The notes beneath the pieces are model-generated. The model had not been told where the DNA came from. It was given only the letters and a program-made list of their open reading frames with translations, and ran no database searches. The position numbers and the translations under genes are program-made. Positions 1-64,000 of a stretch of 64,000 nucleotides of DNA are shown here, piece by piece (within the stretch, counting starts at the first letter, position 1; every line of letters begins with the position of its first letter). This DNA comes from Zygnema cylindricum (lineage: Eukaryota > Streptophyta > Zygnematophyceae > Zygnematales > Zygnemataceae): positions 320,372 through 384,371 of the forward strand of contig JBBHKE010000102.1 of assembly GCA_037447655.1 (NCBI GenBank), given 5' to 3'.

Positions 1-312
1 TACTACAGACGACGAGAAAGAGAATGAGAGAGAAAGATAATGAGAGAGAGAGGAGAGGGAAAGAGAGAAGGGGAGGCATGGAGGGGGAAGAGATAGAGAA
101 ATATAACAAGTAAAATACAAGGAGACATAGGGAAAGAGAGAGAGAAAAGAGAGAAAGAAAGCAAAAATGGGAGAAAGAAAGTGAGGAAAAGACAAAGAGG
201 GAGGGAGGGAGGGAGGGAGGGAGGGAAGGAGGATCAGGGGGGGATAGAGAGTGAGAGAGAGAGAGAGAAAGAGAGAGAGAGAAAGTGAGAGAGGGAGGGA
301 TAGAGGGAGGAC
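1..312. repeat. purine-rich (GA/GGGA) low-complexity tract
   Basis: The plus strand is almost wholly A and G (GAGA, GGGA, GAAA units). Read on the minus strand it is a CT-rich tract that continues the intron of the PPR gene beyond its last visible exon at 313-369. No coding signal was seen. Confidence 0.8.
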
Positions 313-3044
313 CTGGAAGGTGAAGGCACTGGGCGGCACTCGAGCAGCAGACATCATGCCATAGATCTCCTGCGACAGTGGGGTAAGGGGAGGGAGAGGG
401 AGAGGGAGGGGGGGGGATAGGAGGAGGAGGGAGGGCGAGTGGTGAGTTGTGAGCCAGTTTCAAGGTAGTTTTTATGGAGTTCCCAGACAGAGAGAAAGAG
501 AGAGAGAGAGAGATATATACATAGAGAGATGGAGAGAGAGAGAGAGGAAGAGATAGAGAAAGAGAAAAAGAAAAACTTACGAGTACTTTCCCGGGCAGTT
601 TTGCTTCCGCCCCGGCGTAGAGGAGAGTGTTAAAAGTGACGGCATCGGGGGAGATGCCTCTTCCCTGCATCTCCTCCAGTAGCTCCAGGGCGCGGGAGAG
701 ACTGGGGGGGGCAGGGAGAGAGACGGAGAGAGGAGAGGGGAGAGTGTGAGAGGGAGAGGGGAAAGTGAGAAGGGAGCGGTTTTTTGAATTAGCATCTCCT
801 CCAGGAGCTCTAAGGCATGGGAGAGACTGGGAAGGTAGGGAGAGGGATAGGGGAGAGGAGAGGGAGAGGGGAGAGGGGTAATTGCGAGAGCGTAAGTAGG
901 AGAGGGGAGGGAGAGTGAGAGAAAGAGGAGCAATTCCTCAACCCTGCATTTCCTCAAACAGCTCTAAAGGTCGGGACGGACTGGGAGAGAGAGAGAGGGA
1001 GGAAAGGGAGGAGAGGGAGAGGAGTACACAGGGAGAGAAAAGGGAGGGAGATAGAGGTAAGTGAGAGGCCGGAGCGGTTGGAGTGAGGAAATCTGATAGG
1101 AGGGACAAGAAGAGAGGGGTCAGAGAGAGAAGGAGACGAAGAGAAAGAGGAAGAGTTAGAGGAAAAGGAAGAGGTGATGGAAAGGGAGAAGAGAGGAAAG
1201 AGGGTGACAAAGAGGGAGAGCAAGAGCAAAAGGGAGAGGAAGAGGGAGAGGAGGGGAGAGAGGGAGAGGAAGAGCGAGAGGAGAGGGAGAGATGGGAGAG
1301 AGCGAGAGCGAGAGAGGAAGAGGGAGAGGAGTGGGAGAGGAAGGGAGAGGAGAGGAAGAGAGGGAGAGGGTGAGTGAGAGCAAGAGGGAGAGAGGAAGAG
1401 GGAGAGGAAGAGGGAGGAAGAGGGAGAGCAAGTGGGCGAGAGGAAGAGGGAGAGAGAGGGAGAGAGAGAGAGAGGAGTACCGTTGGGCCGGCGAGGACCT
1501 CCCTCTGTACGGCCCTGTTTTGACCACAAGTGCCATAAGAGACGAATACGTCACGACATCCGGCTTCAGCCCCGCCCTCTCCATGTCCCCCTGGATACAC
1601 CACAAAACGACAAAAAAAAGTACTTCCTCAGTGTACTTAATGTGTACTTTCTCGGCGTAATTTTTAGTGTACTTTTTAGTGTACTTCTCGGTGTACTTTC
1701 CTCCAGTTTTTTTTTTTTTTTTTTTTTTTGGAAGGGAAACAAAAGTTGAAAAATGCGAAGAAAATTTAATTCGACTGATTAGGATTCGATTCGATTCTAT
1801 TCTAATTTTGTTTCGAGTATAATTATATTTACGTTTATTACAATATATGTATATATATACACAACAGGAAAAAATACACATAGATATATATTACTATATA
1901 ACTATATAATATATATATAGGTTTTGTGTATATATATAAACCTATAAATATAAATACATATGACAAAGAATATAAATATACATATATATATATATATTTC
2001 TGGAATACTAAATAGAATCTTTTATTTTGATTAAATATAAAAATATATATTTTATTTGAATAAAGTATTTTATTTCTTGTTTTTGCTTTTTAGAGTTTCA
2101 AAAGTTTTAAAACACGAAAATGAAAACATAAAAATGAAATGAAAAAATATGTACTTTTCCAGAAAAGTCAAAAATGTATTTTTTCAGCATCCTTCCCAAA
2201 CACACTTAACCCCACCATTTTCCGAAACCTCTCCCTCCTTTTCCCTTCCCCCCTACACCTTTTTCCGGAACCTGTCCCTTTCTCTCCCTCTCTCCCACTC
2301 CCTCCTACCTTCTCCTCCAAAAATCCCACTTCCTCACTCTCTCCACCGCTAATCCCTCTCCCTCTCTCTCCCTTCCCCCCTCCTCCCCCTCCCTCTCTCT
2401 CCCTCTCCCTCCCCCCTTCACCTTTATCCCTCTCCCTCCCTCTTCCTCTCCCTCCCCCTTCCCCCTTCACATTTATTCTTCTCTCTCTCTCTCCCCCCTC
2501 CCAACTCCCTCTCCCTCCCCCCTTCACCTTTAACCCTCTCCCTTCCTCTCCCTTCCTCTTCCTCCCTCTCCCTCCCTCACCTTCCCTCCCTCCCCCTCCC
2601 TCTCCCTCCCCCCCTCCCCCTCCCCCTCCCCCTCCAGGCGTCCTCCAGCACCCCCCAAAAAAAATATCAAAAAATCTGTCATCCCTCACTCTCCAAACCC
2701 TCTCCCTCCTCTCCCTCCCCCTCCCTTCCCCCCACCTTTATCCGGAAGGCGTCCTCCAGCCTCCCCCCCTGCTGGCAGCAAGACAGCAGGGCGTTGATGG
2801 TGAGGAGCCCCGGGGCCACCCCCGCCCCCCCTTCATGGCCTGGAAAAGGGGGGGGGGAGGAGGAGGAGGGAGATGGAAGGAGAGGGATCAGAGCACAGGA
2901 ATTAGTGTGGATTTGAAAAAGGCATTTTTTGAGATTTTTTTGGAATCTTTTGGAGGAGTTTTGGGGGGTTTAGGGGGGGTTGGGGAGGGAGAAAGTATTA
3001 ATTTTATACTATTAATAAAATAATTATATTATATGATATAATAT

Positions 3045-3075
<31 letters not shown>

Positions 3076-3708
3076 CGTATATATAAATACATATATATAG
3101 GACAATATAATCATTTTAGTCGAATTTTCACGAGTTTTGGTTTTTTCGGCATTTTGAAAAAAAAAAAGTTTTTGTTTTATCGAAAAGGACAAAAAATAAT
3201 TTATAGAGAGGTCTACCTAGAATAATGAGATGGGACTCAAAAAAAACCCTCTCTGTCTCTTGCCCTCTTACCCTCTCCCCATCCCCTTCTCCCTCCCTCT
3301 CCCTCCCTCTACGTCCCTCCCTCTCCCTCTCTCCCCCCCCTACCTCGTACACCACCAGCGCCCTCTCTCCCTGCCTCTGCCTCCTGCACACCGTAATAAG
3401 TGCGACGTACGTCCCTGCGACCAATCACAGCCTGCCACGTGTCACTGGGGTTTTCTCAGGGGTTTTTGGGGTGTTTGGTAATTGGGGTTTTCTGATGTTT
3501 TTAGGGTTTTTATATTTTTAAGGGTTTTTTAGGGTTTTCAAGGCTGCCACGTGTTACCGCGAATACAGAGGGAGAGTGAGGAAGAGAGGGAGTGAGGGAG
3601 AGAAAGAGAGGGAGAGAGAGGGAGAGAGAGAGAGGCGGCTGACCTTCATTGGCGACATTAATGCCCCTTGCCTTCATCTCCTCCACCACTCTCAGCGCCT
3701 CTCCCACA
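313..3708 (-). CDS. PPR (pentatricopeptide repeat) protein gene, six exons of a longer gene
   Basis: Six exons read as one P-class PPR protein: 3644-3708, 3344-3414, 2736-2839, 1511-1590, 581-701 and 313-369. Each is bounded by AG and GT, and codon phases agree at every joint. Repeats include LKPDVVTYSSLMALVVKTG, ISPDAVTFNTLLYAG and EIYGMMSAARVPPSAFTFQ. Choosing donor GTACAG (1510-1509) makes the third repeat exactly 35 residues, and its neighbours are also 35. Family knowledge: PPR proteins are helical-repeat RNA binders acting mostly in chloroplasts and mitochondria. Both ends are missing: exon 3644-3708 starts in mid-codon after an acceptor, and the last exon ends at a donor. In exon 2736-2839 a G6 run should be G4 to keep frame and repeat length, so this is either a real +2 frameshift or a homopolymer error. 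Introns are long and CT-rich on the sense strand. Confidence 0.8.
702..1510. repeat. intron of the PPR gene, GA-rich on the plus strand
   Basis: This is the interval between PPR exons at 581-701 and 1511-1590. It is dominated by GAGAGG and GGAGAG units, densest at 985-1475, and also holds the two exon-start copies. Long serine/leucine-rich frames on the minus strand are translations of CT repeat, not genes. Confidence 0.8.
793..980 (-). pseudogene. two partial copies of the PPR exon start, inside an intron
   Basis: Sequence at 826-793 and at 980-941 (minus strand) repeats the acceptor and first codons of the real exon at 701. Each has a pyrimidine tract, CAG, then codons for (A/P)LEL(L/F)EEM. 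Both copies then run into stops or CT repeat (TAA-like loss after EEML, and TGA after EEMQG). They look like tandem duplications of the intron-exon border rather than used exons. Confidence 0.65.
1591..2735. repeat. intron of the PPR gene: AT-rich core flanked by C/T tracts
   Basis: 1650-2160 is AT-rich with TATATA runs and a T20-class run near 1708. 2210-2735 on the plus strand is C/T-rich (CCCTCTCC units). On the minus strand near 2649-2630 a short copy of the exon end (GTGCTGGAGGACGCCTGGAG) echoes the true exon end GAGGCTGGAGGACGCCTTCC just upstream. No other coding signal. Confidence 0.7.
3441..3541 (+). repeat. degenerate telomere-like TTTAGGG/GGGTTT island
   Basis: GGGGTTTT, TTTAGGG and TTTTTAGGG units with variable T length fill about 100 bp inside a PPR intron. 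They are too irregular for a functional telomere. The island is flanked by two CTGCCACGTGT motifs (about 3431 and 3543). Confidence 0.55.
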
Positions 3709-3754
3709 CTGCTGCATCGCGATATCGCTCGATTCACTCGCCATAATGTTCGCT

Positions 3755-4660
3755 GCAATGTCCATTTTATGGTCCATGTCAGCTTTCAATGTCAATGTTA
3801 ATTGTAAATTTTTCAGGTCAATGTTCAGTTCAAACATTCAATTATGTCAATTCTTCAACACCAACATTTGATAGGATTGATGTTAATTTTCAATGTCAAC
3901 ATTTGATGTCTAATGCCACTTTTTGATTTCAATGTTGTTGATGTCAATGTTCATTATCAATGTTCAATGTCAACATTTCATGTCGATGCCTAACTTCAGT
4001 GTTAATCTCAAATTTTTATGTCAACATTTAATGTCAAAGCTCCAATGTCAATGTTCGATCTCAATGTTCTTTGTCAATGTTCCATCATTGTTTAATGTAA
4101 AAGGTTAATGTTAGCATACAGTGTCAATGTTCAATGTCAAAATTTTAGTAATAATCAGTGTATGATGTCAATGTTCAATGCTTCCACGGTCCTTGTCAAT
4201 GTTCAATTATCGACAACATATTGTAAAATACTTGATGTTAATGTTTTATGGTCAATGGTTAATGCTTGAAGTTTAGTTTCAACATTTGGTTTTCCATGTC
4301 TACGTTGAATGCTGAACGTTGAATGTTTAATTTCTACAGTCAATATTCAATGTCTAATTTATCATTCAAAATTTAACGTTCAAAAAAGTTCAGCGATCAA
4401 AGTCGATATTCGATGTTTGAGGTCACTTTCGACGTCAGCATTTAGCTTATGTGTGATGTCCACGCTCCAGTTAATGTTTCATATGGAATTAAATTATATT
4501 CACATATAACATATATTTTACATTTCAGCATTTTCATTTCGAATAGAACAAATTTACGTTTCTATGTCAAAGTTTAGCATTTGGGGTCAATGTTCAATGC
4601 TCAAATGGTGAATCCAAACGTTTACACCAAAATGTCAACAGTTTTCAATGTTCTTTGTTG
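3755..4660 (+). repeat. degenerate CAATGTC/CAATGTT array
   Basis: About 900 bp is built from TCAATGTT, TCAATGTC and CAACATTT units at irregular 7-12 bp spacing. The short frames encoding N/V/Q/M-rich peptides are by-products of the repeat. A related array lies at 60640-61140. Confidence 0.75.
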
Positions 4661-5458
4661 AAGCTCAGAAGAAAGGTAAATAAGAAATAAGATTAATGAC
4701 CGAGGAACGGCAATGCCATTATTTTACATTCCGTAGTAATTATCATTGTCATTAATTTTTATCATATCATCGCTGTCGTAATTTTTCTCACGTCTTAAAC
4801 CAAAACAGGAATATGCGAAAGACATACAATACCCCCTCTCCCCCCTCTCTCCCTCTCCCCCTCTCTCTAGAAAACTCTCTCAACAGCAACATGAACTTTT
4901 GGTATGCTATTGTCTTCCTATCTAAACCAAAACCCACAAAAACCCTAAAGACTCTAAGAACTCTTAAAACCCAAAAAAACCCTTAAAAACCCTAAAAAAA
5001 CCCTAAAAGAAACTATGTTTTTCATCCAGTACAACCTGCTAAGGGAAAAAACGGATACAATACTCCTCTAGAAAATGGAAAGAAGTCAAAGTTTGGTGTG
5101 GATAGTGAAACGCGGCATGTGCATTTAAATTTCCAAATCCGCATACAAAACTAGGAAAAGGAAACAATGCAATACTACTTTATTATGTAATAAAGGATAA
5201 TGATATATACCATACTGACACTGAAAACGTAGATATACAGGTCAGAATGTCAGGAATTAAAGGTCTGGATCGTAAATAGTTAACATTATAATTAAAAATT
5301 AGTTTTTAATTAGAAAAAGGGTTTTCTAGTTTAATGTAATCGTGGAACAGAAAAAGAAGGCTAAGAGTGTTGGGAAAATTCTAGGAAGACAAAGAGGGAA
5401 GATAAAGAGAGGAAGTGTAAGAGAGAGAGAGAGAAAGAGAGAGAAGAAGAAAGCCCAC
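4661..5458. other. unassigned AT-rich sequence with a telomere-like island
   Basis: No gene recognised. 4925-5010 holds CCCTAAA-type units (AACCCTAAA, ACCCTTAAA), the reverse orientation of the island at 3441-3541. A CT tract lies at about 4830-4870 and a GA tract at 5395-5450. Confidence 0.6.
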
Positions 5459-5521
5459 CTCTGTAGTCAAATCCACCCCTTCTTGTTTTAGCCAATCGAG
5501 TCGAGGAGGATCGCTTCCCTC
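5459..5521 (-). CDS. candidate exon upstream of the PPR gene
   Basis: On the minus strand, TTGTCAG (acceptor) is followed by 63 open bases encoding a 21-residue peptide starting EGSDPPRLDWLKQEGVDLTT. A GTGGGC donor and CT-rich sequence follow, the same setting as the PPR exons. Its phase (0) does not fit directly onto exon 3644-3708, so another exon or a different gene is needed. This rests on splice-like borders and composition only. Confidence 0.35.
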
Positions 5522-7485
5522 CTGACAATCCATATATTCCACAAAATTCTCTTTTTTACAACTTTTTTATATTATTTCAAAACAACATTTTCATATAAAA
5601 ACAAAGTTTATATGATATGTTGAGGAGCAATAAAGTGTCCGAGATTTTAGTAATTGTAATTAAAAAAAAAAGTCATTTAAAAAAATGCATTTGTCATAAA
5701 ATTTGACATTATTAGTATACGGAAATATAGTACACGGAGAATATGGAAATATAGTATACAGAGAATACGGAAAAAAAGGAAAGGAAACGGAGGGGGAGTA
5801 AAAAATAAAATATCTTAATTGCCCCTCCAATTAATATGAGTTTCTGTGTTAATAATTGTTTACTTTCAATAGTACTTTCATACGTTTGGGACAACGGATT
5901 CCAAAAATTTGATTCCAAAACTTTAGATTTTTTAGGGTTTTTTATGGTTTTTTTGAAGTTGTTTGTACTTATCAAGGGACTTCCTTCATAAACTACGCGA
6001 AGAAAATGAAATCCAAAACTTTAATTGAAGTTCTTGCATTTAATCATGGGACTAAAAAATGTACTCTTATACACTTCGTTCAAAGAAAACAATTCCAAAG
6101 TTTTATCATTCTGAATTTTTATGTTTCCAAAACTTTATATGTCCAAACTTTAAGTACTCCAAAATTTTGCCGAGGTTTAATTATTTTTTAGTCGAGGTTG
6201 TCGATTCAAGGATCATTTAAATCAACAAAAAAACGAAATATCAAAGAAGGTTTTTACAATGTGGAGAAAGGAGAAACAAAAAAATTCAAATTTAAAAGGG
6301 TTTTTTTCAGCATATTTTAGGGTTTTTTAGGGTTTTATAGAGTTTTAAAATTTTTAAAAAAGAATTATATCGAGCCAATATTATAACTTGCAATGTTGGT
6401 GCAGTAATAATTATTAACCTAAAAATAGTACAGAAAATTGTACAATTTTTCGTAATAAAGTACATTTTTCTGTACTATTTCCAAAGATTACTGACCAGTA
6501 TTGTCGGCAGTAATGTACGTTTACTAAAAGAGAAACCCTCTTTATCCCACACCTCGAACTTCCTCTCCCCCCTCTTCCCTCTCCCCCTCCTCCCTCCTCC
6601 CTCCTCCCTCTCCCCCTCCTCCCTCCTCCCTCCTCCCTCTCCTCCCTCCTTCCTCTCCCCCTCTTCACCGTTACTATGAGGAATGAGGAAACAGAAATGT
6701 GCAAAATTCAGTTTTTGTTCAAGAGTTACCAAAAAAAACAAACAAAACCAAAAAAACAAAACAAAAAAAACAAAAAAGAAAAATAAAAAAAACAAAACCA
6801 CAAAAAAAAAAAAAAACAGAATTTGGAAACCCATGTGTACGAATAGATGTGAAATTATCAATTGAGGAATTCAAAAATCGAGATCGCAAAGCTGCAAAAT
6901 TTATTTTTGATTGAAAAAAAAAATGCAAATTGTCACTTGAGACAAAAAGAATATACTAAATGTGGTACGTGGAGGGAATATATATATGCGTTTAGAGAAA
7001 GTAATTAGGGAAAAAAAAAACATCGGAGAGAAATTCGAACGAAAAGAAATTGAGGATAATGTCGAATAATGTCAAATAAAAAATTTTGAAAAAAAAGTAC
7101 GCAAGTAAGAAAAAGCCCGGCGAAAAAAAATCAAAAAGTAAGTAAAAAGTGTGAAAAGTAAGTATAAAAAGTATAATTAAGTAACATCCACCCTATTCAA
7201 TTCCTAATGGGAATTGTAAAAAATGCGAAACAATCGACATTTATTTCTAATACGATATTTATTTATAATACGATATTTATGTCTAATACGATGTTTATTT
7301 ACGACTAATAATGGCCGTAAAAAATTATTATGTGACTTCAAATTTTGTTGAATGTAAAAATTGAAAATGTGGAAACCTAAAGAGTTCATTCCATTCACTT
7401 CTTTTCCTGGAAAAGGAGAGAGAAAGAAGGAGAGGAGAGGGAAAGAGAGAGAGAGAGAGAGGAAGAGACAGAGAAACAGCCAGAG

Positions 7486-7539
<54 letters not shown>

Positions 7540-7542
7540 TGT

Positions 7543-7591
<49 letters not shown>

Positions 7592-7603
7592 AAACCATCT
7601 TAC
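5522..7603. other. unassigned AT-rich sequence with microsatellites
   Basis: No gene recognised. TTTAGGG-like units occur at about 5929-5955 and 6318-6340. A CCTCCCTCCTCCCTC microsatellite lies at 6560-6665, A-rich runs with AAAACAAAAC units at 6730-6815, and a (GA)n tract at 7405-7590 just before the next exon-like segment. Confidence 0.6.
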
Positions 7604-7781
7604 AACTTCAGAATTCGCCTGTGTCCTTCTACCCCCTCTCCCTCTCCCTGTCCCTTTTGTCACATCACCCTCCTCTCTCCGTTGGGGTTTATCCGCCAAC
7701 TCAGCCTCGTCCTCTGAGAGTGACACGTCGTCACCTCCGCCCAGCTTCCAGGAAGCTTCTGCAAGAGCTTCCGCAGAGGCC
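7604..7781 (-). CDS. candidate exon, acidic and Gly/Arg-rich protein segment
   Basis: On the minus strand a CAAG acceptor precedes 178 open bases (one base plus 59 codons) ending at the donor GTAAGA. The peptide includes ASAEALAEASWKLGGGDDV, then SEDEAELADK and a GRGRGGRR stretch. Composition is codon-like and differs sharply from the flanking CT repeats. It could be an upstream exon of the PPR gene, whose N-terminal regions are often low-complexity, or belong to another gene. No domain is recognised. Confidence 0.45.
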
Positions 7782-7784
7782 CTT

Positions 7785-9349
7785 GGGGTGGGGGAGAGTA
7801 TGTCTGTAAGGAGGGAGAGGAAGAGAGAGGGAGAGGGAGAGAGGGAGAGAAGGAGAGGAGAGAGGAGAGAAAAAGAGAGAGAGAGAGGGAGAGATGAGAG
7901 GGAGAGAGGAGAGAGAAGAGAGGAGAGAAAAAGAGAAAGCGTGAGAGAGGGAGAGAGGAGAGAGAAGGAGAGAGGAGAGAGGAGAGAAAAGGGAAAGAGG
8001 AGAAGGAAAGGGGAGGAGAGCGGAAAGAGATGAGAGAAGGAGAGAGAGGGGAGAACGAAAAAGGGGAGAGGAGAGAGAAGAAAAGAAAAGGGAGGGAGAC
8101 GGGTGAGAGAAGGGAGGGAAAAAGGTCAAAGAAGGGTGGGAGAACAAAGAGAGAGAAGGGTGAGAAAAGGATGGAGGAGTGAGAAGGAGAGAGAAGGAGA
8201 AGGACGGGCGAGAAGGAGAGAGAGAAGCGTGAGAGGAGGTGAGAGAAGGGTGAGAGAAGGAGAGAGAAGGGAAAGAAAAGGAACACAGAAGAATGAGGGA
8301 AGGTTCAGAGAAGGGTGAGTTAAGGGAGAGAGGAGGTGAGAAAAGGGAGAGAAGGAAAGAAAGTTAGAGGGTTCAGAGAAGGGTGAGAGAGAGAGAGAGA
8401 GTGAGAGGAGAGAGGAGGGTGAGAGGAGCATGAGAGAGAATTGAGAGAGGAGGAAGGAATGGGCAAGAGAGGAGTGAGAGAGAGGGTGAGAAAAGGGGTG
8501 AGAGAGGGAGATACACACGAGATAGGAAAGCAAGAAGAGGGAGAGAAGAAAAAAAGGACACCAAGAAGAGAAGAGAAAGGGAAAGGGGGAGAGAAGGTGA
8601 GGGAGGAGTGAGAGGGAGGAGAGGGCAGAGAGAGGAGACAGAGAGGGCGTGACAAGAAGTTTTCAAATTTATAGCTTTAATAGAGGAAGAGAATGGGGAG
8701 GGAGGGAGAGAAGAAGAGAGAAGGGAGAGAGGGAGGGAGGAGTAAATGAAGAGAGAAAGAAGGGGGAACAGGCGAGTGGGGGGGCGGGGGGAGGGGGGGG
8801 GGGGAGGGGGGAGGGGGGAGAGGGGGAGAGGGGCAAAGGAGTAAGATGAGGGAGGGAGGATCAAAGTGATGTAAGGGAGAGAGAGAAATTAGAACTGGAT
8901 CAGGATGGGAGAGCGGTAGGCAAGCAGGAGGGAAGGAGGGAGAGAAAAAAAGGAGAAAGGGAGAAAAGGGAGAGAGAAGGATGAAGATGGAGAAAGGATT
9001 GTCAAAAGGTGAGAGGAGAGAGAGGGAGAGAGAGGGAACGGGAGGGGTCAAATATAAGAAATAAATGAAAAAGAATTCTGTGAAATTGCGATCCAACAAA
9101 AGTGCGTGATGGTGCAGTAGAGAGAGAGAGAGGAAGAGAGGGAGAGAGAGGGAGAAGGAGAGAGAGGGAGAGTGGGAGGGAAAGAGGGACAGGGGGAGAC
9201 GGGGAGGGGGAGAGAGGAAGAAGGGATAGAGGGAGATGGTGAGAGGGGGAGAGGGAGGGGAAGGTAGGGAAAAGCGTGAGAAGAGCAATTGTGATTGTAA
9301 AGGAGGAGATGGATGGGAGAAAAAAAGAGAGAGTCAAGGACAGAGAGGG

Positions 9350-9398
<49 letters not shown>

Positions 9399-9765
9399 AG
9401 GAGTAAAGATCCAGCAAAGTGAAAGGAGAGAGAAATATTTGGGAAGCAAAGTGAGGAGAGAGACAGGATAGAGAGAAGGGATAGGAGGACTTACTAACAA
9501 TTGGAGTGGTACGGAGGGAGAGGAATTGGGAGAAGGAGGGAGAGAGGGAAAGGGAGAGAGAGAAGGAGAAGAAGCGGGCGAGGGAGAGGGAGAGGGAGAG
9601 GGGAAGGGAGAGTGGGAGGGCGGGACCAGGGCCGGGGGAGAGAGGGAGAGAGATAGAGCGAGAGAAGAGAGAGAGAGAGAGACGGGGAGAGAGAGAGAGA
9701 GGGAGAGAGGCAGAGAGAAACAGAGAGAGAGAGAGAGAGAGAAAGGGCGAGAGAGACCACCTGGT
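7785..9765. repeat. 2 kb purine-rich tract (GAGAGG, GGGAGAG, GA)
   Basis: The plus strand is over 90% A/G by eye for nearly 2 kb, including a pure (GA)n run at about 9353-9395 and a G-rich island at 8780-8830. Interruptions of mixed sequence occur at 8655-8680 and 9055-9120. The long Ser/Leu/Pro minus-strand frames here are repeat translations. Confidence 0.8.
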
Positions 9766-9945
9766 AGGCTGTCTAAGGGCCCCACGCTGTGCCACCTGGC
9801 GAAACGCGGCGTCTTGTCTGCCACGTGTGGAGAGGCGATTGGATTGGCTGCATTTCTCAGATAGGGAACCCGCACGTGTGAAGGAAGCCTCGCATTGGCT
9901 GACAGTTCCTTGGAGGCCACAGGACACAGGCGTCGCAAGAGACAT
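9766..9945 (-). promoter_or_regulatory. possible promoter: CCAAT boxes and G-box-like ACGTG motifs
   Basis: A non-repetitive 180 bp island holds three CCAAT boxes read on the minus strand (ATTGG near 9839, 9844 and 9895). It also holds two CACGTGT motifs near 9822 and 9873. It lies upstream of the minus-strand exon-like segment at 7604-7781. The pattern suits a plant-type promoter, but no TATA box or start site could be fixed. Confidence 0.35.
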
Positions 9946-10125
9946 TATTTTTTTATACAATTGAGAGATGGGGAGAGAGAGAGAGGGAGGGAGAGAGCAA
10001 ATTGGATACTTTTTGTGAAGTGGGTATATTTTAAAATGAATTTATTTTATATAAATTTGTATAAAATTGAGGAATTTGAGGAGCTTAATTGGGTTACAGA
10101 GATCAATTCATGAGAGGAAAAAGCT

Positions 10126-10206
10126 TTTTTTTTTTTTTTTTTTTTTTTTTGGGGGGGGGGGGGAAAAAAAAAGGGGGGGGGGGGGGGGGGGGGGGGAGGG
10201 GGGGAG
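10126..10206. repeat. T23-class run followed by G-runs (poly-T/poly-G/poly-A/poly-G)
   Basis: A run of about 25 T is followed by about 13 G, an A-run and then over 25 nearly uninterrupted G. Such tracts can form G-quadruplex or triplex DNA and are prone to assembly error. Confidence 0.85.
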
Positions 10207-10972
10207 AAAAATTGTCTTGAAAATGGAGAAACAGGGAAATAAAAAATCCCCATTGTCAGTTTTTGATTCTGTCTATTTTGACAAAAAAGGGAAATATTTT
10301 TCTTTCATTAGATTTTTTGGGAGATTCGGCTGTTCAGAGGTTTAACTTCTTGTCTGTTTGTTCCCTTAACTTTTATCCGTACATTTTCCTATATTATTTG
10401 GTACTTTTTCTTGTACTTTAAGTACTTTTGGGCGATTCCCAGCTTTCATTGGTTCAAAACTTCAAAAGCTATGGTACCGTAACGTAACGGTACGGACGAT
10501 TGCGTACGGAAAAAGTGAACCGTGGTACTCATTTTGGTGGGTGAGTCTTTCGACGATTTGACACGTGCTACGGAAACATGCGATAGGTGATACGTGTTTC
10601 GTTTGGAACTGTTCGACTGGCCACGCGATCAATGCTTACGAATCTGCAAATGTCGGTGGAAATGTCGAACCAAATCGTGGAAGCAAGGATCGGAGTCAGA
10701 AGTACGAAACCGACGATTTCTAGCTGCAAACTTTTGGCCACGTGTCCACAAAGTGACTTGGTTGCTGTTCTTCCACGCTGCGAGAGAATGGACGTGATCC
10801 GTTAGATGTCGGTGGGAAGTACGCGACGTGTGGCAATGCGTGGCCGCATACGCGTACGATGCAGTCTTGGCTTATGTGTACTGCAGTACTTGCACACACT
10901 CTGACTTTCATATACTTATTAGTTATTACTAGTTTACTACAGTAAATTTTTTTCTCGATATTTTCGATAAGC
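10207..10972. other. unassigned sequence
   Basis: Mixed-composition sequence rich in GTAC/CGTAC motifs. Short frames at 10587-10805 have no recognisable domain. Nothing supportable was seen. Confidence 0.5.
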
Positions 10973-11175
10973 TACACCGCGAATCGTTATTAGCGTTATG
11001 AACTCTATATCGGCACCCCAAAATTTTGACATTAATACCTTAAATAGAATAAACTACACTATTTAAGGACGTGGACCATAATCTGCCACGTCTCCTAGCA
11101 CTAAATTAGAATGAATGACGCTAATTTTTTCTTTACACTAATAATTTCTAAACGCTAATAACGATGCGCGGTGTA
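10973..11175. mobile_element. MITE 1, 203 bp with TA flanks
   Basis: Left end TA-CACCGCGAATCGTTATTAGC mirrors the right end, whose reverse complement reads TA-CACCGCGCATCGTTATTAGC, giving terminal inverted repeats of about 23 bp with one mismatch. Flanking TA dinucleotides fit a Tc1/mariner (Stowaway-like) MITE. It has no coding capacity. It abuts MITE 2 head to head, making a perfect 28-bp palindrome at 11161-11188. Confidence 0.7.
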
Positions 11176-11678
11176 CACCGCGCATCGTAATTAGAGTAAT
11201 GAAAAACTTAGAGTAAAAAAACTGAAAAAAACAATTAGAGTAATTAACGCTAATTTATGTGATAGAGCCTTTTCAACTATGAAGTTTACTCTAATTTATT
11301 TAAGTACTCTAATTTGGCACGCTAATATCCTCTACTGTAAATAAAGTACCCGTACAGAATTTGGCAAAACGTACAGTATATCGTCACTGTGACGTTTACA
11401 CTACGCGGTTTGTTATAACGCAGATACATGATAACGGCCTGTATATAATCATTATTTGTACTTTTTTACATAGTAAAGTACAATTTTGCACGGTCTGACA
11501 CCGTCCGTACTCCATACTATTTAAAACGAACCTATAATATAATTAAAAACGCTAATTAAACTTTACCTTAAATAGAATAATGAAAAAATTAGAATCGTTT
11601 ACTCTATTTGATGTGATAGAGTCGAAATTTCGAGCGACCAAATTAGAGTAATTTACTCTAATTACGATTCGCGCTGTA
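11174..11678. mobile_element. MITE 2, about 500 bp with TA flanks
   Basis: Left end TA-CACCGCGCATCGTAATTAG matches the reverse complement of the right end, TA-CAGCGCGAATCGTAATTAG (two mismatches). The interior is AT-rich with repeated AATTAGAGTAA and GCTAATTT words, without coding potential. It shares the TA at 11174-11175 with MITE 1. Confidence 0.65.
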
Positions 11679-11929
11679 CAGTACAGTACATCGCTAATGC
11701 TTATTAGTGTGGAAAAAAATTAGAGTAAACGCTAATTTGGTGTTAACAACGCTAATTTGTGATTTTGTGTCCAAAAAAAAAAAAAAAAAAACATTAATTT
11801 GGCACTCAACGCCAATTTGTGTGTCGACTTCGTAGGGTGTATGTTGAGCTGTCATCGATACTAGTTCAAGTTCAGGTGTACTATCCTGACAGCTTTCGCC
11901 GAAATATGTAGGACATGTGTCGCCCACTA

Positions 11930-12102
11930 AACCGTGAATCGTTATTAGCGTATTAAACGCTAATTCGGGTACCTTTTTTTTCAGATTCTCAAATAGAATT
12001 ATCCATACTGTTTTAAGAAAACCCTAATTCCTAAATAAAGTAAACGATTTCTTTGAAAAATTCAAAATTCCCAATTAGCGTTAATAACGATAATTATTCC
12101 TA
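11930..12102. mobile_element. probable MITE 3, diverged relative
   Basis: Starts ACCGTGAATCGTTATTAGCG after a TA. Ends near 12090-12102 with AGCGTTAATAACGATAATTA, roughly the inverse of the start. It is more diverged than MITEs 1 and 2, and its right border is uncertain. Confidence 0.4.
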
Positions 12103-12480
12103 TACACTAAAAAAACTCCTACGCTAAAAATAATTCAAAGTGTACCACACAATTTTCAACGTAAGAAACATTATTGTTGCCTCAATGCCATTCGGAGATG
12201 TTCTTATTGTTGTGATTCAAGAAATTTCCTATTCATCGTTTTTTGTGGAGGACAATTTTCTTATTTTGGCTTATGTTGTCCAAATCTTTTGGTTTTACTA
12301 TTGCAAAAAGTGTTTTTGTTTGCTCGGTTTCTCTTTACCAAATATGGCCTAACGCCATCTTCATTTTTCTCTTCTTCTCCATCTACAAGTTTCTCGTGTG
12401 TGCCTAACATGTTTCCTTATAAGGTAGTCGCTTAAGATTTTTAAAATCAAACTATTGAATTATTTCTATTAGTGGCGCAC
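12103..12480. other. unassigned sequence before solo LTR
   Basis: AT-rich, with a 70-codon hydrophobic frame at 12140-12352 that resembles nothing known to me and has no supporting context. Probably non-coding. Confidence 0.4.
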
Positions 12481-13473
12481 TGTTGAAATAAAAGGTATTT
12501 TCTAGGTTAGTTAAAAGATTTAAATAAGAGCAGGAAAAAGCAAAGGCAGCCTGCTTCTAGCTTCTCTCTCTAGCCCCCATACTTGTCGTAGTCACTGAAG
12601 GCTGGAGAGGAAGCTAGAGCCATGGCTGCCTATGCTCCTTCTACAGTCAGAAGGCACATCCTTGGTAAACTTACCAAAAGGATTGACAGACCTAGGATTT
12701 GATCCTGGTACCTACCATCCGTCAAAGTAGCCGTTAGTCTTACCCTGTAGTCTAAGACCAGTGCTGAAGTATAAAGGGTACGATAGCTACTTAAAGATGA
12801 CGAAAAAGAGAAGTAAGATTTACTGACAAACGGACCACAATCACACAGACACAGTTAAAAATAGAATTACACCAGAAATGTACTACTTGTATTTTTAGCG
12901 GCTATAAATTAAAACCGACATTAATCTAACGACGGAGAAAGAAGCCGGCATCGCGGAATGGTCGATTTGGCGGTTTTCGGTCACAACCACAACTGGTGAC
13001 ACGTGGCAGCATGACATTGGATGACAACATCACCGAGACATATTATGGCGAACCAAGATATGGCAAGAATCGTCTTTCTGGCCATATCGTACAATGGCCG
13101 TACAGAAAGTACTTTGGACTAAGTACCTTTCTGTACTGTACACTCAATTGATTGGTTCCGTACATCAGTAGGAGAGGGATTAGAGAAGGGTTTAGGACTT
13201 AGAAAATTAGAGGTAGCCGCCTCTCTCTTAGAGAGCTATTGTATAAAAGGGTCATCTTTGACCATTGATAATTAACTGCTCAGGGGAGCAAATTCAAGGA
13301 TTCTTTTTGTGGCAAACTCAGGGGAGTCAGCCCTTCCAAGGGGTGCAGTCTGGTCAGTCTGTATTCTGTCAGGGTGTCAGCAATATTCATACAAAGCTTA
13401 AAGAACTAAGGTTATCTTAGAGGCTTCTAGCAAGCTGCCTACTCCTAGTACCTATGGAGGTCTCAGAGTTGCA
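12481..13473 (+). mobile_element. solo LTR of copia family A, 993 bp
   Basis: Begins TGTTGAAATAAAAGG and ends ATGGAGGTCTCAGAGTTGCA. It is flanked by the exact 5-bp duplication CGCAC (12476-12480 and 13474-13478). It is diverged from, but collinear with, the 1049 bp LTRs of A1 and A2. It contains a G-box (CACGTG, 13000-13005) inside GTGACACGTGGCAG and a good TATA box (TATAAAA, 13242-13248). The last 20 bp carry the family's gag start codon. No internal region remains, so it is the product of LTR-LTR recombination. Confidence 0.9.
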
Positions 13474-13587
13474 CGCACTTGCTTGAGCCTTAGGTTTTTA
13501 ACTTGACTTGTTGTATTAGCAATTTTTGCCTCCCTTCACTTTTTTTCTCCATGTTTTCTTTCGCGATTTAGTAATGCAACTGCTTGC

Positions 13588-14636
13588 TGTAGAAACTAAT
13601 GGTTTTATTAGTATTTTCTAGGTCTGAAAAGAAATATAGAAGTCGAGGCAGTCTATCTCTAACTTCTCTCTCCAACTCTCAAACTTGTCGCAGTCACTGA
13701 GAAATTGGAGAGGAAGCTAGAGCCATGGCTACCTTGGCTATCCTGAGGTTTACGGGAATTTTATATTAGGGATTATATATTTAATTAAAAGGTGTTTGCC
13801 GGCGGCAGGATTTGATCATTGTACCTGCCGGCCGGCAAACTCAACGTAGCCGGTGGCCTTAGCCGTTTCATCTAGCGGTAGTGTTACATAGCATATAGTT
13901 TGATATTTATTTATATATGTATACAAGCGATAAACCATTTAACTAGAATTAATTACGGGATACATAGATCCAGTAATATGTAATGTACGACTTACGGTAC
14001 GGACATAAATCAGTACCGCGCATTTGTTTCGTAAATGAAACAAATACCGCGCATGTATTTATTACGGCTACGATTAAAGCCGAATTTAATCGGACGGCCG
14101 GGATTAGCGCCGAGATCGCGGAGGAAGATTTCGGCGGTTTATGGCCATCGCCACATCGGATGACGCGTGGCAAAATTCCGTTGGATTGTGGAAACTCCGG
14201 AGATTATGGCACCGAATCCGGATTTGACATGTGTCGACATTTTGGCCATGTCGTACAATGTCCGTACATAAAGTACACCGGCAGCTGTACTTTTGCGTAC
14301 GGAACCCAATTCTGATTGGTTCCGTACATCAGTAGATAGAGTCTGTGAGAGAGATAGGACTTAGAAAAATTAGAAGATAGGACCCTCTCTCCCAGAGAGC
14401 TTCTGTACAAAAGGTCAACTTTGACCCTCCATAACTTACTGCTCAGGGGAGCAAATTCAGAGATTCTTTTTGCTATCGACTCAGGGGAGTCTTCTCTTCA
14501 CAGGGGTGAAGTTGGTCAGAGTTTTTGTCTGCCAGGGTGGCAGTTATACTTGCTTAAACACAAAGGGGTCAGGATTATCCTAGAGGCTTCTTGGAAGCTG
14601 TCCACTCTGAGGACTTATGGAGGTCTCAGAGTTTCA
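13588..14636 (+). repeat. 5' LTR of A1
   Basis: Runs from TGTAGAAACTAATGG to GTCTCAGAGTTTCA. It carries a GC-rich hairpin (GCCGGCGGCAGG with CCTGCCGGCCGGC, about 13798-13839) and a TACAAAA where older copies have TATAAAA (14406-14412). The gag ATG (14617) lies in its last 20 bp. Confidence 0.95.
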
Positions 14637-15310
14637 AGTTATGGGCCCACCCTCTAGGGTGCCAATATTTAATGGAACTGGCTTCATATACTGGGAAAGT
14701 ATGATGATAGGAGCTCTATGCGAAAAAAGGTTTTGGGGGATAGTGAGTGGACGATTGGGGCGTCCATCAAGTCTTGGAATTCCTCCAGGGTTTAAAGGAA
14801 GCAGATTCACCAGGAAAGAGGATTCACCTTCAACGGAGGAAACAAAGGAAGGAGAGGTGGTGGACAAAGGCAAGGAGAAGGAGGCGAGGTTTAGCATTCA
14901 TGTCACCTATTCCGAGGAACGAGGAGAATGATATTGAAACCTGGGACTTCAACAATATGGCGGCAAAGCACTTCATCCTACGCCATCTCACTCAAGGACT
15001 TGCATGTCCTCATTTGCAGGTAGAGAGGGCATCCGATCTTTGGATGGCTCTCATAGAGATGTACCGAAGTGGTACGATTCAGCAACAACAGTTGGCTGAT
15101 CAGAAAGTTAAGGAGTATGTATACAAAGGGGGAAATATGTTGGATTTTTGCAATGAGCTTGCTACACTCTTCATGGAGCTAGAGAGTGCGGGTAAAGTTT
15201 TTAGTGAAAAAGAAAAAGTTAACTGTTTACTAATGAAGTTACCTGATGAGTTCGAGAACATAGTCAACCGTGTGCAGGACTTGCCGGACTCAAGGTAGAT
15301 ATGGAACTCA
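14617..15310 (+). pseudogene. A1 gag, frameshifted and with a nonsense codon
   Basis: Starts MEVSEFQVMGPPSR as in A2, but a net 17-bp loss near 14893 changes frame. The second frame (about 14900-15298) holds the copia gag core (ASDLWMALIEMY, then LLMKLPDEFENIV) and stops at TAG 15296-15298 where A2 has TGG. The product cannot be made as one protein without suppression. Confidence 0.85.
14637..14651 (+). other. primer-binding site for half initiator tRNA-Met (A1)
   Basis: AGTTATGGGCCCACC starts at the first base after the LTR. It complements the anticodon arm of plant initiator tRNA-Met (GGUGGGCCCAUAACC) at 14 of 15 positions, with one G-to-A change at its second gag-codon border. Copia-type hemiviruses prime from a cleaved initiator tRNA in this way. 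Confidence 0.8.
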
Positions 15311-18300
15311 GTGGTAGGGATGATTCTCGTTCGAGAGAATACGATTGAGATCCGAAGGGGAGGAAAGAGTGGCCAAGCCTTGGCAACAGCGACCGATTGG
15401 AGGAACAAGGATTCCCGGAAACCAGTCAGAAACTATGGGGGTAGGGAGCGGGAAAAACAGGTTGGCGAGTTCGAACCAAGGGCTCCCAAAGGTTTATGTC
15501 ATTTTTGTAAGAAACCTGGGCACTATATGGCAGAGTGCACCAAGCTAACCGAGCTTCGGTTAAAGGAGGGGCAGACCGGTGGTACCCCGAGAGGAAAGAA
15601 AAAGGCCCTTGTCACACAGGTACTTGAGGCGGAATCCGAGGACGAGGACGATGAGCTCCTTTTGGATGAGGAGTTGGAGGCGAAAACTGAGGTTGAAATT
15701 CCACGAAGGCAGAAATGTGCTTACGGTGGATTGAAAGGTGAAGCAGGCTGGATTATAGATTCAGGTGCCTCAATGCACATGTGTAAGGATAGACACCTGT
15801 TCACTAAGATAAGAAAGATTCCCACCGTAGAGATAGAGTACGGGGATGGGAGGATAGTCACCACTACTCTTGTAGGATCGGTAGATCTGAAAGTGTTAGT
15901 TGAAGGAAAGACATCCATATTAACATTCTCCGATGTATTGTTTATTCCGGAGCTGAACAAAAACCTTATCTCTACATCAGTATTAGATGATAAGGGTTTT
16001 TTCACTAGCACTAGGGAAGGAGTCTTTACTGCTAGTTTTGAGGAGGATGTCTATTTCATTGCTGAGAAAGGTAGCCATGGGATGTTTAGGCTGATCTTAA
16101 GTAATGAAACGAAGAAACTTTATTATGCTGGTGTTCATGATATTATGATGTGGCATAAGAGGCTTGGGCATGTGAATCTAGATAAGTTAAGAGAGATGAA
16201 AAAGATGGGAGTGGTGGAAGGGATTCAGTTCAGTGAGAGTGATGATATAAGTGATTGTAGTGGGTGTGCTCAAGGTAAAGCACACAGATTACCCTTTCCA
16301 AAAACAGCCACCTACAAGGGAGAAAAACTTCTAGATCTAGTACACACAGATATTTGGGGACCGGCTAGAGTGCCCTCACCGGGGGGGAAGAGATTTATGA
16401 TGACTATAACTGATGATTGGTCTCGGTATTCCCGAGTATATTTTTTGAAAAACAAGTCAGAAGCTGAGGACTGTTTTAGACAATATAAAGCATGGAGCGA
16501 AAAACTCCATGAAACTCCAATCAAGAGAGTAAGGAGTGACAATGGTGGAGAGTATACTTCTAACCAGTTTGAGGATTTTTTGAGGGAAGATGGGGTTCAA
16601 CACCAAAAGACAGTGCCAGAAAATCCTGAACAGAATGGGGTAGCTGAAAGGTTAAATAGAACACTAAGTGATAGTGCTAGAAGTATGCTGTCGGATAAGA
16701 AGATAGGAAAAAGGTTTTGGGCAGAAGCAATGAACTGTGCTAATTACCTCAAAAATAGAGTTCTTACTTCAGCTATAAAAGATCAAACACCTTATGAGAG
16801 ATGGACAGGCCGGAAACCAGACTTATCTCATTTAAAGGTTTTCGGCAGTCAAGTATTCAGTCTAGATACTGATCGGTCCAATTGGAAGCTAGATCCTAAA
16901 GGAAAACCGGGATACTTATTAGGATATGATGAGGATGTTAAAGGATATAGAGTTTATGATCTAAAAAGAGAAGATATAATCTTAGTAAAGCATCTAGTAG
17001 TTATGGATGAAGGAAAGTCTGTGGATCCCTTCAAATATACAAAGTCAGTAAAAATCAGATTTGAGTCAGAAAATTCCGATGACTTTGAGCTCCCTAACTA
17101 TCCAGGTTTTAGAGACGATGACATTCTTGCAGGTACAAATCAGACCGAAAAGGACTCGGCTGTGGAAACTCCAGTGACAACTCTACCCGAAGCGGAAGAC
17201 GTGGTGGAAATTGATTCGGAATCAAGGGATAGGGGAGAAGCCGAGTTTGTTCGAAAGAATCCACGAGAACCATCTATTCCGGCCTCAGATTTTGAGGGAG
17301 GGAGGAGAAGTAGCAAAAGACTGCAAGAAAAACAGGTTAATAACAAGGTAACTAAACTATCTCATCAAGATGAACCTCAAACTTATCGAGAGGCGATGAC
17401 TTGTCCAGAAAGAAACCGGTGGAAGGCAGCCATCAATGAGGAGATGGCCTCAATTATGGCAGCCGATACTTGGGAGCTGGTGGACTGTCCACCTAACCGA
17501 AAACCAATCGGTTGTAAGTGGGTTTTCAAACTGAAACTGAACCCAGATAACACAATCGAGCGCTACAAGGCCAGATTAGTGGCAAAGGGATTTACACAAA
17601 AGGAAGGAATTGACTACGAGGAAACCTTTGCCCCGGTGGTCAGATTTCCCTCGGTCCGCATACTTCTCAGTTTAGCAGCGGCGGAAGACATGGAAGTGCA
17701 CCAGATGGACATCAAAACAGCCTTTTTGCATGGAGAATTAGAAGAGGAGATCTTCATGCGACAACCCGAAGGGTTTGTGGAAGAAGGAGAGGAGAGTAAG
17801 GTATGCCGGCTGATTAAATCTCTTTATGGTTTGAAACAGGCGCCCCGACAGTGGAATAAGAAGCTTGATGAGTTTCTTACCGGTCTAGGATATATTCGGA
17901 TCAGCTCAGATCACTCAATCTATGTTTTCGAAGATGAGGAAGGTTTTATATTTATTGCAATTTATGTTGATGATTTGCTTGTTTTAAGTAAATCAATGGA
18001 AAAAATTAATAAACTGAAAACCGATCTTAAGGGGAGATTTGAAATGAAGGATATGGGGGAAGCAAAATATATTTTGGGAATTCAAGTAGAGAGAGACCGA
18101 AAAAGAAAAATTATAAGATTGACTCAAAAGGAAGCAATAGGAAACATGCTTGAAAAATTTCAAATGGATAAAGCTAATAGTTGCACAACTCCAATGGAAT
18201 TGAAGAAGGGAAGTGAGGGGAGTGAGGAAGAACGAGTCATAGTCTTAGACGAGGAATTATCTCCTGAAGAACAGAAGTTCATGCAGACTATTCCTTACAG

Positions 18301-18958
18301 GCAAGTAGTGGGAAGTCTAATCTATTTTATGAATTGTACCCGGCCGGATTTAGCTGCAGCTGTAGGAGTGCTGAGTAGAAGTCTAAATGCTCCCACTAAG
18401 AAGGATTGGGAGGCAGCTAAGAGAGTCCTTAGATACTTGATAGGAACTAGAGATCTATGGTTGCATTTGGGTGGGGAGAATACTGACATCACTACTTGGA
18501 GTGATGCCAGTTATGGTGATGCTCCGATGAGGAGATGTACTTCTGGATATGTATTATATGTGGGTGATGGGGCTTGCTGTTGGAGTAGCAAACAGCAAAA
18601 GGTTATTGCTCAGTCCACCATGGAGGCTGAGTATATGGCCTCTTGCTCTGCTGTAAAAGAATTGATGTGGGTCAAGTCTTTGCTTGGTGAGCTTGGTCAC
18701 CTTAAGAGTGGTGTGCAGAAAATATTTTGTGATAATCAGGCAGCAATCGCTATTTCTGCCAATCCTAAACACCATTTTAAAGCCAAACACATGGACATCA
18801 GACTCAGCTTTGTTAGAGAGAAAGTAGAAAACAAAATAATCAGTTTAGAGTACAGACCAGATAGTGAGATGGTAGCAGATATGATGACCAAACCTGTGCC
18901 TTCCCCTAAGCTAATTTTTTGCAGGGAGAAGTGTGGTCTGAAATTAAAGATTGACTAG
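15311..18958 (+). CDS. A1 pol: zinc knuckle, protease, integrase, RT, RNase H
   Basis: A 1215-residue open frame in phase with the upstream gag after the TAG. It begins with an intact CCHC zinc knuckle (CHFCKKPGHYMAEC, residues about 63-76). It continues with the aspartic protease motif DSGAS, the integrase zinc region and DDE core (HTDIWGP, SDNGGEY, GVAERLNRT), the RT with YVDDLLVLSK, and RNase H (WSDAS, MEAEY, CDNQAA). Polyprotein processing makes cDNA and integrates it. All catalytic residues are present, so this copy lost only its gag entry. It is nearly identical to A2 pol. Confidence 0.95.
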   Translation: MVGMILVRENTIEIRRGGKSGQALATATDWRNKDSRKPVRNYGGREREKQVGEFEPRAPKGLCHFCKKPGHYMAECTKLTELRLKEGQTGGTPRGKKKALVTQVLEAESEDEDDELLLDEELEAKTEVEIPRRQKCAYGGLKGEAGWIIDSGASMHMCKDRHLFTKIRKIPTVEIEYGDGRIVTTTLVGSVDLKVLVEGKTSILTFSDVLFIPELNKNLISTSVLDDKGFFTSTREGVFTASFEEDVYFIAEKGSHGMFRLILSNETKKLYYAGVHDIMMWHKRLGHVNLDKLREMKKMGVVEGIQFSESDDISDCSGCAQGKAHRLPFPKTATYKGEKLLDLVHTDIWGPARVPSPGGKRFMMTITDDWSRYSRVYFLKNKSEAEDCFRQYKAWSEKLHETPIKRVRSDNGGEYTSNQFEDFLREDGVQHQKTVPENPEQNGVAERLNRTLSDSARSMLSDKKIGKRFWAEAMNCANYLKNRVLTSAIKDQTPYERWTGRKPDLSHLKVFGSQVFSLDTDRSNWKLDPKGKPGYLLGYDEDVKGYRVYDLKREDIILVKHLVVMDEGKSVDPFKYTKSVKIRFESENSDDFELPNYPGFRDDDILAGTNQTEKDSAVETPVTTLPEAEDVVEIDSESRDRGEAEFVRKNPREPSIPASDFEGGRRSSKRLQEKQVNNKVTKLSHQDEPQTYREAMTCPERNRWKAAINEEMASIMAADTWELVDCPPNRKPIGCKWVFKLKLNPDNTIERYKARLVAKGFTQKEGIDYEETFAPVVRFPSVRILLSLAAAEDMEVHQMDIKTAFLHGELEEEIFMRQPEGFVEEGEESKVCRLIKSLYGLKQAPRQWNKKLDEFLTGLGYIRISSDHSIYVFEDEEGFIFIAIYVDDLLVLSKSMEKINKLKTDLKGRFEMKDMGEAKYILGIQVERDRKRKIIRLTQKEAIGNMLEKFQMDKANSCTTPMELKKGSEGSEEERVIVLDEELSPEEQKFMQTIPYRQVVGSLIYFMNCTRPDLAAAVGVLSRSLNAPTKKDWEAAKRVLRYLIGTRDLWLHLGGENTDITTWSDASYGDAPMRRCTSGYVLYVGDGACCWSSKQQKVIAQSTMEAEYMASCSAVKELMWVKSLLGELGHLKSGVQKIFCDNQAAIAISANPKHHFKAKHMDIRLSFVREKVENKIISLEYRPDSEMVADMMTKPVPSPKLIFCREKCGLKLKID

Positions 18959-18971
18959 AAAATAAGGGGAG

Positions 18972-20020
18972 TGTAGAAACTAATGGTTTTATTAGTATTT
19001 TCTAGGTCTGAAAAGAAATATAGAAGTCGAGGCAGTCTATCTCTAACTTCTCTCTCCAACTCTCAAACTTGTCGCAGTCACTGAGAAATTGGAGAGGAAG
19101 CTAGAGCCATGGCTACCTTGGCTATCCTGAGGTTTACGGGAATTTTATATTAGGGTTTATATATTTAATTAAAAGGTGTTTGCCGGCGGCAGGATTTGAT
19201 CATTGTACCTGCCGGCCGGCAAACTCAACGTAGCCGGTGGCCTTAGCCGTTTCATCTAGCGGTAGTGTTACATAGCATATAGTTTGATATTTATTTATAT
19301 ATGTATACAAGCGATAAACCATTTAACTAGAATTAATTACGGGATACATAGATCCAGTAATATGTAATGTACGACTTACGGTACGGACATAAATCAGTAC
19401 CGCGCATTTGTTTCGTAAATGAAACAAATACCGCGCATGTATTTATTACGGCTACGATTAAAGCCGAATTTAATCGGACGGCCGGGATTAGCGCCGAGAT
19501 CGCGGAGGAAGATTTCGGCGGTTTATGGCCATCGCCACATTGGATGACGCGTGGCAAAATTCCGTTGGATTGTGGAAACTCCGGAGATTATGGCACCGAA
19601 TCCGGATTTGACATGTGTCGACATTTTGGCCATGTCGTACAATGTCCGTACATAAAGTACACCGGCAGCTGTACTTTTGCGTACGGAACCCAATTCTGAT
19701 TGGTTCCGTACATCAGTAGATAGAGTCTGTGAGAGAGATAGGACTTAGAAAAATTAGAAGATAGGACCCTCTCTCCCAGAGAGCTTCTGTACAAAAGGTC
19801 AACTTTGACCCTCCATAACTTACTGCTCAGGGGAGCAAATTCAGAGATTCTTTTTGCTATCGACTCAGGGGAGTCTTCTCTTCACAGGGGTGAAGTTGGT
19901 CAGAGTTTTTGTCTGCCAGGGTGGCAGTTATATTTGCTTAAACACAAAGGGGTCAGGATTATCCTAGAGGCTTCTTGGAAGCTGTCCACTCTGAGGACTT
20001 ATGGAGGTCTCAGAGTTTCA
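18972..20020 (+). repeat. 3' LTR of A1
   Basis: 1049 bp, preceded by the polypurine tract AATAAGGGGAG (18961-18971). It ends in the same ATG-containing sequence as the 5' LTR, so a reading frame from 20001 runs 66 codons into flanking DNA. Confidence 0.95.
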
Positions 20021-20025
20021 CTTGC

Positions 20026-21340
20026 CACTCACTTCGCACTTGTGGAAACCGTGTTATATTTATGATCAACATATATATAAGGAGGGCTTATATTTGCTCA
20101 ATTGCTTGTACATTGGGGAGGGAACAACAATGCAAGATATGGTTTGGGATGTAATAGCTAATGTCAAAAGGGAAGGAACATACATACAGGTCCACTAAAT
20201 CGTATAAGGTCAACTAAATCGCATACAGGTCCACATCTACGAACGACCACCACCACTACCCAAAAAAAAACACACTTTAACATGATCAAATCACCTTATA
20301 TTTTTGTTCCCATGAAGAGTGTATTACTACTGTCAAAAGAAAAAATACAAAATATAAAATCTGTTTTTTTGATTAAAAATTATAGACCTTTGGGTAACGT
20401 GTTGAAAACCTTGAATATGTGATATCTGTGAGCGCGCGAGGCGGTGTCTTTAAGTCCGCGCGACCCAAAACAAGATGTCCCTTATGACCACGACCCATGT
20501 TCCCATGTGCCGTCGGTGCAAAATTGATGTTTCAACATACATCACAGAAGAAAAAAAAGAAAAGGTACGCGTGTGCCATCTCGCCTAAATTGATGTCTAA
20601 AAATACATATCAAATGAAAAATAACGAAAAATTGTAATTAGTAAAAAACGGTTATTATTGAGGGATATATTATTATTGTTGTTGATTTAACATCGCAAGA
20701 GCAAAAAAAGAAAAGGTACGGGTGTGCCATCCCGACCAAATTGAAAATTAAAAATACATATCAAATGAAAGATTACGAAATATTGTGATTTGTAAGAAAC
20801 GGTTATTAATAGAGGGATACATTATTATTGTTATTCATTTACAATTCACATTACATGCGAGTACGCTGCGAAGTCATGAAATATACAAGCAGTAATAATA
20901 TATCATTGCATTTTTTTGTTTTAAAAAGGGGTTATTTTATGAAAGCGGCACAAAATGTGTAGATGTCAGTAGCATACATTACTTCACTATTGCAGTTTGA
21001 AAGAGTTTATGATGCGTATCTGAATCTAACGCAACACCCTATGGTTGTTGTTGCAAATTTTGTAGACGTGGGTACGCATATTCAAGGTGAACAAGAACTC
21101 ACAATATGTGATCTGGCAATGTACGAACCGACAAGAAATGAATCAACAATATATGAACCTAGAGGAAATGAATCGCCAAAGTACAAACCAACAATATATA
21201 AATCGCTAATTTATAAACCAACAATATATGCACCTGAAATATATGAACCAACAATATATGAACGGACAACAAGAAAGAGGGAGAGAGGAGAGATATAAGA
21301 GGAAGAGGGAGAGAGAGAGGGAAAGGGGAGAGACAACAAG
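20026..21340. other. unassigned sequence with a 150-bp tandem pair
   Basis: Two tandem copies of a 150 bp unit (about 20551-20700 and 20701-20850) each start AAAAGAAAAGGTACG and end with ATTATTATTGTT. 21121-21280 is a minisatellite whose frame (20963-21298) encodes repeated YEPTI/YKPTI motifs. A GA tract lies at 21285-21335. No gene is recognised. Confidence 0.6.
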
Positions 21341-21821
21341 TGTAATAGGGCAAGGTGAACTACAGCACACCCCAATGCACAGCGGAAGGCTCCAAGGATC
21401 TCCTCGTAGCAACAACAAGAGTACACAGCAATCACAGATACAAGGTTGCGCTTTATTGACCAGGGAAAAATTACAAAGGAAACGATCACTACGAAGGTAT
21501 ACTCAAAGAGTCTGCGTGTTGAGAAGGTCTACTTTCCTATTTAAACTATCCATCCGCTAGTCAACCTTGTACTATATAGATATACACATGGACCTTCACC
21601 GTCAACCGAGATCTATCCAAACTATCCTTTTAGAACTATGCAGTTCAATCTACATTCTGCGGCGTTGCTATGTTGCTACGCTGCGTTGCTATACAACGCT
21701 GCTAAGTTGCTAAGTTGCTCCACTTCGCTACTCTGGCTTAGCAGCTACGCTGCTCTAGGACTGCAACCACAACAGCCTCGCCTCTAAGAATATTGTAAAC
21801 TTTTCCTGTAACGCTATTACA
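21341..21821 (-). repeat. probable 3' LTR of gypsy element G1, 481 bp
   Basis: On the minus strand it runs TGTAATAGCG to CCCTATTACA, with matching TGTAAT/ATTACA ends. It is preceded by a purine tract (AGTGGGAGGCA). It contains TATA-like sequence and an AATAAA-type signal (CAATAAAGC). It follows directly on the tail of the G1 polyprotein. The matching 5' LTR was not found to the right of 38.2 kb, so assignment to G1 rests on position and orientation. Confidence 0.55.
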
Positions 21822-22319
21822 ATGCCTCCCACTAAGGATTCAACGTCCCGTTTAACCTTATTTACTCAGGGAAACAGAACTTGACAGAGTATGCCCTATG
21901 TCTCCTCACGCTACTCCTCGAATTCATGTCGCAATGTGTCGAGTTGATTTTGAAGTTGCTCGCATCAAGTCTCCAACAGCGCAATGTGATGGTCCGCCGC
22001 TGCTTAGCGTCTCTGAGTGATCCGCTCCCAAACTTGGTCCTCCCCTTCCTCCGGTGCCGCCGCGGGTGCCTCGCGTTGCGCGAGAATGGCCGCGGGTGCA
22101 GGTTCTTCGGGTACCTAGAATTCGGGAGCTTCGGGTTCCTCAATTTGTTGTGCTCCTTTCGCAAATTCGTTGGCCCGTTCCCACCGAGGTACCTTCGTTA
22201 ATTTGAAGAAAACGTGTTTTTGGCTGCTCGGGCCCGCTGGAAAGCGTTCTTCCGGGCCAACTTGAGTGTCCGTTTCTCGGGTGTGACCTCCGCCCGAGAG
22301 ATAATGTCGTGAAGACAGA
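21822..22319 (-). pseudogene. C-terminal tail of the G1 polyprotein (broken)
   Basis: Minus-strand frames continue from the PHD finger. The first (RAEVTPEKRTLKLARK) shifts into an Ala/Glu-rich segment (VPRWERANEFAKGAQQIEEP). A heptad-like stretch resembling a coiled coil (EQLQNQLDTLRHEFEE) follows. Several stops and at least one frameshift are visible. The role is unknown. Confidence 0.5.
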
Positions 22320-22324
22320 CATCT

Positions 22325-23369
22325 TGTAGAAGTTGATGGTTCTTTTGGTATTTTCTAGGTCTAAAATAAAATGCATAAAAGAAGCCAAGGCAGTCTGCCT
22401 CTAACTTCTCTCTCGAATTCCCACACTTTTTGCAGTCACTGAAAGTTGGAGAGGAAGTTAGAGCCATGGCTACCTATGTTATCCTGAGAATTACGGGTAG
22501 TATATTAGTTGATTTACGGTAGTAAATTATATGATTTACGGTAGTAAATTAGTTCATTTACTAAAAGTAATGATGTCGGACCCAGGATTTGATCTTGGTA
22601 TCTATTGACAGTATGAGCCGTCGGTAGCCGGTAGCTTTATCCATTTAGTCTATGACTAGTGATAAACCATATAGTGTTAATAATTAGATAAACATTATTA
22701 CGCTAACAAATTCATTTAACGGAAACTATTTACAGGATACATAGGTTCGAATAAGTAAAAGAACGGATTAAGGTACGGACAAGAAACAAGTACCGCGCAT
22801 TTTTTTCGATAGCGAAATGAATATTGCGCAAGTATTTATTACGGCTACGATTAAATCTGCATTTAATCGGACGGCCGGAATGAATGTCGAGATCGAGGAA
22901 GAGGATTTCGACGGTTTTTATTCATCGCCACATCGGATGACACGTGGCAGAATGACATTGGATCATGGCATCTCTAGGGATTAAGGTAGCGAATCGAGAT
23001 ATAACACGTGTCGATATTAAGGCCATGTCGTACAATATCCATACATATAGTACATCACCAGCTGTACTTTTGTGTATGGAAGTGCAATATAATTGGTGTC
23101 GTACATCAATAGATAGAGTTTTAGAGAGAGATGGGACTTAGAAAAATTTGCTAGATATGACCCTCTCTTTATCGTGCATGTGACTAAGAGGGATGGTAAA
23201 CGTGCAACACAATCAGCTGCAAAATAAATAATAAACAAATAAGCGAGAAAGTCATGAACATCTCAGAAAACGAGTGAGAATAATTATGTACAAGCAACAA
23301 GCAGCAAATAAACATATCATAAGAAAAATAAAAGTAGAGTGAGAGAGGAAGCTAGGAGGCTCAGTTTAC
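22325..23369 (+). mobile_element. LTR-like insertion of family A with a foreign 3' end
   Basis: Begins TGTAGAAGTTGATGG and matches family A LTRs to about 23167, including ACACGTGGCAG. The last 200 bp do not match the family except for a GGAGGCTCAGTTTAC end. Total length (1045 bp) is close to the 1049 bp LTR. Flanks CATCT (22320-22324) and CATGT (23370-23374) are a near target duplication. It interrupts the G1 PHD finger immediately after GFHM. Confidence 0.6.
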
Positions 23370-23374
23370 CATGT

Positions 23375-23881
23375 GAAATCCTTGGTTGCAATAGTCGCAT
23401 AGAAGCATTGATGTTTCTCCGTCGGCTCGGTTGCAAAGTGTGCATTCTGTAGCCTCAGTGATAGGCATACGCATAGGGTCCATATCTTGGGATAGATCCG
23501 GTAAATAACATGGAGCAAAGTTCTTCAAATGCTCCCGCAAGGTTTGAGTATCTGCTCCTTGAAGTCCGAGCATGCCATTCGTGTCTACTTCGATTATTCA
23601 GAGAATATGAGGTGAAACATCTTTATCCAAGGTATCGAAGGATTGGCGCCGTAAGTAGACATAATCTCCCACTCGGTAAGGCTTCTGTTGGGGCCGGTAG
23701 CCGCCGCTGCGTGTAGTGGCAAAGCGCAAAGTATCTCTGTGCTGGGCGATCTGCAGGTTGTCAAAAGCATCTCTCGGGCAAAAAACAACGCCATGTTAAT
23801 AAGTTCTCCCATAAAAACCCCGTCAGTCAGTAAAGGAAGAGGAAAGCTTGCGGCTTTCTGGATATTCCTACCCAGCAAGGG
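23375..23881 (-). pseudogene. G1 integrase C-terminus and PHD-type zinc finger
   Basis: The minus-strand frame after the integrase core continues past one TAA (23882-23884) through the integrase C-terminal region (PLLGRNIQKAASFPLPLLTD, then SLTEWEIMSTYG). After a frameshift it reads CTLC (from about 23450) and CDYC, NQGFHM, the C4H part of a PHD finger. The next cysteine lies across the LTR insertion (CLHDIIS at about 22310). PHD fingers bind histone H3 tails, and many gypsy elements instead carry a chromodomain here. The final CxxC of a full PHD was not seen. Confidence 0.65.
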
Positions 23882-25378
23882 TTAAGGACCAAATAAGACA
23901 TAGTAAGGACTGAAATTAGCAAGACTCGCCTGTACCGACATTCGATACCCCATGGCAATATAGCCCAATGACTCGTCCCACACTGTTATATGTTTCTCCA
24001 AGCAATGCTTGCGTAATGCCCGCTTGAAGGTCTGAACTGCACGTTTTGCCAATCCATCAGCATGTGGATGATCGCGGCTTGTTGGACGATGGTCTATGAG
24101 AGCGTCATCTAGCATTTTTTGGAATTCACCGCGGAATTGAGTCCCTTGATCTGTGAGGACTTCGGCTGGAGCGCCGTATCTCATAAGAACATATTCTTTA
24201 AAAGCAGCGGTGGTGAGCTTAGCAGTTTTGTGTGGTAACGCTACAACTTCAACCCATTTGCTGAAATTTTCAATCATAATCATTATATATTGTTTTCCCC
24301 TCCCGAGATATCGGAAAAGGGCCGGCCAAATCGCACGACCAGCGGTAAAATAACCCATTGATGGGTAATGGTTGGTGGGTAGTCTGACAGTTGCTAAAAG
24401 AGTTACGTAGACGATCACACATTGCACACTTGTGCAATACCGATGCGACATCAGATTGCATCCAACACCACCAATAGCGTGCCTGCAGCAAGCTTAAGGT
24501 GCGCTTGGTCCCATAGTGACCCAGCTCGGAGTGAATTTGTTCAATCAGCGAAAGGCATTCAGTCGGGCGAGGCACGTGTATGTGACTACTGTCCGCTAAC
24601 AATCGAACTAGCGAACCACCTAACCAAAGATAATTTTTAGCCCTTTTCTTTACTCGTTCCTCCTCCTTCGATGTAATGTGTGGTTGGAAGGTTTGTGAGG
24701 AGAGGAAAAAAATTAGTGCTCCGTCTCGCCATGGATCCGGAGTAGAACGAGAGTGGGGCAGCGAGGCTAAAGAATGTGTGATATAAAATCTGGCTAACAT
24801 AGTAGCTAAGTCGTCATCGAAATCCTGCCGAACTCCATTGTCTGTGGTTCTTGGCAAAGGATTTGGGAAAATGCCGTTTGCATTCAAACTAAGTAATCCT
24901 GGACGGTGAATTATTCCCACATCATATTCTTGTAAAATTAATGCCCATCCCGCTAATTTTCCTGACAGTTTATCGTTGGTCATCAGCCAATGTAAAGGCT
25001 GATGGTCGATTAGAAGAGTAAACGGTTTTCCGTAAAGGTAGTGACGAAAGTGTTCAATACCCCAAACTGCTGCTAGACATTCTCCTTCATAACTACTGTA
25101 ATTTGATTCCTCACTATTATTACTCCTGCTTGCGTAAGCGACCACGTATTCTTCTTTTGTTAGTTCACGCTGAGTTAAGATGGCCGCAATGCCAGGCTTT
25201 CCGAAGTCTGTTTGTAGGCAGAAAGGTAATTTGTGATTAGGAGGTCAGAGGATTGGAGCACTAGAGAGGGCATCTTTCAACTTCTCAAAAGCCAAAATCT
25301 GATTAGGTCCCCAAACGAAAGGAACTTCTTTCTTGAGCAAATCGTTCAATGGTGAAGCGATAGTGCTAAAACTAGGGA
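23882..25378 (-). pseudogene. G1 RNase H and integrase core
   Basis: The frame resumes at FVPSFSTIASPLN beside the 1435 bp insertion. It runs through RNase H (LAAVWGIEHFRHYLYGKPF, TDFGKPG), then the integrase HHCC zinc region (HSELGHYGTKRT ... CAMC) and the DDE core. The core shows D in DLAGP and D in LTDQGTQF. The third catalytic residue is lysine (HADGLAKRAVQT) where Glu is expected. A stop (TGA in the PIL*PPN region near 25243) and a frameshift near 24300-24450 are present. Integrase is therefore dead in this copy. Confidence 0.85.
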
Positions 25379-25383
25379 CAAAT

Positions 25384-26818
25384 TGTTGTTCTTTGGTCTA
25401 AAATAGACCGCAGAAGCAACCCAAACTATCAAACAAAATGTTAAGCAAAGCTAGGCCAATGAACAATCATTTGAAATGCATCCTCCATTTAACATACATG
25501 CATACACAGATGCAATCATTCCTCTGTACACAGACAGAGCAAGCATGCGTACACATACGCATGAAATCATCTAGGAGTTCATGGAATAGAAGCTAAATAT
25601 ATCTCCATCATCATAACAAACCCTAAGACAATGCATGACATAACAAACACAACTAAGGTTTGATGGAGTAATCAACATAAACAAACCCTTGGACAAATGC
25701 ATACATAATGCATATCAAACAAACATAAAATTAACACATATAAATAATAATAAATGAATGCATCACACATAAACAAATGTATAATCAAATAATCAATGTA
25801 TCATTTAAATGCATGACCTAATCGGCAACCCTAAAAGTCTACATCTTCGGTCCCTACTTTTCATGCTAAGCATTGATGATTTTCCTAATGAAGCTCAAAT
25901 CTATATATACACTTGCGAGCTGTCAACAAATCGCTACGTGTCAAATTAACCAACGTAACTTCCACTAAGTAGTATTAAACCATGAGAACCTATTACAACA
26001 AATAATCCTAACTGTAAGTGTACACCTGAAAGTCAACCAATCATAAGCGTACACTTGTCTGCAAGTACGACAACACACAAATTAAACTGCCGAAACCCTA
26101 AATGATCATCTAAATAAAAACTGTCATAATCAATACTAAATTATAAGTGTCGATATCCTCATTAATCACGTAAAATATAACTATTTTAATCAACACTAAA
26201 TCATTAGTTCGCATAAAACAAAATATTGATGTTTCAAATAATTACACCGACGCGTCCGCAAAATACGCGTCGTAAGCGACAACTCGCTTAGTCACTTTAA
26301 GATAAATCCACGTAGTGAACGGACATCGCATATATACGGTCCACCTAATAATACGTCATTAAAAATAATGCGATCCATTGAAAATATCGGCGGACGTCGT
26401 CCGCCCTCCACGTGTAACTCGAACCACTGCCGAAATTAATCTGTACCTTCCAAATCTTTTCCGTACTGGATATGCGTCGTTTGCAATAAATGCGCCTGTC
26501 GCATATAGAGTACATATGTCCAAATAAGACGTTCCGTATCGGAAGCGTCCTTTTCAAGAGCTGTCGCCTGTCGCATTGTGTTTCGTACGTGCGACGTACT
26601 ATTTTGACTTTTTTAGAATATTTTAAATCGGATCGCTTCGCGATCCGCCGTCTATTTCACTAACGCATTTAGCGCCACTCAATTTACTCCATTAATTTTA
26701 CTCGTACATTAATTCCCCAATCCGCAAATCCTTTCGAACCTCCACAGTATATGAGATAATTACATACGCACGCAAACATGCGCACGCACGTACGAAACTT
26801 AATCTTCCAAAAACAACA
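25384..26818 (+). mobile_element. 1435 bp solo LTR (unassigned family) inside G1
   Basis: Runs from TGTTGTTCTTTGGTC to CTTCCAAAAACAACA, a short inverted repeat with TG...CA ends. It is flanked by the exact 5-bp duplication CAAAT (25379-25383, 26819-26823). Removing it joins LANY with FVPSFS, restoring the RT-RNase H junction. It has no coding capacity. It is AT-rich, with ACAAA/CATAA words at 25490-25810 and CGCGTC/GCGACG motifs at 26245-26650. No second LTR or internal region is visible, so a solo LTR is the simplest reading. Confidence 0.8.
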
Positions 26819-26823
26819 CAAAT

Positions 26824-27810
26824 CTGCGTTAATAATTAGCTAATCCTAGGAAGGCTCGAAGACTCGTGAGATCAACGGGGGTTGGCAGTTTGCTGATAGC
26901 CTCGGTTTTTGCTTCAAATGGTGTGATTCCCTCAAAGGAAATGAAATGTCCAAGGTAAGGCACACTCACGGACGCGAAAGTACATTTAGCTGGATGACAT
27001 TTTAATCCGACCTTTTTCAGTTCAGTTAGGACCCATTCAATATGAGCTGCGTGATCTTTGATTGTGGAGGAGGCGATAATCAAATCATCGATATAACATC
27101 GTGCAAACTTGCAACCACTTAAAACTGAATCCATTAGTTTTTAAAAAACTGCGGGGGCGTTCTTAAGTCCAAAAGGCATGACAGACCACTCCTTACGACC
27201 ATCACTACCCCAAAAGGCGGTATTATGCCAATCCTTCTCCTCTTTTTCAATCTGGTTAAAGCCTTGTCGTAAATCCAGAATACTGAAATATTTAGCGCCT
27301 CCTACATGATCAAATATTTTTTCGGCCAATGTCAATGGATGTCGATCTTGTATCGTTCTAGCATTGAATTCCCGGTAATCGCCGCACATTCGACGATCGG
27401 TAAAGTTTCCTTCGGCATCTTTTTTCCTGGGCATGACAGTGGGTGCTGCAAAAGTAGAATCCGACTGATAAATGAGGCCAGCTTCCTCCAATTCAGCGCA
27501 GCGTTGGTCCACTTATTCCCATTCTATTTCGGATAGGCGGTGTTTCGGCTTGAAAATGGGACGATCGTCTTCAAGATCTATAGACATTTTATAGGTGGTA
27601 TGGCGACCAAGATCATTCACAGAGAAAGCAAAAGCGTCGATATTTTGAATAATCATTTCGTTCAGTAGATCATGTTCAGATTGAGAGAGATTAGAGCCAA
27701 ATTTCCATTTAGGAGATTCCTAACCTTTAATCGTCATTGCTTCCATGGCTTGTGCAAAAGCTAGCTGTTCATCCGCGATAAGTGACTGACCTAATGAGTA
27801 AACAACCGGT
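26824..27810 (-). pseudogene. G1 reverse transcriptase with N-terminal linker
   Basis: The frame runs from the linker (SEHDLLNEMIIQNIDAFAFS, about 27640) to GLIYQSDSTFAAPTVMPRKK. It continues through LDLRQGFNQIE and VMPFGLKNAPAVF, then the YIDD catalytic box (about 27090) and LRAFLGLANY. This is the usual Ty3/gypsy RT. At least three stops interrupt it: one in the linker, one before VDQRC, and TAA after APAVF at 27141-27143. The last TAA, next to the insertion, replaces a tyrosine codon. It copies element RNA into DNA in the family. Confidence 0.85.
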
Positions 27811-27815
27811 GTTTC

Positions 27816-30800
27816 CTATAAGCAGTTTGTCCAATGGTGCCAGCTGCGAGTATGGAAGGCTGCAGTCCAGTGAGGAGGTGTTGACATATGACTAGAGGGA
27901 GCATATTGGGGAGCAATATATGCCGGAATGGACCATGACATTTGGCTAGGGTTCAAGAAATCGTTGATTGTGACATCAGGAGAAGGTTTTATAGAGGATG
28001 GGAAAAGGAAAAATTGAGAAGGTGTCCCTCTAAGGGTGACAATGTGTTTAGAAATTGGTGGTCCATTCCCCCCCCGAGCTGGTTGAGACGGATGGGTTTG
28101 TGCGTAACGACCTGCTGCAAATCCGAGGCCTAAGACAAATGAGAGGGTTTGAGGGTCTATGACACGACCTAAAAGGATGCAGCGCTGTCGTTCTGTGAGA
28201 CCATGGGCAGCCGTAGTGTTGGGAAGGAAATGCATAAGGTGTTCTCGTTCTGTGGTAAAAGGTTAATCTAGGCCGCCTGTGTGAATATTTTTGAGCAGGC
28301 CGGGCCCAACACCCGAGAAGGCGTGAGAGTGTGGATAAGACACTAGAGTGGGGAGAAATTTGAGTGGTTGGCCTGAGACGTTAATGTTGTAATTCGGTGG
28401 GTGATCAGGCTGCAGACAGGTTTGGACTTTGTGAAAAGGAAGAAGTGCACTCTGAATATCTGTAAAAGGAGGTTTGACAGGAAGATTTCCTTCTCTAAGG
28501 CGTCCAATATCAATCAAGTTGGTCCATTTAGATCGAACCCGATGAGCTAACGACTCGTGACGAGCGGCATCAATGATAAGAGGAGGACCAATTAATGCCT
28601 CTATCTGCTTGTAATCAGCTAACACTGTAGGTCGAGGATCGTTATAGGCTGCCACATTTTCCAAAATATATCCCAATGGGCGATCGAAATATTGCAAAAA
28701 ATGCATGATACGAAGAAATTCAAAGAATAATTTGGTGCGGGGATTAGCTAAGCCGAGACCTTTGCCTGCTCGTGACATTCCCTGACACTCCGAACCGGCA
28801 AAGAGAAGATCGATTGGTTTTACATCGGGAAGGTGTTGGTTTCTTATCAAACGAATATCTTGACTTAATGCTGTATGCATGTGAGCAAAAGCAGATTTAG
28901 GGAAAAGATGTGGATATTGTCCGTGTAAAAGATTACAGTGATGTGTTTGGGCTTTCCGAGCTAAAGGGTCAATGTCAACTGAGTAGTAGTGCTTGATAAG
29001 TAATCCGTTGCGAAGGCATGAAAGTAGAGAGGTACCTATGCCTGCGAACAGGTCTAAAATGACTAGACCATCTTGATGAGGTTTTACCTGAATTGGTTTC
29101 CAATTAATGGGAAGAAATCCGGAAGGATCTACAGAAATAAGAGGCAGAGGTGGAACCCGCGATAAAGGAATCTGAAGTGTGTGTTTGTAGATGTGATCGA
29201 ACTCGTGAGAATCGATAATAAAACCTGGATTATCGAAAAGTTCAGGCGAAGAAGGACTATCGGGAAGAATTTCTACTACGGAAAGAGAATGAAAAATTTC
29301 AAATCCCACCGAATTTCCAGAATAAGCACGGACAGATTGGGCTGCGTGAGCCATAATGGGCATGGATTGGCGTGCTGAAATTAGAGGGAGACAATTTTTT
29401 TTTTCCGGATAATTGGTAGGACCGTAGGAAAATGTCTGATCGTACATATCAACGCCGCCTCCTACTCTGAAAATCACATCTTGCCCTACTAAACACTCGT
29501 AATCACTACATTTGGTGACCAATGCGTGTGCACGAACTTCCGCAAAATCAGATTCTGTACCATTTTGAAACCTTAAACAGAGTGGATCCTTCGTAATGCC
29601 CAAAACAAGTTCGGTTCTTCTCGCTAAGGTGAGTAAACCTGTGGAAGTGGACTGAAGTTTATCAGCTGTCAGACCTAGTGTCAGTGCAAAAGATGACCCA
29701 AAAATAATTGGTTTTGCATCGGTGTCCATTAGTGATAATGACGGTACGACACCATTGACTGAAAATGCACCCTTCCTATTATCTAGAAAACTGATGTGTG
29801 GGTCAAGTGAACTACGCTCGTCGATAAAGATAGGCCTAAGAGCGTCAAGATTATGGTTTATTTGTAAAGCTTGTAATGTAGCAAATGGGATGGATGTCAC
29901 CGTAGATTTTAGGTTGGGTGAATTGGAAATCATAGTAGACAAAATGCATAATCTTTCCTTAACCCTATGGCTGTCCTGAATGGAGCGGTCAAAAATAGTG
30001 AGTGCTTCCGCCGTGATAGTGGAAGGTGTTTCGGGTAAATGGGTTGTGGTTTCTTTGGAAAATGATAATGGTAGACGTGTGCTACTCTGTTTACCCTCGC
30101 GATTGTGATCAACTGTCCCCTTGTCAAACGTGGTTGCCCTCTTTTGAATGGTTGAATCTCGTAAAACTCGACCTGCTAGCGTGGGCAGGTGGACAACTGT
30201 ACGAGCCATACCAGTTAGGTGAGTGGGCGGTTTCATTTGAGCCATAAGGGCTGCAAACTGGTCTTTGATCATAGCGGCCATTTGAGTTTGCATTTCCTCT
30301 CTCTCTTTTTCTCTCCGAGACACTTTAGGTGGAGAGTTTTTTTCTGACTCTTTATCTGGTTGGACTACTTTGGCAGATCTAGCCGGTATGCCACCATTTC
30401 GAATCTGATTTTGATATGAAAATTCAGGGTTTTTGATGTGACAACGATACACAAAGTGGCCAGTCTGTTTGCAGTGTGTACAGGTCGCAGATTTATTCGG
30501 ACACATCCGAGCATTATGCGCGGTCTTGCCACATCTTAAACAAATCCGATTGGATGGTTGATTTGGTGGGGTTCCCATAGTTGGGACCCTTGGTGGCCGA
30601 TTATTCGGCCCCAAGTTACGAGGATTTGGTGAATTGAAAGGGTTAGGTTCTCTCTGAGGGGCTTTTGGTCGATCGTGGGCCTCCCACCAACAATTCGTCA
30701 TCTTGTATTCTACAGCGTATTGAGCTGCCTGGTCGAATGTAAATTTGAGACCGTATGTTTGGGTAAGATGGCTTTGAATAAATTTCTTTGATTGGAAAGG

Positions 30801-31048
30801 AAACTGTCCAACAAACTTCTGGACAGCTTCGACATCTGATATCAGATCGGGTAACGCTTCCCGCTAGGTCTCCATGCGGGCTCTGAAAGTGGGGGCAGTT
30901 TCGCCCGGTTTACGCTCAAAATTCATTAATTCTTTAACTTGGTCAGGATTCTGCATGCGATACACCTCTTGTAACAAATTAAACATTATGGTGAAAGGGT
31001 CTCGTAACGGAATAGTCATCCAGGGTCGTGCCGAGACGGCGGCTCGGG
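27816..31048 (-). pseudogene. G1 gag C-part, protease and DNMT3-like DNA methyltransferase
   Basis: Open from 30862 to 28263 and, past one TAA (28263-28265), in frame to 27816. Upstream to 31048 is gag (RDPFTIMFNLLQEVY) with a TAG at 30863-30865. Counting residues from Met 30701: two CCHC knuckles (C54-C67, C74-C87) and a retropepsin-like LMDTDAKP (about 322-329). A cytosine-5 methyltransferase follows from about 545. Its motif I is DLFAGIGTSLL, the catalytic loop GSECQGMS (Cys about 638), then KLFFEFLRI, ENV (about 681) and AHRVRSKWTNL. After the stop come EREHLMHF and QRCILLGR. Motif order I-X is unpermuted, and FFEF and AHR..W.NL resemble DNMT3, unlike the rearranged DRM enzymes. In the family such enzymes methylate cytosine in DNA. 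Here the enzyme sits between protease and RT. Confidence 0.9.
28150..29090 (-). other. DNMT3-like methyltransferase domain within G1
   Basis: Domain extent marked separately. SAM-binding motif I codons lie near 29056, the catalytic Cys near 28789, ENV near 28661, the RxR motif VIII near 28545, and the C-terminal motifs IX-X at about 28240-28160, beyond the in-frame TAA at 28263-28265. The usual Pro before the catalytic Cys is Glu (ECQ). Confidence 0.88.
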
Positions 31049-31053
31049 CTCTT

Positions 31054-32102
31054 TGTAGAAACTAATGGTTTTATTAGTATTTTCTAGGTCTGAAAAGAAA
31101 TATAGAAGTCGAGGCAGTCTATCTCTAACTTCTCTCTCCAACTCTCAAACTTGTCGCAGTCACTGAGAAATTGGAGAGGAAGCTAGAGCCATGGCTACCT
31201 TGGCTATCCTGAGGTTTACGGGAATTTTATATTAGGGTTTATATATTTAATTAAAATGTATGTGCCGGCGGCAGGATTTGATCCATGTACCTACCGGCCG
31301 GCAGATAGGATATAGCCGGTAGCCTTAGCCGTTAAATCTAGCAGTAGTGTTAGATAGCATATAGTTTGATAATTATTTACATATGTATATTAGCGATAAA
31401 CCATTTAACTGAAATGAATTACGGGATACATAGATCCAGTAATATATAATGTACGACTTACGGTACGGACAAAAATCAGTACCGCGCATTTGTTTCGTAA
31501 ATGAAACAAATACTGCGCATGTATTTATTACGGCTACGATTAAAGCCGAATTTAATCGGACGGCCGGGATTAGCGCCGAGATCGCGGAGGAAGATTTCGG
31601 CGGTTTGTGGCCATCGCCACATCGGATGACGCGTGGCGAAATTCCGTTGGATTGTGGAATCTCCGGAGATTATGGCACCGAATCCGGATTTGACATGTGT
31701 CGACATTTTGGCCATGTCGTACAATATCCGTACATAAAGTACACCGGCAGCTGTACTTTTGCGTACGGAACTCAATTCTGATTGGTTCCGTACATCAGTA
31801 GATACAGTCTGTGAGAGAGATAGGACTTAGAAAAATTAGAAGATAGGACCCTCTCTCCCAGAGAGCTTCTGTACAAAAGGTCAACTTTGACCCTCCATAA
31901 CTTAGTACTCAGGGGAGTAAATTCAGAGATTCTTTTTGCTATCGACTCAGGGGAGTTTTGTCTTCACAGGGGTGAAGTTGGTCAGAGTTTTTGTCTGCCA
32001 GGGTGGCAGTTATTTTTGCTTAAACACAAAGGGGTCAGGATTATCCTAGAGGCTTCTTGGAAGCTGTCCACTCTGAGGACTTATGGAGGTCTCAGAGTTT
32101 CA
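31054..32102 (+). repeat. 5' LTR of A2
   Basis: Same borders as in A1. The core promoter reads TACAAAA (31872-31878). The gag ATG at 32083 lies 20 bp before the LTR end. Confidence 0.95.
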
Positions 32103-35100
32103 GGTTATGGGCCCACCCTCTAGGGTACCAATCTTTAATGGAACTGGCTTCATATACTGGGAAAGTATGATGATAGGAGCTCTATGCGAAAAAAGGTTTT
32201 GGGGGATAGTGAGTGGACGATTGGGGCGTCCATCAAGTCTTCGAATTCCTCCAGGGTTTGGAGGAAGCAGATTCATCAGGAAAGAGGATTCACCTTCAAC
32301 GGAGGAAACAAAGGAAGGAGAGGTGGTGGACAAAGGAAAGGAGAAGGAGGCGACCACACCAATAGCAACTGGTTCGACATTCATGTCACCTATTCCGAGG
32401 AACGAGGAGAATGATACTGAAACCTGGGACTTCAACAATATGGCAGCAAAGCACTTCATCCTACGCCATCTCACTCAAGGACTTGCATGTCCTCATTTGC
32501 AGGTAGAGAGGGCATCCGATCTTTGGATGGCTCTCATAGAGATGTACCGAAGTGGTACGATTCAGCAACAACAGTTGGCTGATCAGAAAGTTAAGGAGTA
32601 TGTATACAAAGGGGGAAATATGTTGGATTTTTGCAATGAGCTTGCTACACTCTTCATGGAGCTAGAGAGTGCGGGTAAAGTTTTTAGTGAAAAAGAAAAA
32701 GTTAACTGTTTACTAATGAAGTTACCTGATGAGTTCGAGAACATAGTCAACCGTGTGCAGGACTTGCCGGACTCAAGGTGGATATGGAACTCAGTGGTAG
32801 GGATGATTCTCGTTCGAGAGAATACGATTGAGAGCCGAAGGGGAGGAAAGAGTGGCCAAGCCTTGGCAACAGCGACCGATTGGAGGAACAAGGATTCCCG
32901 GAAACCAGTCGGAAACTATGGGGGTAGGGAGCAGAAAAAACAGGTTGGCGAGTTCGAACCAAGGGCTCCCAAAGGTTTAAGTCATTTTTGTAAGAAACCG
33001 GTTCACTATATGGCAGAGTGCACCAAGCTAACCGAGCTTCGGTTAAAGGAGGGGCAGACCGGTGGTACCCCGAGAGGAAAGAAAAAGGCCCTTGTCACAC
33101 AGGTACTTGAGGCGGAATCCGAGGACGAGGACGATGAGCTCCTTTTGGATGAGGAGTTGGAGGCGAAAACTGAGGTTGAAATTCCACGAAGGCAGAAATG
33201 TGCTTACGGTGGATTGAAAGGTGAAGCAGGCTGGATTATAGATTCAGGTGCCTCAATGCACATGTGTAAGGATATACACCTGTTCACTAAGATAAGAAAG
33301 ATTCCCACCGTAGAGATAGAGTACGGGGATGGGAGGATAGTCACCACTACTCTTGTAGGATCGGTAGATCTGAAAGTGTTAGTAGAAGGAAAGACATCCA
33401 TATTAACATTCTCCGATGTATTGTTTATTCCGGAGCTGAACAAAAACCTTATCTCTACATCAGTATTAGATGATAAGGGTTTTTTCACTAGCACTAGGGA
33501 AGGAGTCTTTACTGCTAGTTTTGAGGAGGATGTCTATTTCATTGCTGAGAAAGGTAGCCATGGGATGTTTAGGATGATCTTAAGTAATGAAACGAAGAAA
33601 CTTTATTATGCTGGTGTTCATGATATTATGATGTGGCATAAGAGGCTTGGGCATGTAAATCTAGATAAGTTAAGAGAGATGAAAAAGATGGGAGTGGTGG
33701 AAGGGATTCAGTTCAGTGAGAGTGATGATATAAGTGATTGTAGTGGGTGTGCTCAAGGTAAAGCACACAGATTACCCTTTCCAAAAACAGCCAGCTACAA
33801 GGGAGAAAAAATTCTAGATCTAGTACACACAGATATTTGGGGACCAGCTAGAGTGCCCTCAACGGGGGGGAAGAGATTTATGATGACTATAACTGATGAT
33901 TGGTCTCGGTATTCCCGAGTATATTTTTTGAAAAACAAGTCAGAGGCTGAGGACTGTTTTAGACAATATAAAGCATGGAGCGAAAAACTCCATGAAACTC
34001 CAATCAAGAGAGTAAGGAGTGACAATGGTGGAGAGTATACTTCTAACCAGTTTGAGGATTTTTTGAGGGAAGATGGGGTTCAACACCAAAAGACAGTGCC
34101 AGAAAATCCTGAACAGAATGGGGTAGCTGAAAGGTTAAATAGAACACTAAGTGATAGTGCTAGAAGTATGTTGTCGGATAAGAAGATAGGAAAAAGGTTT
34201 TGGGCAGAAGCAATGAACTGTGCTAATTACCTCAAAAATAGAGTTCTTACTTCAGCTATAAAAGATCAAACACCTTATGAGAGATGGACAGGCCGGAAAC
34301 CAGACTTATCTCATTTAAAGGTTTTCGGCAGTCAAGTATTCAGTCTAGATACTGATCGGTCCAATTGGAAGCTAGATCCTAAAGGAAAACCGGGATACTT
34401 ATTAGGATATGATGAGGATGTTAAAGGATATAGAGTTTATGATCTAAAAAGAGAAGATATAATCTTAGTAAAGCATCTAGTAGTTATGGATGAAGGAAAT
34501 TCTGTGGATCCCTTCAAATATACAAAGTCAGTAAAAATCAGATTTGAGTCAGAAAATTCTGATGACTTTGAGCTTCCTAACTATCCAGGTTTTAGAGACG
34601 ATGACATTCTTGCAGGAACAAATCAGACCGAAAAGGACTCGGCTGTGGAAACTCCAGTGACAACTTTACCCGAAGCGGAAGACGTGGTGGAAATTGATTC
34701 GGAATCAAGGGATAGGGGAGAAGCCGAGTTTGTTCGAAAGAATCCACGAGAACCATCTATTCCGGCCTCAGATTTTGAGGGAGGGAGGAGAAGTAGCAAA
34801 AGACTGCAAGAAAAACAGGTTAATAACAAGGTAACTAAACTATCTCATCAAGATGAACCTCAAACTTATCGAGAGGCGATGACTTGTCCAGAAAGAAACC
34901 GGTGGAAGACAGCCATCAATGAGGAGATGGCTTCAATCATGGCAGCCGATACTTGGGAGCTGGTGGACTGTCCACCTAACCGAAAACCAATCGGTTGTAA
35001 GTGGGTTTTCAAACTAAAACTGAACCCAGATAACACAATCGAGCGCTACAAGGCCAGATTAGTGGCAAAGGGATTTACACAAAAGGAAGGAATTGACTAC

Positions 35101-36441
35101 GAGGAAACCTTTGCCCCGGTGGTCAGATTTCCCTCCGTCCGCATACTTCTCAGTTTAGCAGCGGCGGAAGACATGGAAGTGCACCAGATGGACATCAAAA
35201 CAGCCTTTTTGCATGGAGAATTAGAAGAGGAGATCTTCATGCGACAACCCGAAGGGTTTGTGGAAGAAGGAGAGGAGAGTAAGGTATGCCGGCTGATTAA
35301 ATCTCTTTATGGTTTGAAACAGGCGCCCCGACAGTGGAATAAGAAGCTTGATGAGTTTCTTACCGGTCTAGGATATATTCGGATCAGCTCAGATCACTCA
35401 ATCTATGTTTTCGAAGATGAGGAAGGTTTTATATTTATTGCAATTTATGTTGATGATTTGCTTGTTTTAAGTAAATCAATGGAAAAAATTAATAAACTGA
35501 AAACCGATCTTAAGGGGAGATTTGAAATGAAGGATATGGGGGAAGCAAAATATATTTTGGGAATTCAAGTAGAGAGAGACCGAAAAAGAAAAATTATAAG
35601 ATTGACTCAAAAGGAAGCAATAGGGAACATGCTTGAAAAATTTCAAATGGATAAAGCTAATAGTTGTACAACTCCAATGGAATTGAAGAAGGGAAGTGAG
35701 GGGAGTGAGGAAGAAGGAGTCATAGTCTTAGACGAGGAATTATCTCCTGAAGAACAGAAGTTCATGCAGACTATTCCTTACAGGCAAGTAGTGGGAAGTC
35801 TAATCTATTTTATGAATTGTACCCGGCCGGATTTAGCTGCAGCTGTAGGAGTGCTGAGTAGAAGTCTAAATGCTCCCACTAAGAAGGATTGGGAGGCAGC
35901 TAAGAGAGTCCTTAGATACTTGGTAGGAACTAGAGATCTATGGTTGCATTTGGGTGGGGAGAATACTGACATCACTACTTGGAGTGATGCCAGTTATGGT
36001 GATGCTCCGATGAGGAGATGTACTTCTGGATATGTATTATATGTGGGTGATGGGGCTTGCTGTTGGAGTAGCAAACAGCAAAAGGTTATTGCTCAGTCCA
36101 CCATGGAGGCTGAGTATATGGCCTCTTGCTCTGCTGTAAAAGAATTGATGTGGGTCAAGTCTTTGCTTGGTGAGCTTGGTCACCTTAAGAGTGGTGTGCA
36201 GAAAATATTTTGTGATAATCAGGCAGCAATCGCTATTTCTGCCAATCCTAAACACCATTTTAAAGCCAAACACATGGACATCAGACTCAGCTTTGTTAGA
36301 GAGAAAGTAGAAAACAAAATAATCAGTTTAGAGTACAGACCAGATAGTGAGATGGTAGCAGATATGATGACCAAACTTCTGCCTTCCCCTAAGCTAATTT
36401 TTTGCAGGGAGAAGTGTGGTCTGAAATTAAAGATTGACTAG
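32083..36441 (+). CDS. A2 gag-pol polyprotein, 1452 residues
   Basis: One open frame in copia order. The start ATG is in the LTR, chosen because it is the first in frame and conserved in the family. Gag core is about residues 110-240. The zinc knuckle, about 300-313, has lost its first Cys (SHFCKKPVHYMAEC). The protease motif is DSGA at 387. The integrase has zinc ligands H519/H523 and CSGC, and catalytic D584, D647 and E683 (35 residues between the last two, the D,D35E spacing). RT has YVDD at 1122-1125. RNase H residues are D1302, E1342 and D1378. The polyprotein is cut by its protease, and RT/RNase H copy RNA in the particle before integrase inserts the DNA. The Cys loss may impair RNA packaging despite the open frame. 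Confidence 0.95.
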   Translation: MEVSEFQVMGPPSRVPIFNGTGFIYWESMMIGALCEKRFWGIVSGRLGRPSSLRIPPGFGGSRFIRKEDSPSTEETKEGEVVDKGKEKEATTPIATGSTFMSPIPRNEENDTETWDFNNMAAKHFILRHLTQGLACPHLQVERASDLWMALIEMYRSGTIQQQQLADQKVKEYVYKGGNMLDFCNELATLFMELESAGKVFSEKEKVNCLLMKLPDEFENIVNRVQDLPDSRWIWNSVVGMILVRENTIESRRGGKSGQALATATDWRNKDSRKPVGNYGGREQKKQVGEFEPRAPKGLSHFCKKPVHYMAECTKLTELRLKEGQTGGTPRGKKKALVTQVLEAESEDEDDELLLDEELEAKTEVEIPRRQKCAYGGLKGEAGWIIDSGASMHMCKDIHLFTKIRKIPTVEIEYGDGRIVTTTLVGSVDLKVLVEGKTSILTFSDVLFIPELNKNLISTSVLDDKGFFTSTREGVFTASFEEDVYFIAEKGSHGMFRMILSNETKKLYYAGVHDIMMWHKRLGHVNLDKLREMKKMGVVEGIQFSESDDISDCSGCAQGKAHRLPFPKTASYKGEKILDLVHTDIWGPARVPSTGGKRFMMTITDDWSRYSRVYFLKNKSEAEDCFRQYKAWSEKLHETPIKRVRSDNGGEYTSNQFEDFLREDGVQHQKTVPENPEQNGVAERLNRTLSDSARSMLSDKKIGKRFWAEAMNCANYLKNRVLTSAIKDQTPYERWTGRKPDLSHLKVFGSQVFSLDTDRSNWKLDPKGKPGYLLGYDEDVKGYRVYDLKREDIILVKHLVVMDEGNSVDPFKYTKSVKIRFESENSDDFELPNYPGFRDDDILAGTNQTEKDSAVETPVTTLPEAEDVVEIDSESRDRGEAEFVRKNPREPSIPASDFEGGRRSSKRLQEKQVNNKVTKLSHQDEPQTYREAMTCPERNRWKTAINEEMASIMAADTWELVDCPPNRKPIGCKWVFKLKLNPDNTIERYKARLVAKGFTQKEGIDYEETFAPVVRFPSVRILLSLAAAEDMEVHQMDIKTAFLHGELEEEIFMRQPEGFVEEGEESKVCRLIKSLYGLKQAPRQWNKKLDEFLTGLGYIRISSDHSIYVFEDEEGFIFIAIYVDDLLVLSKSMEKINKLKTDLKGRFEMKDMGEAKYILGIQVERDRKRKIIRLTQKEAIGNMLEKFQMDKANSCTTPMELKKGSEGSEEEGVIVLDEELSPEEQKFMQTIPYRQVVGSLIYFMNCTRPDLAAAVGVLSRSLNAPTKKDWEAAKRVLRYLVGTRDLWLHLGGENTDITTWSDASYGDAPMRRCTSGYVLYVGDGACCWSSKQQKVIAQSTMEAEYMASCSAVKELMWVKSLLGELGHLKSGVQKIFCDNQAAIAISANPKHHFKAKHMDIRLSFVREKVENKIISLEYRPDSEMVADMMTKLLPSPKLIFCREKCGLKLKID
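32103..32117 (+). other. primer-binding site for half initiator tRNA-Met (A2)
   Basis: GGTTATGGGCCCACC, the first 15 bases after the LTR, is the exact complement of GGUGGGCCCAUAACC in the anticodon arm of plant initiator tRNA-Met. These bases also encode gag residues V-M-G-P of the QVMGPPSR motif. Confidence 0.88.
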
Positions 36442-36454
36442 AAAATAAGGGGAG

Positions 36455-37503
36455 TGTAGAAACTAATGGTTTTATTAGTATTTTCTAGGTCTGAAAAGAA
36501 ATATAGAAGTCGAGGCAGTCTATCTCTAACTTCTCTCTCCAACTCTCAAACTTGTCGCAGTCATTGAGAAATTGGAGAGGAAGCTAGAGCCATGGCTACC
36601 TTGGCTATCCTGAGGTTTACGGGAATTTTATATTAGGGTTTATATATTTAATTAAAATGTATGTGCCGGCGGCAGGATTTGATCCATGTACCTACCGGCC
36701 GGCAGATAGGATATAGCCGGTAGCCTTAGCCGTTAAATCTAGCAGTAGTGTTAGATAGCATATAGTTTGATAATTATTTACATATGTATATTAGCGATAA
36801 ACCATTTAACTGAAATGAATTACGGGATACATAGATCCAGTAATATATAATGTACGACTTACGGTACGGACAAAAATCAGTACCGCGCATTTGTTTCGTA
36901 AATGAAACAAATACCGCGCATGTATTTATTACGGCTACGATTAAAGCCGAATTTAATCGGACGGCCGGGATTAGCGCCGAGATCGCGGAGGAAGATTTCG
37001 GCGGTTTGTGGCCATCGCCACATCGGATGACGCGTGGCGAAATTCCGTTGGATTGTGGAATCTCCGGAGATTATGGCACCGAATCCGGATTTGACATGTG
37101 TCGACATTTTGGCCATGTCGTACAATATCCGTACATAAAGTACACCGGCAGCTGTACTTTTGCGTACGGAACTCAATTCTGATTGGTTCCGTACATCAGT
37201 AGATAGAGTCTGTGAGAGAGATAGGACTTAGAAAAATTAGAAGATAGGACCCTCTCTCCCAGAGAGCTTCTATACAAAAGGTCAACTTTGACCCTCCATA
37301 ACTTACTGCTCAGGGGAGCAAATTCAGAGATTCTTTTTGCTATCAACTCAGGGGAGTCTTGTCTTCACAGGGGTGAAGTTGGTCAGAGTTTTTGTCTGCC
37401 AGGGTGGCAGTTATTTTTGCTTAAACACAAAGGGGTCAGGATTATCCTAGAGGCTTCTTGGAAGCTGTCCACTCTGAGGACTTATGGAGGTCTCAGAGTT
37501 TCA
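36455..37503 (+). repeat. 3' LTR of A2
   Basis: 1049 bp, preceded by the polypurine tract AATAAGGGGAG. Its terminal ATG (37484) opens a 76-codon frame into antisense G1 gag. Confidence 0.95.
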
Positions 37504-37508
37504 CTCTT

Positions 37509-38196
37509 ATGGCATATTGGTGGGGAACCTCCGTTACAGCCGGGTAAAGAACATTGCTAAGCGTATCCAAGACCTCGGGAATAGCAGCTTGATAAGGAAT
37601 TTTTGCTTGACCTATAACCTTAGGTATACCAGCAAACTATGGAGAATATTGTTCATCGGAAGTATGCCATCATACTTGCTGGAATATAAGGTAAGGGCGG
37701 ACCCGCGAAGGTAACGCCCGAGAAGGGAGAAAGCGACACGCATGTCAAATCTATCTTGATAACGGAAAGCTAGATCTCGCATTTCAGTGTCGAATAGCAT
37801 TCGAAAATGAGATAAACTCATGGTATCTTTCATTCCGAAAAAGCAGAATTGAAGTTTACCAGGAGTACCCTCCGATGTGGAGGCCATCAAAACAAACGAG
37901 TTAGTCAAATTCAAAGCCTGAATCGGTGCTAACGGAGACCAAAAAGAAAGAAAATCTGAATCGGGTTCCCTTTCGTTATCAACTTCTTCCACAGATAGCG
38001 TGGAAAGAATGCATGACAAAGATGAGAGAGTGGTTAAATCCGAACTAGTAGAAGACGTTCTAGATTTGATTAAAGGACTTAACGTCAAAGGAACCGAATT
38101 TGATAAATTTGATTCATCGAAATTTGATGAACAAAAAGTTCCACCACTACGTGTAGACCCGTATGAGTGGTCAAGATTTTCCCAACCGGTGGGCAT
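37509..38196 (-). pseudogene. G1 gag N-terminal part
   Basis: From ATG 38196 a 194-codon frame (MPTGWENLDHSYGSTRSGG ...) includes acidic and Ser/Thr-rich stretches and ends at TAG 37612. An overlapping frame (IPEVLDTLSNVLYPAV) then continues without a break to the A2 target site and, after removal of A2 and one CTCTT, in frame into the gag part at 31048. One frameshift therefore separates them. Gag forms the particle shell in this family. Confidence 0.7.
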
Positions 38197-38880
38197 AAAA
38201 ATGACTTAGATAACAAACTAATCCGCTAATGGATACGCCCAATATGAGGTGCAACAAATGCTAAACCATACCACATACGTAGGCAACAATCTCAAACAGT
38301 CTCCCACAACGCCACGATGGCTAGATCTAGTCAAGAGGCCGTTTTTACCGAAACCACTACCCTACAAACGAGTGGGCAAGGCCAAAGGGCCAGATCTATA
38401 AAGGGAGAAACTTGCTAAACAAGCACCCGGAGGTGCAGATCTAAAGCTCCACAGGCAGAAAATAGTTCTATCCAAGGCCACCAACGGCCAGATCTAACAA
38501 TAAAATTCCACGCCAAACAGACAACAAGAAAAACACTAGGCCACTCACGGCCAGATGGGAAGCATGGAAAGCGTGGACAGTGCAAGTGCTCAATACAATT
38601 AGGTCTAAGTGAACCTAATCCACTCACGTACCCTCTAAATGATCAACAACTATCCTGACACGCGCATGCACCCACAAGGCATCGTGAACTTACAAACCAC
38701 TCATAGCGATCTGGCGATTGCCAAGGGTGAACAGCGGTTGTTCGCTCCAACCGGAGTTTTGCAGAGCTCCCAAAAACGAATCAGTTCCACTATCTCAACT
38801 CCAAATTGTCGAGCAGACACCACAGCTCAATTACCAACTTAGTTAGTAGCTTGTTAGGGCACACGTATCAGCACTATGCC
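38197..38880 (-). other. G1 leader with repeated AGATCT motifs
   Basis: Non-coding sequence upstream of G1 gag. (G)GCCAGATCTA-type words recur about five times between 38317 and 38555, at spacings of roughly 45-75 bp. TGGCATAGTGCTGATAC, read on the minus strand near 38880, could be a tRNA primer site because it begins TGG, but no LTR is recognised beside it. Confidence 0.4.
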
Positions 38881-39185
38881 ACGCTCTGCCCGTCTATGAA
38901 GCAATGGTTATTTTATGTGATAATTAGTGCAACCTAATATATATATTTATATATATCTTAGGGGTGTTTTTTTTTTTTTTTTATAAGTTTGCTAGGTTTT
39001 CTGAGTGAGTTAATCTGGTAAGAAAAAAGAAGAGAAAACGATACCAGACAGTTCAGCAATCTCAGATTCAACAACTCAAAAACAAACTAGACAACAAATG
39101 AAATTAAAATAAAGCATGGCAAAAATTTAAACATACATACAAAAACTAGATAGAAAAACCAATTGACACAAAGAATAACGAAACT

Positions 39186-39413
39186 TTGAAAAACTGACAA
39201 TTTCAAATTGCACAAATTGGAGAAAAACTGAAAATGTCAAATTGCAGTAAATAGAAGAAAAACTGACAATTTAAAATTGCAGAAAATGGAGCAAAACTGA
39301 AAATTTCAAATTGCAGTAAATAGAAGAAAACTTGACAATTTCAAATTGCAGAAAATAGAACAAAACTATAAATGTCAAATTGCAGTAAATAGAAGAAAAA
39401 CTGACAATTTTCA
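39186..39413. repeat. tandem repeat, about 40 bp unit, six copies
   Basis: Units of the form GAAAAACTGACAATTTCAAA followed by TTGCAGAAAATGGA or TTGCAGTAAATAGA alternate, giving an approximately 80 bp higher-order period. No coding potential. Confidence 0.8.
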
Positions 39414-40533
39414 AGAGCACAGGAATATTAAGCCAACGGATAGCCACTAGGCTCCTTGGTTAGTTTATATTTTTTATATGAGTTCAATAAATAAAAATTT
39501 AACTCAATATCACAACACACCAACTGAAACTGTAGCAAACTGCGAGCAAATCTAAGATATCTAGATTTAGTCACACACGAAACATACAAGGAAAGCCAAT
39601 TCTAATCCACTATCACGCAGTAAACCACACAAGCAAACCCAAAACTGTCCAATCACAATCCAGGGTTCAGCGACAACCTGAGAAAGAAGATCGAGCAACA
39701 ATCCACTTGATAGGACGAGAGAAGAAGTGAAGGGAAACCGGTTAGGCTTCGGCTTGAGCCGCGTAGATTAATTTGTAGGGCAGGTTTACAGAGAAAGAAA
39801 ATAAGAGCTAAGGAGCAGAACGTTCAATGACCAAAAAAGTAGTCACTAAAACTATCCTGACAATTTCACAAGAAAAATACTCAAATTTTAGGTCAAATCT
39901 TCCAAAATGAGAATTCCTGTGCTCTTGAAATTGTGAGCACAGAATTCACCTAACATTCGCTAAGTACAAAGTCTACAGCTGAGAGTCTACCTTACTACGC
40001 CTACATGCGTTTTATTTAGTTTTCTGCGTTAGTTTGGATTTTGGCCAATAGGCGACCAGAATCGTGTGCCTTACGTTACCAAATCTACAGCCTACGGATA
40101 AAAACCCTTCCTACGCTACATGTGAATGCGTGCGACCTCAAGGGTCCACAACTTAAAATGGTCCTGCGTGCAGTTCGCATCTGGACCGTCCATTCGTCTG
40201 CATTCCTCGTGGCCGTAGATTCGCGTTCGAATCCACGCTGGCGTCGACATCACTTGGAGTTGATGTTTCGGTTCACGATCGTCCAAACATCGATCCAAAC
40301 TTGTCGCGGAAATTTCGGCCGACGAAGTATGTCGGTTCGCCAAAATTCCCGGACAGACGACTTCGCGGACAGAAACTAAAACTGTCCGCGGGTTTCACGG
40401 CGTCAACGACAATTTGTACGGTCATGTCGCCACTGAAACATACCAAAATACAAATTAGTGTGGCGTAAATTTTACAGACAGTTTATATGCAATTAAAATG
40501 CGGTTAAAATGCGACGACGTGATACGACATGAC
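39414..40533. other. unassigned sequence
   Basis: Mixed AT-rich sequence, then a more GC-balanced block (40040-40440). Overlapping short frames on both strands there (40041-40379 plus, 40116-40343 minus) match no domain I know. A TTCGAATCC word near 40232 is tRNA T-loop-like but has no matching arms. Confidence 0.5.
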
Positions 40534-43500
40534 ATCTCCCAGAGAGCTTGTGTATAAAAAGGTCAACTTTGACTCTCTATAACTTACTAATCAGGGGAGC
40601 AAATTCATAGATTCTTTTTATTATCGACTCAAGGGATTCTTACCTCCATAGGGGTGGAGGTGGTTAGAGTTTTTGTCTGCCAAGGTGGTAGTTATTCTTT
40701 TTGAAACACAAAGGGGTCAGGGTTATCGTAGAGGCTTCTTGCAAGCTGTCTATTCTGAGGAATATGGAGGTCTTAGAGTTACAGGTTATGGGCCCACCCT
40801 CTAGGGTAGCCATCTTTATTGGAACTGGCTTCATATATTGGGAAAGTATGATGACAAGAGCTCTATGCGAGAAAAGGTTTTGGGGGATAGTGAGTGGACG
40901 AGTGGGGCGTCCATCAAGTCTTCGAATTGATCGAGGGTTTTGAGGAAGCAGATTCACAAGGAAAGTAGATCCATCTTCAACGGAGGAGACAAAGGAAGGG
41001 GAGGTGGTGGACAAAGGAACGGAGAAGGAGACGACCACACCAATAACAATATGATCGGCATTCATGTCACCTATTCCGAGGAACGAGGAGAATGATATTG
41101 ATACCTAGGAGTTCAACAATATGGCGGCAAAGCACTTCATTCTCTGCCATCTTACTCAAGGGCTTGCATGTCCTCATTTGCAGGTAGAAAGGGCATTCGA
41201 TCTTTGGATGGCTCTCATAGAGATGTACCAAAGTGGTACGATTCAGCAACAACAGTTGGCTGATCACAAAGTTAAGGAGTATGTATACAAAGGGGGGAAG
41301 ATGTTCGATTTTTGCAATGAGCTTGCTACACTTTTCATGGAGCTAGAGAGCGCTGGAAAAGAATTTGGTGAAAAGGAAAAGGTTAACTGTTAACTAATGA
41401 AGTTACCCGATGAGTTCGAGAACATAGTTAACCGTATGTAGGACTTGCCGGACTCAAGGTGGATATGGAACTCAGTGGTGGGAATGATTCTCGTTCAAGA
41501 GAATACGATTGAGATTCGAAGGGGAGGAAAGAGTGGGCAAGCCTTGGCAGCTGGGACTGATTGGAGGAACAAGGATTCGCGGAGACCGGTCGGAAATTAC
41601 GGACGAGGGGAGCAGAAAAATCAGACCGACGAGTTCGGACCAAGGGCTCCCAAGGGTTTATGTCATTTTTGTAAGAAACAAGAGCACTATATGGCGGAGT
41701 GCACTAAGCTAACCAAGCTTCGATTAAAGGAGGTGTAGACCGGTGGAACCTCAAGAGGAAAGAAAAAAGCCCTTGTGACATAGATAAATGAGGTGGAATC
41801 CGAAGACGAGGACTATGAGCTTTTATTGGATGAGGAGTAGGAAGCGACAAACGAGGTAGAAATTCCACGAAAGCAGAAATGTGCTTTCGGTGGATTGAAA
41901 GGTGAAGCAGGTTGGATTGTAGATTCAGGTGCCTCCATACACATGTATAAGGATAAACACATGTTCATTTAGATAAGAAAGATTCCCACCGTAGAGATAC
42001 AGTACCGGGATGGGAGGATAGTCACTACTACTCTTGTAAGATCGGTAGATTTGAAAGTGTTGGTAGAAGGTAAGACATCCATAGTTACATTTTCCGATGT
42101 ATTATTTATTCCGGAGCTGAAAAAAAACCTCATCTCTACGTCTGTATTAGATGATAAGGGTTTTGATACTAGCACTAGGAAATCAGTCTTTACTGCTAGT
42201 TTTGAGGAGGAAGTTTATTTTACTGCTGAAAAAGGTAGCCAAGGGATGTTTAGGCTGGTTTTAAGCAATGAAAAGAAAAAACTTTATTATTCTTGTGTTC
42301 ATGATATAATGTTGTGGCATAAGAGATTTGGTCATGTGAATCTAGATAAGTTAAAAGAGATAAAAAAGATGGGAGTAGTGGAAGGAATTTAGTTCGGTGA
42401 GAGTGAAAATCTAAGTGATTGTAGTGTGTGTGCTCAAGGTAAAGCACACAGGTTACCCTTCCCAAAAACTGCCACCTATAAGGGAGAAAAATTCTAGATT
42501 TAGTATACATATATATTTGGGGGCCAGCCGGAGAGCCATCACGCGAGGGGAAGAGATTTATGATGACTATCACCGATGATTGGTCTCGGTATTCTAAGGT
42601 GTACTTTTTGAAAAATATTTCAAGGCTCATAAATGTTTTAAACAATATAAAGCATGGAGTGAAAAACTCCATGAAACCTCAATCAAGAGAGTAAGGAGTG
42701 ACAATGGTGGAGAGTATACTTCTAACTAGTATGAGGATTTTTTGAGGGAAGATGGAGTCCAACACCAAAAGACAGTTCCAGAAAACTTGGAACAGAATTG
42801 GGTAGCTGAAAGATTAAATAGGACACTAAGTGATGGTGCTAGAAGTATGTTGTCGGTTAAGAAGATAAGAAAAAGGATTTGGGCAGAAGCAATGAACTGT
42901 GCTAATTACCTCAAAAATAGAGTTTTTACCTCAGCTATAAAAGATCAAACACCGTATGAGAGATGGACTGGCCAAAAACCAGACATATCTCACTTAAAGG
43001 TTTTCAGCAGTCAAGTATTCAGTCTAGATACAGATCGGTCTAATTGGAAGCTAGATCCTAAAGGAAAACCGGGATACTTAGTAGGATATGATGAGGATGT
43101 TAAAGGATACAGAGTGTATGATATAAAAAAAGAAGATATAATCTTAGTAAAGCATCTAGTAGTTATGGATGAAAGAAAGTGTGTAGATCCCTTCAAGCAT
43201 ACAAAGTCAATAAATATCAGATTTGAGTCAGAAATTTCCGATGACTTTGAGCTTCCTTACTATCTTGGTTTTAGAGAAGATGACATTCTTGCGGATATAA
43301 ATCAGACCGAAAAAGACTCGGCTGCGGAAACTCCAGTGACAACTCTACCCGAAGCGGAAGACGTGGTGGAAATTGATTCGAAATCAAGGGACAGGAGAGA
43401 AGCTGAGAGTGTTCAAAGGAACCCACGAAAACCATCTATTCCGGCCACAGATTTTGAGGGGGGAAGGAGAAGTAGCAAAAGATTGCAGGAAAAACAGGTT

Positions 43501-45537
43501 AATTACAAGGTAACAAAAGTATGTCATCAAGAGGAACCTCAGTCTTATGGAGATGCAATGACTTGTCAAGAAAGGAACCGGTGGAAGACAACCATCAATG
43601 GGGAGATGGCCTCAATTATGGTAGTCGATACTTCAAAGCTGGTAGAGTGTCCACCTAACCGAAAACCCATCGGTTGTCAGTGGGTTTTCAAATTAAAATT
43701 AAACACGGATAATACCATTGAGCGTTAGAAAGCCCGATTAGTGGCAAAAGGATTTACACAGAAAGAAAGAATCGACTACGAGGAAAGCTTTGCCCTGGTT
43801 GTTAGATTTCCCTCCGTCCGTATACTTCTCAGTCCGGCAGCAGCAGAAGACATGGAGGTGCACCAGATGGACATCAAGACAGCCTTTTTGCATGGAGAAT
43901 TGGAAAAAGAGATCTTCATGCGACAACTCCAAAGGTTTGTGGAGGAACGTGTGGAAAGTAAGGTATGCCGGCTGATCAAATCCCTTTATGGTTTGAAACA
44001 GGTGCCTTGACAGTGGAATAAGAAGCTTGATGAGTTTTTTATTGGTGTGGGATATATACCAATCAGCTAAGATCACTCAATATATATTTTTGAAGATGAG
44101 GAAGGTGTTATATTTATTGCAATTTATGTTGATGATTTGCTTGTTTTAAGTAAATCAATGGAAAAATTAATATTCTGAAAACCGATCTTAAAAGGAGATT
44201 TGAAATGAAGGATATGGGGGAAGCAAAATATATTTTGGGAATTCAAGTAGAAAGAGACCGAGAAAGAAAGATTATAAGACTCACTCAAAAGGAAGTAATA
44301 GGGAACATGTTGGAAAAATTCCACATAGATAAAGCTAATAGTTGTACAACTCGAATGGAGTTAAAGAAGGGAAGGGAGGGAGTGAGGAATAAGGAGTCAT
44401 AGTCTTAGACGAGGAATTAAGTCCTAAAGAACAAAAGTTCATGCAAACTATTCCTTACAGGCAAGTAGTGGGAAGCCTAATCTATTTTATGAATTGTACC
44501 CGGCCGGATTTAGATGCAGTTGTAGGAGTACTAAGTAGAAGTCTAAATGCTCCCACTAAGAGGGATTGGGAGGCAGCTTAGAGAGTTCTTAGATATTTGA
44601 TAGGAACTAGGGATCTATGGTTGCATTTGGGTGGGGAGAATACTGACATCACTACTTGGAGTGATGCCAGTTATGGTGATGCTCCGATGAGGAGATGTAC
44701 TTCTTCATATGTATTATATTTGGGTGATGGGGCTTGTTGTTGGAGTAGGAAACAACAAAAGGTTATTGCTTAGTCCACCATGGAGGCTGAGTATATTGCT
44801 TCTTGCTCTGGTGTAAAAGAATTGATGTGGGTTAAGTCTTTGCTTGGTGAGCTTGGTTACCTTAAGAGTGGTGTGCAAAATATTTTTTGTGATAATCAGG
44901 CAGCAATCGCTATTTCTGCCAATCCTAAACATCATTTTAAAACGAAACAAATGGACATTAGACTCACCTTTGTTAGAGAGAAAGTAGATAACAAAATTAT
45001 CAGTTTAGAGTACCGACGAGATAGCGAGATGGTAGCAAAAATAATGACCATACTTGTGCCTTCCCCTAAGCTAATTTTTTGCAGGGAGAAGTGTGGTCTG
45101 AAATTGAAGATTAACTCGGATATGACATGTGTAGACATTAAGGCCATGTTGTACAATTTCCGTACATAAAGTACACCGGCGGCTGTACTTTTATGTACGA
45201 CAATTTAATATGATTGGTGCCATACACCAGTAGATAGAGTTTTAGAGAGAGATAGGACTTCAAAAAATTTGCTAGATAGGACCCTCTCTCCCAAAGAGCT
45301 TCTATATAAAAAGGTCAACTTTGACTCTCCATAACTTACTGCTCAGGGGAGCAAATTCATATATTGTTTTTGCTATTGACTCAGGGGAGTCTTGCCTCCT
45401 TAGGGGTGGAGGTGGTTAGAGTTTTTGTGTGCCAAGGTGGTAGTTATTCTTGCTGAAACACAAAAGGGGCAGGGTTATCCTAGAGGCTTTCTTGCAAGCT
45501 GTCTATTTTGAGGACCTATAGAGGTCTCTGAGTTACA
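40534..45537 (+). mobile_element. copia element A3 (decayed, truncated LTRs)
   Basis: Collinear with A2 over gag-pol but with many stops and several frameshifts. The 5' LTR keeps only its last 250 bp (40534-40783, with TATAAAAA at 40553). The 3' LTR keeps only its last 420 bp (about 45116-45537). At the 3' junction the end of pol (KLKIN) runs straight into the middle of the LTR, so both LTRs lost their 5' portions. The primer site GGTTATGGGCCCACC is perfect at 40784-40798. Confidence 0.9.
40764..45115 (+). pseudogene. A3 gag-pol remnant
   Basis: Segments of the family A polyprotein are readable. They include gag (41121-41393), knuckle CHFCKKQEHYMAEC (about 41660), protease and integrase zinc region (42051-42392), and DDE core through RT N-terminus (42742-43728). 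RT (43741-44010), RT C-terminus (44205-44402) and RNase H (44780-45115) follow. TAG, TAA and TGA codons separate them. It is an older member of the A1/A2 family. Confidence 0.9.
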
Positions 45538-45544
45538 CATCCCA

Positions 45545-46117
45545 CGGGTTATAATGGCGGAGTAATCACGGTACATCCACCCTGTACAGGTAGTGGTCCT
45601 CGACCACCTTTATGAACGGTAACGCATGAGGATCCAACTGCATATAACCCTTGTGATTGTTCCTCAGGTCTTTCGTCCTCATGAAATTCCTTGCTAGGTG
45701 CGATGGCACACTAGGAGGATTGTGGATAAGATCTCCCGGTTTTCCTGTACGCCATGTCGCTCGTCACTTCGAAGGATACCTATTATAGCATTTAGCAAAA
45801 CTATAAGTGAGATCTGGATGTTGGGGGTCGATGTGTAGTGGAAACAGATAGTCGGGAATTTCTTCTTCTTGTTCGCTTTCTTTTTCTGTTTCCCCTTCCT
45901 CTCGTCGGAGGATGAACACATCATCCCCACTTGGGTATTGCGCCTTTGCCTTGTTTTCAGAGTTCTTTGAAGACTGCTCGTCAACCGTACTCTTCTTTTT
46001 TGGTTCTTGCATCACCTCCAGATCACAGCCACGCTCCTCTATCAATAGAGGTGTTAGTTCTCGATCCGGCTCCTCAACGTCTAAGAGCTCGTGATCTTGC
46101 TTGTCCTCAGATTCCAC
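45545..46117 (-). pseudogene. unrecognised coding-like segment
   Basis: The minus-strand frame from 46117 (about 117 codons, acidic, with DYLFPLHIDPQHPDLTYSF) stops at TGA 45764-45766. It continues in frame as HNPPSVPSHLARNFMRTKDL and LDPHALPFIKVVEDHYLY up to the A3 border, with one more TGA. Composition looks protein-like across both stops. I do not recognise the family. It may be a gene fragment or transposon tail truncated by A3. Confidence 0.4.
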
Positions 46118-46800
46118 CTCTTGGAGTGGGTTGTACCCAGGATCTTGTGAATTTTCTGACCCCTCCCCTTCACTTGTCTATGCCAGCCCTTCCTCGCTAC
46201 TGGCTGTCTATTGCGGTTCTAGTCCTGCTTCAACCTCCCTCCTCCGGTCTCCGTTTATCATGGCATCCGCCACCACCAGCAATGTATTCGGACGGGGCAC
46301 GTCTCCTTGTCCTACCCGTTCAAGTCTCATACTTTTCGGTGGTGGAGAGATCGACGACGCCATAAATACCGTAGTGCAAGATAATTCCGGTAGTTCGGGA
46401 AGGGAAGGTAGGCTGGCTGTGCAGAGCAAAACACTCTCCAAACGAATTCGAGTGGGTGGTTCGTGAAGGTTGATGGAAGTCTTAACTGCGAAGGTTGAGG
46501 GTTTTACAGTTGAACTTTTCTAACCGTCGCAGCGTGCGAGGGTATCGCAAGGTCCAACATTTAATAAATTGTGTTGCTGGGACAGAGCTGAGGGTTAGTC
46601 GTCACCAATGTGGTGAAACACGACTGCGCCGTTGGGATTTCTTGTCAGCGCAGCGATGGCGCTACGATCCTCTGACGGCTCCGGGACTATGCTGCGCTTC
46701 AGTGGCTGCGCAACCTTAGCGCTGCGGTCCAATAACATTGCCTCTCCGTTTCTTTGCCGCGTCCCCATTATGATCGGGATGGCTGCGATAGTGCGATTCC
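46118..46800. other. unassigned sequence, possibly the 3' end of G2
   Basis: No domain recognised on either strand. It lies between the G2 chromodomain and the unknown coding segment, and may hold the remains of the G2 3' LTR, but no repeat partner was seen. Confidence 0.4.
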
Positions 46801-47974
46801 TTCCTTTATCGCGTCAGTTGCGATTGCCCTTCCAGTTAAGCCGAGTTTCTGCACTGTGCGTAAACCGGCGTAGCAATTCAGGGGAATGCAAATCCTCTTC
46901 GTCCATCCAAAAGTCGTCTTCAACCCGGTAGCCTTTCCAACAAACCAAATATTGGGTGGAGTGAGAATTCGAAGAGCAACGCGACTGAAGGATTTCCTCC
47001 ACTTCGTACTCGTCCGATGTACCCTGAATGGACGGTAAAGGGGAATTCGGCCGTTGATTAGGAAAAACTTAATCGAGTTCGCAAAACGGCTTGAGGAGGA
47101 AAACATGGAAGACATTGTAGATATGCGAGTCTTTCGGTATATCCAACTTATACGCCACCTCTCCCACCTTTGAGAGAACAATGAACGGGCGCGTAAATCT
47201 TGGTGCCAATTTCTTGTAGAGGGCACCTGGTAATCACAAGTTCGCCATATTAAGGCGAACCTTATCCCCCACTCTGAATATCATGTACTTTCGGTGAGCG
47301 TCGGCCAGCGACTTTTGACGGTCTTTTGCAAGATGGAGCACTTTCGCCGCCTTTTGCAGATTCCCGTGTAGCGATTTGGCAAAATCTAGAGCTGCGGGTG
47401 AAAGGCAATCCGCCACCGGCAAATTTTGAGGTAAGGTGGGATGTTGTCCATTGAGGGAAAATGGCGTAGCGTTCGTGGATGAGTGCACCGTAGTGTTGTA
47501 CGCCACCTCAATTGATGTCAAATGGTTTACCCAATCCGTTTGGTGCACCGATACATAAGCCCACAAAGCATCCTCCAAACTGCGATTCCCCCTTTCGATC
47601 TAACCATCGGTTTGAGGGTGATAAGCTATGGACATGGCCAACTGCGTTCCACACAGCTCAAACATGCTTCTCCAAATATGGCTCACAAATATTCGATCAT
47701 GGTCGCTGATAATCCTCTTCGGGAGTCTGTGATGGCGGAAAATCTCCCGGAAAAATAAGATTGCCACATCCGGCGTTGTGGTTGTGGTTGTTGTGGGTAG
47801 GAAATGGGCCATTTTCGTCAAATAATCCACGATGACGAAGATGGAGTCATAGCCTTCCCGAGTCAACGTAAGAACAACGATGAAATTCATCGAAAGTGCC
47901 TCCCAAGGAACAGATGGTATCAAAAGGGGTTGTAACAGAACTTGGTGACCCGATTCCGATATATTTCTGTTACA
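46800..47974 (-). pseudogene. G2 chromovirus: integrase core, C-terminal domain, chromodomain
   Basis: Frames on the minus strand give the integrase core (IPSVPWEALSMNFI, GYDSIFVIVDYLTKMAHF, SDHDRIFVS, AYHPQTDG). The distal integrase follows (VAYNTTVHSSTNATPFSLNG, RVGDKVRLN), then a GPY/F-like region (VGEVAYKLDIP, IYNVFHV). Last is a chromodomain (VEEILQSR, QYLVCWKGYRVEDDFW; about 46840-47010). Chromodomains direct integration to marked chromatin in this group. Frames shift at least twice. The frame is split by copia B; see the zinc-finger part at 53775-53940. Confidence 0.85.
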
Positions 47975-47979
47975 CGAGT

Positions 47980-48819
47980 TGTTGTTTTGGAAAGCTTTAG
48001 TCCTCTCTATGCCTTGAGTGTGAGGGAGAGAGAGTTTTACGACTTAGCATATGTTTGGTTGTAAGTTCGTTTCATTACACACCAGAATTGATGTTTCACT
48101 AGATCGGTAGGGAGTACACCTTTGTATACACTCCCGAGACACAAGTCACTACAAGAAAGAGGACACTCCAGAATATCCGATTGTTTGTGCATAGATACAC
48201 TTGAGGACAAAATGGCACATGGAGATTTGCCTACGGTGCCGAATATGATATGTACGTGGCTGAGGGAGACCGCCGACAAATGCTGGTCCGTGTGAGCCAC
48301 ATACACGACAAATGACGTGGCATATAGAATCCTACTCCTTTGTAAATATCTAGTTAAGTAGATTTTTGTCTTTGTGTGGTTAGTTGATTAGTAAAGGAAT
48401 CTTTTTGTATGACGTACCTTGTTCGGTTCGAGCCGCAGGTATTTATTGTACGCCTGGTATGCCTCCCTACGTTCAGCAGCATAGGATTCGGTGTATATTA
48501 GTAAGACTTAGATAACTTTGAAGGTATCAACATTTTGTAGTCAAAAACTGTACAGCCTGTTTTTGGCATTTTCATCTATAGATATCTCACAGATCTGTTG
48601 GCAGAATAACTTGAAATTTTGTGTGTATGTTCATCCTGATATTATCTACACTGTGGTATATTTTTATAGCTATTGCACGTCGTGTTTGGGTTTTATCAAC
48701 TGTTGAAGTTGCTGTTTTTCAGACCGGTTTTTGTGAAAGTTTCTCGCTTGGTTTGGTTCCGAGATGACTACACCGGCATCCTCATCGTCTTCGGTTCCTG
48801 CTGTTCTCTTAGAACAGCA
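47980..48819 (+). repeat. 5' LTR of B
   Basis: Starts TGTTGTTTTGGAAAGC and ends TCTTAGAACAGCA. The gag ATG (48764) lies 56 bp before its end. Confidence 0.9.
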
Positions 48820-51800
48820 GGTCACGGGCCCGCCTTCACGAATTCCGGTTTTTGATGGGAGAGAATATCTGCATTGGGCAGATCTTGTAAGGTCTTATTT
48901 TGTACAAGTGAAGCTTTTTGATGTTGTTAATGGATCTATGGTAGAATTTGATGTAAACTATGATCAAAAGAATGAGCAGGCTCTTCATTTGATAAAATTA
49001 ATGATATCTAAGGAGCTGCATATGACATACATTCAAGCTTCTAAAGCATCATAGATTTGGGATGCTTTGAAAATTACATATTCTAGGGCTAATGCACAAC
49101 ATGAGATTATAACTGCTGGGCAGATCTGGGAATATAAGTATACAGGCGGAAGCATGGCAGAATATTGCAATAAATTCAGACTTCTAGTTGCGGAAAATGC
49201 ATGTTCAGGTGGTTCATTTCATGAGTATCACCAAGCAATGATTTTAGTGAGGGGGCTTCCTAGTGAGTATAAAGGTGCCTATGATGAACTGAAAAAATTG
49301 GATAAGACACAGTGGAATCTAGCTACAGCTATAGAGTATGTGCTAGAAGAAGAATCGAATCAGCTGGCATTTAATTTTGGAAAGCCAGCTGTAGCTTACA
49401 ATGCTCATTTTCAGATAGATAATAGATTTCAAGGAAATCAGTCCTTTCAACAATATGAACGGTGTGTCTATTGCTATAATAATGGTCATTTGTACAAGTT
49501 TTGTCCTTTGTATATAAAAGCGTGTGAAACAGGTTCTTACTGCAAAGGATGGAAGGTGAGAGGAGCTCCATTTACACTGAAACCTCTGAGCAAAACCGCA
49601 ACTTTTTCAGCGGAGGAAGAGGAGCCAGTGAAAGAGATGGAGAAGGAGAAATCAGAGGTTGTTAGTTTTCCTAAAACTGATGACACCGAGTTCTTTGCTA
49701 TGGCAAAGATGATGGAGGGAGAGAAAGATCTCGGGTGGATTATGGACTCCGGAAGTTCCTCCTACATGTGTTGGAACAAATCCTATTTCAAGGATATGAC
49801 ACCTATCCCTACTCGTCAAATCTTTTATGCTTGTGGTGCCACGGTGGAAGCTAATGCTAAGGGTAGCATAGATCTGAATTATGAGATAGATGGCAAAGCT
49901 GTAAAAAGAACTTTGCATGATGTGTTATATGTGCCTAAGTTTAAGAAAAAAATGTTTTCTACCTCTGTTGCAGAAAGTAAAGGTTTTGATGTTCTTCAGA
50001 GCAAAGGCAAAAAGATAGTAAGCAAGGATGGGAGAGTAGCCTGAGTGGGAACTAGAGGCCCAAACATGTTGTATTGGATGGACCTGGTTAATAAAGTTGA
50101 TTTTGTGTACTCCAATGATCTTCTGAAAATGTTTTGTGGCATAAAAGGCTTGGGCATGTTCATAATGAGAGGCTTGAAAAGATGGTGAAGACTAATATTA
50201 TATAGGTGTCAAGCTTGGTGAAAAGGAATCCCATGTTTGTGATGGTTGTGCTCTAGGAAAGCTTCATAAGCTTCCCCTACCACAAACTTTAGATTATCGA
50301 GCAAAGGATCTTCTCGGCCTTATCCACTCGGATGTATGGGGACCGGCCAAAGTTCCTTCCCTTGGTGGAAAGAAATACCTTGTTACCTTCACTGATGACC
50401 ACTCACGTTTCAGCCGAGTGTACTTTATGAAAGAGAAGAGCGAGGTCTTCACAAATTTCAAGCATTTCCGGATCTGGGCGGAGAAACTTCACGGAAAACC
50501 GATCCTTGCTTTGCGATCTGACAACGGTGGAGAGTATGTATCAAATGCCTTTGATGAATACTTGAAAGAAAATGGAATTTCTCATGAGTTTAGTGTTCCT
50601 TACACTCCGCAACAGAATGGTGTGGCTGAAAGACTCAATTGGACCTTGTCTGAATGTGCTATGTCTATGATGATGGATAAAGGTGTAGATCCGAAATTTT
50701 GGGGGGAAGCTTTTCAGTGTGCTTCTTACATTAGAAATAGAATAGAAACTAGATCTGTGAAGGATAAAACACCTTATGAAATGTGGACAGGAAGAAAGCC
50801 GAATGTTAGTCACTTTAGAGTATTTCAAAGTAAGTGTTTTATGTTGGATAACCTTCCAAATTGGAAATTAAGTCCAAAATCTGAACCTGGGATATTTTTG
50901 GGCTATGATGATGAGTCCGTAGGATATAGAGTGTATAATCCTCAGAAAAATACAATTCAGATTGCTAGGAATATTCAGATGAAAGAAGAAAGTCAATTTG
51001 TTGATGTTTTTAGCATGAATGAGGCGGAAAAGGCAGAAAATTTGCAAGAATATGTCATCCTTGAGCAGATTCCTTTCAAGCAAACAACGGTTTCTTCATC
51101 TACATCTACATCAACAGTTTCTTCATCTGAACTACCACATGTTTTGGGGCTGCCTGATCCACCTACTATTGCAACTACTACCGGACCACTCCTCCTCCTC
51201 CTCCTCCTCCTCCTGTAAGACTGCTTCGAGGACCAACAATTCTCGCTTCAGATTTTCCGGGGGGAAGAAGACAAAGCAGCCGGCTGACAAGTGACCGAGT
51301 GGATCATGCTTATTCTGCAATCACAGGAAAGCCTCTTACCATTCAAGAATCTTTCTCCGTTCCGGAAAAAGATCTGTGGATTGCTGCTGCAAATGACGAG
51401 ATAAAGTCAATTATGGAGGCTCAAACTTGGGAGCTTGTGGAACTTCCACCGGATCGAAAAGCGATTGGTTATAAGTGGGTATTCAAGTTAAAATTGAATC
51501 CAGATAATACCATTGAGAGATATAAAGCCAGGCTTGTTGCTAAGGGGTATAGCCAGAAAGAGGGCATTGATTATGAAGAGACGTTCTCACCTGTAGTTCG
51601 TTTTCCTACTGTTAGGATTCTCTTATCTTTAGCAGCAATAAAGGATATGGAATTGCATCAAATGGATGTGAAGACAACTTTCTTGCATGGGGATTTGGAG
51701 GAAGTTATATATATGAAGCAACCAGAGGGATATGTAGAAAAAGGGAAAGAAATATGGTCTGTAAATTGTTGAAGTCTCTTTATGGTCTGAAGCAGGCTCC

Positions 51801-52912
51801 ACGACAGTGGAACCTAAAACTGCTGATTTTTTGACAAATCTTGGCTTTACTAGAATCAGTTCAGATCATTCAGTTTATGCAATGGAAGTGGAAGATGGAG
51901 TGATATATATTGTTGTTTATGTTGACGATTTGTTGTTGCTAAGCAAATCCATTAATGAAATTAACAAAATAATAACAGCTCTAAATTCCTGGTTTGAAAT
52001 GAAAGATTTAGGGGAGGCTAAGCATATTTTGGGAATTCAGGTAGAAAGGGATAGAAAACAAAGACTAATTTATTTGACACAGAAAGAAGCCATTGGAAAC
52101 ATTCTTGAAAGGTTCGGCATGTCAGAGGCAAAGGGAAGTGCTACTCCCATGGAGTTCAGACAAAAAATAGAAGGAAAAGAATAACATGGTGGGGTTGTGA
52201 TTGATGACTCCTTGGAGTCAGGGGAGGCAGATTTTATGTCCTCCATTCCTTACAGGCAGATCGTCAGAAGCCTCATCTACTTCATGAACTGTACCCGTCC
52301 GGATATTACAGCGGCTGTTGGAGCCTTAAGCCGAAGTTTGCAAAATCCAAAGAAGTCAGACTGGGAGGCAGCAAAGAGAGTTCTTCGATATCTTGCAGGA
52401 ACTCAAAACCTCCAACTCTCTCTCTCGGTGGAGAGGAAGTAAAAATTCAAACATGGAGCGATGCGAGCTATAGAGATATGCCAAGCCGAGGCTCTACTAG
52501 TGGATACATTCTGAAGATTCGAAGTGGGACATGCTGCAAGAGCAGCAAACTTCAGAAGGTGACAGCTCAGTCTACTATGGAGGCTGAGTACATGGCAGCT
52601 AGTGCAGCAGTCAAAGAGTTACTTTGGGTAAAGTCTCTCCTTTAAGAGCTTTTGTTTATGCAATCTAGACCTCAAGTAGTGTGGTGTGACAATCAGGCTG
52701 CCATTGCTATTGCATCTAACCCTAGCCATCACTTTAAGAGCAAACACATTGATATCAAGCTACACTTTGTGAGAGAGAAGGTTATGGGAAGAGTTCTGAA
52801 ACTCAATTATTTACCAGATGAGGAGATGGTTGCTGACATGATGACTAAACCCTTGCCTGCACCTAAATTAAAGTTTTGCAGAGAGGCATGTGGCTTAAGT
52901 GGCTAGAAGAGT
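48764..52912 (+). pseudogene. B gag-pol remnant
   Basis: The gag start (48764) shows FDGREYLHWADLVRSYF, and a TAG lies at 49052-49054. A CCHC knuckle (CVYCYNNGHLYKFC, about 49459) and protease DSGSS (about 49746) follow. A TGA at 50042-50044 and a frameshift come next. The integrase core has HSDVWGP, SDNGGEY and GVAERLNWT (50300-50660). RT follows in two frames with YVDDLLLLSK (about 51920), then RNase H in pieces (WSDASY, MEAEYMA, CDNQAA). Catalytic residues are mostly kept, so decay is by stops and indels. The polypurine tract is TTTAGGGGAG before 52930. Confidence 0.9.
48820..48834 (+). other. diverged half-tRNA primer-binding site (B)
   Basis: GGTCACGGGCCCGCC occupies the same place as GGTTATGGGCCCACC in family A. 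Against initiator tRNA-Met it has two mismatches and one G-U pair. It encodes the VTGP of QVTGPPSR, matching QVMGPPSR of family A. Confidence 0.65.
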
Positions 52913-52929
52913 CTAAAGCTTTAGGGGAG

Positions 52930-53769
52930 TGTTGTTTTGGAAAGCTTTAGTCCTCTCTATGCCTCGAGTGTGAGGGAGAGAGAGTTTCACGACTTAGCAT
53001 ATGTTTGGTTGTAAGTTCGTTTCATTACACACCAGAATTGATGTTCCACTAGATCGGTAGGGAGTACACCTTTGTATACACTCCCGAGACACAAGTCACT
53101 ACAAGAAAGAGGACACTCCAGAATATCCGATTGTTTGTGCATAGATAAACTTGAGGACAAAATGGCACATGGAGATTTGTCTATGATGCCGAATGTGATA
53201 TGTACGTGGCTGAGGGAGACCGCCGACAAATGCTGGTCCGTGTGAGCCACATACACGACAAATGACGTGGCATATAGAATCCTACTCCTTTGTAAATATC
53301 TGGTTAACTAGATTTTTGTCTTTGTGTGGTTAGTTGATTAGTAAAGGAATCTTTTTGTATGACGTACCTTGTTCGGTTCGAGCCGCAGGTATTTAATGTA
53401 CGGCTGGTATGCCTCCGTACGATCAGCAGCATAGGCTTCGGTGTATATTAGTAAGACTTAGATAACTTTGAAGGTATCAACATTTTGTAGTCAAAAACTG
53501 TACAGCCTGTTTTTGGCGTTTTCATCTGTGGATATCTCATAGATGTGTTGGCAGAATTACTTGTGATTTTGTGTGTATGTTCATCCTAATATTACCTACA
53601 CTGTGGTACATTTTCAGAGCTATTGTAACTCTGGTTTTGGTTTTATCAACTGTTGAAGTTGCTGTTTTTCAGACCGGTTTTTGTGAAAGTTTCTTGCTTG
53701 GTTTGGTTCCGAGATGACTACACCGGCATCCTCATCGTCTTCGGTTCCGGCTATTTTCTCAGAAAAACA
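52930..53769 (+). repeat. 3' LTR of B
   Basis: 840 bp, ending TCTCAGAAAAACA before CGAGT. It carries the same internal ATG (53713) as the 5' LTR. Confidence 0.9.
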
Positions 53770-53774
53770 CGAGT

Positions 53775-53940
53775 CACACGTCTGGATATACTGCGCAATG
53801 TCTCGGGTCATGTTCGGCCAATAGTACGCCTCAGCAACACGTGCAGTTGTTTTATCTCGCCCGAAATGTCCACTGAGCGGCTCGTCATGACAAATGTGTC
53901 CGGAGAAAAGATGTTTTAGGTGGCGAAAAAAAATTACCAC
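53775..53940 (-). pseudogene. G2 integrase N-terminal zinc region
   Basis: The minus-strand frame reads HLFSGHICHDEPLSGHFGRD and AEAYYWPNMTRDIAQYIQTC, the HHCC region of a gypsy integrase. It breaks off at the CGAGT target site of B. Without B it joins CDS-C and the core at 47974. The upstream RT and gag are absent, and the border near 53940 is abrupt. Confidence 0.85.
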
Positions 53941-55240
53941 TAATATCGATAAAGGTTGGACAGTAGAAACTATAAACTCTTTTAAAACTATGATAGTGGA
54001 ATCTAGGGCATGGGTTTAAAGTACAAAAAGGTACGAAAACGCAATATGTAGTCTTCGGACTTGCTACACTGGATAAAACATATATAATATATTAAATATA
54101 TGTGTGTTAGGGTATGGTTGCATCAAATGAAAAGTGAGGTTTAATACAAAATTATGTACTTGCCTGTACCATGCCGTGCTATATTTTCGTGACTTTCTTG
54201 AAAACAACATTACAAAAAATAAGGGTATGTCCCCATGTGCATAAGTAAGGGTTTTTTTTCTGTTGTTTTCTTGTACAACTTAGAGCCGTACTGCCTAAGT
54301 TGCAACTGTACGAAGGAATCGCAAATTTGTAGAGTACAATTTGGTCATCCTCGAATTTAGGATGTATGAAAATTTGTCGTCTTGTGTTTTTTGACCCACT
54401 TCCACGACAAAAAACGTCATCTTCAACCTTACGTTTTAAACACATGCGCGATGTGTTTTAAAACTAGGTATTTTCGATAAACAAAGAGGAACATATTTTC
54501 GCACGTGCCGTAATTGTCGAAAAATTTCATACGATTTTCATAGACAAAAAAAAGTACAGAATTTGTTATATTTTGTCCGTTTGCGTTCGAATACGATGAA
54601 GAAAAGTACACAATTTGTTTGGATTTGTCCATTTTCGTCCAGTACGGATTTCTTTTTTGCAAGGGCCTTCAAATTTTGATGTTATTTCACGTCGACCCGA
54701 TAAAAGACGCAAAGGCAAAGCGCCTCGTATTCAACAGTGAAACGACACAGACTGGAAGGCGGTACGTCTACAATGTCACGGTAAAACATGCTACGCCACA
54801 AGCAGTTCCAAAAAATAACGTGCGACCATAGATTGTAGACGTTGACAAGCGTCACTGGTAATGTCGACGTATACGATCGTCATAAACGTAAGTTACGGTT
54901 TCGTCCTCATAGACATAAGGACACTTGAAAACAGGGTTTGGCGGATGCGCGCTAAAATACAAAGTAAGTTCGCTAAGTTACAAGTAAAAGCAGGATCAAT
55001 TAAAAAGCACGATGGTAACCCATCTGAGTGTAGGGTACAAAAGGGGTGGCATGGCCAAACTAAAACACTTCTATAAAAAACAAATAGAGCGTTGGGAACA
55101 CAAAAAAAAGGAAAAGAAAAGAAACAATCAAGAAGGAAAATGAAAGTACCCAAACTCAAAATGAAAAGCACGACAACTCAGAAAACCAAAACTACAACCC
55201 CAACCCCAAATTTATTAAATATCTATGAAAAGCAACCCCG
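53941..55240. other. unassigned intergenic sequence
   Basis: AT-rich, with repeated GTACA/CGTA words. Short frames on both strands lack recognisable domains. No repeat or RNA gene was seen. Confidence 0.5.
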
Positions 55241-56580
55241 TCATTTGCCCCAACCTGGGGGAGCATGTTGAGGGAGTTTTGGAACACGACGACGATCCAT
55301 AACCCCAACAACCGATCGGAGGATAATAGAAGCTTGCAATCGCTGTAAAGCCACCGATAAGCGTTGATGATAAAAAGAAGTAAGGACCGAAGGAGGAGGG
55401 CTTACAGGTCCACGGCGCTTGAAAGCACGTCGAGCACAAGTACGGAGAAACTCGTCCATTGCAACACCAAAACAACCAAAGATCTCGACCGACATTGGAA
55501 TAAAGTCGTCCATAGGGTCCCGGTGGGCATAATCAAGCTCCTTCGCCTTAGCCGCATCACGAGATGCCACCCCAACATGTTGAGCCGCCGGATCAACAAC
55601 TGTAGCTGAAGTAGGGTTTGCCACAAAAATATCACCGAAGATGCAACGAGCACCATCAAGCAAAACAACATGGATCCGACGCGAGAGAATGATATGAGAA
55701 ACCTCTCGACGCACAGAAAAGCCCTTTTTCGAAGCGATAGTCGCAATTGTGTCGCGAATTGTGTCATGCGCCTAGATTAGATCTCCCCCATGGGAGCAAC
55801 AAAGCAAATGGACACCATCGGGCCCCAAGACACAACCACATGCACAAACAACTGAGCGAAGTAAAAGAGGATGGGGGAGGCCAAGGCGAAATCGGAGGAC
55901 GATGGTGATTTGAGCAGGTGAAAATCGGAGAGTGGCCAAAATAGGTGTGGCGAAAATCCAAGACCCAAAACCAAGACCACCACAAGAGAGAAGACGGGCA
56001 CGCGGAAAATCGGAGGGAAGCGCCTTGAGAAAATCAAATTTATTGGCGCGACAACCCTATCAGAAATTGGTTCCTGGACACTCTCAACATATTTTGTAAC
56101 AAGGGTGGAGAAAATTGGCACATCCACTAGGGCATGGGGAGGAAAAGAACGTGACGCGTCCAATAGAGATCGCCTGAAGGCGAACACACTGTCTGAAACC
56201 AGAGGGATAACAGTAGCTAGAACGGGGGTGTCCACAACAAAGAAACGGGAAACACGAGTAGAGGCAATAAGACACTGACTTCCCAAATAGGCAGCGGGAG
56301 CAACATGAGCAGTGGATAATAGACCCAACCCCCTAGTAGAGACAGGGAGGGATGCCTGAATGCGCGGCGATGGGCCAGACTTGCGATCAAGTGCCCCACG
56401 ACTTAACAGAGTGTGGAGGACGTCCATGAGGTGATCATCAAAAGTCGAGAGAGAGGAGATAAATGTCGGAGTGGGAGGGGAAGTACGAGTAATGTAAGAA
56501 GGGCGGTGGGGAAAACACCTGGTCAACTTAGCAATAGCAACTTGGGGATCGGGAAGGCGAGGGAACCAATCAATTCGCTA
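55241..56580 (-). pseudogene. C-terminal part of a LINE-like retrotransposon polyprotein
   Basis: From about 56580 the minus strand reads WFPRLPDPQVAIAKLTRCFP, then GLGLLSTAHVAPAAYLGS, a motif I associate with the region after RT in plant and algal non-LTR polyproteins. After a stop at 55777 and a frame change it continues (REVSHIILSRRIHVVLLDG, AKAKELDYAHR, FIPMSVEIFGCFG). That layout resembles a PD-(D/E)XK-like nuclease tail with a K...Y spacing. RT itself is absent, so this is a 5'-truncated copy, typical of LINE insertions. No poly-A tail was found. Confidence 0.55.
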
Positions 56581-56998
56581 CACCTGGACGATAGACACGT
56601 GCGTTGCTGAAAAAATCACATGTCCTCAAAGTCACGTGCCTTCGAACAAGGTGACTGTAAAATATTTGCCGAAAAGTAATACAGTTATTTCAAAGTCAGC
56701 AGAGTGATGGAGATCTCTAAGGTACATTGACGCGGTACACTTGCGAAGTACACGTACGTAATATGCAAGTACTGATTTCCATACAAAAATGGTTTGTTTC
56801 CAAATCTTTGACGATTTTAGTGATTTGATTGTCATGTGGAACCACTAAAATCAGAGCACGTATATAAAAACTTATTTACGGACGGTACGCGATGTAACCG
56901 AGGCCTTTGTAATACAATTTTTTTGATGTCCGTATTATTACAAAGACCTCTTGATGTAACCATACCCTTATACACTTATACACTTATAGTCTTACACG
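56581..56998. other. unassigned sequence
   Basis: AT-rich, no feature recognised. Confidence 0.5.
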
Positions 56999-59190
56999 GT
57001 TATACCCATAGTTATTCATAGCGGTTAGTGCGAACGATTCAATCGCGACGAATTATACGTAACGAACGCATTAAATGTTTTGAACAAATCGTTAAATATC
57101 GTTAATGAATTTCATTCGTACATTTCCGTATATATAAAAAAATAAAAAAATTACATATAGCGCAGTTCGTAAGTTTTTCGTTAAATGATCATTAAATAAT
57201 ATAAAATATTTATTTATGTATCACACTCCATATATGTATTAGACTTTCTTCGTCAACCGGTAACGGCAAAGGCTACGGCCATAAGTGGTGGACTCGGTTC
57301 AAATGTTGGCCTGGGCAGATTTTAGTCAAAGTCTGTCTGGCTGCTGATGCAAGGCTACTGATGGAATCTGACACACAGTCATGGCCGCCTTCTCTCCCTA
57401 TCTCTCAGATATCACACGACTGCAAAAAAAAAAAAAATACAGACCATCTACAAATGACATTTTTCACATTCAACATTGCACGACATAAAAAAACAATATA
57501 TTAAAAAAAGATCAATCATATTAATCCAAAACAAAATACATCTTTTTCATCTACCTCTACTCCAAATCCTCTTCCCCTACATCAACGTCCATGATGTCTT
57601 CATCCGAATGGCCGCCAGAATCCCACCATCTGCAGCCTTCACGTGCTCCCACTCCTCTCCTCGAATTCTGGGCACGGTTGCTTCGGCCGAAGTCTGGAAG
57701 AGAGGATAGTAAAAAGCTTGGGAGGGAGGAGGGTAGGATATAGGGAGGCAGCTTCTTTGCTGTTTCGTTTTCAAGATTCCATTGCGACTTCTTTCAAAAT
57801 AAACTGAAGAATGACGCCTGTACATTTTTCAAACTTACCGTGCGAAAATATTGTGACGGTTCAACGTCTCTTTTCAAAAATGTCCGTATATTTTCGATGA
57901 ACTGACGTACAGGTTTCGCGATATTTCTGTTCAGTTATTTGGACAGATAGTACTAATAACTGCGACTTATCTTTTCCTCGAATGCCGTACATTTACGTAA
58001 AAAGTCGTACATTTTACGGGAAATATAGTACTTTTAACATAAACTGTCCGGCCAGTTTACCGAACAGAAAGTACAGCGCGTTTTTTTGCGATTTTTCAAC
58101 TGTCACGAATTATACGTTCCAATCGTAAAAAATGAAAAAATTGCACGATTTGAACAGCTATGGTTATAACCATAGTTGTTCACGGCGATTAGTGCGAACG
58201 TACCGTACGCGACGAATTATACGTAATAAACGCATTGAACCTTTTGATCAAATCGTAAAAAATCGTTAATGAATTTCCTTCCGTACTATTCCGTACATAA
58301 AAAAACAAAAAACTATTGCATATAACGCAGTGTGCAAGTCTTTTCAGTTAAATGAGCGGTAAAACAATAAACCCTTTATATTTTTATCACACACATCACC
58401 GCTATCGAAACTTCTTCACGAACCGGTAGTCCAGACGTCCGCCTGAGGTTACGATGAGCTTATGACGTACCCAGGTTCGAATGTCACAAAGGTAAAATTT
58501 TGTGAAATTGCTTATGACGTACCCAGGTTCGAATGTCACAAAGGTAAAATTTTGTGAAATTTCGTCTGTCCGAGCCTATCTGACAGACAGACATGGCCGC
58601 CTTCTGTCTGCCTTCTTTCTCTATCTCGCAGACAGCGCATTACTCCAAAAAAAAAAATACAGACCAAGAACTAATGACATTTACCCACTCCTCTCCTCGA
58701 TTTCTAGGCATGATTGCTTTTGTCGAAGTCCGGAGGCGAGGATAGTCAAAAGCTTGGGAGGGAGGAGGGTAGGATATGGGGAAGCGGCTTCCTCGCGGTT
58801 TCGTTTTCAATGTTCCATGGCGTCTTCTTTCAAAAAAAATTGAAGAAGACGCCTGTACAAATTTCAAATTGAACGCGCGAAATTATGGTGACGTTCAACG
58901 TCTCTTTTCGAAAATGTCCGTACATTTTCGATTCTAAAACGTACAACTTCCGTGGTATTTCTGTTCAGTTCACTGAACAGAAAGTACCAATAACTACGAC
59001 GCGTATTTCCCGTTTTATTCCGTACATATCCGTAAAACAATTTTCAGTTACAGTAGTTTGTTTACATGTTTCCGTAAATACTTCAGTTTCAGTTTACAGT
59101 AGACGTTTTTTAACGATTTTTTCAAAAGTCACGAATTATACGTTTCAATCGTAAAAAAGGAAAAAATCGTGCGATTTGAACAACTATGGT
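56999..59190. repeat. two tandem copies of a diverged unit, period 1164 bp
   Basis: Copy 1 (56999-58162) and copy 2 (58163-about 59190) share blocks such as GCGACGAATTATACGTAA (57045 and 58209), AAGCTTGGGAGGGAGGAGGG and TTCAACGTCTCTTTTC. The junction carries the palindrome CTATGGTTATAACCATAG. Copy 2 is about 140 bp shorter. No protein is conserved between the copies, so this looks like non-coding duplication. Confidence 0.75.
58458..58561. repeat. 52-bp perfect tandem duplication
   Basis: GCTTATGACGTACCCAGGTT and the next 32 bases are repeated immediately (second copy from 58510) without change until the last base. The near-perfect identity marks a recent event inside copy 2 of the larger repeat. 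Confidence 0.85.
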
Positions 59191-59560
59191 TATAACCAAG
59201 AATTTGAATAATATGCGTATAGTACGAAAATCCTAATATAGTGCTTCCGTTCGTTTCCGCACTTTTTCAAATAATGTTCCCTTCGTACTTTATTCTATTT
59301 ATTTTTAGGATTTATCGGTTTGGCTGCCGATTTTGCGACGTTTCGTGGTCACCCTTTTCCGTGGACCGTACGCGCACGCACTTCTCCGTACATTGCTGAC
59401 GTCATGCTGTCGCTTCGTCGGTGGCCGATTGCGTGCCATCCGTGTGCACCTCGCGGCGGAATGCTGACGTCAGCTGTTTTGTCGCTACGTGAATTCGGCC
59501 ATGTAAGAGTTTTGGAAGTTTTTTTTCCTCAAATGAACACGGTTTTGTAAAAAAAATAAC
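59191..59560 (+). promoter_or_regulatory. GC-richer island with two TGACGTCA palindromes
   Basis: TGACGTCA occurs at 59397-59404 and 59465-59472, 68 bp apart, in a 200 bp block of balanced composition within AT-rich DNA. TGACGTCA is the CRE/TGA-type bZIP site. A 76-codon frame (59320-59550) overlaps but has no recognised domain. Confidence 0.35.
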
Positions 59561-59719
59561 AGAAAAAAAAAAAAAAAAAAGACTCGAATTTTTTTAATTC
59601 CATTTTGGTTGTAGAACATGTAGTTTTTGATTTTTTTTTTGTTACAAATAGGTTAAAATAATGGTCATTTTTATATTCGCTTTATTTTGTTTTGAGGATT
59701 AGTGTGAGCGTATAATTAT

Positions 59720-60115
59720 TAGGGTTACAGCAAATTGCAGTTTTTTTAGGGTGTTATAAAGTTTTAAGGGTTTTTAGGGTTTTTTTTAGGGTTTTTTACT
59801 GGAGGGGTTTTATATATTCTTCGATGACAAAAAGTTTTTTTTTTTTTTTTTTTAAAGTAATTCGAGATTACTGAAGCATTCCGTACTGATATTTCCGTAC
59901 GGTTCAAAAACCCTGAAAAGTTTTTTAATTCCTCAGAACCCCTTACGAACCTTAAAAAACCCCAAAAATCCCTTGATAACCTTTTAAAAACTTAAAAAAC
60001 CCTAGAAAAACCTCAAAAAACCATCATAAACCTTAGAAATTCTCTTAAACCCCTACAAAAACCCTACAAAACCCTACAAAATCCTGGACGATTAAAACCC
60101 TCGAAAAACCTTTAT
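59720..60115. repeat. telomere-like units in opposed orientation
   Basis: 59720-59810 has TTTTTAGGG and AGGGTTTT units. 59905-60115 has AACCCT, AAACCCC and ACCTCAAAA units, the opposite strand sense. A T-run of about 20 lies between. All are degenerate. Confidence 0.55.
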
Positions 60116-60189
60116 GCTCTATTTTTTCGAGTTCTATTCCTGTGCACTTCACACGCTTTTCTTATTTTTTAGACACGCTAATTGTTGCA

Positions 60190-60610
60190 CGTCTTTTTTT
60201 TTTGTCGTTTTTTTTTTTTTTTTTTTTGCGCCTTTGAACTTTTAAACTTTAGCTCTGATGAGTGTGTGATTATCAATTTGTTGAAAAGTGTTGAGAGAAT
60301 TTCAGAAATTGAAGTACACCATAAAGCTATATTACTACGAAGGGATTTGAAGCAAGTTTCTCAACCTATTCAATGTGACGAAATGTAAACTATTTAAATT
60401 AAAATTTTTACTTGCGTCCATTGTCTATGTCTGTTGTTTTTTGTCCCAATTAATTTCCTGTGTCAGATTTTTGGATGTCCAATGTAAATTTGCAATTTTT
60501 GTATTTTTGTATTTTTTTTGTTTTTTTTTTTGTATTTTAGAATTTTTGTATTTTTTTTGTATTTTTGTATTTTTTGTTATTTTTGTTTTTGTTTTTGTTT
60601 TTTGTATGGA
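60190..60610. repeat. T-rich low-complexity sequence
   Basis: T runs and TTTTTGTATTTT units dominate. Phe-rich frames are artefacts of this composition. Confidence 0.7.
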
Positions 60611-60639
60611 TTTGCTTCAATGTCAGCTTTCTGCCAACT

Positions 60640-61140
60640 AATGTCCAATGTGAAATTTCCATGTTTTACTCTGCGCTGTCTGGAGTTCGCTAACCCTTAT
60701 CCAATATACAATGTTCAATGTTTCTCAACTTCGAATTATGTTTGGAAAACCAAACTTTCGACAGACATGTTCGATGTCAGATGTCCAATGCTTAATATCT
60801 ATTTTCCAATATCCAACGTCCAATGTCCAATTTCAATGTCCATTTTCCAATGTCCTACGTCCAATCGCCAATGTCCAATCTCCAATGTGTCCAATTTCCA
60901 ATCCTTATTCTCCAATGTTTAATGTCCAATGTCCAATGTCCAATGTCCAACCTCCAATGTCCAATGTCGAATTTCCAATCTTGAATCTCCAAGGTCCAAT
61001 GCCCAATGTAAAATCAAACTCCAGTATCCAACATCCAATGTCCAAATTTCAATGTCCAATCTCCAATCTCCAATCTCTAATGTTCAATGTTCAAAGTTCA
61101 ATGTCCAGTGTTCCGGGCCAGTGGCCAGTAGCTATGTTCT
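60640..61140 (+). repeat. CCAATGT (GTCCAAT) minisatellite array
   Basis: GTCCAATGTCCAATGTCCAA-type units of 7 bp alternate with ATTTCCAATC and CTCCAATC variants over 500 bp. The region 60900-60980 is the most regular. The frames encoding SNVQCPMSNVQ are repeat translations. It is related to the array at 3755-4660. Confidence 0.8.
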
Positions 61141-62067
61141 ATGTCCCTTGGTTTGATGAAAAACTATTGATGGTTACACATGTGCATCGACATCTGTGCT
61201 AGGGATTTGCTAGGGCGTAATGTCGGTTTCATATCCCATCTTCGATACCATCATTATAAAATATATATCTAAAGTTCTGGACGCAAAGGACATACTTTGC
61301 ACCGGCATATTAATTTGGAGACTTAATGAATTGACTAATATCTAGTCTTAAAAATTTGGTTTTATGTCGGTGTATTTCTGAAATCATAAGCATTTCAGCA
61401 TCTTGCATCTGACCAACAAGATACTTAAAAAATAATCAGAAATAAATATGCAGAAAAAAATAAGCAGAAAAAAATAAGCAGAAAAATTCCTCAAGAAGTT
61501 TTAGACGACTGGTCCTACCCTTTTGTCTCAACATTCAACGACTAGGATTCCGGTTGAAATTTGAGTCAATCTCCTCCCACATACAATCTCAAATAATGAC
61601 TTGTGACATAGATTGATCGCGTAATGGTGTTTAAGATTTTTTTTTTTTTTTTTTTTTTTTAACTTTTGTTTTTTGCCATTTTTTTTTTCTTTTATCTGAA
61701 TTTTTTTTTTTGCTGGTGTTTTTTTTTTTTTTTTCTAAATGCATTATTTTTTGTGGATTTCACACTCCTATTGTGCATAATCGATTATTTAAGAATAGTG
61801 AGGAACTTTTTCTTTAACCAACTCTTTTATGAATGTCCTCAAAGACGATTCGATACGTTAACTCAAAAAAAACAAAACACTAAAACTACTCAAAGCACAC
61901 AGAAAACTAGAAAAATTCCAAGCCGAAAACATGAAATTTTGTAAAATTATCTTAATACTTATAAATAAATTATTTTAATAACACTAATGTCTCCTATGGA
62001 AATCATTAAGATAAGGGCATTTGCATCTCATTTAATCATGTTAGAGTTCCTTATATAACGACAAAGC
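61141..62067. other. unassigned sequence with T-runs
   Basis: T20-class runs at about 61637 and 61715; otherwise AT-rich with no recognisable gene. Confidence 0.5.
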
Positions 62068-62937
62068 TTGTTTCCAAACCACATATTTATTTCCAATACA
62101 ACAAAAGGTCTGGTTATGGAGGCCAAACTTCACCCTTTTTTATCATTTTTATGGTACTTTTTCTTTCGATCCTCTGTCATTGACCTGGCAACAGTTTTCA
62201 ATGATGCTATCTGTCGACAGGTTCCTATGCTGTCCTCTCCCAAGCCACCTGGCAGCCCTGTCTCTTACCAAGTTCCGAACCACTTCAGCTTCGTCCGAGT
62301 AGCGGAATCCACATCAGCAACTGCCACGTCAGCAGCCACATCATCTGCCACGTCAGCATTCGCATCACATGACACACTGACGTCTACATCAGCAATTTCC
62401 ACGTCAGCAGCTCAAAAATTCGCTTCGACGCTCTTGACATCCGCCAGCTCAGCATCCATGTCAGCATCCACATCAGCATCCAAATCAGCGTTTATCTTGA
62501 CGGAGGAAGAAGAGTCATTTGCCACATCAGAATCCACATCAGCTGAAGACGAGGATGCCACGTCAGCATCTGCGTCAGCAGAAGAGGACGAAACGAAACG
62601 GAAAGGGGAGCACCGAAGCGATCTGCACGTGGTCTTGGTGGAACCACTGGTGACTATGGGAGCCTTTCTGAGAGATGAGGGGGAAGAGGGAGAGGGAGAG
62701 GGAGAAGGAGAGGGAGAGGGAGAGGGGCAGGTGGAGAGAGGAAGTCAAAGAAGGGGAGAGAGAGAGAGATGTAGGAGATTAGAACTAAGAAGTAGGAAAG
62801 TACGCACTTATACGTCGATTGTAGGGAAAGTGGTTGAGAGTGATAAAGAAGGGGAGGAGAATGAGATAGATAAGGGGAGAGAGATTGAGGGAGAGTGGGA
62901 AGAAGAGGGAGAGAGCTGTTCGGATCCCGATGCTTGA
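62068..62937 (+). CDS. open frame of 289 codons, mostly repeat-encoded (doubtful gene)
   Basis: The first 75 codons are of ordinary composition (includes FLWYFFFRSSVIDLATVF, hydrophobic). Residues about 75-165 are Ser/Thr/Ala-rich from CCACRTCAGC repeats. Residues 205-225 are (EG)n from GAGGGA repeats, and the rest is charged. No domain is recognised. Either a repeat-rich protein or a chance frame through minisatellites. No promoter or splice evidence favours it. Confidence 0.25.
   Translation: MFPNHIFISNTTKGLVMEAKLHPFLSFLWYFFFRSSVIDLATVFNDAICRQVPMLSSPKPPGSPVSYQVPNHFSFVRVAESTSATATSAATSSATSAFASHDTLTSTSAISTSAAQKFASTLLTSASSASMSASTSASKSAFILTEEEESFATSESTSAEDEDATSASASAEEDETKRKGEHRSDLHVVLVEPLVTMGAFLRDEGEEGEGEGEGEGEGEGQVERGSQRRGERERCRRLELRSRKVRTYTSIVGKVVESDKEGEENEIDKGREIEGEWEEEGESCSDPDA
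62305..62585. repeat. CCACRTCAGC minisatellite / TGAYGTGG motif cluster
   Basis: About ten copies of CCACGTCAGC or CCACATCAGC with irregular 2-40 bp spacing. The reverse complement GCTGACGTGG contains the bZIP core TGACGTGG. Confidence 0.6.
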
Positions 62938-63068
62938 AGCTATTTTCTAATTTTTTTCTTCCATCCGTTGACTTTTTTAGGAGTGTGTTTGTTTAGCCCA
63001 TCGGCTCTAATTCATATTTCTGCATTTTGTCTTTTCCTTGTTCATTTGTCTTTTCCTTATTTTGTCAG

Positions 63069-63137
63069 ATTCCCGGCAATGTCGGCAGTATTGCGAGAAC
63101 CTGCGCAGCGACAGCTGTCGGACTCCATCTGGTGGAG
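63069..63137 (+). CDS. candidate exon, 23 codons
   Basis: TTTGTCAG (acceptor) precedes 69 open bases encoding IPGNVGSIARTCAATAVGLH plus three residues, then the donor GTCAGT. Only splice-like borders and composition support it. Function unknown. Confidence 0.3.
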
Positions 63138-63600
63138 GTCAGTGAAAGGGGGGAGAGTTTGTGAAAAAAAAATAGAGGGTGGGAGGGAGAGAGAGAGAGA
63201 GATGCGACAAAAAATGGTGGAGAGGGAGAGAGAGAAAGAGGGAAAGAGCTGGTGGAGGTCAGTAAAGGGGAACTGAATTTGTGAAAAAAACAGAGGGAGG
63301 GAGGGAGAGAGAGAGGGAGAGATTCGACAAAAAATGGTGGACAGGGAAAGAGAGAACTAGATAGAAAGAAAAAACGTGAAAAATATAAGGGAGAGAGAAA
63401 GAGAGGGAGAGAGAGAGAGAGAGGGGAGGGAGGGACAGAGGGAGAGGGGGGGAGGGAGGGAGGGAGGGAGAGGGAGGGGGAGAGGGAGAGAGGGGGAGAG
63501 GGGGAGAGGGAGAGAGAGTTGTGTGCGTGGAACCAATGTGAAAAAGATGAGGGGAGGAGAGAGAGAGAGGGAGAGAGAGAGAGAGAGATGTGTGTAAAAC
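63130..63600. repeat. GA-rich tract with a 120-bp tandem duplication
   Basis: The exon end and donor (CTGGTGGAGGTCAGT) recur 120 bp downstream (63131 and 63251), each followed by GTGAAAAAAA, a GA tract and CGACAAAAAATGGTGGA. 63340-63600 is GAGAGG/GGGAGAG repeat. Confidence 0.7.
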
Positions 63601-63707
63601 CAACGTGGAATGAGGTGGTGCCCGACATACTCGTTCAACAGAAAATTATTATTATTTGTAAAATAAAAAGAAAATAGGACTTAAAACATATTGCGAACTA
63701 TACCCTC

Positions 63708-63908
63708 CACCTTACATCACTATTAGAGTTATTGAATTACCGTTACTACTTTATTTGAATTGTCTACACTAAATTATGTCTCGGCACGGGCCACTAAACT
63801 AATTAGTGTTATTCATTCACTATTATTAATGTTACTAGTGTGCGATTTCGACACAAAAAAAACAATCACTCGAATTCGAACGAGTAACTCTAATAGTGGT
63901 GGGCAGTG
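63708..63908. mobile_element. MITE-like inverted-repeat element, about 200 bp
   Basis: Left CATCACTATTAGAGTTATT and right AGTAACTCTAATAGTGGTG are inverted copies near the ends. The interior is AT-rich without coding capacity. The ATTAGAGTAA-type words recall MITE 2. Exact borders and target duplication are unclear. Confidence 0.5.
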
Positions 63909-64000
63909 TAGCTCCTTAAATAAAAAAAAAGGTAAGAAAATAAAGAGCTTTAACTATTATTATGTTCCTTATAACTTTTTTTGCCGACCCTTCTTTACGG

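Follow-up and report, generated by a model that had tools for sequence, protein, structure and literature searches.

Retrotransposons that carry their own cytosine methyltransferase were reported in 2018 (de Mendoza et al., PMC5890265). KnitGypsy-Dnmt3 of Klebsormidium nitens is a Gypsy element whose Pol open reading frame (ORF) includes an unpermuted Dnmt3, and its repeats are DIRS-like; no methylation was seen in yeast, a result called inconclusive by its authors, and the relevant sections of that paper give no mechanism for the DIRS-like layout. SymbioDIRS-Dnmt3 of Symbiodinium methylates CG in yeast, and element copies are fewer in K. nitens than in Symbiodinium (PMC5890265). PMC12344493, citing the 2018 paper, places some DNMT3s in LTR Copia and DIRS elements; the retroelement-Dnmt report is also cited in PMC10538959, and antiviral roles have been speculated upon (PMC6338049). 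The initial annotation of the Zygnema cylindricum locus analysed here cited the 2018 report correctly. Its suggestion that the arrangement might be undescribed is not supported as such, given the description of KnitGypsy-Dnmt3 in PMC5890265.

Compared by description, the Zygnema family resembles KnitGypsy-Dnmt3 in its LTR Gypsy domains, a Dnmt3 in the Pol ORF, DIRS-structure repeats and purifying selection. It differs in having many copies, a UAG ahead of the methyltransferase (MTase)-Pol frame in one branch (branch B), an ECQ motif in the other (branch A) and a PHD finger; the word PHD is absent from the main text of PMC5890265. With SymbioDIRS-Dnmt3, as described there, it shares a Dnmt3 MTase in Pol and repeats in the order A-coding-B-A-B, but that element has a tyrosine recombinase, whereas the Zygnema element has a DDE integrase (rve), TG...CA ends and 4-bp target duplications. 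Within the literature searched, and the parts of it that bear on these elements, the UAG before MTase-Pol, the ECQ, the PHD finger and the end structure appear to be additions to the published kind.

The order A-coding-B-A-B is that of split-direct-repeat elements (Ngaro, PAT and DIRS), which use tyrosine recombinases and are not known to make a target duplication; the Zygnema element differs from them in its DDE integrase, polypurine tract and 4-bp duplications. Chromoviruses carry a chromatin-reader module, the chromodomain, after the integrase of a Gypsy Pol, and the Zygnema element likewise has a reader module in this place, with a PHD finger instead of a chromodomain. Hosts use methylation to fight transposons, but this retrotransposon lineage has an MTase of its own that has stayed under purifying selection past synonymous saturation. 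The genome offers many copies, some with open frames, a conserved UAG in one branch and dead copies to compare with, so that the function of retroelement DNMT3s becomes directly testable; the repeats and their junctions also make one ask whether retroelement cDNA with joined ends must be a dead end.

In the explanation that we favour, a Ty3/Gypsy family captured a DNMT3-type cytosine methyltransferase and retains it as a domain of Pol; taken together with the stop-codon readthrough and cDNA methylation proposed below, we assign this a probability of roughly 0.6. The identity of the two components, a Ty3/Gypsy element and a DNMT3-like MTase, is virtually certain. The window (the whole 64-kb stretch of DNA analysed) holds one copy of the family, centred on a minus-strand stop-to-stop ORF of 866 amino acids (aa), with the following features:

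37565-40164, minus strand: remaining gag, 5' region and repeat A remnant of the Gypsy element, beyond the Copia (patchy matches of copies L011, L015, L016, L017 and L018)
31054-37503, plus strand: nested Copia in the gag region, with LTRs at 31054-32102 and 36455-37503
28263-30863, minus strand: open frame with Gag C-terminus, CCHC knuckles, protease-like region and MTase up to motif IX (ORF, Pfam, PDB matches, motif reading)
30501-30542 and 30441-30482, minus strand: two CCHC zinc knuckles (read in frame)
29709-29732, minus strand: protease active-site region LMDTDAKP, with DTG changed to DTD (motif reading)
28161-29057, minus strand: DNMT3-like C5-methyltransferase domain, motifs I to X, with a stop inside (Pfam, profile, PDB, motifs)
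29034-29057, minus strand: MTase motif LDLFAGIG (motif reading)
28773-28796, minus strand: MTase catalytic motif GSECQGMS (motif reading)
28716-28727, minus strand: MTase motif FFEF (motif reading)
28653-28664, minus strand: MTase motif LENV (motif reading)
28515-28547, minus strand: MTase motif AHRVRSKWTNL (motif reading)
28263-28265, minus strand: in-frame stop codon TAA, separating MTase motif IX from motif X (ORF and copy comparison)
28161-28175, minus strand: MTase motif X, LLGRV, beyond the in-frame TAA
27816-28262, minus strand: continuation of the frame beyond the TAA, with the MTase C-terminus (motif X, LLGR) and a linker leading to the reverse transcriptase (RT) (aligns with an intact copy)
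27141-27512, minus strand: RT fragment, RVT_1, 41.3 bits (Pfam)
25383-26817, no strand assigned: foreign sequence of about 1.4 kb splitting pol between RT and RNase H (alignment break against four other copies)
24270-25244, minus strand: RNase H and integrase H2C2 zinc domain (Pfam)
23882-24493, minus strand: integrase core, rve (Pfam)
23370-23460, minus strand: first part of a C-terminal PHD finger, truncated (complete PHD in copy L012)

The initial annotation had read 27816-30862 as one frame with CCHC knuckles, protease and MTase, followed downstream by RT. The knuckles, the MTase motifs and the downstream RT are all present, but the frame is interrupted by the TAA; the protease-like site and the catalytic cysteine loop are in place, but read DTD and SECQ. 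The RT lies in a different frame from the Gag-MTase ORF. No protease family was reported by the Pfam scan of the window copy, and the homologous region of L011 matches Asp_protease_2 at E 0.011, below the cut-off. Gag/nucleocapsid chains are found among the PDB matches of the ORF at weak E values only (0.02 or more). The integrase core also matches an IS481 transposase model (67.7 of 224 bits, E 1.2e-18), far below its cut-off, and the start of the PHD finger reads CTLCNRADGETSMLLCDYCNQGFHM.

The C5-MTase assignment made by the initial annotation is borne out by a Pfam match of the ORF to DNA_methylase (PF00145) over residues 602-739, at 49.7 bits (cut-off 22; E 4.8e-13); other copies also score over the cut-off (L011, 44.6 bits; L009, 49.8 bits). 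The best solved-structure relative of the ORF is DNMT3A (E 6.6e-10). A profile search with the MTase ranks DNMT3A (E 1.1e-24) ahead of DRM2 (1.1e-10), HhaI (1.3e-9) and DNMT2-type enzymes (7e-9), with no DNMT1 or CMT chains among its matches up to E 0.1. Comparison of the modelled fold likewise puts DNMT3A/3B first, and the motif order is unpermuted. Both rankings favour DNMT3 over DRM, bacterial and DNMT2-type enzymes and support the DNMT3 reading of the initial annotation. The element MTase is 19-25% identical to animal DNMT3A/3B over the aligned part and, unlike these, is accompanied by no PWWP or ADD domain in the element frames scanned with Pfam.

The MTase is part of a repeated architecture. 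When the 352.8-Mb genome was searched for PF00145, all 123 matches scored of 782 first-look candidates exceeded the cut-off, far above chance. At least one of these is a host gene, a chromomethylase-like exon (L007, 1498-1800; G000:C514), so not all matches are elements. The window ORF used as a query gave 3,599 candidates, of which 52 were scored with 56 matches; in 24 of the 56, the window included, Gag through MTase is colinear (residue 25 or earlier to 800 or later). In copy C1344 the domains lie in a 2,395-aa open frame (pieced together from 2,155 aa of L011 and 239 aa of L012, two stretches that lie one base apart) in the order CCHC, protease (both below Pfam cut-offs), MTase, RT, RNase H, H2C2, rve and PHD. 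This is the Ty3/Gypsy order PR-RT-RNaseH-INT with an rve integrase, the protease being weak and below the cut-off. No tyrosine recombinase is among the Pfam matches of the scanned frames and rve is present, so the family is not DIRS-type by enzyme.

The MTases of branches A and B are 42% identical, and in both branches the domain lies between protease and RT. In branch A, as read from the sequence, a single frame of about 2,395 codons can span Gag to PHD. A protein collection yielded eighteen relatives at 36-55% identity; the sole named species among those listed is Closterium sp. NIES-54, and none is named K. nitens. In three Gypsy-like proteins (P0006, P0007 and P0010) the MTase precedes the integrase and the PHD finger instead of lying between protease and RT. 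In a tree built from element MTases only, in which P0018 sits on a long, unreliable branch, these three fall with P0012-P0016 in one clade of eight (support 100/99); the MTase has therefore held at least two sites in Pol.

Canonical catalytic motifs of C5-MTases are PCQ, ENV and R.R. Branch B reads WPCQ at the first of these. In branch A, all 19 other copies caught by a motif pattern (21 loci, two copies having been fetched twice) read WECQ, and the window SECQ; the pattern missed 8 further branch A loci. Relatives P0006, P0012 and P0018 likewise have glutamate in place of the PCQ proline. Despite the ECQ, the catalytic cysteine, the glutamine, the glutamate of ENV and the HRVR arginines are retained. 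The substitution may lower or change activity in branch A.

In each of the five branch B copies read, TAG CAA TTC closes the Gag-PR side, and the MTase-RT frame follows in phase. Genome-wide, the pattern ATN TAG CAA TTC CCN ATN TCC has 223 matches, against 241 when any triplet is allowed for TAG, and reversed control patterns give 1 and 1; the flanking wobble bases vary while TAG itself is constant. Among the matches listed, at least 13 TAG sites could be paired by eye with a scored MTase on the same strand, within 1 kb downstream. RNA folds 3' of the UAG are more stable than shuffles in L006 (z -3.2) and L003 (z -3.9); L002, in which the stretch began 3 nt later, is unremarkable (z -0.34). 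The leaky context UAG CAR YYA is associated with programmed readthrough. Branch B, with UAG CAA UUC, has a conserved UAG and CAR context between two kept frames, the last base being C and not A. Branch B would thus quite probably make MTase-Pol only through readthrough of this stop codon.

Codon comparisons, in which copies with less than 85% coverage in one frame were dropped, indicate that the MTase is under purifying selection, with most catalytic motifs kept. For branch A (18 copies) the median dN/dS is 0.145, from 24 usable of 153 pairs (117 saturated), and 0.30 for 11 closer pairs; for branch B (9 copies) it is 0.119, from 8 usable of 36 pairs (8 saturated), and 0.28 for 17 closer pairs. 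RT pairs were saturated and gave no usable value for comparison. It is very likely that the MTase is selected for a function in the element.

Because it is part of Pol, the MTase would be packaged with RT and integrase. There it could act on freshly made double-stranded cDNA, before integration or in its course, and methylate it, probably at CG; we give this target an even chance. Such methylation could make the cDNA resemble resident DNA, protect its cytosines from deaminases or limit further transposition, and the sequence favours none of the three. The PHD finger probably directs integration towards chromatin in a particular H3K4 state.

Three other accounts of the enzyme can be set against a captured, catalytic Pol domain. 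That a host DNMT3 gene or pseudogene lies within or was inserted into a Gypsy copy by accident could be suspected from the window copy, which is broken and nested with other elements. The Gag-PR-MTase order common to 24 of 56 matches, the MTase position shared by two diverged branches, the purifying selection, and the relatives elsewhere that fuse an MTase with RT or with integrase-PHD leave this account a negligible probability; a separately inserted gene, which the initial annotation had named as its refutation, is excluded by the colinear copies. A role without catalysis, for instance in binding nucleic acid within the particle or as a spacer in Pol, would fit the ECQ of branch A and the glutamate of P0006, P0012 and P0018, but the other catalytic residues are kept, branch B retains PCQ, and the whole domain is under purifying selection; we consider such a role unlikely, and most conceivable in branch A. 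The MTase might instead modify element RNA, which Pol would also meet in the particle, and RNA methylation is raised for SymbioLINE-Dnmt in the Discussion of PMC5890265. In the profile search, however, DNMT3 (E 1.1e-24) far outranks the DNMT2-type enzymes (7e-9), and an RNA target is a good deal less probable still.

The repeats at the ends of the element stand in an unusual order, which hints at an unorthodox mode of insertion. Two identical full LTRs at the termini, as in a standard Ty3/Gypsy element, were not found; the repeats run A-coding-B-A-B in five of eight copies examined for both ends (C1374, C1344, C449, C829 and C1915). The other three consist of a 3' part only (C1407) or show no A repeat within the fetched sequence (C2577 and C544). 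Two of seven further copies (C451 and C1974) have this order too, with A at the 5' end, the rest being without a readable end. Some copies carry near-identical terminal repeats. The C1374 arrangement carries an extra 3.7-kb stretch: in this branch B copy (L010, 1633-5348; G000:C1374) it lies between B1 and a second B, with a repeated PHD-B stretch on each side.

At the 3' end the order is a G-rich polypurine tract, B1 ending in GACA, the dinucleotide GC, A2 starting with TGTC, and B2 without a tract, so that integrated copies read A-coding-PPT-B-GC-A-B with TGTC...GACA ends. A B1-GC-A2 query gave 331 candidates, and all 40 scored matched. At the best 12 of these loci, coding sequence and tract precede B1 in every case, GACAGCTGTC is exact in eight, and the mirror form A-B-A-coding-B is found in none. 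The A2|B2 junction is readable in 10 of the 12, two of which (L061 and L064) have a flank in common; it differs between loci in the final bases of A and in how many Gs are present, and the extra bases match those beside A1 and in the polypurine tract. An A|B query gave 329 candidates, of which all 40 scored matched, and three places examined look like solo A|B. Perfect 4-bp target duplications flank six of ten insertions with both ends read (TTGG, AAGG, CCCT, AGGT, GTCA and ACAA), each with a chance of 1 in 256; in C449, 3 of 4 bases match, and in C1374, C451 and C1643 the two sides do not match.

With the polypurine tract and the end of A as its limits, reverse transcription should yield an LTR of the form B-GC-A. 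The integrated form would be a permutation of this product, with the outermost B joined to the far A end and GACA-GC-TGTC as the site of integrase action; opening of a two-LTR circle at a single site would give the observed order. Our tentative proposal, which we hold to be possible but doubtful as a whole, is that end-joined cDNA (A|B) is opened directionally by the DDE integrase at the internal palindrome GACA-GC-TGTC, and that the Pol-borne MTase (made only by UAG readthrough in one branch) methylates this cDNA. If so, end-joined cDNA would be a productive integration substrate rather than a dead end, and the standard LTR route would have been abandoned. A DIRS/Ngaro-like route could give the same ends without end-joined cDNA, the linear ends being completed with the internal B-A junction as template. 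Its layout is the same as that of split direct repeats, as stated for K. nitens in PMC5890265, and the count of mirror forms (0 of 12, about half being expected from random opening of a two-LTR circle) calls either for a directional choice or for ends completed by templating. The form of the A|B junction shared by the close relatives C1344, C215 and C1643 fits either route. The templated route is a serious possibility, but B1 follows the polypurine tract and B2 does not, and the variable A2|B2 ends, with an extra T and Gs matching the neighbours of A1 and the tract, look like joined reverse-transcription ends, as end-joined cDNA would have.

The window element itself is a dead copy of this large, recently active Ty3/Gypsy family. 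Other copies (L004 and L011 among them) stay open at the position of its TAA, and by alignment to other copies its 3' end is lost at 23369. Against its own subfamily, dN/dS is about neutral both for the MTase (0.68 and 1.18, from the two copies that passed) and for the protease region (0.91-1.57, seven copies). Together with the stop, the pol insertion and the nested Copia, this near-neutral decay leaves a working window copy unsupported. The insert at 25383-26817 looks non-coding. The nested Copia has LTRs 99.1% identical over 1,049 bp and is bordered by CTCTT on both sides (31049-31053 and 37504-37508).

In the window subfamily (8 copies), C>T changes number 552 of 7,762 at CpG, 678 of 7,188 at CHG and 959 of 30,773 at CHH, with bootstrap ratios to CHH of 1.71-3.01 (CpG) and 2.36-3.84 (CHG). 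Three Copia copies used as a control point in the same direction more weakly (1.26-2.41 and 1.19-2.04), so the decay is unspecific to the Gypsy element and resembles general host CG/CHG methylation. For a Copia pair, the Copia LTRs, a branch B repeat and another repeat pair, the intervals of the C>T ratio include 1. Observed/expected CpG does not clearly separate young from old copies; the lowest value, 0.66, is that of L009, a branch B copy. It looks from these counts as if the MTase does not spare old copies from apparently ordinary host CG/CHG methylation.

Three related Copia elements are present in the window (13588-20022, 31054-37503 and 40535-45540); the first two are 97.8% identical over 6.45 kb, and the third is about 89% identical. 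A diverged LTR-like stretch occupies 22324-23168. Positions 1-2000 and 8001-10000 have a strong purine skew (GC skew 0.55 and 0.76, AT skew 0.37 and 0.64), and internal repeats lie near 7.8-8.7 kb. A pair of direct repeats of 835 bp (47980-48814 and 52930-53764), 95.3% identical and about 5 kb apart, perhaps represents the LTRs of another element.
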